Source of the DNA: Bolinopsis microptera
Taxonomy: Eukaryota > Ctenophora > Tentaculata > Lobata > Bolinopsidae
Direction: 5' to 3'
NCBI RefSeq assembly: GCF_026151205.1
Contig: NC_087077.1
Coordinates: forward strand, 9,415,983-9,479,982
Length of the DNA stretch: 64,000 nt
Both the position numbers and the translations under genes were made by a program. Below the pieces are notes generated by a model. That model made no database searches, was not told the origin of the DNA, and saw only the letters and a program-made list of their open reading frames with translations. This document shows, piece by piece, positions 1 through 64,000 of the stretch. Numbering within the stretch: the stretch's first letter is position 1; every line of letters begins with the position of its first letter.

Positions 1-880
1 TCCATAGAGACCTGTTTTGTACTAGTTTTTGCGAAACTCTAATTTAAAACGTTAAAAAGTACATGGATAATACGGTTAAACTAACCTGGGACGGAGTTGG
101 ATGACGTCACAGGCGGTCACAGCACCAAACCAGATCAGTGCAATCAGGATAACACGGTACATTATCGATATCTTCATCAAAATCAATCATAAGATCTGTA
201 ATTAAGATGAGATAGTATAGTATAAGTAAATTACAATGTAGATGTATCCTGTGAAGGGTTATCCCAGGAGAATTATCGATATTTTGGCAATCACAGTTTT
301 CTTTTTTTACTTTCTGATCATTTGGCTGAGTCAACCGAGGAGACATGCAAAGAAAAAGTTTAAAATATGCAAAGAAACAAAGCGCATAACATGATTTATT
401 TTCATCTAGAAGTAAATGCGATACCCCCGGAAAGTTTTCACTAAAACTGAAATACTATGGTGTCCTTACTCCTTTACATACGGAAAATGCAGGCAGCTTA
501 ACTGAGGAACGGTATCCGCATTAACGGGTGATACTCGTAAAATATCTGTTCCATATATTGGACCGTCGACGAGTCCAACTCGGCGCGCGTCCTGGTAGGT
601 TATAAACCTACAATATCCGCATCATTTAATATAACACATATTGTGAATGTCAGGACTTGAAGTGCTGAAGGGATGCATTGTTACCAAGCTGTCGTGATTA
701 TTTTGTGGGTACAAAGTTCGGCTGCAAGAATAATAAATGCAGAGAAACACATTTAGCTGCAGCTCATCAAGCCATGATACAGTGAGACTCGAAGCTAATA
801 GCTTTGTTTATTGTTATCATTTATATATAGTAGCTCTGTAGGCAGCATGATTAAAATAGGTTGTCAGTTGCACCTGGACA
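1..880. repeat. Direct duplicated block, copy 1 (copy 2 at about 7839-8645)
   Basis: This block matches about 7839-8645 nearly base for base, starting with the shared CCATAGAGACCTGTTTTG. Both copies carry a signal-peptide exon on the minus strand and one end of a TIR element (TAACGGGTGATACTCG). The copies differ by small indels, including a 10-bp difference inside the exon. Copy 2 breaks off at about 8645 into a LINE relic. The block is probably the 5' end of a duplicated secreted-protein gene that continues left of the window. Confidence 0.85.
86..177 (-). CDS. Signal-peptide exon of a duplicated secreted-protein gene (copy 1)
   Basis: Read on the minus strand from the ATG at 177, the exon gives MKISIMYRVILIALIWFGAV followed by TACDVIQLRPR. 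This is a short basic start, a long hydrophobic core and small residues, so a typical secretory signal peptide. It ends at a CCCAG|GTTAGT donor. The same exon occurs at 7925-8006. Copy 1 has 10 extra bases near the cleavage region and therefore leaves the donor in phase 2, whereas copy 2 leaves it in phase 1. The downstream exons would lie left of the window. Either this paralogue uses differently phased exons or it is frameshifted; this cannot be decided here. Confidence 0.55.
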
Positions 881-1025
881 CACAAACAGAGTGAAGATCC
901 TATATCCGCTATAAGCAGTGACGAACAACAGGTATTGCCGATTCTTCGACCGACATTTCATAGTTTTGATTGAATATTTCACCAGTGACCAATCAGTGAG
1001 ATCAGCGTGCAGTTTCACTAAATCA

Positions 1026-2337
<1,312 letters not shown>

Positions 2338-2564
2338 TTTTTTTTATTTTTTAGAGAGGCTGGGCCTGGTTGGCCCACGAGAGGATAGCATATGAATGCT
2401 TTGTCTACCTCTGGGGTATGGCAGTCCTGTGGGAGGATGCCAGTGGAATCAAGATGTGTAATCAAGGATGATGGTAAGTGTTGTGGGGTGTGTCATAGAT
2501 AAACGCTTAAGTGGTGGTTGAGTGTGGAAGAGAGAGGCGAAATAAGACGGCGTTAAAATAGTCG

Positions 2565-3091
2565 CTATGTTACACCTGTCTGATCCAACTCCTCTGGCAC
2601 CACTAAGCGTTTAGTGTGGTTTGTAAAGTTGACAATGGTGGAGATGTGTTGGTTGTCGAATATGTCATTGACAGAGAGGTAGTAGTCCCGGAAATATTGA
2701 CCTCTTATTTGGGCAATAGCCGGGCACTGTCCGAGAAAGTGTGAGACAGTCTCCTCTTCGTCGCCGCATTTAGGACAAGCACTTGTGTCTGATTTGCGAA
2801 TGGTGTGTAGGTGTTTGTTGAGGCCACAATGTCCCGTGATGAGGTGCACTGCAGTTCTATAATTTTGTCTGTTGTTACTGAGTGTAGTGTTGAGATTTTT
2901 GATGATGTTGATGTTTTTATGTCCAAGTGTCAGTTTAGTGTGTCTGGGACCATCAGTAATCCATGATTCTTGATTAAGTTTTGTGACTTTGTCGTTGATC
3001 AGGCGTTTGATGTAAGATTGTGGAATTGGGCAATTCAAAGTGGATTCACTGGTTGTACCATTTTTGTTTTTCCCTGTCCCTGTCCCTGTCC
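2565..3091 (-). pseudogene. LINE ORF2 C-terminal relic (post-RNase H Cys/His region)
   Basis: The minus strand reads a continuous frame containing RTAVHLITGHCGLNKHL followed by CPKCGDEEETVSHFLGQC. This is the C-x2-C...H-x4-C tail with the preceding LTGH motif found at the C terminus of I/Jockey-type LINE polyproteins. The frame has no upstream catalytic domain: going upstream it meets a stop beside the short GGGACA run at about 3094. It is a 5'-truncated relic carried inside the TIR element, ending at the TGA beside 2565. The exact clade is uncertain. Confidence 0.65.
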
Positions 3092-3203
3092 CTCACACAA
3101 ATTATGTGAATTTTGTAGGTTTATAACCTACAAGACACGCGCTGAGTTGGACTCGTCGACGGTCAAATAATTGAAACAAATATTTTACGAGAATCACCCG
3201 TTA

Positions 3204-4046
3204 ATGTGAATTACAAATTAACAGACATGACAATGAATCAATCGTATACTTGTTGAAGACTTGAACTGTGAATAATAAAACTTAGTAGATGAATATTACA
3301 AGTAACTATTCAGAAAACACTAACAGTTATTAAAGCATATAATAGCAAAACACAAAGTCTACACTCTCATCAAATAGTTTTTTACGTATGAAGTTTCCTC
3401 CGACGCGCCAATCCCTCTGCAAGCACTCGTTTGACGTTTTAATTCTTTTCACATATACGTGAAAGAAGCATATACGTGAAAGAAGCGACCAATAAACTTA
3501 TAACTATTTAAGCTACTAGTACTACTACTAGTACTAGCTAGCTAATTAAGTTTAACACTTAACAGTATAGTACTGGTAGCTACTATATAGTCAATATATA
3601 TGGGTAGTCAATTTGTTTGGGTCAAATCTCTACACTATATTTTACTAACGTCATGCAAATTCTTATAGAATTAAAATTGGGCAGACATAAAATAAATGGA
3701 AATTAAGTAAACACTTCAGCAGACCTAATTAAGAATAATAAATATGAAAAGTTTATATTCATTCACATATTACGCAATCACTTTTGGGCCAATTTTCAAC
3801 CCCCTCCATGTCCGTAATTAGTTTTACACATAGCTTCTGTGTTTAAATTACATTTATAAATCTCCTCCCTCAGTGATTAAATAATATGTGAACAACCCCT
3901 ACAAACTCATCCAGCTCCCATTTAAATGTCCGACCAAATAAAATCCGAAAAGGTATAGCTCTAATTTTGTGAAACTTTTATCGGTCTGTTTTCGATAGTA
4001 TTTGGGAAATTAGGAGATTAGATAGGCCTATTCTCACAATTTCTCT
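3204..4046. other. AT-rich spacer without recognisable feature
   Basis: I see no coding frame or RNA gene. A run of short palindromic CTAGTA/TACTAG words lies near 3510-3545. This may be the 3' flank of the lectin gene to its right. Confidence 0.5.
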
Positions 4047-5110
4047 TTAAAAACAGATCCCGGGGGCCACTAAAAAATAAATAATAATGTTTCCTAAATA
4101 CATGCTGCCTGATGATTTCTCTTCGCTGTGAGTGTGATCCCTTTGCTGTGATCCATTGTTAATGGTCTCCTTTTTATCCTTTTTACCAATTTCATTCTCT
4201 AGCGCTACTTTCAAATCTTGTTTATCCATTGGAGCAGATTGCATGGGGATTGCAGCAGGGGGCATGTATAATTTTGTCTTTAATTGTTTACCATAAATTT
4301 CGACCTCACAAAGAGCCAAGTAATTGTTGGGCTGATCTATCCTGATATAGTTTGCAGTAGGCTGACTGTTACATTCGATGGTGTACACGTTTTTTCCGTA
4401 CATGTAGTGTACCTTACCACACTCAACTATATCAGTCTGAGCTTCCTTTACTTCCAGAAGGGCTACAACTGTAGCTCCATCAATTTTGTCTTGGCAGCAC
4501 TCTTTTCGGTTGTAGATAACGACTCTGTAAATTACATACCTTTCTTCAAGATCTACTTTCCACCAGTTGTCCTGAATCTCGGATGTTTGGGTACATGATC
4601 CCTTTTGCCCATCTTTATTTCCGTCAATTGCTAGACTTGCTGCTCCACCCTGACCAAAAGGAAGACCAGAACTTTGGGAGGCCTCCAAATAATAGTGGGT
4701 TAAAAGTTTCTCTCGCTTACGGTTAACATCATCAATAAACCATAAAATAGCATCATCCGTTCTGTTCGTAACAGAAACCCAGAATGATTCAGAATCTCTG
4801 ACTACTCTCGAAATCAGGTACTTGTTCTCGCGACTAACCTGGGATTTCATTATTTTGTAGCCGAGAGGGACACCTTGTTCTTTTATTTCCTCTTTAATCA
4901 CCCAGCATTCGTCATCGTTCTCGTGCGGGCTTTCAAGTATCAGAGCCCTGACATTGCCGTCCAAATCTGGGCCGCTGTCGTTTACTACCAACATTCCCCC
5001 CGCAATACTTCCACCCACGACCTCTATCTTGCTACAGACTTGTCCGTTGTTATAGTGCTTAGTTTGATAAATCCTCCATTTCTGTCCCTGATGATCACCG
5101 TCGCTCATTT
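4047..5110 (-). CDS. Fucolectin-type (F5/8 type C, FTP) domain exon; likely 3' module of the secreted gene 4047-8006
   Basis: The open frame from the ATG at 5108 gives 353 aa. Residues ~138-274 form a fucolectin/tachylectin-4/pentraxin-1 domain: ASQSSG, then AIDGN, CTQTS, NWWKVDL, VIYNRKECC, GATV and EVEIYG. These include the WW-VDL and CC/NR signatures of the calcium-dependent fucose-binding F-type fold. Residues 1-130 are a soluble, unrecognised domain; there is no signal peptide. A possible acceptor (pyrimidine tract, then ACACAG|AA ATG) sits in phase 1, matching the donors of the upstream phase-1 exons, so this exon may be spliced to them. An in-frame TAG lies just upstream, so otherwise the ATG is the start. 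A TATG|GTAAAC donor at 4292 falls exactly at the domain end, so the hydrophilic tail (residues 275-353) may be intron read-through. Confidence 0.75.
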
Positions 5111-5188
5111 CTGTGTGTACCTAGTGATATTGTTTTTAAAGAAGGAGGTAAAAAGACAAATGCCATATGATAAGGAATATTGAAATAA

Positions 5189-5428
5189 TCCTATGATCCA
5201 GGAAAAGAAAATTATGTTCAACTGTTCTGGTGGTGTGACAACAACAATGCAACATGGTTCAACCAATTTAATTATACCTCTTTATTACTCCGATCAGACG
5301 TTGAAGTAAGCGTATACCATGCCGCTGGGCCGTCAACTTTTCTTATTTCATACTCAATTCCAGGGACCGGCGTGAAATCTGGAAATAGATTTCATTACTG
5401 GGTTGCTGAGGGCAATGCGGTCACTTGA
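5189..5428 (+). pseudogene. Coding-like fragment of unknown origin (79 codons, no ATG)
   Basis: On the plus strand a frame opens after TAA 5186-5188 and closes at TGA 5426-5428. It includes NYVQLFWWCDNNNATWFNQF, VSVYHAAGPSTFLISYS and FHYWVAEGNAV. The composition (Trp, Cys and charged residues, no low complexity) looks like real protein, perhaps a terminal exon. It has no start codon and no partner exon that I can identify, and it lies in what would be an intron of the minus-strand gene. It may be a relic of an older gene. I do not recognise the family. Confidence 0.35.
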
Positions 5429-5715
5429 CTGTACTGATTATCTAGATCAAGGCTTTTCATTTGGTACATCACAATTGATCATATACAATCTAATGAAAAG
5501 GTGAATAAGATCTGAGTGAGAAATTCTTGTTTGATAATATCCAATCTTCTACTCCTACAACAATGTTTGGTTTAAAAATTGGTAATCATAAACGTGTTCT
5601 CTATCATAACCTACTAAATCGCGCTCCGAGGTGCTTCGCTGTTTATTTACGAGTTATGTGTTTCGTGTTACTTTAAGAATTGCATAAACGAGAGGTAATC
5701 CAAAAACTGTTTTCG

Positions 5716-6540
5716 AAGCAGAATTAAAGATTGGGACTTTTCTCCTCCTCTTTTAAAAAACATCATAAAATAAATGTCCATGATTCATATTATATCAAGT
5801 AACTTAATTACATATTTTGATAATGATTGACGACCCCAACGTTAATGTGGATCTTGCTATGTGTTGGTTCAGCCGAATTAATTATTATATAATCAAGTTT
5901 ATTTTTCTTTTTTAGCTAGTTGTCATTTGGCCACACAATAAGCAACTTATATTGCAGCACCATTTATCAATTAGTATATCAAAATATGTCATTGTAATTA
6001 TGCATGGCTGAAATGTAACGCTTGATTTATATATATAATAATTAATTGAATTTTCAAATAATGAAAAAAAGTAACACACCTTTTATCTTAATTGCAACTG
6101 TTTTATCCCAATCTGGATCAAACCTGATGTAATTTATTTTTCTGGTAACCCATTCCGAGGATAAACAATCAGGATTCTTTGATTCAGCAAACAAGAGCTC
6201 TGCCACCAAAACATCGTTACACTTGATTGAAAGACCTTCAAGTCCTTTTCTGATGAACGACCAGATTCTCAGGTCATTTGGAGCGGGATCAAGTGACAAG
6301 GCTGTATTATACTGACACTTTTCTACAAAGTAGTTAGGGTTGTTGCTCAGACGTACTACCACTCTTGCAAAGCCTGTATTGTGTACGTGTGCAACATCAA
6401 AGTATATTTCATCATTACTTCCTATAGCAGAAATTGTCTTTACTTCCAGGGGGACGTCGTCCCACACAAATGGAAACCAGACATCCTTAATTTGCTTTCT
6501 CCATTCTAGTTAGGGGAAATTGGCATTAGGATAGAACAAA
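5716..6540. repeat. Tandem exon duplication, downstream copy (other copy 7054-7640)
   Basis: The two blocks share the exon and both intron flanks, from GGGACTTT(T/C)CTCCTCCTC to GGAAATTGGCATTAGGATAG. The downstream copy carries about 230 bp of unrelated AT-rich sequence at 5830-6060 that the other copy lacks, so that stretch was inserted (or lost from the other) after duplication. The exons differ by an in-frame 9-bp indel and few substitutions, indicating selection or recency. Confidence 0.85.
6080..6505 (-). CDS. Exon: unknown ~140-aa extracellular module, copy B
   Basis: The exon is bounded by CTAG|AATGG at 6505 and AAAAG|GTGTGT at 6080. Both ends are phase 1, so it is a symmetric exon. 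It reads WRKQIKDVWFPFVWDDVPLE, then NDEIYFDVAHVHNTG, ARVVVRLSNNP and ends NYIRFDPDWDKTVAIKIK. The pattern looks like a beta-rich secreted module with two or three cysteines. I cannot assign a family. Its sister exon is 7192-7608, which lacks three residues (A-E-S) near LLF-NPDC. It joins in frame to the Cys-rich exon upstream (6760-6999). The frame has no internal stop. Confidence 0.75.
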
Positions 6541-6759
6541 AATGCTAATTTCTCGAGTTATTGGCAGACAGATTGGAAAACTGTCAAAAATATTTTGTCG
6601 GCTAAGCGAACACGGCAAAGGAAATGCAAACAAACAATTAAAATGAAAAAAAGCTTATAAACGAAAGGACTGGATGTATCTTTGTGAAATTACACTTTGA
6701 TGCCAAGACTTGTGTGACCCTTTTTAGCAAATTTTTATTAGTATAACTAAAAATCTTAC

Positions 6760-6999
6760 TTTCTTGATCTTGGTACTCGTTGATAATCGGATTAGAAATC
6801 TTAGTTCTGGCCAGCGGTATCCCTTCACTGTTGAGACACGATGGTCCCATGCAGTTCCCCGCCAGTTCCTTCTCTGCACAGCAATAATTGTCCATCTGAA
6901 TAAGAAACCCATTACACAGGGCAGTGTCAGAGACTTTGTCCACAGCATGACAGCAATATTCCGACTCGCCATTGTTGTACGAGCATGGGAGTGAGAGAC
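6760..6999 (-). CDS. Exon: Cys-rich extracellular module
   Basis: The acceptor TTTTGTCTTTCAG|GTCTC and the strong donor GAAA|GTAAGA bound a 240-nt phase 1-1 exon. It encodes LSLPCSYNNGESEYCCHAVD, then CNGFLIQMDNYCC and GNCMGPSCLNSEG. Nine cysteines in 50 residues, including two CC pairs, indicate a disulphide-bonded secreted domain. It splices in frame between the two copies of the unknown module (7192-7608 upstream, 6080-6505 downstream). No named family is recognised. Confidence 0.75.
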
Positions 7000-7191
7000 C
7001 TGAAAGACAAAAATCGTGACGATAACCAGCTATCATCCAATTTTAAACTGTTTTAGAAGCATAATTTGGAATTGGGACTTTCCTCCTCCTCTTTCAAAGA
7101 ACATCATAAAATAAATTTCCATGATACTTATTATATCAAGTAACGTAATTAAATAATACATATTTTGATAATGATTTAATTAGCAACACAC

Positions 7192-7608
7192 CTTTTATTT
7201 TAATTGCAACTGTTTTATCCCAATCTGGATCAAACCTGATGTAATTTATTTTTCTGGTTACCCATTCCGAGGATAAACAATCAGGATTTCTGAACAAGAG
7301 TTCTGCCACCAAAACATCGTTACACTTGATTGAAAGACCTTTAAGTCCTTTTCTGATAAACGACCAGATTCTCAGGTCATTTGGAGCGGGATCAAGTGAC
7401 AAGGCTGTATTATACTGACACTTTTCTACAAAGTAGTAGGGATTGTTGCTCAGACGTACTACCACTCTTGCAAAGCCTGTATTGTGTACGTGTGCAACAT
7501 CAAAGTATATTTCATCATTACTTCCTATAGCAGAAATTGTCTTTAATTCCAGGGGGACGTCGTCCCACGCAAATGAATACCAGACATCCTTAATTTGCTT
7601 TCTCCATT
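7192..7608 (-). CDS. Exon: unknown ~138-aa extracellular module, copy A
   Basis: This exon is a sister of 6080-6505 with the same boundaries (CTAG|AATGG and AAAAG|GTGTGT), both phase 1. It reads IKDVWYSFAWDDVPLELKTI and continues without a stop to DWDKTVAIKIK. It is the first module after the signal peptide: the phase-1 donor at 7925 supplies the G that completes GAA with this exon's leading AA. The GGT formed with the next exon is also in frame. Confidence 0.75.
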
Positions 7609-7838
7609 CTAGTTAGGGGAAATTGGCATTAGGATAGAACAAAAAATTTAATTCTCCTCAATACAATTTAAACCGTCCAGACATTTCACTTTTCCTTCGT
7701 CACAGGTATAATCTATCTGGGTAATTGATTATAATCAACTGTAACGGTTATTATGATGTTGAGGGAGGTGTCGCTGTCTGTCTAAGGACGGTTACATCCG
7801 AAATGGTGTTTCCTTGGCGATGCTCCATCTTTACATGT

Positions 7839-8645
7839 AGCCATAGAGACCTGTTTTGTGCTAGTTTTTGCAAAACTCTAATTTAAAACGTTAAAAAGTA
7901 CATGGATGATACGGTTAAACTAACCTGGGACGGAGTTGGATGACGTCACAGTACCAAACCATATCAGTGCAATCAGGATAACACGGTACATTATTGCTAT
8001 CTTCATCAAAATCAATCATAAGATCTGTAAAGATGAGATAATATAGTATAAGTAAATTACAATGTAGATGTACCCTGTGAAGGGTTGTCCAAGGAGAATT
8101 ATTGATCGTTTGGCAATCACAGTTTTCTTTTTTTACTTTCTGATCATTTGGCTGAGTCAACCGAGGAGACATGCAAAGAAAAAGTTTAAAATATGCAAAG
8201 AAACAAAGCGCATAACAGGATTTATTTTCAGCTTGAAGTAGATGCGCTACCCCCGGAAAGTTTTCGCTAAAACTGAAATACTATGGTGTCCTTTACATAC
8301 GAAAGGTGCAGACAGCTTCACTGAGGAACGGTATCCCGACCCGCATTAACGGGTGATACTCGTAAAATATCTGTTTCAAATATTACCGTCGCGACGAGTC
8401 TTGGTTATAAACCTACAATATCCGCATCATTATAAATATATCACATATTGTGATTGTCACGACTAGAAGTGCTAAAGGGATTCATTGTTACCAAGCTGTC
8501 GTGATTACAAGCAAAGTTCGGCTGCAAGAATGTTATTGTTATCAAGCCATGATACAGTGAGACTCGAAGTTAATAGCTTTGGTATCATTTATATATAGTA
8601 TGCTCTGTAAGCAGCATGATTAAAATAAGTTGTTAGTTGCACCTT
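7839..8645. repeat. Direct duplicated block, copy 2
   Basis: This is the partner of 1-880. It holds the functional-looking signal-peptide exon and a solo TIR (8347-8415, with part of the GC-rich segment deleted). It breaks into the LINE relic at about 8645. The stretch 7640-7838 to its left is intron sequence without other features. Confidence 0.85.
7925..8006 (-). CDS. Signal-peptide exon starting the modular lectin-like secreted gene
   Basis: From the ATG at 8006 the frame gives MKIAIMYRVILIALIWFGTV, then TSSNSVP, and ends in phase 1 at CCCAG|GTTAGT. This is a classic secretory signal: basic N-terminus, hydrophobic core, small residues at a likely TSS cleavage. The proposed order is signal exon, 7192-7608, 6760-6999, 6080-6505 and, less surely, 4292/4047-5110, all phase 1. 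Such symmetric exons permit shuffling and duplication. The mature product should be extracellular and, if the FTP exon belongs, glycan-binding. An upstream TTTACAG acceptor suggests a 5' UTR intron. The assignment rests on phase and splice sites, not on transcripts. Confidence 0.65.
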
Positions 8646-8659
8646 ACCAGGAATCCGTA

Positions 8660-9340
8660 ACTTAGCTAAATTTATATTATACGCAGACGACGCAAATATA
8701 ATTATCACCGGATAAAATGTACAAGACATCATATCCAAAGTAAACCACCTCACTGACGTGTTGATAAAATGGGTACACTCGAACAGCCTAGCTCTTAATC
8801 TGAAGAAGACTTGCTATATGGTATTTTCAAAAAGACGGGTAGATCTATCGTCTCTACAGGTAAGTATCGACAACTCTCCTATCGAACGCAAAACGGAGGC
8901 CAGGTTTTTAGGAGTTATCGTCGACGACAAACTAAAATGGGCCAGCCACATTCGAGCCGTCAAAACAAAAATGTCACGGTTTATAGCCATAGGTGTTATG
9001 TTCAAAATAAAACGCAAATTACCAATCAAATTAGCAGGCTTACACTTACAGATCTTCCAAAGTTTTGTACAATCCACTTAAATTTTTGTTCACTAGTTTG
9101 GGGATTTGCTGCAAAATCCCATATTGACTCACTGTTCGCTAAACAGAAGCAGGGAATACGAGCAGTTATGTCGGGCTACGTGAATTACTATTAGTATTAC
9201 AAAGATGGTAAGCTTCCGGATCATACTAAAGCTACGTTTAAAGAATATGAAATATTTAAAAAATGCTCTGACTCTGATGCACAAGATAACTTACATGCCT
9301 GGCCTTCTGCCGTCGTCGATAAAAGATTTATTTCCTCCCG
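8660..9340 (+). pseudogene. Degenerate LINE reverse-transcriptase relic
   Basis: The plus strand reads LAKFILYADDANIIITG (the YADD polymerase motif), then a TAA, then VNHLTDVLIKWVHSNSLALN, KTCYMVFSK, and FLGVIVDDKLKWASHI. It continues after a frameshift near 9060 with CTIHLNFCSLVWG and, in another frame, LMHKITYMPGLLPSSIKDLF. These are the palm and thumb/C-terminal motifs of a CR1/Jockey-like LINE. At least one stop and two frameshifts make it dead. It is related to, but not a copy of, the intact element at 51192-54536. Confidence 0.8.
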
Positions 9341-9348
9341 ATCACAAT

Positions 9349-9765
9349 GCTGGCAAGCATAACCGTTGCCCTTATATTCACAACACTATGTACCCCCTAT
9401 ACTATTATATCCCCTTTATTGTTTTCCAGGCATTAAGACTCATCGAAAGTAGTTCAGCAGGTATATTTAAGTTCAAAACATTCTAATTCAATGTTAAAGA
9501 TGACAGGAATAAGAAATAGTTATGTGGAGGTTTTTAAGAAATTTGCGCAAAATACGCGCCAGCATGTTATACGAAATTAGGTAAAAAACCCAAAATCGCC
9601 ATATTCAGGTGCCTTAAAAACCATGTTAAAATTGAGTTAGAGATCTGAAACTTTGCAGAGCGTCCAGACCTTGTCCAAATCGACTGTAAAAAAAATTTCA
9701 TGTTGCAGGAGTATCGGGAAGTGGGTTTTCTGGAACCCCTGTTTTACAAAAGATTGTCGTGAAGC
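9349..9765 (+). repeat. E540 repeat family, partial copy 1
   Basis: It runs from AATGCTGGCAAGCATAACCG to TTGTCGTGA and matches 14713-15262 in order, but lacks the GC-rich hairpin block. It follows the LINE relic directly, so it may be that LINE's 3' region or a separate insertion. The flank 9766-10093 holds a CT dinucleotide run (about 10013-10030) and nothing else. Confidence 0.7.
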
Positions 9766-10093
9766 TATCAACTTAATAACACCAGAATGTGTGTCTGATC
9801 GTTCGTGTGTAATTTCCGAACGGTTATACAAAAAAAAACGGTAATAGTTACGGGACTGGGTTTTTCGGTATAGTACCGACAAAACTCTGACGAAGCCAAT
9901 AAGCAAATTTTATAAAAATCGGCCGGTGGTAAGTGGTTTAATTGATGGTTTTGTACCACAAAATATGTTACATAAAATGGCTTGAGAAGAACGGCAAGAG
10001 TTACGGGGCTAGCTCTCTCTCTCTCTCTCTGCATGATATTGTGTAGCGTATATATTACATGGCGTATATATTACATGGTCATATAATACTATA

Positions 10094-12990
10094 AGGACAC
10101 GTTCATTGAAGTTTGAGGATATTGGTAAATATTAGTGACCCTACTAAATGGCACGATGATGTAAAATGTGTCACACTATAAAACTATATAAACCCTCAAT
10201 GGTTAGGATAATCGTTTCATCCTCTAGATAAACTTTGTCGCATAACAATATCTTTATCAGACGATAAGATATCGCTTAAATGCGGCCGGCAGTGAGTTGT
10301 AAACTTTGTCACACTATAAAAATGTGACAGAGTTTATATGGACCCCTTGTTGCCGTGTTTGACCAAATTTTCGAATTTCAAATTAATAGGATAGTTGCAT
10401 ATGACTATTATCTACATATTTAGCGACTTTTTTCGTTAAATGGTAACACCATGTAAACTCCGTCACACATTTAAGAAATTTATATGAGGGATGTTTATGA
10501 CATCCTGACAAGAAATGCCGAATAGTCTAGCATTGTTTTGTGAGCTGAATGTGTTTGGAATTGTTCACATATTTCATTGTTATAGGCAAATACAAATACA
10601 GAAGGCAGAAATAGGTAAATTTAGTCACATAAATTTGTATGATATCTCAACATGTGTGAAATTGAGTAAATATTAGTATACCAACTTAAACACCCTATAT
10701 TACGTACTATGGATCAATTAACAATATTTCAACCATACGCCGGTCATATAAATTATTATATGGCAGTGATATGTTAACATTGGCAAAATTTCAACTCCTG
10801 AACAGGGTAAAAATTTGTAAATTTCGTCACAAAAAAATATTATAACTTTATTTGCTCCGTGTTGGCAAAATAACTAATTTATCGACATAGTGATGGTGAT
10901 AAAGTAACATTATATACTAATTGAGGTATGATTCTTCAAAATAGGGGCAAGAAATGTAAATTTCGTCACATCAGCCATAGCATTAGTTAGATAGATTTTC
11001 TTTCATATCAACTGCCCTTATTATAGCAAGAATGGATTTATACAGGAAATATAGAAACCCATGCCCATTTTTCATCACATTGAAATTATACTGTTGGGGC
11101 AGGAAAAGTAAATTTCGTCACATTTCGGTAAATTAGTGATACCAAACTCAGCATTGTTAAACTTGGGTTCTGATTTGCTGAAAAATAACCAACCAATAAT
11201 TCCTGGAAGAAAATTGAATTTTAACTGAGGTATGGTTCTTTAAAATAGGGGCAAGAAATGCAAATTTCGTCACATACGTAATTTTAAAATTTAGATAGAT
11301 TTTATTTCCTACCAATAGTCCTTATTATAGTCGGAATGGATTTATACAAGAAATGTAGAAACCCATGCCAATTTTTCATCACATTGAAACTATACTGTTG
11401 GGGCAGGAAAAGTGAATTTCGTCACATTTCAGTAACTTAGTAAAATTAAACTCAGCATTGTTAAACTTGAGTTCTAATTTGCTGAACAATAACCAACCAA
11501 TAATTCCTGGAAGAAAATTGAATTTTAACCGAGGTATGGTTCTTCAAAATAGGGGCAAGAAATGTAAATTTCGTCACATACGTAATTTTAAAATTTAGAT
11601 AGATTTTCTTCCATATCAATAGTCCTTATTATAGTTAGAATGGATTTATACAGGAAATATAGAAACCCAAGCCAATTTTTCATCACATTGAAATTATACT
11701 GTTGGGGCAGGAAAAGTAAATTTCGTCACATTTCAGTAACTTGGTAAAATTAAACTCAGCATTGTTAAACTTGAGTTCTACTTTGCTGAACAATAACCAA
11801 CCAATAATTCCTGGAAGAAAATTGAATTTTAACCGAGGTATGGTTCTTCAAAATAGGGGCAAGAAATGTAAATTTCGTCACATACGTAATTTTAAAATTT
11901 AGATAGATTTTCTTTCATATCAATAGTCCTTATTATAGTTAGAATGGATTTATACAGGAAATATAGAAACCCAAGCCAATTTTTCATCACATTGAAATTA
12001 TACTGTTGGGGCAGGAAAAGTAAATTTCGTCACATTTCAGTAACTTGGTAAAATTAAACTCAGCATTGTTAAACTTGAGTTCTATTTTGCTAAACAATAA
12101 CCAACCAATAATTTCTGGAAGAACATTTTATAATGTATGTAATATGTTAATCACAGACTATTTCATTCTATAATCATTGCATTGTTTCCAAATTTAACCT
12201 ATTTATGATGTCTTATCATTTTGTGACGATGTTTACATCAACTGCCCTATACTTGAATCAACTGTATCCGTGTATCGTCCTTATATAGAGTTTTCCCGCA
12301 AAATTTAACTTATTTACGATGTCGTATCATTTTGTGACGATGTTTACATCAACTGCCCTATACTTGAATCAACTGTATCCGTGTATCGTCCTTATATAGA
12401 GTTTTCCCGCCTTCCAAACCAAAATCAGATATAAATGATTTCGGAAATTCACCCAGAATTTCAAATTCCATATAATGTGACAGAATTTACATCATTTCCG
12501 AATAACCAAGTGCATGTATTAGCTAACTTTTCAAAACAACATATTTTAGGGCTATGATTGGCAGAAGAACAATCAAATAATGAGTTGAAAGGGTTTTGAG
12601 GACACCTCACAGTAGAAAAGAGGTCTCGTATTCTGAGTGTGACAAAGTTTACGAAATATTGCCTTAAAGCCGTTCGATCCGTGCCCTTTAACCAATGTTG
12701 TATCATAATTGTTAGATTGACCTAATCTACTATATTTCAGACCAAGGAATGATAATTGGGCAGCTATGGTAAACAATGTCACAAAAATGTGACATTTTTT
12801 ACATTATAGTGCCTAAAAGCAATACATTTTATTTCTGAGCAGTGCATATGGGAGTATGGGTCACGTGGCTAATGTTCAGAACTTATGAACACGCTGGATT
12901 AATAGATGCTAAAATTAAGCCACTATCGCCAAAAACGCTATTTTAGAAATTTACCAATATCCTCAAACTTCATAATGAACGTGTCCATAA
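10094..12990. mobile_element. GTCACA element 1: 2.9-kb TIR element with repeated 15-mers
   Basis: The ends are inverted: GGACACGTTCATTGAAGTTT...GATATTGGTAAAT at 10095 and its reverse complement ending TGAACGTGTCCA near 12986, about 36 bp, flanked by TA. Within it the word GTAAA(C/T)TTNGTCACA recurs at least 13 times in the forward direction on the left and centre, and about 6 times reversed (TGTGACNNNNTTTAC) on the right. No transposase frame is visible, so it is nonautonomous. Sister copies lie at 19757-21916 and 47709-50242, plus a right-hand fragment at 21917-22341/25556-25813. Confidence 0.8.
10817..12034. repeat. 152-bp periodic array of the GTAAATTTCGTCACA motif
   Basis: The motif starts at 10817, 10956, 11108, 11260, 11412, 11564, 11716, 11868 and 12020. 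From 11108 onward each step is exactly 152 bp. The array is made of about 304-bp units of two diverged halves, one ending CACATACG and the other CACATTTC, each with one motif. The flanking text diverges more between halves than the motif does. Confidence 0.9.
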
Positions 12991-13132
12991 ACTTATTAGG
13001 GGAGGGAGTGCTCAAACGGTCTGTTTGGACTGTAGAGAGAGTTCATACTTTCATACGACAATGTAATGCATGTTCACAAGTATGATCTAGGCTGGTGTGG
13101 TGCATGGTGTTAAGGGTTAATTTCTATTGATT
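12991..13132. other. Short unassigned spacer
   Basis: No feature is seen between the GTCACA element and the palindrome. Confidence 0.5.
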
Positions 13133-13492
13133 ATTTGACCAAAACCCATAATCATGGGTAGAGTGGAGCGCTGCCAGTGTCTCTCTTTCCCAAACAAAAG
13201 GCAATGATATCAATTTGAATGACCGTTATCAAATGCAAAATGATACCGAGAATGAAATCGGTCGCTCGCTTTTCCCACTCATTCATGGCTTACGAATTGT
13301 AATAAGTTTCGATTTATAACATGTAATCTATTTCAATTGTAAATGAATGGGAAAAGCGAGCGACCGATTTCATTCTCGGTATCATTTTGCATTTGATAAC
13401 GGTCATTCAAATTGATATCATTGCCTTTTGTTTGGGAAAGAGAGACACTGGCAGCGCTCCACTCTACCCATGATTATGGGTTTTGGTCAAAT
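13133..13492. repeat. Hairpin HP1 (about 155-bp arms)
   Basis: ATTTGACCAAAACCCATAAT... reads inward and its near-perfect reverse complement closes at 13492 with GGGTTTTGGTCAAAT. The arms include CGAGAATGAAATCGGTCGCT. A short loop of about 50 bp lies between. Copies lie at 18535-19028 (longer loop with a small ORF) and 26815-27023 (second arm cut short). Confidence 0.9.
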
Positions 13493-13706
13493 ATCATCTC
13501 TTTTTGATTATAATGTCAGGGTACTTTACAAAGCCGAAATGTAAACTCATAACTTCATTAATAAGGAGGAAGTTTCAACGATTTCGAAATTTTTCTTTTA
13601 AAAACATTTCCTTGTGTTTAGGGAAGCATATCGGTCGATCACTGACTGAATATGCCACTTAATACTCATTCAAGTTGGCATTAAATTCTATATAATGACA
13701 TTAAAC

Positions 13707-13882
13707 CATAGTTGGTTCGTGCGTCAATTTTTCGGGAAAAGTACGTAAAGTGCGTTTGAATTATTTCGTGCGTTAAAAGTGCGGTAAAGTACATTTACCG
13801 GTGAATTCACCGTTTTACGTTTTTTTCGTACGTTAAGTGCGTTATGTTTTAAAAGTACGTTAAGTGCGCACGAACCAACTAT
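13707..13882. mobile_element. 176-bp MITE with 16-bp TIR and 9-bp target duplication
   Basis: The TIRs are ATAGTTGGTTCGTGCG and CGCACGAACCAACTAT. The flanks are ACATTAAAC at 13698-13706 and 13883-13891, a perfect 9-bp duplication. The mirror arm at about 18322-18335 is the empty site, with a single ACATTAAAC (as its complement). The 9-bp duplication suggests a Mutator-type source; 8-10 bp would also fit hAT. The interior repeats GTGCGTTAA-like words. Confidence 0.92.
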
Positions 13883-14712
13883 ACATTAAACTGTCGTGGC
13901 AAAGCAGAATTTGTTGGAAATCACGAATGAGCAAAATTCTCACCTTTCGCACGTGCAAACTTTGAGCGGACGTTGCGTGCGCATCCAATATTGAATCGCC
14001 GTAAATTTTTGCATGTAATTGTTTTATATATAGATTGATAAGCATGCAAAGTTTCAAAGTATTTCAAGAAGAACTGTAATCACAACGGCACTCTAAAGTT
14101 GACAGAAAATGACGAAAACAGCAATTTTCAGTGATTTTAGCGATTTTCTATCAATTTGGGCGTGTCCCCACGTGTGCAACTTTTTGATTTTCAACTTTAA
14201 AACTAGCCTAATGCACAATTTATACCTATAGGAAGCAGAACTGAGCTCCACAACCCAAGGCATGGCCCAACACCAGAGAATACTAAATCGCAAAATTGAC
14301 GTTTTTATAAAATAATTCTTCAAAAAAGCACAAACTTCAATGACGAATATCTTTATGAAGGAGCAAGCTAGAAAAACTTTCCGGTAGATTTTCAGAATGC
14401 TTGAACAATTATCTAAGGTGAATTTTTCCTCAGATTTTGAATAAAATTACTTCTTAATGGTTTAAAATTAATTTTAAAAGTTATTACTTTGTCAAAAATC
14501 AAGTTTTAAAAACGGTTAACTTGATGACGTCATCAAGGGGTGTTTATGACGTCAAATAATTTTTTATACAATGTAAACTAAAGTATAAACAATTATTTGC
14601 AAGACCTGTGGTCGGAAATGGCTGTATCTTTTATACTTTTGAATCTATGGACACCTAAATACAGGCTACAATTGACTGGCAAAGCGTCTATCCCTGAATA
14701 TATATATCACAG

Positions 14713-15262
14713 TGCTGGCAAGCACGACCGTTGCATTTATTGTGGGTATACTATGTACCCCATTTACTATTATACCCCCTTTACTATTATACCCCCTTTA
14801 CTATTATACCCCCTTTACTATTATACCCTCTTTGGTACACGTTTTACAAGCCTCTTTCGTGCACGCGAAGCGTGCACTCCGGCCGGAGGCGGCGGCCGAA
14901 GGCCGCCGCTTCCGGCAGGAGTTTTTCAGACATTAAGACTCATCGGAAGTCGTTCAGCAGATTTTTTTTAGTTCAAAACATTCTAATTTGATGTCAAAGA
15001 TGACAGGAATAAAAAATAGTTATATTGAGATTTTTAAGAAATTTGCATAAAATACTCGCCAGCACTGGTATACGAAATTCGGTAAAAAACCCAAAATCGC
15101 CATATTCAGGTGCCTTAAAAACCATGTTAAAATTAAGTTAGAGATCTGAAATTTTTCAGGGCGTCTAGACGTTGACCAAATCGACTGCAAAAAAAGTTTC
15201 AGGTTTCAGGAACATCGGGAAGTGGGTTTTCTAGAACCCCTGTTTTATGACAGATTGTCGTG
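14713..15262 (+). repeat. E540 repeat, copy 2, with two GC-rich mini-hairpins
   Basis: It starts CAGTGCTGGCAAGCACGACC (itself a GTGCT/AGCAC stem) and includes four units of CTTTACTATTATACCCC. Two palindromes follow, GTGCACGCGAAGCGTGCAC and GCGGCCGAAGGCCGC. It ends in an AT-rich tail at TTGTCGTGA. The inverted twin is 19043-19588. No coding frame is convincing. Confidence 0.85.
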
Positions 15263-15941
15263 ATATATACATATATACATATTCAGGGATAGACGCTTTG
15301 CCAGTCAATTGTAGCCTGTATTTAATTGTCCATAGATTCAAAAGTATAAAAGATACAGCCATTTCCGACCACAGGTCTTGAAAATAATTGTTTACACTTT
15401 AGTTTACATTGTACAAACAAATTATTTGACGTCATGAACACCCTTTGATGACGTCATCAAGTTAACCGTTTTTAAAACTTGATTTTTGACAAAGTAATAA
15501 CTTTTAAAAATGATTTTACACCATTAAAAAGTAATTGTATTCAAAATCTGAGGAAATTTTCATCTTAGATAATTGTTCAAGCATTCTGAAAATCTACCGG
15601 AAAGTTTTTCTAGCTTGCTCCTTCATAAAGATATTCGTCATTGAAGTTTGTGCTTTTTTGAAGAATTATTTTATAAAAACGTCAATTTTGCGATTTAGTA
15701 TTCTCTGGTGTTGGGCCATGCCTTGGGATGTGGAGCTCAGTTCTGCTTCCTATAGGTATAAATTGTGCATTAGGCTAGTTTTAAAGTTGAAAATCGAAAA
15801 GTTGCACACGTGGGGACACGCCCAAATTGATAGAAAATTGCTAAAATCACTGAAAATTGCTGTTTTCGTCATTTTCTGTCAACTTTAGAGTGCCGTTGTG
15901 ATTACAATTCTTCTTGAAATACTTTGAAACTTTGCATGCTT

Positions 15942-18157
15942 GTTTGTTTGTTTGTTTGTTTATAGAACCCGTCCCCAATCTCGTATTGGAAAATGACTAA
16001 ACTCAGGTCTGAGTGTGAATACGGGTGGTACCTGCAAGAGTGTTCATTAAGCATTTAGAGTTCTGTAAAACTGCAGTTACAATTGTGCTAGAGTATTTTT
16101 AGTATATACGATTGGTATCAGAAATATATCCCTACATGCTTCCAAAATTTGTAAAGCCGTAGTACATACATATCACATTACACCAGAGCCTACACAGTGC
16201 AATCTCCTCCAGTCTATCTGCGCCGCGTATATTTGTATAAGCACACGGCGCAGACTGGAAAAAACCACACTCTGCAAGTTCAATCCAGTGCAATGCTACA
16301 TGTACGTACTACGGCTTCATCTCCAACTTTCTGCACAATGTACTGGAATGTTTTGAAGGAAAAGAAAGAACAAAAAAAGTGATATATATAAATAAAATCA
16401 GCGATTTAATGTTAGCCTTAGGACAGTAACTTTAATTCCCTGGTTTCTAAAATCAGCTTTTTAAAAAAAATAATAATAAAGTATGTAACGTCGATACCAA
16501 ACCGATTATTGAGCGATAATAACTGAGTAGTTGATTCCTGGGTTGCAGAGTCATTCAGATGTTCCAGTCTTCGAATGTGGTTCTTGTTCAGTTCTTGACC
16601 AGAAGTGTCTAATGAAGTAAGTCAGACAAGCAAACTCTTCCTTAAATGCTCATATAAGTCGTCTCAATCCCAGAAATTATGAATGATGACCCAGTGTAAA
16701 AGTGCAGAAATCGGCCGAAAATAACAAAGACTAAAAACAGTTAAAAAGTGAAAGGATTCAAACACAAGGAAAATTAATAACTTAGAGCGTAAAAAGGAAT
16801 ATCTCCAAACGGAGTTTTCTGAGAGGGTGAGAGGTTCTTTAATTAGAGCTAATGAGTAAATGAGACCCACTAAAGGTACTAAAATTTAGTACCTTAATTT
16901 AGTCTAAATTAACCGGACTGCTAGCAAGGAATCGAGAGTGGGAATAAAACTAAAAGCGGAATAAATTTTAAGATAATGAAACAGAAACTGAAAGCTAAAA
17001 TATATACCGTTCTAGAATGCCTCCGCAAACTATTGCTCCTTTGTAATGTGCACGTGTTAGTAAGTGTAGTAAAAAGATAAAAATAATAAAGCTATACAAA
17101 TGAACGGAGCGGTGAAAATCTGAGAGGGTGAGAGGTTCTTTAATTAGAGCTAATGAGTAAATGAGACCCACTAAAGGTACTAAAATTTAGTACCTTAATT
17201 TAGTCTAAATTAACCGGACTGCTAGCAAGGAATCGAGAGTGGGAATAAAACTAAAAGCGGAATAAATTTTAAGATAATGAAACAGAAACTGAAAGCTAAA
17301 ATATATACCGTTCTAGAATGCCTCCGCAAACTATTGCTCCTTTGTAATGTGCACGTGTTAGTAAGTGTAGTAAAAAGATAAAAATAATAAAGCTATACAA
17401 ATGAACGGAGCGGTGAAAATCTGAGAGGGTGAGAGGTTCTTTAATTAGAGCTAATGATTAAATGAGACCCACTAAAGGTACTAAATTAACCGGACTGCTA
17501 GCAAGGAATCGAGAGTGGGAATAAAACTAAAAGCGGAATAAATTTTAAGATAATGAAACAGAAACTGAAAGCTAAAATATATACCGTTCTAGAATGCCTC
17601 CGCAAACTATTGCTCCTTTGTAATGTGCACGTGTTAGTAAGTGTAGTAAAAAGATAAAAATAATAAAGCTATACAAATGAACGGAGCGGTGAAAATCTGA
17701 GAGGGTGAGAGGTTCTTTAATTAGAGCTAATGAGTAAATGAGACCCACTAAAGGTACTAAAATTTAGTACCTTAATTTAGTCTAAATTAACCGGACTGCT
17801 AGCAAGGAATCGAGAGTGGGAATAAAACTAAAAGCGGAATAAATTTTAAGATAATGAAACAGAAACTGAAAGCTAAAATATATACCGTTCTAGAATGCCT
17901 CCGCAAACTATTGCTCCTTTGTAATGTGCACGTGTTAGTAAGTGTAGTAAAAAGATAAAAATAATAAAGCTATACAAATGAACGGAGCGGTGAAAATCTG
18001 AGAGGGTGAGAGGTTCTTTAATTAGAGCTAATGAGTAAATGAGACCCACTAAAGGTACTAAAATTTAGTACCTTAATTTAGTCTAAATTAACCGGACTGC
18101 TAGCAAGGAATCGAGAGTGGGAATAAAACTAAAAGCGGAATAAATTTTAAGATAATC
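15942..18157 (-). mobile_element. TPRT-type element with (AAAC)n tail and 301-bp 5' monomers, copy 1
   Basis: It is flanked by a 14-bp duplication AACTTTGCATGCTT (15928-15941 and 18158-18171). Read on the minus strand, it starts within a 301-bp monomer, carries a ~880-bp body and ends in (AAAC)n at 15942-15960. The variable-length 13-14 bp duplications and simple 3' tail point to target-primed reverse transcription, as for SINEs and LINEs. There is no ORF, so it is nonautonomous. The body has a stable stem (CTGCGCCG/CGGCGCAG, 16213-16256). Copy 2 is 30475-31494. Confidence 0.85.
16821..18157. repeat. Tandem 301-bp monomers (about 4.5 units)
   Basis: GAGAGGGTGAGAGGTTCTTT starts at 16821, 17122, 17423, 17699 and 18000. 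The spacings are 301, 301, 276 and 301; the third unit lacks 25 bp. The last unit stops at TTTTAAGAT(AAT), almost the same monomer position where copy 2 of the element starts (31494). The single unit of copy 2 shares the 25-bp deletion. Confidence 0.95.
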
Positions 18158-18534
18158 AACTTTGCATGCTTATCAAACTATATATAAAACAATTACATGC
18201 AAAAATTTACGGCGATTCAATATTGAATGCGCACGCAACGTCCGCTCAAAGTTTGCACGCGCGAAAGGTGAGAATTTTGCTCATTCGTGATTTCCAACAA
18301 ATTCTGCTTTGCCACGACAGTTTAATGTCATTATATATGAATTTAATGCCAACTTGAATGAGTATTAAGTGGCATATTCAGTCAGTGATCGACCGATATG
18401 CTTACCTAAACACAAGGAAATGTTTTTAAAGGAAAAATTTCGAAATCGTTGAAACTTCCTCCTTATTAATGAAGATATCAGTTTATATTTCGACTTTATA
18501 AAGTACCCTGACATTATAATCAAAAATAGATGAT

Positions 18535-19028
18535 ATTTGACCAAAACCCATAATCATGGGTAGAGTGGACCGCTGCCAGTGTCTCTCTTTCCCAAACAAA
18601 AGGAAATGATATTAATTTGATTGACCGTTCTCAAATGCAAAATGATACCGAGAATGAAATCGGTCGCTCGCTTTTCCCATTCATTTACAATTGTAATAGA
18701 CTATGAAAAACTACCCAAAGGCAGCTGTACTCGGCAATAAAGATTCAATAAACTTCAGCAGTAGTAACTACCACCCTTACCCCGAAATACTAGGTATCGA
18801 CCCGAACGCAACCCAAAGAGATTTTTACAGCATCTGATTGATGTAATCAATCGAAACTTATTACAATTCGAAAGCCGTGAATGAATGGGAAAAGCGAGCG
18901 ACCGATTTCATTCTCGGTATCATTTTGCATTTGAGAACGGTCAATCAAATTAATATCATTTCCTTTTGTTTGGGAAAGAGAGACACTGGCAGCGGTCCAC
19001 TCTACCCATGATTATGGGTTTTGGTCAA
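18535..19028. repeat. Hairpin HP2 with an ORF in its loop
   Basis: The same arms as HP1, but the loop is about 150 bp longer and contains the small frame at 18703-18837. Confidence 0.85.
18703..18837 (+). CDS. Small coding-like frame (44 aa) inside a hairpin loop
   Basis: ATG to TGA gives MKNYPKAAVLGNKDSINFSS, then NYHPYPEILGIDPNATQRDF and YSI. The composition is protein-like and ends in a natural stop. It is absent from HP1. It could be a captured host exon fragment or the tail of a transposon protein; I do not recognise it. Confidence 0.3.
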   Translation: MKNYPKAAVLGNKDSINFSSSNYHPYPEILGIDPNATQRDFYSI

Positions 19029-19042
19029 TATATATATATATA

Positions 19043-19588
19043 TGTATGTATCACGACAATCTATCGTAAAACAGGGGTTCTAGAAAACCCATTTCCCGAT
19101 GATCCTGAAACCTGAAACTTTTTTTGCAGTCGATTTGGTCAACGTCTAGACGCCCTGAAAAATTTCAGATCTCTAACTCAATTTTAACATGGTTTTTAAG
19201 GCACCTGAATATGGCGATTTTGGGTTTTTTACCGAATTTCGTATAACAGTGCTGGCGAGTATTTTATGCAAATTTCTTAAAAATCTCAATATAACTATTT
19301 TTTATTCCTGTCATCTTTGACATCAAATTAGAATGTTTTGAACTAAAAAAAATCTGCTGAACGACTTCCGATGAGTCTTAATGCCTGAAAAACTCCTGCC
19401 GGAGGCGGCGGCCTTCGGCCGCCGCCTCCGGCCGGAGTGCACGCTTCGCGTGCACGAAAGAGGCTTGTAACGTGTACCAAAAGGGGTATAATAGTAAAGG
19501 GGGTATAATAGTAAAGGGGGTACAATAGTAAAGGGGGTACATAGTATACCCCCAATAAAGACACCGCTCGTGCTTGCCAGCACTGTGA
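19043..19588 (-). repeat. E540 repeat, copy 3 (inverted)
   Basis: This is the reverse complement of 14713-15262 in full, including the CTTTACTATTATACCCC units and both GC-rich palindromes. It begins a few bases after HP2, separated by a (TA)n tract. Confidence 0.88.
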
Positions 19589-19756
19589 TTGATTAAGAAT
19601 TACTATCTTTTAAGCATACTATTGGATACGTGAGGGCACTCCGAATAGAATTGCTCGCCTAATCCGGGTTTTGACTCAGCGGGTAATTACTCCTACCCTT
19701 TTTAACTGCGGCAGTGAAATCCCGGCCGTAGGCCGGGTTACACTAGTATATATATA
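19589..19756. other. Unassigned unique stretch with coding-like frame and GGCC hairpin
   Basis: A plus-strand frame without ATG reads AYYWIREGTPNRIARLIRVL, then TQRVITPTLFNCGSEIPAV. A CCCGGCCGTAGGCCGGG hairpin follows. No partner copy is seen in the window. A short captured gene or repeat fragment is possible. Confidence 0.3.
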
Positions 19757-21916
19757 TGGACACGTTCATTGAAGTTTGAGGATATTGGTAAATATTAGTG
19801 ACCCTACTGAATGGCACGATGATGTAAAATGTGTCACACTATGAAACTATATAAACCCTCTAACCCTAAGATAATCGTTTCATCCTCTAGATAAAGTTTG
19901 TCGCATAACGATATCTTTATCAGACGATAAGATATCGCTAAAATGCGGCCGGCAGTGAGTTGTAAACTTTGTCACACTATAAAAACGTGACGGAGTTTAT
20001 ATGGACCCCTTGTTGCCGTGTTTGACCAAATTTTCGAATTTCCAATTCATAGAATGGCTGTATATGACTATTATCTACATATTCAGCGACTTTTTTTCTT
20101 AAATGGTAGCACCATGTAAACTCCGTCACACATTTAAGAAATTTATATGAGGGATGTTTATGACATCCTGACAAGAAATGCCGAATAGTCTAACATTATT
20201 TTGTGAGCTGAATGTGTTTGGAATTGTTCACATATTTCATTGTTATAGGCAAATACAAATACAGAAGGCAGAAATAGGTAAATTTAGTCACATAAATTTG
20301 TATGATATCTCAACATGTGTGAAATTGAGTAAATATTAGTATACCAACTAAAACACCCTATATTACGTACTATGGATCAATTAACAATATTTCAACCATA
20401 CGCCGGTCATATAAATTATTATATGGCAGTGATATGTTAACATTGGATAAATTTCAACACCTAAACAGGGTAAAAATTTGTAAATTTCGTCACAAAAAAA
20501 ATATTATAACTTTATTTGCTCCGTGTTGGCAAAATAACTAATTTATCGACATATTGATGGTGATAAAGTAACAGTATATACTAATTGAGGTATGATTCTT
20601 CAAAATAGGGGCAAGAAATGTAAATTTCGTCACATCAGCCATTGCATTAGTTAGATATATTTTCTTCCATATCAAATGCCCTTATTATAGTCGGAATGGA
20701 TTTATACAGGAAATATAGAAACCCATGCCCATTTTTCATCACATTGAAATTATACTGTTGGGGCAGGAAAAGTAAATTTCGTCACATTTCGGTAAATTAG
20801 TGATATCAAACTCAGCATTGTTAAACTTGGGTTCTGATTTTCTGAAAAATAACCTACCAATAATTCCTGGAAGAATATCGAATTCTAATCGGGGTATGGT
20901 TCTTCAAAATAGGGTCAAGAAATGTAAATTTCGTAACATACGTCATTGTAAAATGTAGATACATTTTCTTTCACATCAACAGTCCTAATTATAGTTCGAA
21001 ATGATTAATTCAGAGATAAAGGAAATATAGAAACCCATGCCCATTTTTCATCACATTGAAATTATACTTTTGGGGCAGGAAAAGTGAATTTCGTCACATT
21101 TCGGTAACTTAGTATAATCAAACTCAGAATTGTCAAACTTGAGTTCTGCTGAATAATAACCTACTGATAATTCCTGGAAGAATATTGAATTCTAATCGAG
21201 GCATGTTTCTTCAAAATAGGGTCAAGAAATGTAAATTTCGTCACATCAGCCATTGCATTAGTTAGATAGATTTTCTTTCATATCAACTGCCCTTATTATT
21301 ATTGTGACAATTTTTACATCAACTGCCCTTAACTTGAATCAGCTCTATCAGTGCATCATCCTTATATACAGTTTTCCCGCCTTCCAAACCAAAATCAGAT
21401 ATAAATGATTTCGGCAATTCACCCAAAATTTTAAATTCCATATAATGTGACAGAATTTACATCATTTCCCAATAAGTGCATGTATTTGCTAACTTTTCAA
21501 AACAACATATTTTAGGGCTATGATTGGTAAAAAACCATCAAATAATGAGTTGAAAGGGTTTTGAGGACACCTCACAGTAGAAAAGAGGTATCGTATTCTG
21601 AGTGTGACAAAGTTTACGAAATATTGCCTTAAAACCGTTCGATACCTGCCCTTTAGCCAAATGTTGTATCATAATTGTTAGAATGACCTAATCTACTATA
21701 TTATTTTAAACAAAAAATGCTAATTGGGCAGCTATGGTTAACACAGTCACAAAAATGTGACAGTTTTTACATTATAGTGCATAAAAACAATAAATTGTAT
21801 TTGAATTTCTGAGCCGTGTATATGGAAGTATGGTTCACGTGGCTAATGTCCAGAACTTCTGAACACGCTATTTTTTGTTTACCAATATCCTTAAACTTCA
21901 ACATGAACGTGTCCAT
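19757..21916. mobile_element. GTCACA element 2
   Basis: ATGGACACGTTCATTGAAGT at the left and AACATGAACGTGTCCAT at the right are the same TIRs as in element 1. The internal order is the same but with fewer 152-bp half-units. Forward GTCACA motifs lie on the left, reversed ones on the right. It is nonautonomous. Confidence 0.8.
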
Positions 21917-22341
21917 TTACGATTTCGTATAATTTTGTGACGATGTTTACATCAACTGCCCTATACTTCAATCAACTGTATCCGTGTATCGTCCTCGATC
22001 ATATATAGTTTTCCCGCCTTCCAAACCAAAATCAGATATAAATGATTTCGGAAATTCACCCAGAATTTCAAATTCCATATAATGTGACAGAATTTACATC
22101 ATTTCCCAATAGCCAAGCGCATGTATTTGTTAACTTTTCAAAACAACATATTTTAGGGCTATGATTGGCAGAAGAACTATCAAATAATGAGTTGAAAGGG
22201 TTTTGAGGACACCTCACAGTAGAAAATAGGTCTCGTATTCTGAGTGTGACAAAGTTTACGAAATGTTGCCTTAAAGCCGTTCGATCACTGCCCTTTAGGC
22301 CTAAATTGTATCATAATTGTTAGATTGACCTAATCTACTAT
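21917..22341. mobile_element. GTCACA element, right-hand fragment (continues at 25556-25813)
   Basis: It begins mid-element right after the end of element 2 and matches 12310-12735 of element 1. It is then split by the foldback insertion and resumes at 25556 up to CAATGAACGTGTCCAT. Its left half is missing. Confidence 0.8.
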
Positions 22342-25300
22342 TACTCTAGTAGCAGGGAGGGATTGAGTGTGCACTTCGATGTACAGAGTTTTTTGATACT
22401 GAATCGGGTTAATTAGGTCATTGGTAACTCAAATCACCGAGGGGCACATTTTGTGTCGCTAGTCCCAACCCTGTGGGGGCCACGCCCATATTTCACATTA
22501 GGCGCATATATGGGAAATATGTATCTCAGCTTCTGAAGGTCTTAGAGACTCAAACTTTGGCTTAAAATGACCGCAATGCACATATTTATATTGACACTAT
22601 GAAGGGTATAAAGGCCCAAAATGCTTACTTTTGGAAAAAATCCAGAAAAACCGATTTTCACTGGGGCGAGAGTGACCGGCGTTCACCTACCGCCGACCGG
22701 CGCCTGACCGACCTCCGACCGACCTCCGACCGACCAGCCTTGTCTGATCTATGACCAAAAAATCTACTCTAGAAGCTTATTGACATCGAGCATGAAGTTT
22801 GGTGTCTACAACTTTTCTAGAAACCAGGTCTTTTGTAAGGTCATTCTGGATCAGAATTGATAAGGTGCGCAATTTCTATCAGTAATCCCAACCCTAGGGG
22901 GAAATTTCTAAATTACCCTCAGGCGCAAATATATGACTTTTGTATCTCGGCTTCTGAACGTTGTAGGGGCCTCTCTTTTACCTCAAACTAACTGCAAAGG
23001 CCACATTTATTTACAAGCTATAAAGCAACATAGGGTTTATAGTGCTTAGTTTTGGAGATATTCATTAAAAACTGTTTTAACTTTCGTGCATCCTAAATTA
23101 GTAACACATGTACTTAATTTTGGTATCCCGGGCTAAAAAAGTCTTACAGACACTTCACTTGCAGCACAGCAAAATGTTCAGCATGAACACATTCAGATAA
23201 TATTTATGGAGCAACACAATTCAGTTTCAGAAGCTCCTTCCAGCTATCCATCTCTCTGGTTACTTCAAACCACTTCAATTCCCAAATTTATACATGAAAA
23301 TCTAACTATCTCGTTATATCTACCACAAGTTGGGCTCTCTCCTGTACTGTTTGGCTGTTATGGCTAATCACCTCCAATCCAACCTCATGTTGTAGAATCT
23401 CCTTCTAGCTACCTATAATTCTGCTACTTCCATGTCATGCCTATTCTACACAGCTACCACCAGCACGTTATAATTCTAGCTCTTTCTAGCAACCTCTGAA
23501 TGCTACCTCCTGCTCTATACAGGTACCACCAGTGGGCAGAAACCACCAACTCCAGCTCTTTTCACTTATTTTGGCTACATCTATTTAGCTGCTACTGCAA
23601 GGCCCCCTGGCCCCTCCAACCTCTGCTCTTTCTAGCAAACTTAACTTAAGCTACCTCTTGCCTTTTATAACACCACCAGCAACAATTTATTCTGGCTCTT
23701 TCAGGCTGCATCAGCTGCATTCAACAATTTCCAGCTCATTGAGGAAGGGGAAACCTGCTATTTCTAGCAACCTCTGAATGCTACTTCCTGCTCTATCTAG
23801 CTTCCACCAACACCCACTAATTGTTGTTACTTGTTATGCTACCACTAGCACCTGCAAATTATAGCCCTATCCAGCAAACTCAGACTACATTATGCTATAT
23901 CCAGATAGCACAAGCACCCTAAAGTTCTAGCTGGAGCCTGGAGGTAGCCGGAATTAGGTAAAACAGATAGAATTTGAGAGTGCTCATTTAACTGCAGAAT
24001 AAGGATGGATGTAGCCCGAAGTAACTAGAAGAAGCTAAAATTTGTGGGTACCGTTTGCTAGTGTTAGCTGGATAGAGCAGAAAGTAGTCTGAGGTTGCTG
24101 GATAGTGCTAGAATTTGCAGGTGCTGGTGATAGCTGTTTGTTTGTTTGTTTGGGGACCGGTTTTTGGTACAACGGCCAATGAGCTGCAGCTGAACAGAGT
24201 AGGAGTAAGTCTGAGGTTGCTGGATATGGCTAGAATTTGCAGTGCTAGTTGTAGCATAACAACAATTATTGGGTGTTTGTGGAAGCTAGATAGAGCAGGA
24301 AGTAGCATTCAGAGATTGCTAGAAAGAGCTAGAATGGAGGTAGCAGAATTGAAGGAAACTAGAAGTAGATTCTACTACATGAGGTTGGATTGGAGGTAAT
24401 TAGCCATAATAGCCAAACAGTACTGAAGAGAGCCCAACTTGTGGTAAGACCGGGATCCCGGCTTAATCCCGATCCCTAATCCCGGTCCCGGTCTTAATCC
24501 CGGTCCCAGCACTTTTTCCCATTCCCGGTCAAAAAAGCAGTCTCGGTCGATCCTTGGCTTTAACGAGATGGAAGCAACCAGAGGGATGGTTGGATGTATA
24601 AATTTGGGGATTGAAGTGGTTTGAAGTAACCAGAGAGATGGTTAGATGTATAAATTTGGGGATTGAAGTGGTTAGTGGTTTGAAGTAACCAGAGAGATGG
24701 TTAGATGTGTACATTTGTGGATAAGATAAGATAGCTGGAAGGAGCTTCTGAAACTGAATTGTGTTGCTCCATAAATATTATCTGAATGTGTTCATGCTGA
24801 ACATTTTGCTGTGCTGCAAGTGAAGTGTCTGTAAGACTTTTTTAGCCCGGGATACCAAAATTAAGTACATGTGTTACTAATTTAGGATGCACGAAAGTTA
24901 AAACAGTTTTTAATGAATATCTCCAAAACTAAGCACTATAAACCCTATGTTGCTTTATAGCTTGTAAATAAATGTGGCCTTTGCAGTTAGTTTGAGGTAA
25001 AAGAGAGGCCCCTACAACGTTCAGAAGCCGAGATACAAAAGTCATATATTTACGCCTGAGGGTAATTTAGAAATTTCCCCCTAGGGTTGGGATTACTGAT
25101 AGAAATTGCGCACCTTATCAATTCTGATCCAGAATGACCTTACAAAAGACCTGGTTTCTAGAAAAGTTGTAGACACCAAACTGCATACTCGATGTCAATA
25201 AGCTTCTAGAGTAGATTTTTTCACTCTCGCCCCAGTGAAAATCGGTTTTTCTGGATTTTTTTCCAAAAGTAAGCATTTTGGGCCTTTATACCCTTCATAG

Positions 25301-25555
25301 TGTCAATATAAATATGTGCATTGCGGTCATTTTAAGCCAAAGTTTGAGTCTCTAAGACCTTCAGAAGCTGAGATACATATTTCCCATATATGCGCCTAAT
25401 GTGAAATATGGGCGTGGCCCCCACAGGGTTGGGACTAGCGACACAAAATGTGCCCCTCGGTAATTTGAGTTACCAATGACCTAATTAACCCGATTCAGTA
25501 TCAAAAAACTCTGTACATCGAAGTGCAAACTCAATCCCTCCCTGCTACTAGAGTA
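22342..25555. mobile_element. 3.2-kb foldback element with ~950-bp inverted arms
   Basis: TACTCTAGTAGCAGGGAGGG at 22342 is inverted at 25555. The arms pair over about 22342-23300 and 24600-25555. The left arm has an extra ~85 bp of CCGACCGACCT-rich sequence at 22670-22755. The centre (23300-24600) is made of ~75-bp units about AGCTAGAATTTGCAGGTGCT-like words, themselves in opposite orientations on the two halves, plus an AATCCCGGTCCCGG cluster (24440-24530). Flanking TAT (22339-22341, 25556-25558) is a 3-bp duplication. Removing the insert restores the GTCACA element sequence CTACTAT|ATTT. No gene is seen. Confidence 0.88.
24128..24180 (-). repeat. Short (CAAA)n-tailed SINE-like fragment inside the foldback
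   Basis: Minus strand: GGCCGTTGTACCAAAAACCG, then GTCCCC and (AAAC)n. A similar piece, GGCCGGTGTACCAAAAACCG, lies at 28121-28150 on the plus strand. The tail resembles that of the 15942-18157 element. Confidence 0.5.
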
Positions 25556-25816
25556 TATATTTTAGACCAAAAAATGCTAATTGGGCAGCTATGGTAAACA
25601 ATGTCACAAAAATGTGACATTTTTTACATAATAGTGCCTAAAAGCAATACATTTTATTTTTGAGCAGTGCATATGGGAGTATGGGTCACGTGGCTAATGT
25701 TCAGAACTTATGAACACGCTAGATTAATATATGTTAAAATTAAACCACTATCGTCAAAAACGCTTTTTTAGAAATTTACCAATTTCCTCAAACTTCAATG
25801 AACGTGTCCATATATG

Positions 25817-27023
25817 TATAGACGCTTTTGCAGTAAATTGTAGCCTACATTTAAGTGTCCGTAGATTCAAAAGTATAAAAGATACAGTCATTTCGAACCA
25901 CAGGTTTTAAAGATAATTGTTTATACTTTAGTTTACATTATATCGAAAAATAATTTATCGTCATCATCATCACTTGATGACGTCATCAATTTAAGTGTTT
26001 TTAAAACTTGATTTTTGACAAAATAACAAGTTTTCAAATCGATTTTAAAGCATTAAGGAGTAATTTTATTCAAAATCTGAGGACATTTTCATCTTAGATA
26101 ATTGTTCAAGCATTCTGAAAATCTACCGGAAAGTTTTCCTACCTTGCTCCTTCATAAAGATATTCGCTATTGAAGTTTGTGCTTTTTTGAAGAATAATTT
26201 TATAAAAACACAAAAGTTGTGAATTAGTATTCTCTGGTGTTGGGCCATCCCTTGGGTTGTGGAGCTCAATTTTGCTTCCTAAAGGTCTAAATTGTGTTAT
26301 AGGCTAGTTTTAAAGTTAAAAATCGAAAAGTTGCACACGTGGGGACACGCCCAAATTCATTTAAAATAGCTAAAATCACTAAAAATTGTTATTTTCACGA
26401 TTTTTACCAACTTTGGAGTCCCGTTGTGATCCAAGTTCTTTTTGAAATCTTCTGAAACTTTTCATGCTTATCAAACTATATATTAAATAACACTATGCAA
26501 AAATTTATGGTGATTCAATATTTTATGCGCACGCAACGTCCGCTCAAAGTTTGCACGTGCGAAAGGTGAGAATTTTGCTCATTCGTGATTTCGAATATAT
26601 TCTGCTTTCCCACGATATTAAAATGGCATTATATATGAATTTAATGCCAACTTGAATGAGTAAAAAGTGCTATATTCAGTCTGTTATTGACAGATATGCC
26701 TACCTAAACACAAGGAAACGTTTTCAAAGGTAAAATTTCGAAATCGTTGAAATTACCTCCTTATTAAGTTTCGACTGTGTAAATTATCCTGACATTATAA
26801 TCAAAAAGAGATGATATTTGACCAAAACCCATAATCATGGGTAGAGTGAACCGCTGCCAGTGTCTCTCTTTTCCAAACAAAAGAAAATGATATTAATTTG
26901 AGGAACCGTCCGCAAATGCAAATTGATACCGAGAATGAAATCGGTCGCTCGCTTTTCCCATTCATTCACGGCTTACGTATTGTAATAAAGCTTATTGAAT
27001 GGGAAAAGCGAGCGACCGATTTC
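25817..27023. mobile_element. Solo arm of the giant palindrome plus truncated hairpin HP3
   Basis: It matches the right arm (15265-15941 + 18158-18534) in order, from GACGCTTT to the hairpin at 26815. The hairpin's second arm stops at 27023 (GACCGATTTC). It sits directly after the end of the GTCACA fragment (25813). Confidence 0.8.
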
Positions 27024-27028
27024 GTGTT

Positions 27029-27166
27029 ATGATAGAACTACAAAGCTCAGGAAACGATGAAGAATGGCCACCTTTTCTGTTACATAATTTACCCGGAGCC
27101 GGGCTGCGTAAATCGACAAGATCAGGCACTCAACAAATCAACTACGGAGAATTACCTAAGGAATAA
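27029..27166 (+). CDS. Small coding-like frame (45 aa) at the broken end of hairpin HP3
   Basis: ATG to TAA: MIELQSSGNDEEWPPFLLHN, then LPGAGLRKSTRSGTQQINYG and ELPKE. The L-R-K-S-T-R-S-G run recalls the C-terminal linker of retroelement polyproteins, but this is weak. It begins six bases after the hairpin is cut and stops ten bases before a TIR element. A captured or residual coding fragment. Confidence 0.3.
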   Translation: MIELQSSGNDEEWPPFLLHNLPGAGLRKSTRSGTQQINYGELPKE

Positions 27167-27175
27167 GTAAAACTC

Positions 27176-27620
27176 TAACGGGTGATACTCGTAAAATATT
27201 TGTTCCAAATATCAGGACCGTCGACGAGTCCAACTCGGCGCGCGTCCTGGTAGCTGGTAGGTTATAAACCTACAAGTAAAACTAGACTAGTTACTGTTTA
27301 CTGGGCCGCGCTCAGCCTGTCATTCCGCCAAATCTATATTCATTATGTTAATGAACATAATAGCCTGGGGTCCTCAGGTAAGTTACTGTTAGTGTTAGCA
27401 CATTAGTCATCAATATTATCAACCATATGCTACATTTTTCACTGCCCATTCACTGTCATATTGATAGCGTCATGTATTGATAGCGCTAGTACAATACACA
27501 ATGTCTATTGACTATAGCAGGTGCTGATTTGTAGGTTTACAACCTATTAGGACGCGCGCCGAGTTGGACTCGTCGACGGTCCAATATATGGAACAGATAT
27601 TTTACGAGTATCACCCGTTA
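27176..27620. mobile_element. 445-bp TIR element (same family as 522-3203)
   Basis: Both ~93-bp ends are present: TAACGGGTGATACTCGTAAA at 27176 and its complement ending at 27620. The core (about 27280-27525) has no frame. The left end carries a 7-bp duplication (GGTAGCT). A further internal piece of the family lies at 28155-28270. Confidence 0.85.
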
Positions 27621-29533
27621 TATTATATATATATATATATTAAGTGCTGATAGGACATGGGCTCAGTTATTCTTATTTGTTTTAACTTCAAACAAGAGCA
27701 CTATACAGTATTATACTATCGACTCTGCACTGCCCACTAATCGTTAATCCGACATAAGTATAGCTTATATATATATAATAAAACAATACGTGTGATCATC
27801 TGTTGAATCAAATCAAATTATTTGTCACTATGTTAATAAATCATGATATTGATATGCAAGTTTTAATTTTTAAAGTTTTGGTTTTGTTTTTTTTTATGAA
27901 TAAATGTAAAAGGTTACATCACAATTTTCAATTCTCATATTAACGTATATTAAATTTTTCATACGTTGTATTATTATATTATTATATGACCCGCCGCGCA
28001 CGAGTGCGCGGCTCCCCCTGTATCGTCGAAACTCTAGTGAAGCGACCGTGGGGGTCACCACGTGATACAATATTAAATAACATTATATTGTTATGTATTA
28101 TATCAATATGATTTTGTAAACATTGGCCGGTGTACCAAAAACCGGTCCCCTAACCTTGACACACAATAACAGCGTGAAGATCCGATATCCGCTGTAAGTC
28201 ATAAGTGTAAGCAATGAAGAACAACAGGTATTCAGTATTGTCCGCGTTTCTTTGACCGAAATTTCATAGTCGAGTAAGTCGTAGGTCGTAAATCGTAAAT
28301 CGTAGGTCGTAAGTCGTAAGTCGTAGGTCGATTATACGGAGAATTAGAAAACTTTGATAAAAGGACAATTTTGAAAACCTTTTGAAAAATAAAATGTCCT
28401 ACCGGTGCCGGCGGTAAAACGCTTTTTTCTCGAATTGGCCCGAATTAGCAACTGCAAGTGTTACAAAGTAGCGCGCGCCGGGCTAGTCCATTAGTGATTA
28501 GTTTATTTAACATAATGGACAACATTTTTATTGAATGATCAATTATGCAATGTAATGACTATGAGTTCATTGTGGATGGTACAAGACACAATAGTTATAT
28601 TGTATATAAAAGCAATTAAATTTGAAAGTCAGATTACCAGATAAAGCTTCGATAAACGGACAATTTTGTCAAAATAGAACATAGAAGAATTAAAAAACAT
28701 TTTGGAAGATTTTAGAATACAATTTTTTTTGCCTTTTTCACTGCAGTTGCAGTTTTGACTAAATTTTTGACGATTGATGATTGATCAATCATATCAGTGA
28801 GGGCATGTTATGTGTGAAAAAATGATCGCATCACCAGTTACCAATTGTAATATACTCAGCTGGTAAGGTTTTTTGGGTGGGTCACTTACATGAAGCTGCC
28901 CTCACTGATATGATTGATCAATCATCGCATCAATGGTCAAAAATTTAGTCAAAACTGCAACTCAGCTGGTAAAGTTTTTTTGGGTGGGCCACGTACATGA
29001 AGCTGCATGAGCGAGTTTTTGCATTGTTTGCGCACACTTAAGTTCACTGTACTCATAGTCATTTCACATAGCCATGTGTCTACGCGTACTGCGTGACTTG
29101 ATTCACGATTTTAATCCTTCGCATCTCGCCGATCTGTGGTTGCGAGAAGCACTATTGGATGCGCGCGCGCCCAGTAGTGCATCGCGCTTCAATGCGTGAC
29201 GCGCTAATTTGTAATTGTTTCACGCGCGCTACTGCAAGCGAGAGGGCTCTGGTTAGAGCAACATAGTCATAGTCATAGTTATACTCATAACAGGCGTCAT
29301 ATAATACATATACATTTTATTTTTAATTATTCCTGTCCTCTGATATTTTTTGACGGATGTTACTCGTTTAAATTTATTCGAACTAGTAGCGCGCGCCGGG
29401 CCAGATCATTAACAATGGTCAAATATTTTTGTAATTAATTTGGATGTTCAGTTCATAACAAATAATTTATTCGAACATGAAGCAATAATACTTATAATAA
29501 AAACAGTGCTGGCAAGCACGACCGTCACATACC
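27621..29533. other. Mosaic of short repeats, no gene
   Basis: It contains a TA run (27622-27640), a MITE copy (27957-28070), a 7-bp GTCGTAA/GTCGTAG run (28271-28331), a 64-bp-arm inverted repeat (28742-28805 and 28896-28962) and GC-rich SINE-like pieces (about 29065-29260). It ends in a solo CAGTGCTGGCAAGCACGACC E540 start at 29503-29522. Confidence 0.7.
27957..28070 (+). mobile_element. hAT-like MITE, copy A
   Basis: It runs from CATACGTTGTA to GTGATACAA with the central GCCGCGCACGAGTGCGCGGC palindrome and the CCCCCTGTATCGTC/GGGGGTC arms. A TATTA-rich stretch is inserted in the left stem. Confidence 0.7.
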
Positions 29534-29755
29534 TTGTCATACGTTGTATGACCCGCCGCGCACGAGTGCGCGGCTCCCGGCCTGTATCGCGTAAAATTGA
29601 CATACGTTGCATGCCACTTTTCGCGCGCGAATATATCTCTGATATTAGGGATACGCAACATGTATCAACGTAAAAACGATAAAGTGACTAGGTGCTAGGA
29701 CTATCACTAAGTGAAACGACAAAGGGGGTCACGACGTGATATAATAGTGATACAA
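29534..29755 (+). mobile_element. hAT-like MITE, copy B, 222 bp, with 8-bp target duplication
   Basis: TTGTCATACGTTGTATGACC ... GTGATACAA is flanked by CACATACC at 29526-29533 and 29756-29763. It is longer than other copies because it carries an inner segment (CATACGTTGCATGCCACTTT..., also at 59641). Confidence 0.9.
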
Positions 29756-30159
29756 CACATACCTTATCGGGCGCTATTTGACCGGACATCGCGTGAACAA
29801 ACATAATTCTGAACGGAATCCTAAAATTTTTATTTTTTGTCCGTTTAAATCAGGTCCGGTAAGGTATTATATATGTATTCAGGGATAAACGCTTTATCTC
29901 TCGATTGTATTTGCAATTTGTAGCCGGCCTATATATGCCTCAAATGTCCGTTTTACATGCAATTTGCGCGAAACACATACATACGTACTAGCTTACAAAT
30001 TCCTCATGTAGACTGTAGAGACCAAAGAGAGCTGACATTGCACGTCAGGATAAATTTAAAGGTCGAGTTATATTATATGTTTATGATTTATAATTTATAT
30101 ACTGTTTTAACAATTTCCTGACTTCAAACCGTCGTTTCCTTTTGTTTATCTAATGAACT
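29756..30159. other. Unassigned AT-rich spacer
   Basis: No gene is seen. The segment around 29878-29930 resembles the inner end of the palindrome arm (TTCAGGGATAAACGCTTT). Confidence 0.5.
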
Positions 30160-30474
30160 TACCAGTATACTATACCAGTATACTATACCAGTATACTATA
30201 CCAGTATACTATACCAGTATACTATACCAGTATACTATACCAGTATACTATACCAGTATACTATACCGGTATACTATACTAATATACAATACCAGTATTA
30301 TACTATACCAGTATATTATACCAGTATTATACTATACCAGTATACTATACCAGTATACTATACCAGTATACTATACCAGTATACTATACCAGTATACTAT
30401 ACCAGTATACTATACCAGTATACTAAACCAGTATACTAAACCAGTATACTATACCAGTATACTATACCAGTGTT
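30160..30474. repeat. 13-bp minisatellite ACCAGTATACTAT, left part
   Basis: About 24 units, each containing the GTATAC palindrome. The array is split by the TPRT-type element at 30475-31494 and resumes at 31495-31605. The long frame across it is a repeat artefact. Confidence 0.95.
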
Positions 30475-31494
30475 GTTTGTTTGTTTGTTTATAGAACCCG
30501 TCCCCAATCTCGTATCGGAAAATGACTAAACTCAGGTCTGAGTGTGAATACGGGTGGTACCTGCAAGAGCGTTCATTAAGCATTTAGAGTTCTGTAAAAC
30601 TGCAGTTACAATTGTGCTAGAGTATTTTTAGTATATACGATTGGTATCAGATATATATCCCTACATGCTTCCAAAATTTGTAAAGCCGTAGTACATACAT
30701 ATCACATTACACCGGAGCCTACACAGTGCAATCTCCTCCAGTCGATCTGCGCCGCATATGTTTATATAATTATAAGCGCGCGGCGCAGACTGGAGGAAAC
30801 CACACTCTGCAAGTTCGATCCAGTGCAATGCTACATGTACGTACTACGGCTTCATCTCCAACTTTCTGCACAATGTACTGGAATGTTTTGAAGGAAAAAA
30901 AGAACAAAAAAAAGTGATATATATAAATAAAATCAGCGATTTAATGTTAGCCTTAGGAGGGTAACTTTAATTCCCTGGTTTCTAAAATCAGCTTTAAAAA
31001 AAAATAATAAAGTATGTAACGTCGATACCAAACCGATTATTGAGCGATAATAACTGAGTAGTTGATTCCTGGGTTGCGGAGTCAATCAGATGTTCCAGTT
31101 TTCGAATGTGGTTCTTGTTCAGTTCTTGACCAGAAGTGTCTAATGAAGTAAGTCAGACAAGCAAACTCTTCCTTAAATGCTGATATAAGTCGTCTCAATC
31201 CCAGAAATTATGAAGATGACCCAGTGTAAAAGTGCAGAAATCGGCCGAAAATAACAAAGACTAAAAACAGTTAAAAAGTGACAGGATTCAAACACAAGGA
31301 AAATTAATAACTTATCTAGAGCGTAATAAGGAATATCTCCTAACGGAGTTTTCTGAGAGGGTGAGAGGTTCTTTAATTAGAGCTAATGATTAAATGAGAC
31401 CCACTAAAGGTACTAAATTAACCGGACTGCTAGCAAGGAATCGAGAATAACTGTAGATTGGAATAAAAATAAAAGCGGAATAAATTTTAAGATC
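30475..31494 (-). mobile_element. TPRT-type element, copy 2
   Basis: It is flanked by the 13-bp duplication CTATACCAGTGTT (30462-30474 and 31495-31507). It has the same body and (AAAC)n tail as 15942-18157 but only a partial 5' monomer, which begins at the same monomer position. It is inserted in the 13-bp minisatellite. Confidence 0.88.
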
Positions 31495-31605
31495 CTATAC
31501 CAGTGTTATACTATACCAGTATACTATACCGGTATTATTATACTATACCAGTATACTATACCAGTATACTATACCAATATACTATACCAGTATACAGATT
31601 GAGTG
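31495..31605. repeat. 13-bp minisatellite, right part
   Basis: This is the continuation of the ACCAGTATACTAT array after the insertion. Confidence 0.9.
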
Positions 31606-32271
31606 ATGGCTAACAATTTTCTTTTTCCAAGATTCGATCCAACTTGTCTATCTTGAGAGTATATTTCCAAATATACCAAACACAAAATAAAACTAATCTC
31701 TTTGGGTTTAACTAAAATCGTCATATCTTCAACGAATCACAATTAATATCAACTAAACACGAGCAGCACTGAAAGAGAGGCACGGTTATCAGTCCACTTA
31801 TCAATATCTAGACATTTTACGGACTATAAACTAAAACTATCTTATATTACAGGAATACGAGAAAAACTTGAAAATCTCACAAAATCTACTATTACGTATA
31901 TAATTTTAGTAAGCTTCAAATTATCAAATTCATAATATCGAACTGGCAGTTCAAGAGCTGGCAGTTAATTAAGAATTAACTCATCTAATAAAACGTATTT
32001 GAATGTACGGACACTCGAAAGTTTATGATGTGTAATGTGTATTACTGTTTAATAATAGTTGGAAATGCTGATTATGCTGAACATGATATTATCCATGGAT
32101 TTATGTAAAGAGGGTCACAATAAGTTAAAGTTACAAGTTCCATGCAACAAATTATGGCTAAGTCTCGCAAAATACAAAACGAAATACAATTTCTTTATAT
32201 TATAAAGCTTAACTTAACATTTCTATACAGTCTCTCTGAAAATGTGTCCTAATTGGTGTTTCATCCCACAC
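31606..32271. other. 3' flank/UTR of the acyl-CoA dehydrogenase gene
   Basis: AT-rich, with no frame. It should hold the 3' UTR on the minus strand. I see no clear canonical polyadenylation signal, only weak variants. Confidence 0.45.
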
Positions 32272-35200
32272 TTAGCAGCCTATGGGGGACTTGGCAAGGT
32301 AGCCGTTAGCATCCAGTCCCATTCTTCCTACAGCAAGGACAGCCTCGTCTACTTTGGTGATTTCGCTGTCGCCCATCTCGTCGAGTAGGATTTTTATCTT
32401 CTGGTGACTCTCTGCACACCAAGCGTTTGCTAGCACAATCTCACCGGTATCTCCCTGGAATGTAACAGTTTGTGGTGACATTGTTTTAGCATATATGGTA
32501 AATTACCATGTATGTTAAGAACTATTACCAGTGGTAATAGTCCTGAATTCCGTCTCGACAATTCATCACATTATAACATTCATTATATCGATGTTTGATA
32601 AACAGTTTCCAAACATACTTTATTGTAAAAATTGAAAAGAATTTCACATGTAGTCACCAGTAACACAGCCTGACAATTAATTTAAACTATCTAAACTATT
32701 AATAACTGGTTGCTAAATTAATTACCTTTTCAGCCATGTTGTTAGACCGACTAATAACAGAGGCCATGCTCTGGAGCAGAATGGCCACGTCAGCGACCCT
32801 GTTTAGAAGAACTTGTTGCGAGATTATATTCTTCTTGTGTTTTATCACCTGTTCGCTGACTGACACGCTGAACTTTGATATGTCTCCTCTCAGCTGAGAA
32901 GGGGGTGGTCAGGTCATGGGTTGTGAAAGTATTGTTTAAACAGAAGGTTTGTTACATTTAAAGAAATTATCAATTGTATTTGAAGGATGTTAACCAAGGG
33001 AAAAAGGAAATCGCGATTATTTAGGCCAAAAATCGCGGCACCGCGACATGCCAAACTAGGCGAAATCGCCAGACCTCGCCAGAACGGAACTCGATGTTCC
33101 ACTTCTAAAAATGATCTTTTGTGGGGACCGAGGGCTCATCGTCCGAGTTTAAAGCAGACACACCTGAGTATGTTCGTAGAAATATTTCCTTTACCCTCGG
33201 CCTCATGAGATGTTGTCCGTATTGAGTTCGCTAACGTTTGTTATAAAGTTATAATATAGATTGACTAGTATAATAATAACCCGTGCCTTCGGCCGAGACC
33301 ACACAGACATTCTGGGATTATTAGTATAGATAGTTTTAACAATCGAGCATGATTCAATGCCACTTTACATACTATAAACTAACCTTATGCCTAACACATT
33401 ACATATTTTATTTCCTCATCTTTGCCCTTGCTCAATGCTTGTGAAAGTGGATTCCTGGAAATCAATTGTTTTCCACAGTTTATGCTACCATGATCATTAT
33501 GAGCCTAACACATTTTATTCGGTTTAATTTACTGAAGTCCGTACCTATTAGTAGTACCTACCTCTCGAAATAATTGTTTACTGGCAATCATTTGTTAACT
33601 GATCAATTAGTTTAAATTTAATAAGCTAATCCTCACCATATCTACTGAGGGTGCTAGATCTGAGTGCACGTTGCACTTCAGCGGGGCAGCTGGTAAGAAC
33701 TTGTTCTTCATTAACCCCATCATAGCACCCATTGTACCTGGAATTATAAACATGCTTGTAAATTAGATAACAGTTGTGACCAGGATGACGTGAGGAGGGG
33801 ATGGATACAATAACATAGCTAGTGTTGCAATTTTTACATACTTAATTGAGTCAAACTTGTAAGCTCAAAGAAAATGTGTACTACTAAAATTCATTATGTC
33901 TAAAATTCATTACCTGCACTTTTCAATTTCTTGCCAATATCTTGTACGCCATTAAGTGCAACGAAAAGTTTCAGAATATCATTGGTTCCCTCAAATATTC
34001 TGAAAATTCTGAGATCCCTCATCCACCTCTCAATCCCAACGTCTTTCATGAAACCAGCTCCTCCTAAGATCTGAATAGTTTCATCGCACACGTCCCATGC
34101 TGCTTGACTTGCAAATATCTTACTGGAATGTAGAGTGGTATTAGAAGGCGTTATTATTGGGAAAAGCACGAATATTTTGCGAATTAAATTCTGACATTGG
34201 ACTGCCAGAGACAAAGCTGAAGGCTGATTTTAATGCAGCAATTGTTAATTTTCTTTTCATATCTATTCCCTTTCAAAGCGTGCCTTTCTTCTCGTATTAG
34301 CGTGTTTTGTCTGCATATTAATCAAATTAAATAGTTCATACAGTGTCACTTATATTGTCCTATGATTTGGCTCCTCGATTTTCAACATTAATACTGTCGT
34401 CTTGGTCATATTAAACGTTTCTCACAATAAGTATTACCTGATGGCTGCTTCCAGTTGATACTCGGGAGCTCCCCTGTCCATGTTTCCACACAGCATGTAC
34501 GCCATCGACTGAAAACATACTGTTGTTAATTTAAAGTATAACAAATGATTCCTAATTTTGTCCGATAACAAGCGGGAAATTTCAGTGCAGTTTACATAAT
34601 GTTAAGAGACTCAATACACTTGTTACGTACACTTTAAGGTGAAAACAGACCAGTTAACGTAAAGATGTAATGCGGTAAAAGAAATCACATGGAATATTTA
34701 GTTGAAGAATATCTTAATTGATGGTTAACAAATTTTTAGGTTTCCAATTTTCCAATTTTTATGGCGGTTTCGTAAGTATGTTTTTATTTTTTCTGCTCAC
34801 TGCTTTATTATTTACTTTAGTCTTGAGCAGGCACCAGACATGCGAACGATGCTCTGAAAATATTGTATGATTCTGTTGTCTCATTCTAATGGACAACTAA
34901 TGTGTCAACAAAAGATTAATTAAACTCAGACCCCTCTTAAATTAGAGTTGAAGGACATATCACTATATCGACAAAGCTCTTAATAAACAAATTCCTTCCG
35001 ATTTTAGATCACAGTTGCTATTCTTCTTACTGCAAGAATGTTCATAGTTTAACTATCAGCTTTTGACTAAGCCATTTAATGGTATTTCGACTTGCGAGGG
35101 AGGTTATGTGCGGCGGTTATTTGGGTTAATCCTGATTTAACTTAAGACATATTCTCATATTACATGTCAGGATTCATCAGAAGTTCAGAAGCCTAGCAAT

Positions 35201-38200
35201 TATAAAATTCAGATAACATTACCGATTACTCTTTTATACCGTGTCCAGTATTTTCAAATAAATTAGTAGGACACAGTTTGCCGGTTGTAGTCCAAATTTA
35301 CATTACCTCATTGCTAGAATTTATTCCTTAAAACAAATTTTCCAAAAATTGTTCCAGATTCTCCCTCCAGAAATTAAGATAATATTACTGATTACTCTTT
35401 TATGCCGTGGGAGTAAATTAGCAGGACACAGTTTGCCCCTTGTAGTCCAAATTTACATTACCTCATTGCTAGAATTCATTCCTTAAAACAAATTTCCAAA
35501 AATTGTTCCAGATTCTCCCTCCTTGCATGTTCCACCCTCTTTGAGAGTGAGACCTATTACTGTAGGCATATTTTTCAAAATTTGCAGAACTTTTCCTTTG
35601 ACCCTTAAATTGGCACAACAAAATCTTTCTGGATTTATCATTTCACATTGCTTCATTTCAATTCTGGAAGCAAATTTCCTGAAATATTTTTCGAGCTCAT
35701 CAGTTTGTTGGGCAAGTATTAGTGCATTTATTAGTGATTAGTAAGATATAATATTTGCTCTTGTTGTTCAAACAAGTTCCCCTTGACGTGATGTGTCTCT
35801 TAAATCTTGATTCATTGTAGTTAAATGTTGTAGCAATGTTAAACGTTTAATATCGCCAAAGTTTTCACAGACTAATATTAGATACTACAAATTCCATCAA
35901 CACAATATCCGGAGATGTACTTCTGTCTTACTTGCTGTAAAGAAAAACAAATGAAGATACATTTGATATTAACATGATATTGTATTAGCAGTTAGCACTG
36001 ACGTATTTGCTTCCGTTGTAATTAAATAGAATTATTTTAATCAGTTTTTGCTTATCCAACTTGTTTTGGTTGAGTTGATATCTGTTAAACTTTATCGCCA
36101 ACAATTTGCCCAGATCTTATGGGGGTTTGTTGCCACTTTAAACATCACCGTGGGAACCCGAATCTCAGAGGGCCTTATGGTTGGCCACCGAAATATCTAA
36201 ACCCGATTACCTACTCCCCACTGATCTATAAGCCTTCGTCAAAATGGTTGCGAAGAAAATTAAGCCCGAAAATTATTCTAGAAAGAAGGTGAAGAAAGAG
36301 CTAGAGATGACATTTGCTGCTGGGACTACTCGACCCCACTCATTTCCTACAACGATGACTGGCGGAATTGTCAGAAATTCGCTGATGCCATCGATGACAG
36401 ACGCAAAAGAGGAAAGTTGGTCGATGTCTTTTATGACAGACGGAATAAATGGGCACTGGATGATGACAACTCCAAACTGGTATGAACAGGAGATGGAGTT
36501 TAAAAAGCAAAATGAAGCGTCAATATCCTTGGCAATTACTTCTCTTCTCATTGGTAAGATTTAGCGAATTGAATGTTTCTAATTTAAAGGCATTTTCTAC
36601 TAAGTACTGCGTAAATACTAAATTCAATATAAAATCCAAAAAGAGTTATATGTCCTAGAACTCTTAACTGATATCATTTATAGCACCATTATACATTTCT
36701 ATATAACACATTAATTCGCCCAATGTAGGACTATTTGGTCTGCCTGCAAACATTCAGATCCTAGCCTACTACTGGAGTAAGAGAGGTAACTTGGTTCCCT
36801 CCCTCTATCTGGCCCTCTCTTTCACAGATTTTATTGTGTGCCTGACAGCAATACTCCATTTCGTCGCCATGTTACTCGTAATAGCAGGTATTTTCTTAAA
36901 CAAGTTGCGAAAGTAAGGTTTGTGAAAATTATTCACCGAATAAGATTTTATATATTTGTGGATTGATGAACTGATTTTCAGATGACTTTTGCTTTACAGA
37001 CATCAATCTTAAATCCTGATTTCTCCTAGATGTTTACGACGAGTCACCAGTGCTGACCCCCTATCTCGGTGTTGTGTTCTCCTTGACGACACTAATCTTG
37101 CGAGTTTCTGTCTTTGTCAACGTGGTGCTGATTGTAGTCCGAACCATCAATATAACCCGACCTTTCTACCAAGTGAACATTAAAAAAATGTGGATAGCAA
37201 TCTTCATCTGCCCTATAGTCCTGCTGCCTATTATAATCTATGATGCTGTTCAAATAGGAGAATTAGAAACATCATTTGGGAGTAAGATCCGATACGTCTT
37301 TCTCCCATTCGTTGGAGACTTCTGTATCAAGGACATAGTGGTCTCAGTGGCAAACATTCAAGCCAAGAAGGGTAGTAAGAAATCAATACAAATTCCACAG
37401 GGAGTAACCTTTGCTACATCTTGCGCTCCCTTCATCTTAGCGGTTATAATTTCACTGGCATGTTTAGCAATCAACTGGAGGAAGCTTTCCACTAGCCAGA
37501 AAAAGATGTCCGCCAGCAAGAGTGGCGAAAGTAGCAATACAGAACGGGAAGTAACGATCACAATCGGAATGCTGACCACAGTCTTCTCGTTATGTAACAC
37601 CGTGTACGCAGCATTCCTGACTCTGTGCTGGATTCTTAACCTAGACTACTGGAGTGATCAACGTGTCTTGCAGCTGTGCTACTTGACAAGCACGGTATTC
37701 CCTTTTTTAAGCTCGGCGCTCAATCCGGTTATCTTGATATGGAGGAGCAAAAAGTTGATGGAGTCACTGAAGAATAGGCTGCTCTGCAGAAATCCTAAGA
37801 AGATCGAAAATGCAACCTGTAGTAGTACGGCCGCAACGATCTTTACGAGGAAGCTATGAAGCTATTGATGAATTATATGCAAACAAATATAACTTACTAT
37901 GTCTTCAGTTTCCTTAATTAAAAGAGATTATCTATAATCCAAAACCATGGCCACAGGGCATAAAAAAGTTTTCTTTGTGTTAAATTTCTTACCTCATTTG
38001 CATAGCACAATAGATTCATCCTTGCGATCTTCTGCTGTATTCCCTGGTATTCTCTGAGGTTACTAACGAACTGTTTTCTGGTATTTGCGTGATCCGTGGA
38101 TTTGGCAATCAACATTTTCATTGTGCCAGTTAGACACGCCCCCATACCAAATCTGCCGTTGTTCAGGATGTTCATGGCAACCTGGGTTTTTCGATGTTTT

Positions 38201-41200
38201 AAAGTTTGATTGTATAAAGATATGGGATTTATTTTGGATTTTCGAATTTCATGGAATTACTTTTCTTGCCATAGTCCGGCTTTTTATCTAAGAAATGGTA
38301 TTCAGTTGAGTCTGAAGGTTAAGATTAAAACAGAATGAAGAACGAAAGTAAGATGAGCCACTAATTCACTTTCTTACCAATAAGATAATACGGAAAAGTA
38401 AAATTAATATAGTTACCTTGAAACCACCTCCCTCTTCACCAAGAACATTTTCCACGGGAATTTCACAGTTCTCGAAGTATACTTCAGCAGTATTGGAACA
38501 TTTAATTCCCATTTTCTTCTCTGGTGGGCCACTGAAATTATACACGTCAGATAAAATCAAGGTTATCTTCTAACATAATTGTGAAACCTCGAAAATGTGA
38601 CGCATGTGCTGGAGAGTTTAAGAAGTAGAAGTTCCACTGCCGTGAATCTACGAAAAAAACTGCGCGCAGTATAATATTAAAGCGCGCACAGATTTCTGAA
38701 CATATTTTGCGTCTCGCACTCTGCAAATATGCAACTGCGTTCAGCCGTTTTGGTAACATGGACGAGTCTTATCTAATTGTGACGTCACAATATATACATT
38801 TTGAGATCACGTGATTGTACTAAAGCTAATTATACAACATATACAAGCACACAGGTGAATTCACAGTAGCAAAACAGTTAACAAAATTAATTTACTACGT
38901 GTAACATTGGAACACACCCAGCGAAGATGCCAATTTGTAAGAATATTGAATTATAAGCAATTAATTTAAGCAGCGAAATGCATTTATGTTATGACTCATT
39001 TTGTGCGAAATTGATACGAGCCACGAGGCCTACCAAATCAGTATTTGCCACAATGCAGAACAAAAACTGAAGAGTAATAACTTACTGGCTGACACCCCCG
39101 AAGGCTCGCTCCACAATAAATGCGGTTATTTTGTCTTTAGGTTCGCCAGTCTTTTTGTCTATTCCAGGCGTTTTAGCGAAAACTGTGAAGATCTGAAAAA
39201 CAGAAATTCGTCAATATCATGATTAGTTATTAGATTAACGTGGTTCATTGGTCCTACTGCCGCAGAAAGAATAAAACGATACAATTATTTATTATATATT
39301 TATTTATAAGTTATTTATTATCTATTTATTTATAAATTATTTATTATCTATTTTAACATCCACCAGTGCTACATGATTTCACTTACCTCTGCAATTCCAC
39401 CGTTACTGATCCATATTTTAGCACCGTTCATAACGTAGTGTGTACCAGCCTCATTCAGCACTGCCCTCGTTTTGATGGACTGTAATATAAACAATACTTA
39501 GTATTCCATAAAGCTATTAATTAATAAATTATCTTAGCTCAAGGTATTTTTTATGAGAACATCCTGCTGCAAAAATCATAACAATGTTTGAGGGTAAAAT
39601 ATTGCGAATCTGTCTGTAATGAAAACACAGTACGTGTCTCAATTTGGCAACACGATTAGAATGGGAGATTGAGTTAATGGAAGGGCTGAATCTCCCAAAA
39701 GTAGATTAAAGGAGCCACCTGTGTACTGCGTACTGCGTAGCATGTGTAATTTTAACTGATCACACTAATTCAGGAAGAAAAACTTAGAGGTACAACTCAT
39801 CGAAAAGAAATTGAATCTATTGCAGTCTTGATAACTGATATAACAATACTTATTTACCAATCAATATGTACTTGTAGGACAAGTACACAGTTTTCAATAG
39901 TAGGGCTATTTATCACAGGGCGATCCGTTTCATTTTAGAGAAATTCAAAATCAATTTAGGTAACACCAGCTGTAGTAAGATGATAAGAGCTCCTTGCAAA
40001 AGTGGACTTTGAATCTCTCGACTATATAAAACACAGAATATAAAACGTACGCTAGCATCAGATCCGCTGCTAGGCTCAGTAAGACAGAAACAAGCGAACA
40101 CATCTCCTGACGCCAGGGAAGGGAGGTACTTCTCCTTCTGCTCCTCGTTACCGTACAGGAGTATTCCTTTGTAGCCAATACTTTGATGTGCTCCAGTGTG
40201 TATACCTGCATAAATAACGTCCAGGTAATGTATATAATAACATCTATAAACGAAAGAGTACATAAAGAGGCTCAGCCTATTTACGCTTTCTAAGACTCCT
40301 CCGTTTAATATGTCTTATAAAAATACATCAAAGTAATTCAATATTAAACGATTCTCTGTGGAAACTGGAATGGACTCATAACCAGTAACCACCATATCCG
40401 TAAAAAGATTTAATTAAGCTGTATATGCAGTCTTATCAAGTCTGGAATAGAAAGTACCAGTTCGTTATAATAAGACCCGGAAAGAAACCTGATCCCATAA
40501 TATTGGTTACAGTTCACATTTTTTAAATATCACGCGATAAAGAATACATATATTACAAGGCGCAGGTATTTGAACAACTTGGAAAATAAAGGTCAGTTTT
40601 CACACGTCATGTTAAAACTTTTTACCAAAAGTTTTCCAAGCAATGTACAGAGTTGAATAGATATTCAATAATTATAATAAAATGGAGATTGTAAAAATAT
40701 GCCCTTTTCCGTATGTGCCAGCTCAGTAAATAATACTCAGTAAAGTTGTTGTTAAAAGTATGGGCAGGTGCATGCAGATAAACAAACATACAAACCGTCA
40801 GTACACTTTCAAAACATACGTATTGCAATCTATCAGTACATACCAAGACCAAGATCGTATTCGCCGGTGAGTTCTCCAAATTTAGCGTACATCGTGTTAG
40901 TGAGAGCAACACCTCCATACTCTTCTGGTACCTAAGTTAGTGTGTTAGTGAGAGCAACACCTCCATACTCTTCTGGTACCTAAGTTAGTGTGTTAGTGAG
41001 AGCAACACCTCCATACTCTTCTGGTACCTAAGTTAGTGTGTTAGTGAGAGCAACACCTCCATACTCTTCTGGTACCTAAGTTAGTGTGTTAGTGAGAGCA
41101 ACACCTCCATACTCTTCTGGTACCTAAGTTAGTGTGTTAGTGAGAGCAACACCTCCATACTCTTCTGGTACCTAAGTTAGTGTGTTAGTGAGAGCAACAC

Positions 41201-43994
41201 CTCCATACTCTTCTGGTACCTAAGTTAGTGTGTTAGTGAGAGCAACACCTCCATACTCTTCTGGTACCTAAGTTAGTGTGTTAGTGAGAGCAACACCTCC
41301 ATACTCTTCTGGTACCTAAGTTAGTGTGTTAGTGAGAGCAACACCTCCATACTCTTCTGGTACCTAAGTTAGTGTGTTAGTGAGAGCAACACCTCCATAC
41401 TCTTCTGGTACCTAAGTTAGTGTGTTAGTGAGAGCAACACCTCCATACTCTTCTGGTACCTAAGTTAGTGTGTTAGTGAGAGCAACACCTCCATACTCTT
41501 CTGGTACCTAAGTTAGTGTGTTAGTGAGAGCAACACCTCCATACTCTTCTGGTACCTAAGTTAGTGTGTTAGTGAGAGCAACACCTCCATACTCTTCTGG
41601 TACCTAAGTTAGTGTGTTAGTGAGAGCAACACCTCCATACTCTTCTGGTACCTAAGTTAGTGTGTTAGTGAGAGCAACACCTCCATACTCTTCTGGTACC
41701 TAAGTTAGTGTGTTAGTGAGAGCAACACCTCCATACTCTTCTGGTACCTAAGTTAGTGTGTTAGTGAGAGCAACACCTCCATACTCTTCTGGTACCTAAG
41801 TTAGTGTGTTAGTGAGAGCAACACCTCCATACTCTTCTGGTACCTAAGTTAGTGTGTTAGTGAGAGCAACACCTCCATACTCTTCTGGTACCTAAGTTAG
41901 TGTGTTAGTGAGAGCAACACCTCCATACTCTTCTGGTACCTAAGTTAGTGTGTTAGTGAGAGCAACACCTCCATACTCTTCTGGTACCTAAGTTAGTGTG
42001 TTAGTGAGAGCAACACCTCCATACTCTTCTGGTACCTAAGTTAGTGTGTTAGTGAGAGCAACACCTCCATACTCTTCTGGTACATAAGTTAGTGTGTTAG
42101 TGAGAGCAACACCTCCATACTCTTTTGGTACCTAAGTTTTAAAACTCGGTATAATCACAATACTCTAGAGAGATATTAGATATAAATATGTACTCTAGAG
42201 TACTGATATCTGGATAATATCCGGTTGGAAGGGACAAGTCCTTGTCTCTTCCAACCGGATATTATCCAGATATCAGTATTTCAATCACGAGATTAATAAA
42301 CAGCGAACTACTCCGTTATTTGGTACTCTAGAGTGTTCAACTTATTAGAGAATATTATAATCCTTCTATGTTGGGCTAACTGGTGTATCAAAATTCAGAG
42401 TAAAGATTAAGAAGACCGTACAGGAATTACTGTGGTCAATAGAAAATCCTTATAATATTTGTTCAGTGCAGCTGTTCTAAAGAACATTTTGCTGCGATTG
42501 CAACATTTCATATTTATCATCTCTAGATGAGTTATACTTTTGTTCACTTTTACACATTTGCTCACATCACTCACAGTCAGCCGCTCTGACATGGTTAACC
42601 ACCTTCCTTGTGTTGTTGGTTAATCATATGAGCGGGATATAAATACCTCATTTTATTTTATTTCATTTCATAACTTAATCGCGTGATAAACCTAGATTTT
42701 TCACACGTTCAGGATAAAAACGTTCGTTTTAACTTGTTTATTTTTCCAGCAGCCTACTAAGCCTACAATAAATCACACATAATTACTCTGTGTTTAACAC
42801 AAAGTACGTACCATGAGGCCGTACATGCCCAGAGCTCTCATCTGATCAAGTTGTTCTTCTGGGATCTTCTCGTTGGAATCGTTCCCAGCTGCATCGTTTG
42901 TTTCCTGTACAAGGTAGAGATAGAACTTACTGCTTACTAGTAAAATAGATATCTAGCAAAGTAAACTAGCATCTCATATTTCGGCATACAATGGTCTCAT
43001 CTGCCAGCTTTATTACAGTTCCAGTAGTTAACGGCTTTTAACAATAGTTTTTTTTGAGATGATTTAGTTGTTTAGTTGTTTGTTGCTGACTATGTTTACC
43101 TCACCATTTAGAACCACTCTCACATGGTTTTCCCTGCCACTTGTGTCAGTTGCTATCCATTATATGGGCGGTATACACTATACAACTTACACGCATGTTC
43201 TTTCATTTCATTTCAAGTTATTCCAGCGTTATGTACTATTTTAACATTTGGCGACAAGCATTAACCGATGTCCGAATAAATTTTATTGTAAATTCGAGAT
43301 AAACTTGATGAGAAATAATCATAACAAGTTGTATACAATCACAAAGCTATGCATAACAAAAATTTAATGCAAAACAAGGAGCACACAGAACTTGTCTATT
43401 TATTATAAACCCTACCACTATACCTGGAAGAAAGAGTGTCCTGCCTCCATCATCATGGAGATGGTTTCCTTTTGTTCGGCTGACAGTACATCAGGGTAAG
43501 GGAACAGCTCCTCCTCGCGCAGTTCTCCCAGAAATATACCACGTGCAAATGACGTGTTTGCTGTTTCGCCAAGATATCGCTTACATGTCACCGCTACGGG
43601 CTGATATGCTCTGGGGAAAGTATTGGGTTATTATTACGCACGTAATTATGTTCTGAAGATACAAGTCACGCTGGTCAACAAGTATTTAGGATATTTCCAT
43701 TCAAGATATTTTCAAACTGAGGATAAACTCAGATGATAATTTTTAGCATTGAACGAAGGCGATTACAGGAGCTTTTTCATGATCATCAGCTGGCCCACAA
43801 GGTCTGTTGAAAACTGCACGTGTTTCTAAATGATTTGTTGGTAAAAATGATCTGCCAGCTCTAGGAGACTAAAATAGTTCAAAATCCATCTGGCAGAGAA
43901 TCCTAACGATCTAACTTGTCATTAAACAGTAATGAGATTCTTACCTGAGAGCTTTAGCGGAGTTGTAGAGAAGTGATGCACTTCTTAGTGACAT
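32272..43994 (-). CDS. ACADVL: Very-long-chain acyl-CoA dehydrogenase, mitochondrial (14 exons, complete)
   Basis: Exons on the minus strand are 43945-43994, 43424-43610, 42812-42904, 40844-40931, 40051-40205, 39387-39479, 39086-39192, 38417-38531, 37993-38181, 34438-34508, 33914-34122, 33637-33737, 32726-32893 and 32272-32454. All have AG/GT borders and phases agree, giving 602 aa. The N-terminus [17 protein letters not shown] is a mitochondrial presequence. The FAD-dependent dehydrogenase core follows: [80 protein letters not shown] has the catalytic Glu in EGT. A ~180-residue C-terminal extension marks VLCAD (ACADVL/ACAD9 type); FEGTNDIL and FVAL favour ACADVL. It catalyses the first step of mitochondrial long-chain beta-oxidation at the inner membrane. 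Oddities are the 26-fold repeated acceptor of exon 4 and a GPCR gene in intron 9. Confidence 0.93.
36244..37859 (+). CDS. Class A GPCR, three exons, nested in ACADVL intron 9
   Basis: Exons are 36244-36553, 36729-36887 and 37030-37859, with ATTG|GTAAG, TAG|GACT, GCAG|GTATTT and CCTAG|ATGT borders. All junctions are phase 1, giving 432 aa. Residues 1-90 are a hydrophilic N-terminus; a later ATG is possible. TM1 ([22 protein letters not shown]) crosses the first junction. TM2 has LALSFTD with the conserved Asp. TM3 ends [20 protein letters not shown], with Arg-Thr-Ile in place of DRY. TM7 has [12 protein letters not shown], an NPxxY variant. The tail is short and basic. The receptor should be in the plasma membrane; the ligand is unknown. 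It lies on the strand opposite its host gene. Confidence 0.85.
40893..42136. repeat. 48-bp minisatellite carrying the exon-4 splice acceptor (about 26 units)
   Basis: The unit CTCTTCTGGTACCTAAGTTA (plus 28 bp) recurs every 48 bp from 40921 to 42121 with almost no variation; I see one GGTACATAAG and one TTTTGG at the distal end. On the minus strand each unit holds CTAAC, ACTTAG| and the first 39 nt of exon 4 (GTACCAGAAGAGTATGG...). Only the exon-proximal unit continues into the exon body. The distal end shows the original intron context (TTTTAAAACTTAG). Units are 16 codons long and carry an in-frame TAG. Confidence 0.95.
42137..42811. other. ACADVL intron 3 segment with a near-perfect hairpin
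   Basis: Arms of about 37 bp at 42202-42238 and 42241-42277 (ACTGATATCTGGATAATATC / complement) leave almost no loop. TACTCTAGAG lies on the left (about 42191) and again at about 42324. It is a small MITE or structured intronic RNA. The rest is plain intron. Confidence 0.75.
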
Positions 43995-45637
43995 GATTAA
44001 TCTGAACGGTCATTGTTCATCATTAAATTATGATAAGTAATATGAACCAAAAAATTGGCCAGAAAGTGATTATGTAATAATGCTTGAACGACCCTTAAAA
44101 ATAAGCGAATTAATACTGTGAGTACTTCTCGAGAAGCGAAAGCATAGAAGTTAGCATAGCAATTTGATTCTGAGGAAATCAGCATTTCTATATTTAACAA
44201 ATTATCATATCATATAAGCTGCTGTGAGCTTTGTGTTCCATCCCATTAATAGCACAGCTATAGGAAATAGAATACAGGCGAGATCAACTCACCAGATCTC
44301 AGGCCCTTGTCTTCAAAAACTTTCTAAATTTGAATTTTATTGACTTACTTTTAACTTAGTACAAAGATTCCAATTTTGTCATCTAATGAAGCTGTTTAAC
44401 TTTGTGAGTTTGGATACCATAGCGTATTTGTGTACTTTTAAATTTGATTAAGCCAGGGATGGACTAAGTAATAATTTGATAGGCAAACTACACCTGGAAG
44501 ATATTATAATTCTTAGGGACGACTTAAATTATATGATAATAAACATTAATATATATTAAAGTTTCCGTAAAGGAGACATTACGCAGGACCACCTGCATTT
44601 AATTACTATTTTACCTGCGTATTTCAAACGTTTCAGTAAGCCGTTTATTTAAATAGAACTATGATTTTAGCTTTTCACAAGCACCTGCTCAAACCGCCTT
44701 CAATATTTCCCCCTAACAGCAAATTGTATTAGTCAAATATATTTAATTTTGTTGCCATCGCAAATCCATATATTGCGTGTCCTGAAATCTCGCTCAATTT
44801 AAGATAACAAATCATTTCCAGCTGATAAAACTGAGACACACCTGGTTCAGAGACCTTCAAACTTGTCAGCTCTAATCGCTTCTTACTCAAAAACCCTCTT
44901 TTTAAATCGAAGATTGCTGACATTTCGTTGCACTTCAATGCTATCTCGTTTGATCATCCACTTTGCTCAATTAGGAAGTGAACTAGTTTAACATTACTTC
45001 TATAACCAAGAGACTTCTCACTTCCATAGTAATTTTTCTACACCTGGCTGACTAAAATTAGATTTGAGTCTAATACTTTTCTTTTAAAACTGACTGCAAC
45101 CGACAGTATTTACTTTTATCAAGAAGCACCTGTTTTCAGTCTTGTAGCACTTGTTTGACAATAAAAAGCGTGTGCACAGTCAAAAGCCAGTTTCAGTTCA
45201 ATTCAAAATTTATTCGATTAATCTTTGATTCCTTAAGTTTTAGAGCATCCTAACTTTAACAAAAATGTCATTTTGCACAAAAAACTTGTTTTTTTATCCA
45301 AATACTTAAAGCCTTGGAAGTTTGTTGACACCATTATCAACAAATGACTGAAGCCATGTTTCCAGCGGTTACAGGGTTATAGTTTCATCTGATCATGACT
45401 TAATCCCACTGTTTCCAGACTGTTTACAGGACAGTTCTATAGCACAACTGCCATGATGGCAATGCCATCTTTAATTTCTTCCACCAAATCGCATTTGGTT
45501 GTTATTCACCACTCATCACTAAATCCCCCTTTTTATACTTTTAGAATCTAATTTCAATAAAGATTTTAAAACCCATAAAATAATGAATTATCTAATAATA
45601 ATAAAAATAATAAAATACTTCTAGGTTGAAGATCATC
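43995..45637. other. Intergenic interval between ACADVL and a GPCR gene
   Basis: It must hold the ACADVL promoter and the 5' region of the GPCR gene. No frame or RNA gene is recognised. A TACTTCTAG|GTTG acceptor at 45624 suggests a 5' UTR intron for the GPCR. Confidence 0.5.
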
Positions 45638-46705
45638 ATGGCAAATCTGACTGTGCCCTTGAGAAACATGTCTGTACTCCAGCTATACAAAGCTAAATAT
45701 GAACCTTGGACAGACTACATAAACATTGAAGCTGAAAGATATGCAGCTATCACATATTATTGCTTAGCCCTTCTCCTTGCCTTAGTGGGTAACACCATCA
45801 TCTTAGTTGCTACAATTAAGTACAAGGCAGTGAAACTTGACAAGGTAACCAACACCCTGATTCAACATTTAGCTTTCTCTGACATTGGTAATGCAACCTT
45901 TGGAATCATTCCTTCTCTGGTTACCTTGATTGCTGATAGATGGACCTTTGGGCCCCTGCTTTGTGATGTTATTACCTACATCAGGATGGGTTTCTATTAT
46001 TCAAGTGTCTTTCTGGTGTGTGCTCTGAACACCTGCAAGCTGTGTCTGCTTTTGTTTCCCATCCAAGCAAGGCACTGGTCCAAGAGAAGTGGTCATCTTG
46101 TAGCAGCAGTTGCTTGGTCCATCTACATTCTGTTTCAAAGTGTTGCCCTGATATGTGGAAAATTCTCGCCTATATTCTTTGAGTATAGAATCATGTCGTG
46201 TTGGTATGTGCCAGCAGACCTTGGAATAGGCTTAGGATTTTCAGTGCTGATTTTCATGGGTCTGCTAGGGTATGCACCAATATTGATTGTTCTTGGCACC
46301 ACCATTGGGCTACTTTGTGTTGCATTTAAAATTGCAAAGCGAGGAAGAGATTCAGTTCAATGGCAAGGAGTGGTCACTGTTCTTTCAATTGCAGGAATCT
46401 ACTGTCTGACATACCTACCATTCATCATTTATCACACTATTTACAACAACCTCTATCTTCACCCTGACCTATCAGGGATGTCACTTAACACAAAAGCTAT
46501 ATTCTACCTTCAGCTTTTTACCATCACAAACGCCATTGCATATCTCAATAATTTTGCAAATATATTCATCTACTACATTTCCATGGCAAGCTTCAAGAGA
46601 TTCATTCATGCCAAACTTCCTCGTGTATTTCAGCCTCAACAGGAGAGAAATATCTCAAACGCTTTTCCGAGTGGAACTGGAAGCACCCAGCAGTCAACTC
46701 TATGA
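45638..46705 (+). CDS. Class A GPCR, single coding exon
   Basis: The ATG at 45638 (ATCATGG) gives 355 aa. Asn residues in NLT, RNMS suit glycosylation of a short N-terminus. TM1 40-62 has GN (Asn52), and TM2 has LAFSD (Asp82). Cys109 at the top of TM3 and Cys188 in loop 2 can form the usual disulphide. TM3 ends ALNTCKLCLLLFP, so the DRY motif is replaced. TM6 has CLTYLPF (CWxP variant) and TM7 NNFANIFIYY (NPxxY variant). The tail is short and Ser/Thr-rich. The loss of DRY with retained Asn1.50/Asp2.50 is common in invertebrate orphan receptors. The ligand is unknown. Confidence 0.88.
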   Translation: MANLTVPLRNMSVLQLYKAKYEPWTDYINIEAERYAAITYYCLALLLALVGNTIILVATIKYKAVKLDKVTNTLIQHLAFSDIGNATFGIIPSLVTLIADRWTFGPLLCDVITYIRMGFYYSSVFLVCALNTCKLCLLLFPIQARHWSKRSGHLVAAVAWSIYILFQSVALICGKFSPIFFEYRIMSCWYVPADLGIGLGFSVLIFMGLLGYAPILIVLGTTIGLLCVAFKIAKRGRDSVQWQGVVTVLSIAGIYCLTYLPFIIYHTIYNNLYLHPDLSGMSLNTKAIFYLQLFTITNAIAYLNNFANIFIYYISMASFKRFIHAKLPRVFQPQQERNISNAFPSGTGSTQQSTL

Positions 46706-47708
46706 TAAACACAACAGCTAAATTTGATGGGACTTATTGTAGTGACAAGGTGTTTATTGTTTAACCTGACTACCTTCACTGAATTAAAGAGACACATCAT
46801 ACATTCATAGAACAATCTATGATTATGCCGTCGTAGAAAGAGAGGCCTCAACTTGACAATTGTCCCTCTCCTCGACTACAGGACTGTCAACAAACCATTA
46901 ACCAATCACCAAACTCTTAATGCTTCTCCACGAACATGATTCATGGTCATCTAACAGGGTAACCTTTTATGCCATCATGTTATAAAGCTAGATCCAAGAC
47001 CAGATATGGCCATGGGTTTCTCCCTATCTTTACACTTCAATCGATAATCCTTTAAACTATATAGTAGATTTTGTGATTATAAAATCGGAACTTTTCAATT
47101 AGAAATTTTTAATCTTTAATAATATCTGCAAATAATTGTCTCGAATATCTAATTAGACCTGGCAACGTAATGCAAATATAGGCTGGTTGGTCTGTGAATG
47201 ATAAAGTTAAATTAAGTAATTATAATATGTTCTGATTTCATTTAAAATTTCCTGGCTGTGCACATTATTTAACTTATAATTCAAAAGTTTGTCTTTATAT
47301 GCAAGTTAATAATTAAGTTTGAAAAATATTATTGCAATGTGTGGAATTTAATGGCCCCATAAAATCTTACCAGTCGTGCCTACTGATATAATATTAATAT
47401 ACGCTGCGCTTTTTTCGAGCTTATTGTGACGGGAACCAAGCAAGAAATTAGCAAGCTAGGTATTCACATTAAATCTAGATTTTAATTGACGATGTCAATC
47501 CTTTACAGCTCGGCGTGGCCTAGTTAAGTACACAGTGGTGCATCTCGCCGATCTAACGAAGAAGTATTATTGGATGCGCAGCGTGGTCAAAGTAGTGCCC
47601 AGCGCTACAAATCTATGATCTAGTTTGCAATAGAGAAACTGACCTTGTCTCACTAAATTCAACCACTTACCATAATAAAAATACTAACAACCAAATAAAG
47701 TTTTTTAT
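46706..47708. other. Intergenic, with one GC-rich short repeat
   Basis: AT-rich up to 47480. The piece 47482-47607 belongs to the GC-rich SINE-like family (GACGATGTCAATCC..., GCATCTCGCCGATCTA). Confidence 0.6.
47482..47607. repeat. GC-rich short interspersed family (~130 bp)
   Basis: The shared order is TTGACGATGTCAATCC, CAGCTCGGCG, GTGCATCTCGCCGATCTA, TATTGGATGCGC and GCGCTACAA. Other copies lie at about 29065-29225, 51047-51175, 56396-56507 and 56546-56684. No tail or target duplication could be set with confidence, so SINE versus MITE is open. Confidence 0.65.
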
Positions 47709-50242
47709 ATGGACACGTTCATTTGAGTTTGAGGATATTGGTAAATATAAGTGACCCTATTAAAAGGCACAGTGTAGTTGACTATGTCACACTATGAAAT
47801 TACACAAATCCTTGATGGTTAGGATAATCGTCTCATCCTCTAGGCTAACTTTGTCACATAACGATATCTTAATCAGGTGATAAGATATCGCTTAAATACG
47901 GCCGGCACGCAAATGGTTACATTGTCACACTATAAACATGTGACAGAGTAAATATGGACCCCTTGCTGCCGTTTTTGACCAAAATTTTGAGTGTCCAGTT
48001 GATTGGATGGGTACATATGACCATTACCTACATATTTGAAGACTTTTTTCGTTAGATGGTGCACTCAGGTTTACTCTGTCACACATTTAAGAAAATATAT
48101 GAACAATGTTTAGGGAACCCTGATAAGCAATGCTGAGTAGTGTAGGTTTAGTTAATGGCCTGGAAGTGCTAGGAATTGTTATTATATCATATAGTCGCAA
48201 GGAATTAAAACACAGAAGGCACAGACAAGTTTACTTTGTCACATAATCTTGATGATATCTGAACATGTGTGAAATTGAACAAATAATGATATACCAGCTT
48301 AAACCCTTTGTATTACGTACTATGGATCAAACAACACTGCTAGTACCATGCACCAGTCACATAAATCATTATCAGGTGGTAATATGTTAACAGTGTCACA
48401 TTTAAACTACCGCAACATGGTCAAAAATAGGGTAATTTTGTCACAAAAAAATTATTATAACTCTGTCAGCTCCTTGCTGGCAAAATAACTAGTTTATCGA
48501 AATTTTTTTGATGATAAAATTACATAGTATTCTAATAGAGGTATAGTTCTTCAAAATAGGGGCAAGACATGTTTACTTTGTCACATCAGTTATTATAAGA
48601 GTTACGTAATCGTCGTCAGATTAACTGATCTTTTTCGTAGTATGGATCGATTAATATAGGCAATAAAGCATCCTAATTCCTATGCCAATTTTAACACACT
48701 ATCTTGATATTGTTGGGGCAGGAAAAGTTAATTTTGTCACATTTTTAGTGACTTTGACAAATTTAACCTGAAATTGTTAAACTTGAGCTCTGATGTTCTG
48801 GACAATATTCTACCAATCGTTTCTGAAAGAATGTTGAATTCTTATACAGTTATAGATCTTCAAAATAGGGACAAGACATGTTTACTTTGTCACATCAGTT
48901 ATTATTAGAGTTAGGTAATCGTCATCAGATTAACCGATCTTTTTCGTAGTATGGATCGATTAATATAGGCAATAAAACATCCTAATTTTAACACACTATC
49001 TTGATATTGTTGGGGCAGGAAAAGTTAATTTTGTCACATTTTTAGTGACTTTGACAAATTTAACCTAAAATTGCTAAACTTGAGCTCTGATGTTCTGGAC
49101 AATATTCTACCAATCGTTTCTGAAAGAGTATTGAATTCTAATAGAGTTATAGATCTTCAAAATAGGGACAAGACATGTTTACTTTGTCACATCAGTTATT
49201 ATTACAGTTAGGTAATCGTCATCACATTTACATATATTTTTTTGTAGTTTGGATTGATTTATTTAGGTACTAAAGCAGCCTATGCTAATTTTTACACACT
49301 ATCTTGAAATTGTTGGGGCAGGAAAAGTTAATTTTGTCACATTTTTAGTGACTTTGACAAATTTAACCTAAAATTACTAAACTTGAGCTCTGATGTTCTG
49401 GACAATATTCTACCAATCGTTTCTGAAAGAGTATTGAATTCTAATAGAGTTATAGATCTTCAAAATAGGGGCACGACATGTTTACTTTGTCACATCAGTT
49501 ATTATAAGAGTTATTATAAGAGTTATTATAAGAGACTATTTCATTATATAATCATTGTTTTTAACCTATTTACGATTTCGTATAATTTTTTGTGACAATG
49601 TAAACATCAACTGATCTTAACTTGCATCAACTACATTGTCATCATGTAAAGTTTTTCCGCCTTTCAAACCAAAATCAGATATAAATAATTCGCCCAAAAT
49701 TTTAAATTCCATATATTGTGACAGAATTAACCTCATTTCCCAATAACCAAGTGCCTGTAATAGCTAACTATTCAAAGCAACATATTTTAGGGCTATGATT
49801 GGTACTCCGTACTAAGTAGATCAACCATCAAATAATGAGTAAAAAGGGTTTTGAGGACACCTCACAGTAGAATAGAGGTATGGTATTCTGAGTGTGACAA
49901 AGTTACCTAAATATTGCCTTGTAACCGTTCGATCCGTGCCCTTTAACCAATGTTGTATCATAATTGTTAGATTGACCTAATCTACTATGTTTCAGACCAA
50001 GGAATGATAATTAGACAACTGCAGTTAATTAAGTCACAAAAATGTGACATTTGAAACATTATAGTGCCTAACAACAATAGATTTTCTTTCTGAGCAGTGC
50101 ATATAGGAGTATGGGTTACGTGGCTAATGTTCAGAACTTCTGAACGTGCTAGGTTAATAGATGTCAAAATTAAGCCACTATCGTCAAAAACGCTATTATT
50201 TTTGTTTACCAATATCCTCAAACTCAAATGAACGTGTCCATA
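47709..50242. mobile_element. GTCACA element 3 (diverged)
   Basis: TGGACACGTTCATTTGAGTT and its complement CAAATGAACGTGTCCA form the ends, with TA on both sides. The motif here is GTTTACTTTGTCACA alternating with GTTAATTTTGTCACA at 48571, 48727, 48880, 49025, 49177, 49327 and 49480 (145-156 bp apart). Reversed motifs lie near 49600-50050. The overall sequence is clearly diverged from elements 1 and 2, yet GTCACA is kept. Confidence 0.82.
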
Positions 50243-50250
50243 TAATTATA

Positions 50251-50346
50251 TTGTCATACGTTGTATGACCCGCCGCGCACGAAGTGCGCGGCTCCCCCTG
50301 TAGCGTCACATAGTGAAACGACCGTGGGGGTCGCAACGTGATACAA
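50251..50346 (+). mobile_element. hAT-like MITE, copy C, 96 bp, 8-bp target duplication
   Basis: TTGTCATACGTTG...CAACGTGATACAA is flanked by TAATTATA (50243-50250 and 50347-50354). It holds the GCCGCGCAC/GTGCGCGGC stem and CCCCC/GGGGG arms. An inverted partial copy starts at 50834. Confidence 0.92.
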
Positions 50347-50452
50347 TAATTATATACAATCACCAAAAATATTTCCTCAAGTTTACTTCTAGCTAACTAA
50401 TTCGTGGTTTAAGCTCTTATTTTATTTATGATTAAAGGAATGTAAAATATGT

Positions 50453-50585
50453 CAAATGTCAAATGTCAAATGTCAAATGTCAAATGTCAAATGTCAAATG
50501 TCAAATGTCAAATGTCAAATGTCAAATGTCAAATGTCAAATGTCAAATGTCAAATGTCAAATATCAAACGTCAAATATCAAACGT
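50453..50585. repeat. (AAATGTC)n heptanucleotide array, about 18 units
   Basis: A perfect run that decays at its right end (AAATATC, AAACGTC). Confidence 0.95.
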
Positions 50586-51191
50586 TAAATATGCAAATAT
50601 TTGTCAATTGTTAATGGACTAATCCGATTCGGCGTGCGCTATTTTGTAGCACTCCTGGCTTGCTCTATCCAGAGCCCTTGCGCTTGCAGTAGCGCGCGCC
50701 CGCCTCACGGCGGTTTTCTTGACTTGTGAAACAAGCGCGCCCGAAGTGGCGCGAAAGCACATGGTTAGGTGAACGCAAACCTCACCACTTACTGTGTACT
50801 GACCGGGCGTGTTATTAAAGCATAAAGGTGATTTTGTATCACGTCGTGACCCCCATTGTCATTTCACTAAGTATCGTTTCACTGCACTAGTATCGTGGCC
50901 ACGATCGCGATTCAGCCGCGCAATTGTAAGTTTATAACCAACCAGGACGCGCGCCGAGTTGGACTCGTCGAAACAAATATTTTACGAGTATCACCCTTTA
51001 ACCGCACAATTGTGCGCGGCAGGTCTAAAACGTATGATAAAGTTCATTCACGATGTCAATCCTTCGCAGCTCGTTGAGGCCCAGTGCTGGTGCATATTGC
51101 CGATCTACCGAAGTGGTAGTGGACGGCTATACAGCAACGTGATTAGTGGCCCGCCTGCACTGCAGCGGAGGGGACGGAACGGTTAACAGGT
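50586..51191. other. GC-rich repeat patchwork upstream of the LINE
   Basis: It includes a GC-rich unit (50605-50770, related to 59500-59620), an inverted partial hAT MITE (50834-50895), a solo TIR (50925-51002) and a SINE-like copy (51047-51175) ending a few bases before the LINE start codon. Part may be the LINE 5' UTR. Confidence 0.6.
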
Positions 51192-54100
51192 ATGGTTAAT
51201 CGTGTTCAAAAGGAAATTTGTAGTCACTGTCTGAAGAATATTGGATTAGGGCTTCCCCACTTTGAATGTTTTAACTGCAATAGTATTCTCCATGCCAAAT
51301 GTTTTAATCCTTCCAAAGCGCAAGTTATCAATGGCAACTTTTACTGCAACGAGTGTAAACATTCCATATCTAAAAAATATAATCCTTTTAAAGTAATGAC
51401 CGATCCTGAAGTTAATGACTGTGACCCATGTATCCAAAAGATGTCCGATGCTTTGGAAAACTGTAGATCCTATACAATTAAGGACTTTAACACACATATC
51501 AAACCGTGTTTTGCAAGCAACTGCTCCACGATTTTCCAGAACATAGATGGTAATAAAACAAATTTTGATGCCTTTAGCATGGAACTAAACCGATTAGCCG
51601 AAAAATTTAAAATTATTGGACTTGCTGAAACCAATATTGGAATAGAGGAAAGCACTGTTTACCATCTAGAGGGGTACAATTATTTCTATCAGGACAAACA
51701 TATCAATAAAGCAAAGGGAAGTGGAGTAGCATTGTACTTAAAGGACGAACTTAACGGAGTTGTAAACGAAGAATTATCATGGGTTACCAAAAATCTTGAA
51801 ACCCTATTTATTACTATTCAACATGATGAACCTGTACATGTAGGAGTACTGTACCGTCCTCCTAGTGGGGACTCCTCAGAGGCACTAAATGAACTTAGAA
51901 AAATTATTGAATCATGCCCAAAAAAGAACGTTTACATACTAGGTGACTTTAACATTAATCTCCATGATGAAAACAGTAAACTTGTTCAAGACTTTGAAAA
52001 CCTTATTCTAGGTCTAGGTTTATCACCACTTATTTCTACTTCCACGCATCATAAACCAGGATGTAACGAATCATGCATTGACAACATACTCACCAACAAC
52101 ATAGAGAACTCTATCTGCTCTGGAACAATTAGTACCTGCATCAGTCACCACCATGCTGTATTTAACATATTCAACTCACCCCTAGTCAGTACTGAGGTTC
52201 ATGAACAAAACTATTTCCAGTACTATGACTACTGTGCAAAAAATGTGGACAAATTTGTGGAAGTACTAGACAATGAATTAACTAGTGATCCACCAGAAGA
52301 CTTCAGTAATTTTTTCACTGTATTTAATCATCAACTAGACAGTGCATGTAAACTAAACCAGCCTAAGTGTTCTAAACGTACTGCTAAGAATAATCCATGG
52401 ATTACATCAGGCCTGATTGCCTCTATAAATAGAAAACATGAGCTTTATGACCTGTGGAAAAAGGCAGTAAAGAAGAAATGCCTCAACGCCTCTTCAACCA
52501 ACCATGCAGACTGTCTTACCCTTTGTTTTAATTGTACAAATAAGGTAACACGTCATGAAGAATTTAAGGCACACCGGAAGTTATTAAACCACCTTATTAA
52601 TTCTGCAAAACGTAAGTATCATGGTGTTAAGATTACAGAATGCGCTGGAGATAGTAAGAAAACTTGGCAGATAATTAATGAACTACGTGGTAAGAAAAGA
52701 CGTGAGATTAAACCTAACTTTGTGATAAATAATGAGCGTGTGATTAATCGTCGTGTAATTGCAAATGAGTTCAATAAATACTTTGCCTCTATTGCAGCTA
52801 ACTTGAACGAAGCATACTCTGGTGACTTCTTAAGAATAAATTCCCTGCCGTCATTTACTGATTACCTGCCCACATCAGTTACGTCCAGTATTTTTCTTTG
52901 TGATTGTGACTGTATTGAGATTAAAGAGATCATAAACGAACTAAAAAACGGGAAATCTAGTGACATACCTATTCATGTGATCAAGAAGTCGTGTCAAATT
53001 ACTGCACCGTACTTAGCTAGATACTTTAATAAATGCATGCAAGAAGGCCACTTTCCCGATGAATTAAAAACTGGGAGAATCAGCCCCATTTACAAAAAAG
53101 AAGATGAACAGCTTTTAGAAAACTATAGACCAGTATCAACTCTACCTGTATTCGGGAAAATTCTAGAAATGTTAATATATAAGCGGCTCTATAGTTTCCT
53201 TACTTCCAAGGGTATAATACATGAAAACCAGTTCGGCTTTAGAAAAGGACACTCCACCAGCCATGCACTGAACTACTCTGTAGAACATATAGAATCGTTA
53301 ATTAGTAAAAAGCAACATGTCCTAGGGGTCTTTATCGATCTCTCAAAAGCCTTTGACACTCTAGACCACTGTAAACTAACTACAAAATTAAACAACTACG
53401 GCATAAGAGGAAATGCTCTGAATCTTATCTCTAGTTATTTGTCTAATAGGAAACAATTTGTAAACGTTTTGGATACCAAATCTGATGAATTACCAGTCGA
53501 ATTCGGGGTCCCTCAGGGTAGTGTATTAGGACCTCTACTTTTCCTACTGTACATCAATGACATATGCAATATAACTAAAAAGGGTAAATTTGTCTTATTT
53601 GCAGACGATACTAATATATTTGTCGCTGCCGATTCGAGAAATAAAGCATATGAATTAGCTAATGAAGTACTACAGGCCGTAAACAAGTATATGGGAGTTA
53701 ACCTACTGCACATTAATGTAAAGAAGTGTTGTTACATGTATTTTTCTCCCTCTAAACGTAATAATAACGAATTAGATGCCGATATAGATAGCCAAAACTT
53801 GTCCATTAATAACAAAATAATTAAACGTGTAAGTCAGACAAAATTTCTTGGAGTAATCATGGATGATAAATTGAGCTGGAAACCACATATATCATCCCTC
53901 AACAAGAAACTAAGAAGTGCTTGTGGACGTATCTACCGTATTAAGAAATGCTTACCAGAATCACTATATAAGCAAATATATCATTCCCTCTTTGAATCAC
54001 ACCTAGGTTATGCTATCTCTGTCTGGGGAGGTACTCCCAATAATCAGTTAAAACCGCTATTTATTACTCAAAAGAAGTGTATCAGGATTCTATTTGGAGA

Positions 54101-54536
54101 CTATGAAGCTTATGTAGACAAGTTCAAGACATGTGCTAGAGCAAGACCAATTAATTCTCAACGTCTAGGATCTGAATTCTATGTTAAAGAGTCCACTAAG
54201 CCTCTATTCACAAAACATGAATTACTTGTTACAGAGAACCTGTACAGATACCGTTGTTTAATGGAACTTTTTAAGATCATTAAGTCACGAGTACCAATTT
54301 CGTTATACTACTTATTCAACATATCAAATAGGAAAGATAATCTGTTCATTACACCCTCTCCAACTAATCAATTTATTTATAAATCTGCATGGCTGTGGAA
54401 TGAATTCCGTAAAGTTGGCCCGTTAAATTTCACCTCCACATGCAGATCTATCAAGAATTTACTTAAACAGTCACTTCTAAGAGCTCAAAACCGGTATGGA
54501 ACTGAGTGGTGTGACAAAAATTTCACTGAATTCTGA
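51192..54536 (+). CDS. Intact LINE polyprotein: PHD finger, AP endonuclease, reverse transcriptase
   Basis: A single uninterrupted 1,114-aa frame. Residues 10-55 form a C4HC3 PHD-type zinc finger (C10, C13, C26, C29, H34, C37, C52, C55). Residues ~112-325 form an EEP/AP-endonuclease with LAETN (Glu146), LYRPPSG, LGDFNINL (251-258) and a terminal SHHH. Residues ~625-880 are the reverse transcriptase, with VFIDLSKAFDTLDH (Asp716), GVPQGSVLGP (772-781) and the catalytic FADD (803-806). A thumb/C-terminal domain follows. There is no RNase H. This layout matches the CR1/L2 group, with the PHD that usually sits in ORF1 fused to the polymerase. It copies itself by target-primed reverse transcription in the nucleus. 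All catalytic residues are present, so recent activity is likely. The 3' end is not clear. Confidence 0.93.
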   Translation: MVNRVQKEICSHCLKNIGLGLPHFECFNCNSILHAKCFNPSKAQVINGNFYCNECKHSISKKYNPFKVMTDPEVNDCDPCIQKMSDALENCRSYTIKDFNTHIKPCFASNCSTIFQNIDGNKTNFDAFSMELNRLAEKFKIIGLAETNIGIEESTVYHLEGYNYFYQDKHINKAKGSGVALYLKDELNGVVNEELSWVTKNLETLFITIQHDEPVHVGVLYRPPSGDSSEALNELRKIIESCPKKNVYILGDFNINLHDENSKLVQDFENLILGLGLSPLISTSTHHKPGCNESCIDNILTNNIENSICSGTISTCISHHHAVFNIFNSPLVSTEVHEQNYFQYYDYCAKNVDKFVEVLDNELTSDPPEDFSNFFTVFNHQLDSACKLNQPKCSKRTAKNNPWITSGLIASINRKHELYDLWKKAVKKKCLNASSTNHADCLTLCFNCTNKVTRHEEFKAHRKLLNHLINSAKRKYHGVKITECAGDSKKTWQIINELRGKKRREIKPNFVINNERVINRRVIANEFNKYFASIAANLNEAYSGDFLRINSLPSFTDYLPTSVTSSIFLCDCDCIEIKEIINELKNGKSSDIPIHVIKKSCQITAPYLARYFNKCMQEGHFPDELKTGRISPIYKKEDEQLLENYRPVSTLPVFGKILEMLIYKRLYSFLTSKGIIHENQFGFRKGHSTSHALNYSVEHIESLISKKQHVLGVFIDLSKAFDTLDHCKLTTKLNNYGIRGNALNLISSYLSNRKQFVNVLDTKSDELPVEFGVPQGSVLGPLLFLLYINDICNITKKGKFVLFADDTNIFVAADSRNKAYELANEVLQAVNKYMGVNLLHINVKKCCYMYFSPSKRNNNELDADIDSQNLSINNKIIKRVSQTKFLGVIMDDKLSWKPHISSLNKKLRSACGRIYRIKKCLPESLYKQIYHSLFESHLGYAISVWGGTPNNQLKPLFITQKKCIRILFGDYEAYVDKFKTCARARPINSQRLGSEFYVKESTKPLFTKHELLVTENLYRYRCLMELFKIIKSRVPISLYYLFNISNRKDNLFITPSPTNQFIYKSAWLWNEFRKVGPLNFTSTCRSIKNLLKQSLLRAQNRYGTEWCDKNFTEF

Positions 54537-57005
54537 TTAAGAAGTGATATTTATTTGCCTGTTATTCCCACTTAAGCACTTACTGACTGACAAGCTTATC
54601 TATGATTACCATGCTTGAATTTAGGTAAAAAACATACAACTCATTTCCAAGTTACGCTGAGCGCAACCGCCGAATGACACAGCAATATGGAAACGCGCGC
54701 GCATAGCATTGCGCGCCGATGCTGTGCGCGCGCGTTGTCGGCCGAAACTTGGGAAGTTCCCGCTCTAATATTCAGACGACAGTGATGACTCATTAAGAGC
54801 ACTAATTTCGACCACTTTCCCGGTCGAACCATACCAAATCAAACTAATTGACCCACGTGTATAGCCAATGTCCTGGCGGTGCTGAGCCGATGTAAAACTC
54901 TTCTGTAAACTCTTTTGTCTCTTGTAACCAGTTTATATTTTATATTTTAGTTATACTGTGTACTGTGTACAATAGTTATAGCGTATAGTGTGTGTGTGTG
55001 TAGTGGTTATTTTGTTGTAACGTGTCACTTTATATTTTGCTACCAACGTCAGCCTTGACTTACCATTTATTGCAATTGGTACAGCATATATCAAAATTAA
55101 AACACTGTTTTCGATCTGACGGGTGATGGGCTCTCTCTGACATCTGATGGGACATAGTTCTAGGGGGTACCCGGGGTACGAGTTAACGAATAGTGTTCGT
55201 GTCCTTCCACAATCCCCTCTCATTGTGTTTTTGACGGAGGAGGAGCCTAGTTCATCCGTTTGCATCGCTTAATCGAGTTAAAAATTTAGCCAATAACAAA
55301 CTAAATTACATGTTATACTGATATCAGATGTAGAGTTTATAACATACAAATTCTAAATTTTTGACGGCTGACGATGGTAAGTCGCTACGTTTAACTCGGG
55401 ACTTTTATAGTCTTAAGTCTTGGAGCTCAAAATGTCTCGTGCTGTGGGCCGTATAAACGGCGCACACCACCGCCCCGCCTTACTGCTTACATTACTTCAT
55501 GGTTGCGGGGCGGAGCCGGTGCCGTTTGTCTCGGCCTCGAGTGGCGAGTGCTTGCCCATCGAATACACGATTGAAACACTAATTATTTACTGGCATTCTA
55601 CAGTTTCCAAAACGAAGTACGAAGGTATATTAACTTTGAGCTTTGTTTTGGCGACTGCTTCATCGATGGGCGAGTAGGTATTTGTTGTTTAGCAGTGTTG
55701 AATATTGGAGCAATTATATAATGTATATCTCCATCATAATATAGGCTAGTGTAAACATATATAATCAATAATACAAACAAATAGTATTATATTATTGGTA
55801 ACTCGCTAGATTATAAATGTTATTTAAACACATATGTTTACGTCAATTATTACTAAAATTAATATTCTTTTTGCTTTAATACAATTACATGTCACATAAT
55901 TGATTAGTTCAATGAAACGTGTGCTACAAATGTCCACGCAGAACTGCGTAACGCTTAGTACTTCATGCTTGAGCGGTACTGCTGTTCACAGAGGCGCGCA
56001 CTCAATCTAATCACAAATAACGAGCGCGCGGTTTTTGGAATTTCTCCATTATTATTATTCGATCTATTAATTAGATCGCAGTGCTCACGGCCTGTACTGC
56101 GTGAACGACAGAAATATGTTTTAAATTATTTTGCTTCTGAAATTTTGGCTCTAGTAATTAAGAAATGCGACATGTAATTGTAAGATAACAATTAAATAGA
56201 TCCTGTGCGCGGCGCCTACAGCTGACCTACGAATTTCTGAACAATTGAAAATTGTGGCTGTGTGCGCGGCGCACTGTATATGTGTTTGAAATTGAAATTT
56301 GAATTTATTTATGAATATAACATTATGTATTGATTGTTTTGTGGTAAATAAAAATTTTTCTTTCCTTAAAAATTTTTCTTTCCTTAATAATTATTTGATG
56401 TGCGGCGAGGCCCAGTGGTGCATCCCGCCGATCTACGGAAGGTGGTTGCGCGCGAGAAGCATTATTGGATGCGCGCGCGACCCAGTAAAGCATCTCGCTA
56501 CAATATATTTAACCCTAACAATAAATTAGACTGACTTCCTTATTTAATTGACAATGTCAATTCATTGCAGCTTGGCGCCGGGCGCGGCACAGTATAGTAG
56601 CGCATTTTGCCGATCTAGCGCGATGTCGCTGCATGTGAGAAACCTCATTGAGTGCGCGTCGTAACGCATCGCGCTACAACTTCCTTATACTGTATACGGT
56701 CATATCACCAATCACGTGATCGAGCTAGTTTTTCGCCAATATCAAATATCTCTTCAGGGGAGCATTTTAACCCTTTGTCATGGGGTGGGGGTGATTCGGA
56801 ATCAGCGATAGAAAATACATCGAATGAAGTTGGTTTCAACTGTCGGGGGCCATTTTGGAACAATTTCGAAGATTGACTGTAGATCGAGTGATATAGCACG
56901 ATTGTCTAGAGAACGGGTTGAAAAAGTTACCGCGTGACAGTTGAGTGTAGAGTGATTAATCATTATCCCCCTAACCTCGCGTAAAAATTTTATTGGCTAT
57001 ATTTG
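54537..57005. other. Repeat-rich interval, no supported gene
   Basis: It holds a CGCGCGCGC...GCGCGCGCG inverted repeat (about 54693-54735), a TG run (54988-55000), a CCGCCCCGCC/GGGGCGGAG hairpin (about 55470-55515) and two GC-rich SINE-like copies (56396-56507, 56546-56684). A frame at 55432-55677 is not convincing. Confidence 0.6.
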
Positions 57006-57864
57006 ACTCACATTTGACACCACGCGGAATAACCTGATCTATCAACTTAGTCCGGAACTGTTAAAGTTTCATGTCAATGCTATCCATGACACTGCGTCAA
57101 CACCTAGCAACCTAAAGCTTTGGAATAAAGCCGTTCCAGGAAACTGTAAACTCTGCAGCAAACAAGGGACACTCAATCATATCCTCACGTTCTGCAAGGT
57201 TGCACTGAGACAGGGACGTTTCAACTGGCGCCATGATCAGGTCCTACGTGAAATTATGAAGACTGTTTCATCACAGATCGAAGAGTTTAATTCCGACATC
57301 GCCAAGGAATCGAAGAGGGCACCGTCGGTCTTTCACAAGGCAGGCAATAAGCGCGAGAAGGTTACCTTAGCTGACCCAACTCATCATAAGACCAAAAGAT
57401 ATTTCTTTTCAGATGCCAACGACTGGAAGATAATATTTGATGAGGATGAGAGACAGAGGAACTTCCCGCAGCACATTGCAGCTACACCACTAAGACCTGA
57501 TGTAGTGATCTATTCAGATAAAGCAAAGAAGGTTTATCTAATGGAGCTGACTTGTGGAAATGAGCAGAACTTTGCTGATCAAGAGAAGCGAAAGATGAAG
57601 AGATATCAGCAGCTGACAGAAGAGATAGAAGCCAACGAATGGGCTTGCAAGCTCCAGACAGTAGAAGTGGGAGCTCGAGGCATTTACAACTATAGCCTCC
57701 CAACCTTTATGAACCACCTGAACGTAAACAACAAAGAGAAGAAGAAGGCCTGCATGAAGATCGCTGAGATCAGCCTGAGGGCATCGTATACCATTTATTT
57801 GTCCAGAAACAATACCATATGGACAGATGATTGGGAGTTAGTCAAGAGACCAGTAATAGCATAG
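57006..57864 (+). pseudogene. 3' part of an R2/NeSL-type LINE (CCHC knuckle + restriction-like endonuclease)
   Basis: The frame opens after a TGA and reads NNLIYQLSPELLKFHVN, then the knuckle C-K-L-C-x7-H-x4-C (57147-57197). Next come NWRHDQVL (RHD motif) and LRPDVVIYS, with 14 residues between PD and the Glu of MELT, and KRYQQL. These are the CCHC and RLE signatures of LINEs that use a C-terminal PD-(D/E)xK nuclease. The frame is 286 codons with no stop until TAG at 57862. The reverse transcriptase is missing, so it is a 5'-truncated insert. An A-rich tract at 58075-58112 is its likely 3' tail. It is unrelated to the AP-endonuclease LINE at 51192. Confidence 0.85.
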
Positions 57865-58112
57865 TAGGAGCGTAGAATGTTTGGGCCCAGAAAAACATGT
57901 TTAATACCGCTATGAACCCGTCATAAGCCGGGGACTACTATGAAAATGATGATGCTGTGTTGTTGAAAGACCTTCGACCAATCTAAGATGTACCTCATCA
58001 CGCCAAGCAGTTATGCTTGTAGGTGAATATACACTTATAGAGTACAACAACTTTATAACACTCCTCTATCTCCATGAAATAAAATAAAATTAAAGAACAA
58101 AAAAAAAAGAAA
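57865..58112 (+). repeat. 3' UTR and A-rich tail of the R2/NeSL-type LINE fragment
   Basis: It ends AAATAAAATAAAATTAAAGA, then a nine-to-ten A run, as expected for a 3' end. Confidence 0.6.
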
Positions 58113-58260
58113 CGTGTGAATTGAAAAATAAAATGAATACATTCTGCAAAACGAAAATAACTACTACTACTTTTAGTTTTGAACGTTGAAGACTATAAAT
58201 AGTCTATACTTGCTTTTTGAAAGTTTATTTTCTTTGTGTCTGGCACACTCCCGAATGTTT

Positions 58261-59121
58261 TAGTAGAGGCTCTTACGGGCATTGTCTGCTCGATACGTTA
58301 GGGACCCCAGATACACCTTACTAGACGTATTTTTGACCGTAGAATCGATTGAAAGTGGTTTCAAGATGATTGGACTGATTGTTCTGGGGTAAAATCGCAA
58401 AAAACCGATTTTTGGGCCAAAAATAGGCCAAAAAACCATGTTTTTTGATATTTTGAGCAAGTTAATTTTGTTGGCATGTCGGCAAAACTTGCATAAAGAT
58501 AGCTAAAAGACAGCCGCACAAGATTGTATAAAAATAAAACAAATCCCTCTATTTGTTCTGAGGTAAAAATCCAAAAAAGTGGTAAAAATTTTGACTTTTT
58601 TGCTTGAAGTTTGAATAATTTTTTGCAGTTGTATTAAATCAACCCAAAAATAGTCACATCGTGTTTGCCTAAATTTTTCCTTTCCGAGAAGTACCCACTT
58701 CATATACTTTATCGAAGTTTGAATATTTTCACTCCGCAAGCGTTTTTGCCAAATTTTCGACGCGCACTACGCGCAAAAGCATTTAGTTGTTATCAATTGG
58801 CACCCGCGCGTTCATCATAAATTTCAAACAGCTATAACTCAGCGAGATTATGTCCGTTCTAGCTCATATTTTCACACAAAATAGAAAATAATGTGATCTT
58901 ATTGCTGACAAAATATGAATATAATTACTCTATTTACCTTAGAGTAATAGACTGTCAAAGTTTAAAACGCGCATTGGTATAGCACGTGACTAATAAGGCC
59001 AAATTTATACTTCTTAACATATTATCGATCCTTAGACATCATACTATTGTGTCCAATTAGCGGTTAGGTCTCTAAACTCGTAGCAGAAAACACGTCTTTT
59101 TGCCCGTAAGAGCCTCTACTA
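58261..59121. mobile_element. 861-bp TIR element, TA-flanked
   Basis: TAGTAGAGGCTCTTACGGGC at the left and GCCCGTAAGAGCCTCTACTA at the right are perfect inverted ends. TA occurs on both sides if the element starts at GTAGAGG, as for Tc1/mariner-type MITEs. The interior is AT-rich with no coding frame. A single copy is seen here. Confidence 0.8.
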
Positions 59122-59339
59122 TTTAGCTATTACTAGATTACCTAGCTTGCTAGTCTATTTGTCGCTTTTTTCACAAATAGGAAAAAGTGCTGGTCTTACC
59201 AGCTTACCTGGTGCACGCCAGCCCCAGCCCCAGCGGCGCTCTTTTCGAGGTTATCGCACATATATGAGTGGCCGAGCGAGCTAAAGTCGACTAGCAAGCT
59301 AAATAAGCGCCGGTCATATAATAGGGATTAGCACGCCTA
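59122..59339. other. Short spacer downstream of the CAP gene
   Basis: It probably includes the CAP 3' UTR (minus strand). Tandem AGCCCC words at 59220-59233. Confidence 0.4.
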
Positions 59340-60372
59340 TTATTGGTTAGTAGGTCGGAAAACGTTAGCTCCATATTGTCCTATGAAGTTTCCAGGAGGG
59401 CTGTAGTTGCAACAAACCCACGTTGATTTCCCTTTGATAGCAATACCACATCCCACCTTAGTCGAACTCCTCCACACCACCTAAACAGAAAGTAGTTTTA
59501 TCGTTGTCCATTGTTGATGGACTAATAAATATAAATATAAATCAGCGCGCGCTATACTTCGTAGCACTTGCCTCGGGCTAACATTTCGAGAAGAAAGCGG
59601 CGCGCTACTTCGAAGAAATTATTTGTCGTACGTTGTTGACATACGTTGCATGCCACTTTTCGCGCGCGAAGCGCGCGCCGAATATCTCTGATATTTGGAT
59701 ACGAAACATGTATCAAGTACGTTGTAAGGCCCACCGCGCACGAGTACGCGGCTCCCCCTGTATCATGAAACGACCGTGGGGGTCACAATGTGATACAAGA
59801 AATTGTGACGAGTATCATCCGTAAATTTTATCGTTGATCGTATAATTTGTTTTTCTGTACCGTCGGACGACATGAAATGACGGGTTTCTAATTTTAGTCT
59901 CGATAACAAAAATATTGCTACACGTTGTATACCTCTCGTGCACGCCGGCGCGCGCTCAAAAGGGGTTACAGCGTGTGTCAACAAAAATATGATCCATTAC
60001 TGATACCTGAGTAAAATGCCCAGTTTTCCCAGAGAATTCAGGATGATAGTAGTCGTAGTCCTTTATTTCATCGTACCAAAGTTTTACAGCAGATTTTCCA
60101 GCATCCACAGAAGAAGAGTCCCCCGATGCCCAGAACAAGTTTTCTCCGAACCCACTGCCTTTGCTGTGTTCCATTTTGTCTTCGTTCTTCAGTTTGTCAC
60201 ACCAATGTTGAGCAAAAGTTGCTACATCGATGTCCCATTTCATCGTTCTCACTCCATGAACTCTACGGTAGAAATTGTGGGCTCTTAATGATTGCCTCCT
60301 GAATTTGATTTCCTCGACAGCTGCAGCTTCATTAACAAGTATTACAAACAAAACTACGGTAAAGAACTTCAT
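59340..60372 (-). CDS. Secreted CAP/SCP-domain protein (two exons, complete)
   Basis: Exons are 60007-60372 and 59340-59480, joined in phase 0 (ACTCAG|GTATC and TTTAG|GTGGTG), giving 168 aa. MKFFTVVLFVILVNEAAA is a signal peptide. The CAP fold follows: RAHNFYRRVHG, TFAQHWCDKL, GFGENLFWASG, KLWYDEIKDY, then GHFTQ|VVWRSSTKVGCG (CAP1) and CNYSPPGNFIGQY (CAP2). The length and lack of extra domains match GAPR-1/PR-1-like proteins; the presequence makes it extracellular. The paired His/Glu cavity residues are present. The 526-bp intron holds MITE and GC-rich repeat copies (59500-59798). Its precise role is unknown; CAP proteins often bind sterols or lipids. Confidence 0.93.
59712..59798 (+). mobile_element. 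hAT-like MITE, copy D, in the CAP intron
   Basis: GTACGTTGTAAGGCCCACCG, then GCGCACGAGTACGCGGC, CCCCCTGTATC and GTGGGGGTCAC...GTGATACAA. A sister segment CATACGTTGCATGCCACTTT lies at 59641. Confidence 0.75.
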
Positions 60373-62475
60373 CTTCTCAAAATAAAAGCTTAATAAACTC
60401 GAATAAAACTCACAATTAAAAGCGCAGTTGTGCCTGTGGTGACAATGTTCAATGTTTGGTGACCCGAATCTTTTGTTACGGTCATCTGATGAGGAGTATC
60501 ACACAATAACACCCCCCCCCCCCCCGAATTAACGGTACAAAGGATTATTGATACATACATTGTTATTGACTATCACGCCTCTCTGTAAAATAGGTATGAG
60601 GTAGAACTAGAACTGTTTGAATTTTAGATAGTATCTATAGATATACGACTAATACGAGCAAGGGAAGAAGAGACAAGAGGAATGAGGATCAATAACAAAA
60701 TGTAATTCAGTTTCATAATATCCATCAAATAGCTGTTACATACATGCTTCATACATACATACAATCCTATTTGTTGTTCTTAAAAATTGTAAGAAACTTA
60801 ATATACTCAATTTACCAATTAAATACTATAACTAGAAGCGAAATGTGTATTGTATATTATATTAATAGACAGGGCTTGCACCAAGTCTGACCCGAATTTG
60901 GTGCCTTTTTCAGAAATTTGCCAACAAGAAGCCATTAATTTTCCGAAAATTTTACTCACATCATATTTATTAAACTTCAAGAGATTGGACACAACAATCA
61001 ATGATGAATGATGTGACAGATTATGTTTGAAAAAGTACTCTTCAAGGCTATCGACTAAATGATGGCCGACATTATTAACTATGAATTTATTTAATCAGTG
61101 CAATTGGTTACACCTTCTGGCGATATCACGCCAAATGATCTTATCGACACCTCTTCCATTATTGATCCAACAATTTCAAGTTTATAGGTTCGATGACTAT
61201 CGTGTCTTAATTTATAAAATATTATCTACATTTGGTTACCAGACAAATTGAAACATCGAATATGATATGATCGAAACTTAATCTTAATTAAATAATAGCA
61301 CACAATCCTAGAATAAAATTGGAATTAGTTCTTTGGGTTCAGCTAATACTATCAGTTTCTAGTTAATTTTACTAACAAATAATACCTAAAAATAAAATTC
61401 GATCAAGACCAGAATCAAAGAAAATTGAATAAGAAATTAAAAGACACTGCAAGTGAATCAAAGCCGCCTATTTTAAAAATGCCAACAAATTTACGGTGAT
61501 TTGTAATCTGTAACTTTGATCACGAAGTTCAGAGTTATAACTTTAAATGCTTGAAATCGGAAAGTGAACTTCAGTGAATTATGTTGCATTCACCATGAGA
61601 TAATATTGCGATATCACCCTTCAAGCAATCAAATAAAACAGTCCAAACAAAAATTATTCGCGTTTTCCGTGGATCATTTAACGACTATTTAGGAAAAAAT
61701 GTCGCTAGGATCACTCCACACGATTAAATTAAACCCGTACATTAAAATGACTAATAATAAATATCTGATTACAGCTAAAAGAACATAACCCGAAATCGTT
61801 AAAAAGAAAGTATTCTACATAAGCTAGCAAGAAAGCTTATGAAATAGTACGGCGTTATAAAAATACTTGGTGGTAGGTTAAAAATTAAAAAGGAATTCGT
61901 TTTATAGTGATCTCGAAGGCTTAGAACCTTCCATCACAAACGTAGATCACATCAATAAAACGTGACTACGTGACATACCGCCGCTCTCAAACATTCCCGT
62001 ACCCAATACTTTCAACCAGAAATCCTAAATCCAGTTCAATAATGAACACACGTCGTGTAATGTATACATGATACATACATGTATACATGTACACGTATAC
62101 GTAATGATACTCGCAGAATGGTCTCCCAGCAGGAAATATTTATACATTATATTTTATAAACTTTGGGATAGCTGCATTCTACCATTCCACCAGCAAAACA
62201 ATATACGAGGTATGGGATTTGATGTCTAGCAGGCTGCTGTACGGATAATATCTGTTCTAGTGAATTTAAACTCAAATAAATCATCAAATCCACTCCTCAA
62301 CAAAGATCAATCCTTCCACTGAACTATTATCTGAATATAATAAACCACCCAACATTCTGACAAACTCCGACACAACTCCAAACTCACACTGCTATCTGAT
62401 TCAAATAACGCGACTGGCAGGATCTGATTTAATGTAAGATGATATCTCTTTACACTGTACACACTCGGCGACGCC
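60373..62475. other. AT-rich intergenic/3' UTR interval
   Basis: No frame or RNA gene is seen. A run of 14-15 C lies at about 60512-60526. TACATGTATACATGTA-type palindromes lie near 62065-62100. It probably includes the 3' UTR of the ATF7IP-like gene on the minus strand. Confidence 0.5.
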
Positions 62476-63208
62476 TCAGAGCGATAGTTTGATCGAGCAC
62501 GGCTCAGAGAAGGGACCCACGTTGCCTTGCGAGTCTATAGCGCGCACTGTGAAGTGGTAGGAGCATCCTTTGCTAAATTGGGAGAGAGTGACTGCCATTG
62601 GCATGGGGAGTGCTTTTACTGTGCCAACCTGAAAGGGGAAGGTTAGCGGTGCAGACATTTTCATCGGAACAATTCTAATTTATTCTACACTATATGCAGA
62701 TATACACTACGGATATAGCGACACTGTATATCCTGGGATTTTATGTTCAAAAATATATTTTTCAGCGGGAAGCATCTATTAGTAAGAGCTTACAAGTGAA
62801 GCACCGACCTCAGTCCATGTTGAGGATATTGGTGGGGCGGTGGCACCCATGTAGGCGAACAATCTGTACCCAGTACACTTTCTCTCGTCACCAATAATAT
62901 TCCACATCAACTGTATGTCTCCGTTAACCAGTGAGGCTCGCACCTGGGTTTTGGGAAGAACATGTCAGCAGAGTTAAAACACACTAGTACATATTCTTGC
63001 TCATCTTCCATTATCAGGCTGATTATAAGGCTAAATTTCTGCAAGCATGCTAGGGGTGTTAATCTATACCTTAGGTAAGCAGTCTTTGAGTGGACTATCA
63101 CTGTTCTCATCGAATGCGGTTATCTTAGCACCTCCTGATATCATTTGTTGGTACTGGTCCTTTAGGTCTCCCACTGAGATCATGGGAGGTGGGATCGGGA
63201 AATTAGAC
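62476..63208 (-). CDS. ATF7IP: C-terminal FN3 exons of an ATF7IP/MCAF-like chromatin factor (5' part off window)
   Basis: Three minus-strand exons, 63070-63208, 62794-62943 and 62476-62628, join with phases 2/0/0 and end at a TGA. They encode a linker (FPIPPPMISVGDL) and one fibronectin-III domain split by an intron: VRASLVNGDIQLMWNI, GYRLFAYMG, W, then VGTVKALPMPMAVTLSQF and YHFTVRAIDSQGNVGPFSEP. The VKALP(L/M)PMA-TL-QF and VRA-D--G--GPF words are the hallmark of the FN3 domain that ends ATF7IP (MCAF1). In vertebrates ATF7IP is the nuclear partner of the H3K9 methyltransferase SETDB1, and this domain contacts MBD1 and related factors. Assignment is from motif memory, without a search. Confidence 0.8.
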
Positions 63209-63213
63209 CTGAG

Positions 63214-63591
63214 TTTGTTACAGTTACAGTTACAGTTACAGTTACAGTTACAGTTACAGTCACAGTTACAGTCACAGTCACAGTCACAGTCACAGTCACA
63301 GTCACAGTCACAGTCACAGTCACAGTCACAGTCACAGTCACAGTTACAGTTACAGTTATAGTGACAGTCACAGTTACAGTTACAGTTACAGTTACAGTTA
63401 CAGTTACAGTTACAGTTACAGTTACAGTTACAGTTACAGTTACAGTCACAATTACAGTCACAGTCACAGTCACAGTCACAGTCACAGTCACAGTCACAGT
63501 TACAGTCACAATTACAGTCACAGTCACAGTTACAGTTACAGTTACAGTTACAGTTACAGTTACAGTTACAGTCACAGTCACAGTCACTGTG
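63214..63591. repeat. (ACAGTT)n/(ACAGTC)n hexanucleotide array 1
   Basis: An interleaved run of ACAGTT and ACAGTC units in the ATF7IP-like intron, immediately upstream of the exon acceptor (minus strand). The long reading frames across it are repeat artefacts. Confidence 0.95.
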
Positions 63592-63640
63592 GGTCTCCCA
63601 CTGAGATCATGGGAGGTGGGATCGGGAAATTAGACCTGAG
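63592..63640 (-). repeat. 49-bp duplicate of the exon start plus splice acceptor
   Basis: GGTCTCCCACTGAGATCATG... is identical to 63165-63213, 427 bp away. It holds 44 bp of the ATF7IP-like exon and its CAG acceptor, without the rest of the exon or a proper donor. A decayed third piece (AATTAGACGTGAGGTTAC) lies at about 63920-63937. Confidence 0.93.
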
Positions 63641-63919
63641 GTTGTTACAGTTACAGTTACAGTTACAGTTACAGTTACAGTCACAGTCACCGTCACAGTT
63701 ACAGTTACAGTTACAGTTACAGTTACAGTTACAGTTACAATTACAGTTACAGTTAAAGTTACAGTCACAGTCACAGTCACAGTCACAGTCACAGTCACAG
63801 TCACAGTAACAGTCACCGCCACAGTTACAGTTACAGTTACAGTTACAGTTACAGTTACAGTTACAGTTACAGTTACAGTTACAGTTACAGTTGCAGTTAC
63901 AGTTACAGTTACAGTTACA
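63641..63919. repeat. (ACAGTT)n/(ACAGTC)n hexanucleotide array 2
   Basis: Same repeat as array 1, beyond the duplicated acceptor. The remaining bases to 64000 hold no feature. Confidence 0.95.
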
Positions 63920-64000
63920 ATTAGACGTGAGGTTACGAAGCTTGGATAATATGAGTTTATATGAACACTAGAATATTTTATTGTTAATCTGTTTGTTGTC

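Follow-up and report, generated by a model that had tools for sequence, protein, structure and literature searches.

Competition between identical splice sites has, to our knowledge, been studied mainly with built constructs that carry two sites. Natural minisatellites are involved as well: the human 6-16 gene (IFI6/G1P3) reportedly contains one that provides multiple splice donor sites, as is said to have been described in a 1995 NAR paper. For the human UBC gene it is reported that the transcript is processed via a tandem array of dual-specific AGGT sites, where AG/GT at the unit boundaries (the slash marks the splice junction) is usable as donor or as acceptor, and that the units are whole functional protein modules of which any number can be kept (PMC10809524). 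In the fission yeast genes SPOG_01682 and SOCG_00815, a 24-bp exonic segment that includes AGGT is described as multiply duplicated, with introns that extend across 4 or 2 of the duplicates and thus are new introns inside the duplicated segment, and in the potato RdRp gene one tandem genomic duplication of an intron/exon structure, including the branch site, the pyrimidine tract and the 3' site, is described as having given a new intron and exon (both PMC4974935). In human genes within segmental duplications, internal tandem repeats at exon-intron boundaries were reported to alter gene structure, with 27 intron modifications; these repeats have ~4 copies on average (up to 39 of one type, in a morpheus exon) and occur in young paralogs (PMC2812944). 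The laboratory-built counterpart is found in the tandemly duplicated constructs of Reed and Maniatis (1986), as related in PMC9225289 and PMC5389562. Here we describe a natural array of 25 live acceptors in front of a single exon of a ctenophore gene, together with smaller arrays in other genes of the same genome. The ctenophore origin agrees with glutamate-receptor sequences of this genome (18 of 32 matches were retrieved): of 4 stretches used as queries, two matched nothing but Mnemiopsis ML032222a at E<=1e-25 and a third did so at E<=1e-30, while GluD1-type receptors were the best match of the fourth. The closest stretch is identical in 90 of 111 columns, which speaks against M. leidyi itself unless a paralog is involved; COX1, tried as a taxon marker, gave no match.

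The acceptor array of the VLCAD gene

The window, by which we mean the whole stretch of 64,000 nt of the Bolinopsis microptera genome that was analyzed, contains a gene for which a model of 13 exon pieces was made (32273..43560; 568-aa open frame, 5' end incomplete); all coordinates are those of the window and all features given lie on its minus strand. The model matched human VLCAD with E=3.7e-183, without a gap at the exon 3/4 junction, and ACAD9 with 5.6e-150, and by this similarity the gene is VLCAD (ACADVL), as was originally predicted, rather than ACAD9. A genome search with exon 5 as query recovered no second close VLCAD copy, the next four matches being 39-49% identical. The exon numbers 3 to 5 are labels of this analysis. 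Exon 3 (42812..42904) ends at the donor ATG/GTACGT (42811), from which the intron measures 680 nt to the first acceptor and 1880 nt to the last. The functional exon 4 (40844..40931; 88 nt, i.e. 29 codons and 1 nt) begins with 38 nt that form the last, partial repeat and ends at the donor TTG/GTATGT (40843), which is followed by an intron of 638 nt and by exon 5 (40051..40205) with its acceptor at 40205.

Tandem Repeats Finder reported a repeat at 40894-42138 with a period of 48, 25.9 copies, 99% match and a score of 2476, which is far beyond chance; consisting of head-to-tail copies of a unit between 10 and 100 bp, it is a minisatellite, and a DNA search placed it at a single position in the genome. 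The array is composed of 25 complete units (42131-40932), a partial unit of 38 nt (40931-40894) that continues straight into exon 4, and 7 matching nt of the upstream intron (42138-42132). Units 2-25 (40932..42083) are identical; each starts with the first 38 nt of exon 4 and ends in ACTAACTTAG, directly before a junction, and the resulting 24 acceptors (6.76 bits each) are identical over 48 nt upstream and 38 nt downstream. Unit 1 (42084..42131) has diverged at two bases and its acceptor (PWM score 0.21 bits) is dead, as the last base has changed (TTAG to TTAT). Upstream of unit 1, outside the repeated unit, lies the 5'-most acceptor, TTTTAAAACTTAG (42132..42144; PWM score 4.93 bits), which we infer to be probably the acceptor that preceded the array. 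At the exon start there are thus 25 live AG acceptors, one upstream of unit 1 and 24 at unit ends, and AG/GTACC stands before unit 1 and at 24 of the 25 unit ends. The original prediction had listed about 26 near-identical copies at 40893..42136, each with an acceptor and the first 39 nt of the exon. The 48-bp array and its acceptors stand, and the counts are corrected to 25 complete units plus the partial one and to 25 live acceptors with one dead boundary (TAT), while the exon part is 38 nt, nucleotide 39 being A in the array and G in the exon. Two CTAAC motifs precede each array acceptor, and a count by eye puts the branch A at -6 in one and at -14 in the other; only the second motif lies at a near-plausible branch distance, and it belongs to that portion of the unit which stems from the exon.

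Four acceptors were translated (the first, third-last, penultimate and last), the remaining units being covered by the identity of units 2-25. Among these, only the last acceptor opens the intact 568-aa frame: with the penultimate and third-last ones the extra unit reads an in-frame TAG, and from the first one the frame is open through unit 1 and meets a stop where unit 2 ends. The earlier claims that every extra unit adds an in-frame TAG and that only the last acceptor leads to functional VLCAD are thereby borne out for the acceptors translated, the latter as a prediction from the frame. To judge the strength of the sites, we used a splice model of 27 donors and 27 acceptors from the same genome (11 of each from VLCAD, with the exon 3 donor left out, and 16 of each from myosin genes, obtained by filtering and de-duplicating 24 called introns, 7 exon pairs without an acceptable intron having been dropped), with leave-one-out scoring; because the introns were called with a generic consensus, the scores lean to canonical sites. 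The array acceptors are average (13 of the 27 real acceptors score lower), and since they are as good as ordinary ones and only the last of those translated opens the intact frame, the locus does provide the natural test of acceptor choice that had been proposed.

The sole AG of the intron that outscores the array acceptors (next base 42209) lies inside the stem of a foldback element (42201..42325; stem arms 42201-42238 and 42241-42278), a member of a dispersed family. A hairpin just upstream of the array (z -9.28) was rejected as a gene-specific structure, as it equals this dispersed element, and RNA structure that hides the upstream acceptors was rejected as well, the array folding no more stably than shuffled sequences. 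Rfam, at gathering thresholds, matched nothing within the window. With respect to foldback elements and minisatellites in general, arrays were listed near 20 foldback copies.

Splice-site-spanning arrays in other genes

The VLCAD array had been presented, in the title of the original prediction, as a singular case, and this is contradicted by what was found in a small gene sample: at least five more genes carry smaller tandem arrays that span a splice site (myosin, dynein and acyl-CoA dehydrogenase genes), with acceptors present three and two times and donors four, twelve and four times. A myosin-like gene (C11) has 3 acceptors in 72-bp units where its paralog has 1, although the pair is 97% identical across the 2434 aligned columns adjoining the array; a 10-nt direct repeat, CAACTATTTC, was read by eye at both ends of the duplication. 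An ACAD8-like gene has 2 acceptors in 53-bp units, with AG/GT at the acceptors and an intron of 121 or 174 nt (by eye). Donors are repeated in a myosin gene (C13; 4 in 31-bp units) and in two dynein genes, one (C2) with 12 donors at AG/GT sites in units of 62-65 bp and the other (C1) with 4 AG/GT sites in decayed units of 17-18 bp. In all six arrays, VLCAD included, the conserved protein requires the copy nearest across the exon; the other copies bring in a stop in five of the six, the exception being C11, where they add 24 aa. Further arrays with splice-like sites in each unit (L001, L011, L015, L028, L045, L052/L060, L057, L062, L066, L098, the other strand of L070, the 22-bp pair L072/L073 and repeats of the window) were not counted, because none of them was tied to the edge of a coding exon.

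An array crosses 4 of the ~158 sampled myosin and dynein junctions, where the denominator of this small survey is rough, being twice the number of those HMM-matched exons that fall within the loci (55 of 73 for myosin, 24 of 67 for dynein), and where the crossed exon of L042 is itself not HMM-matched. With the ACAD8-like case the count becomes 5 of ~168, the 10 junctions for the ACAD loci being a guess. No crossing was found among the 24 script-called myosin introns and the other 23 VLCAD junctions. Of the 30 myosin loci, 7 overlap others and were set aside; in the remaining 23, arrays with a period of at least 20 make up 2.8% of the sequence, and in the window they make up 9.6%. Over the ~158 junctions we found no enrichment of arrays: the crossing rate is not above that of randomly placed tandem repeats, and it fits a random placement of tandem repeats that are abundant.

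Origin of the arrays and choice between identical sites

The reading that we favor, with moderate confidence, is that a minisatellite straddling the acceptor of VLCAD exon 4 arose by tandem duplication and expansion, and that it persists since the copy of the junction that adjoins the intact exon is selected, for the most part, through pairing across the exon. The duplicated segment would have comprised 7 nt of intron (AACTTAG) and 38 nt of exon 4, joined with 3 extra nt; the duplicate would then have expanded to ~25 units by the usual minisatellite process, and decay would have begun in the unit at the 5' edge. Tandem duplications that straddle splice junctions would recur in the repeat-rich genome of this ctenophore and would be tolerated because the copy at the edge of the intact exon (for acceptors the last one, for donors the first) keeps its function and is picked in this manner; the other copies, when occasionally used, would yield insertions or messages with a stop, which would be lost or remain minor.

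As to which VLCAD acceptor is used, and how, the conserved frame points to the last one, and both introns that flank exon 4 are long, also when the first intron is taken at its shortest (680 nt). Long flanking introns are reported, for human genes, to move the choice towards those sites that lie closest when counted across the exon; of two identical donors in exon-defined minigenes, only the one closer across the exon was used (PMC9225289). The human data on the choice between repeated sites are nevertheless mixed. Human 3' sites are described as preferring the upstream site overall, a preference that is reduced, and in the text of that source not stated to be reversed, with long flanking introns, and Reed and Maniatis are reported there to have found that the upstream of competing 3' sites was chosen (PMC9225289), whereas a beta-globin substrate with duplicated 3' sites was spliced to the distal one only. 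Splicing of that substrate was described as very inefficient, and concurrent occupancy of two 3' sites as inhibitory (PMC5389562). That most message must be lost unless the upstream sites are skipped, as the original prediction had it, is not supported, and re-splicing through AG/GT would be another way out. Other points argue against a choice across the exon: a first-come model with 25 equal sites and assumed rates would leave the last acceptor with <3% of the products; the ACAD8-like intron is short and the upstream acceptor should win there; and the true first donor of the C1 dynein gene (6.73 bits) is weaker than the second (8.02) and the third (9.53).

We advance, only tentatively, the broader possibility that splice-site-spanning minisatellites form a genome-wide class in ctenophores (in the order of a few % of junctions) that is tolerated via pairing across the exon almost regardless of identical competitors in the intron, and of which VLCAD, with 25 live acceptors and AG/GT at nearly every step, is an extreme that may be cleared by stepwise re-splicing. 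Such recursive or dual-specific splicing, in which the use of an upstream acceptor recreates a donor that is joined in further rounds to later acceptors, up to the last one, we consider a serious rival but unlikely as the explanation of the array itself. It would find 25 AG/GT sites (the upstream one and the 24 unit ends), boundaries that nearly all read TTAG/GTACCA and units that are GT...AG segments. Since exon 3 ends in ATG and exon 4 starts with GTAC, the four bases with which the intron also starts at the true donor (ATG/GTACGT), upstream splicing recreates a donor; it is, however, weak (ATG/GTACCA, 3.65 bits, and TAG/GTACCA, 5.22 bits, with 2 and 3 of the 27 real donors lower, respectively), although a donor GAG/GTACCG, the best fit of the script, was called in one of the myosin genes. 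AG/GT at the ACAD8-like acceptors and in both dynein donor arrays, as well as the processing of UBC, favor re-splicing too, but the recreated donor of the ACAD8-like gene is near nil (0.25 bits), AG/GT is common anyway (GT follows 7 of the 27 acceptors and AG precedes 17 of the 27 donors), and a residual single unit would be an intron of 48 nt, below the shortest of the 24 called introns (124 nt). Moreover, the acceptors of C11 read CAG/ACG, without GT, and re-splicing is therefore not the general reason why such arrays are tolerated.

It is improbable that the upstream acceptors take a real share, that the TAG-bearing messages decay and that the length of the array thereby sets VLCAD output. 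The acceptors are of equal strength and every upstream choice translated meets a stop before the intact exon copy, but UBC is portrayed as being without tissue-specific or feedback regulation (PMC10809524), and nothing in our analysis speaks for regulation, selection or a polymorphism in length, so that the suggested tuning of beta-oxidation by copy number is unsupported. That unrelated genes (myosin and dynein) carry comparable arrays rather points to a by-product of tandem duplication.

That the array is an artefact, with a true copy number that is much smaller or a unit identity that stems from polishing, is hardly to be expected either. Assembly with wtdbg followed by short-read polishing could get a copy number wrong and make repeat units more alike than they are. 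For B. microptera, the published assembly is reported to have been made in this way (PMC10232365), but the array of 1.2 kb is within long-read range, the variants of unit 1 survive, the units of the C2 dynein array vary (spacings 62, 63 and 65, and base changes), and the C11 pair has 3 versus 1 copies in distinct paralogs. Finally, an acceptor reserve for spliced-leader trans-splicing, which would give an N-terminally shortened product from exon 4, is extremely improbable, even though spliced leaders are common in ctenophore messages and are reported as widespread in Hormiphora (PMC8527503), as the array lies inside the gene and downstream of a good donor (exon 3, 7.73 bits), a product starting at exon 4 would be without the conserved N-terminal part, and the donor arrays of the other genes would be left unexplained.

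Significance and relation to described systems

Returning to the favored reading, a choice mainly by pairing across the exon, the six genes are ready-made tests of how the cell chooses between identical splice sites: nature here offers as many as 25 acceptors or 12 donors of the same local sequence, and because this sequence is the same at all sites, position must decide. Ctenophores have been proposed as the sister group of all other animals, and the annotation of B. microptera is reported to have used Iso-Seq and RNA-seq (PMC10232365); the copy that is actually used could be readable from these existing transcript data. The arrays also show that an expanding repeat can extend over a splice junction and leave the gene intact, and a junction-crossing expansion is likely an intermediate between tandem duplication and intron change.

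No acceptor array was found among the papers listed in literature searches for splice-site minisatellites, subscription papers lying outside their scope. In VLCAD, and reportedly also in 6-16, the unit of a minisatellite brings the same splice site to the edge of an exon again and again; these sites are donors in 6-16, as in L051 and L099, and acceptors in VLCAD. The 6-16 gene, which belongs to another phylum, is thus closest to the C13 myosin and C2 dynein donors, and the 48-bp unit of VLCAD differs from it in that it straddles coding sequence. VLCAD shares with UBC the AG/GT at the unit boundaries, except for the end of unit 1, and a unit length that is a multiple of three (48 and 228 nt; PMC10809524). 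Whereas UBC units are retainable without harm to the frame, those of VLCAD make up the 3' end of an intron and carry an in-frame stop; a productive outcome is predicted only for their complete removal. With the fission yeast genes VLCAD shares tandem units with AGGT that are, in VLCAD by prediction, spliced out across several copies, but, where a new intron was created there and is created in the Rogers model of intron gain by tandem duplication of an AGGT segment, the existing intron between exons 3 and 4 was, as modelled, lengthened (from 680 to 1880 nt) and its acceptor multiplied. The duplicated segment of potato RdRp straddles a 3' splice site like that of VLCAD, yet it did not give rise to an array (PMC4974935). 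Compared with the cases described for human segmental duplications (PMC2812944), VLCAD has 25 live acceptors before one exon; it encodes a conserved enzyme, and no close second copy of the gene was found. The competition between repeated sites is the same as in the constructs of Reed and Maniatis, and in VLCAD it is natural, involves 25 copies and takes place in a ctenophore.

The acceptor array of the VLCAD gene

On the minus strand, between exon 3 (42812..42904) and exon 4 (40844..40931) of the gene for VLCAD (ACADVL), a 48-bp minisatellite runs from 42131 to 40894, into the start of exon 4. In the single assembly from which both the copy number and the perfect unit identity derive, it comprises 25 complete units and a 38-nt partial unit (Tandem Repeats Finder: 25.9 copies, 99% match; the figure of 25.9 arises because 7 nt of the upstream intron match too). 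Units 2-25 are 24 identical units, each made up of a 38-nt coding stretch and then 10 nt that end in a 3' splice site (GTACCAGAAGAGTATGGAGGTGTTGCTCTCACTAACAC + ACTAACTTAG), and unit 1 carries two base changes, one of which converts the terminal TTAG to TTAT. Counting the acceptor that precedes unit 1, 25 acceptors are live, and a single boundary is dead. Searching the 264.65-Mb genome at the DNA level did not recover a second locus with this array.

The gene model, in which 13 exon pieces were joined at boundaries placed by eye, gave an open frame of 568 aa that matches human VLCAD (3.7e-183) and ACAD9 (5.6e-150), with an alignment to VLCAD that is gap-free at the exon 3/4 junction; since the model is open at its 5' end, the exon numbers are labels only. 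When the genome was searched with exon 5 (40051..40205), the next best matches after itself were just 39-49% identical, and therefore no close second VLCAD copy was found. The original prediction held that extra units introduce an in-frame TAG, so that only the last acceptor is functional, and the translations bear this out: the protein frame continues across the junction from the last acceptor, the penultimate and third-last acceptors lead to ...TLT* after one unit, and from the first acceptor the frame reads through unit 1 and meets a stop after unit 2. If the 88-nt exon 4 is skipped, the frame shifts. The accompanying suggestion that array copy number regulates beta-oxidation is without support.

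To score the sites we used a position weight model based on 27 donors and 27 acceptors from the same genome (the VLCAD introns minus the array junction and the exon 3 donor, plus 16 filtered myosin introns). The array acceptors reach 6.76 bits, a value below which 13 of the 27 real acceptors fall (leave-one-out), the acceptor upstream of unit 1 scores 4.93 bits and the mutated unit 1 boundary 0.21 bits. The array acceptors read TAG, as do 2 of the 27 real ones (CAG in the other 25). A branch-like motif could be placed by eye in 8 of 11 VLCAD introns, with its A at about -15 to -26; in the array such an A occurs at -14 (within ACTAAC of the exon-derived part) and at -6. As 24 of the acceptors share an identical sequence from 48 nt before to 38 nt after the site, local sequence cannot discriminate between them, and folding of the array RNA revealed no special structure. 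The sole AG of the intron that scores above them (9.42 bits, next base 42209) falls within the stem of a foldback element.

That element (42201-42325, 38-nt arms, about 70 bp from the array) belongs to a dispersed family with 547 candidates at first look (40 scored) and 102 matches. A VLCAD intron also holds, on the opposite strand, a weak rhodopsin-like receptor frame (37020-37853 (+), under the Pfam cut-off), a placement consistent with the nested genes reported in the ctenophore Hormiphora (PMC8527503), and another receptor frame lies at 45614-46699 (+).

Further arrays at splice junctions

Five other junction-straddling arrays surfaced while introns were collected for the splice model; their exons were assigned from PDB matches, from Pfam profile hits in adjacent exons, or from conserved protein read by eye. 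Two are acceptor arrays. In a myosin-like gene on contig C11 (~11.964 Mb; 2836-3058 of locus L042, also L072), a 72-bp unit occurs three times and contains TTTTAACCACTGCTTCTTTCAG, up to the boundary, plus 33 nt from the start of the exon that follows; here the frame stays open from the upstream acceptors, at +24 aa per unit. A paralog has a single copy (the pair is 97% identical over the 2434 columns aligned directly upstream of the array), so that the one-copy and three-copy states are both on view. The two genes form an inverted pair (L042 at ~11.964 and L073 at ~12.113 Mb), a before/after pair for splice-site duplication, and by eye CAACTATTTC is common to both ends of the duplicated segment. 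On C12, an ACAD8-like gene (L070; best PDB match ACAD8, 4e-07) has two 53-bp units that are 100% identical, the last acceptor giving ...AAQQCLEDVLHYTNDRKAFNQPL... and the first a stop.

The other three contain donors. A myosin gene on C13 (L051) has four 31-bp units, and ...THNKREMRGEVFLSPLNEDQ... is obtained from the first donor only, the remaining three giving ...RGK*. In a dynein heavy chain gene on C2 (~21.036 Mb; L099 2466-3233, reverse strand), 12 donors at 62-65-nt spacing come after ...LFRPVAMTLPDFGLIIE; each repeat copy also holds this final coding stretch or a near-identical one, and later donors give ...LDLLR*. A dynein gene on C1 (~13.0766 Mb; L096 2312-2394) has decayed 17-18-bp units with four AG/GT sites after ...FLDKILQ, scoring 6.73, 8.02, 9.53 and 4.45 bits in order, of which the later ones give ILQV*. 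The site nearest across the exon is required for the conserved protein in all six arrays, VLCAD included, and any other choice leads to a stop in five of the six. In the C1 gene the true first donor scores below the second and third, which puts cross-exon choice to a hard test. Close to myosin exons, two short tandem arrays that contain acceptor-like sites (L057 2782-2908 and L045 1033-1130) are candidate further splice-site arrays.

With VLCAD excluded, crossed junctions numbered two in 30 myosin loci and two in 12 dynein loci (exon matches inside loci: 55 of 73 and 24 of 67, respectively), i.e. 4 of ~158 junctions or 2.5% (0.7-6.4%) on a rough denominator; with the ACAD8-like case it is 5 of ~168 or 3% (1-6.8%), the acyl-CoA dehydrogenase share of the denominator being guessed, and the three families sampled are not a random draw. 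None of 24 script-called myosin introns and none of the 23 other VLCAD junctions was crossed. In 23 of the 30 myosin loci, tandem arrays with a period of at least 20 occupy 2.8% of the sequence, and the crossing rate is therefore about as expected from random placement: there is no enrichment, yet strong removal is not apparent either. For Hormiphora, tandem repeats were called over 13% of the genome (PMC8527503). To place the genome itself, four stretches, out of 18 retrieved among 32 glutamate-receptor matches, were compared with PDB: for two the sole hit at E<=1e-25 was the Mnemiopsis receptor ML032222a, for a third it was the sole hit at E<=1e-30, and the fourth (L074) matched GluD1-type receptors best. 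The nearest shares 90 of 111 aligned columns, which points to a ctenophore different from M. leidyi unless a paralog is involved, and Bolinopsis microptera is the likeliest source. The published B. microptera assembly places 97.23% of bases in 13 chromosome-scale scaffolds, with a k-mer size of ~254 Mb (PMC10232365); for M. leidyi the stated size is 247.97 Mb.

Elsewhere in the window, arrays of ~300-bp units with look-alike consensus starts (10923-12127, 20581-21299 and 48529-49513) are perhaps one dispersed repeat family; hexamer arrays of CCCTGT (1026-2337, 218.7 copies) and GTTACA (63217-63923, 117.7 copies) and a LINE-like element (51147-54530 (+)), with endonuclease and reverse transcriptase domains in a long frame, were also found.

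Origin of the arrays and choice of the splice site

The VLCAD array was probably born when a 45-nt segment, AACTTAG and 38 nt of the exon, was duplicated and 3 additional nt were placed at the junction; it would then have expanded as an ordinary minisatellite with a decaying 5' edge. The C11 duplication probably arose via a 10-nt direct repeat, that of the ACAD8-like gene via perhaps 2 nt.

Splicing would then pick its site by pairing across the exon, most likely, as this is the simplest rule that preserves all six proteins. The main rival, which we consider unlikely, is that an upstream acceptor is used and the message is re-spliced through the unit boundaries. The VLCAD units are indeed GT...AG segments, and mis-splicing onto any upstream acceptor remakes ATG/GTAC, the start of the real donor, but this recreated donor is weak (3.65 bits). 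AG/GT is also present at the ACAD8-like acceptors and at both dynein donor arrays, but it is common in this genome, where 7 of 27 acceptors and 17 of 27 donors carry it, and the C11 array lacks GT at its acceptor boundary; the ACAD8-like case leaves the odds of re-splicing as before because its recreated donor reaches only 0.25 bits. Human UBC is described as processed via a comparable tandem AGGT array (PMC10809524).

The human evidence on cross-exon choice is mixed. Against such choice, pairs of human 3' sites favour the upstream one, an effect that long introns lessen but are not stated to reverse, and in the work of Reed and Maniatis the upstream 3' site was reportedly the one chosen (both PMC9225289). 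A first-come model with 25 equal sites and assumed rates leaves the last acceptor a share of less than 3%. In favour of cross-exon choice, when the 3' site of a beta-globin substrate was duplicated, splicing went to the distal site only, albeit very inefficiently (PMC5389562), and where exon-defined minigenes offered two identical donors, the one nearer across the exon was taken exclusively (PMC9225289).
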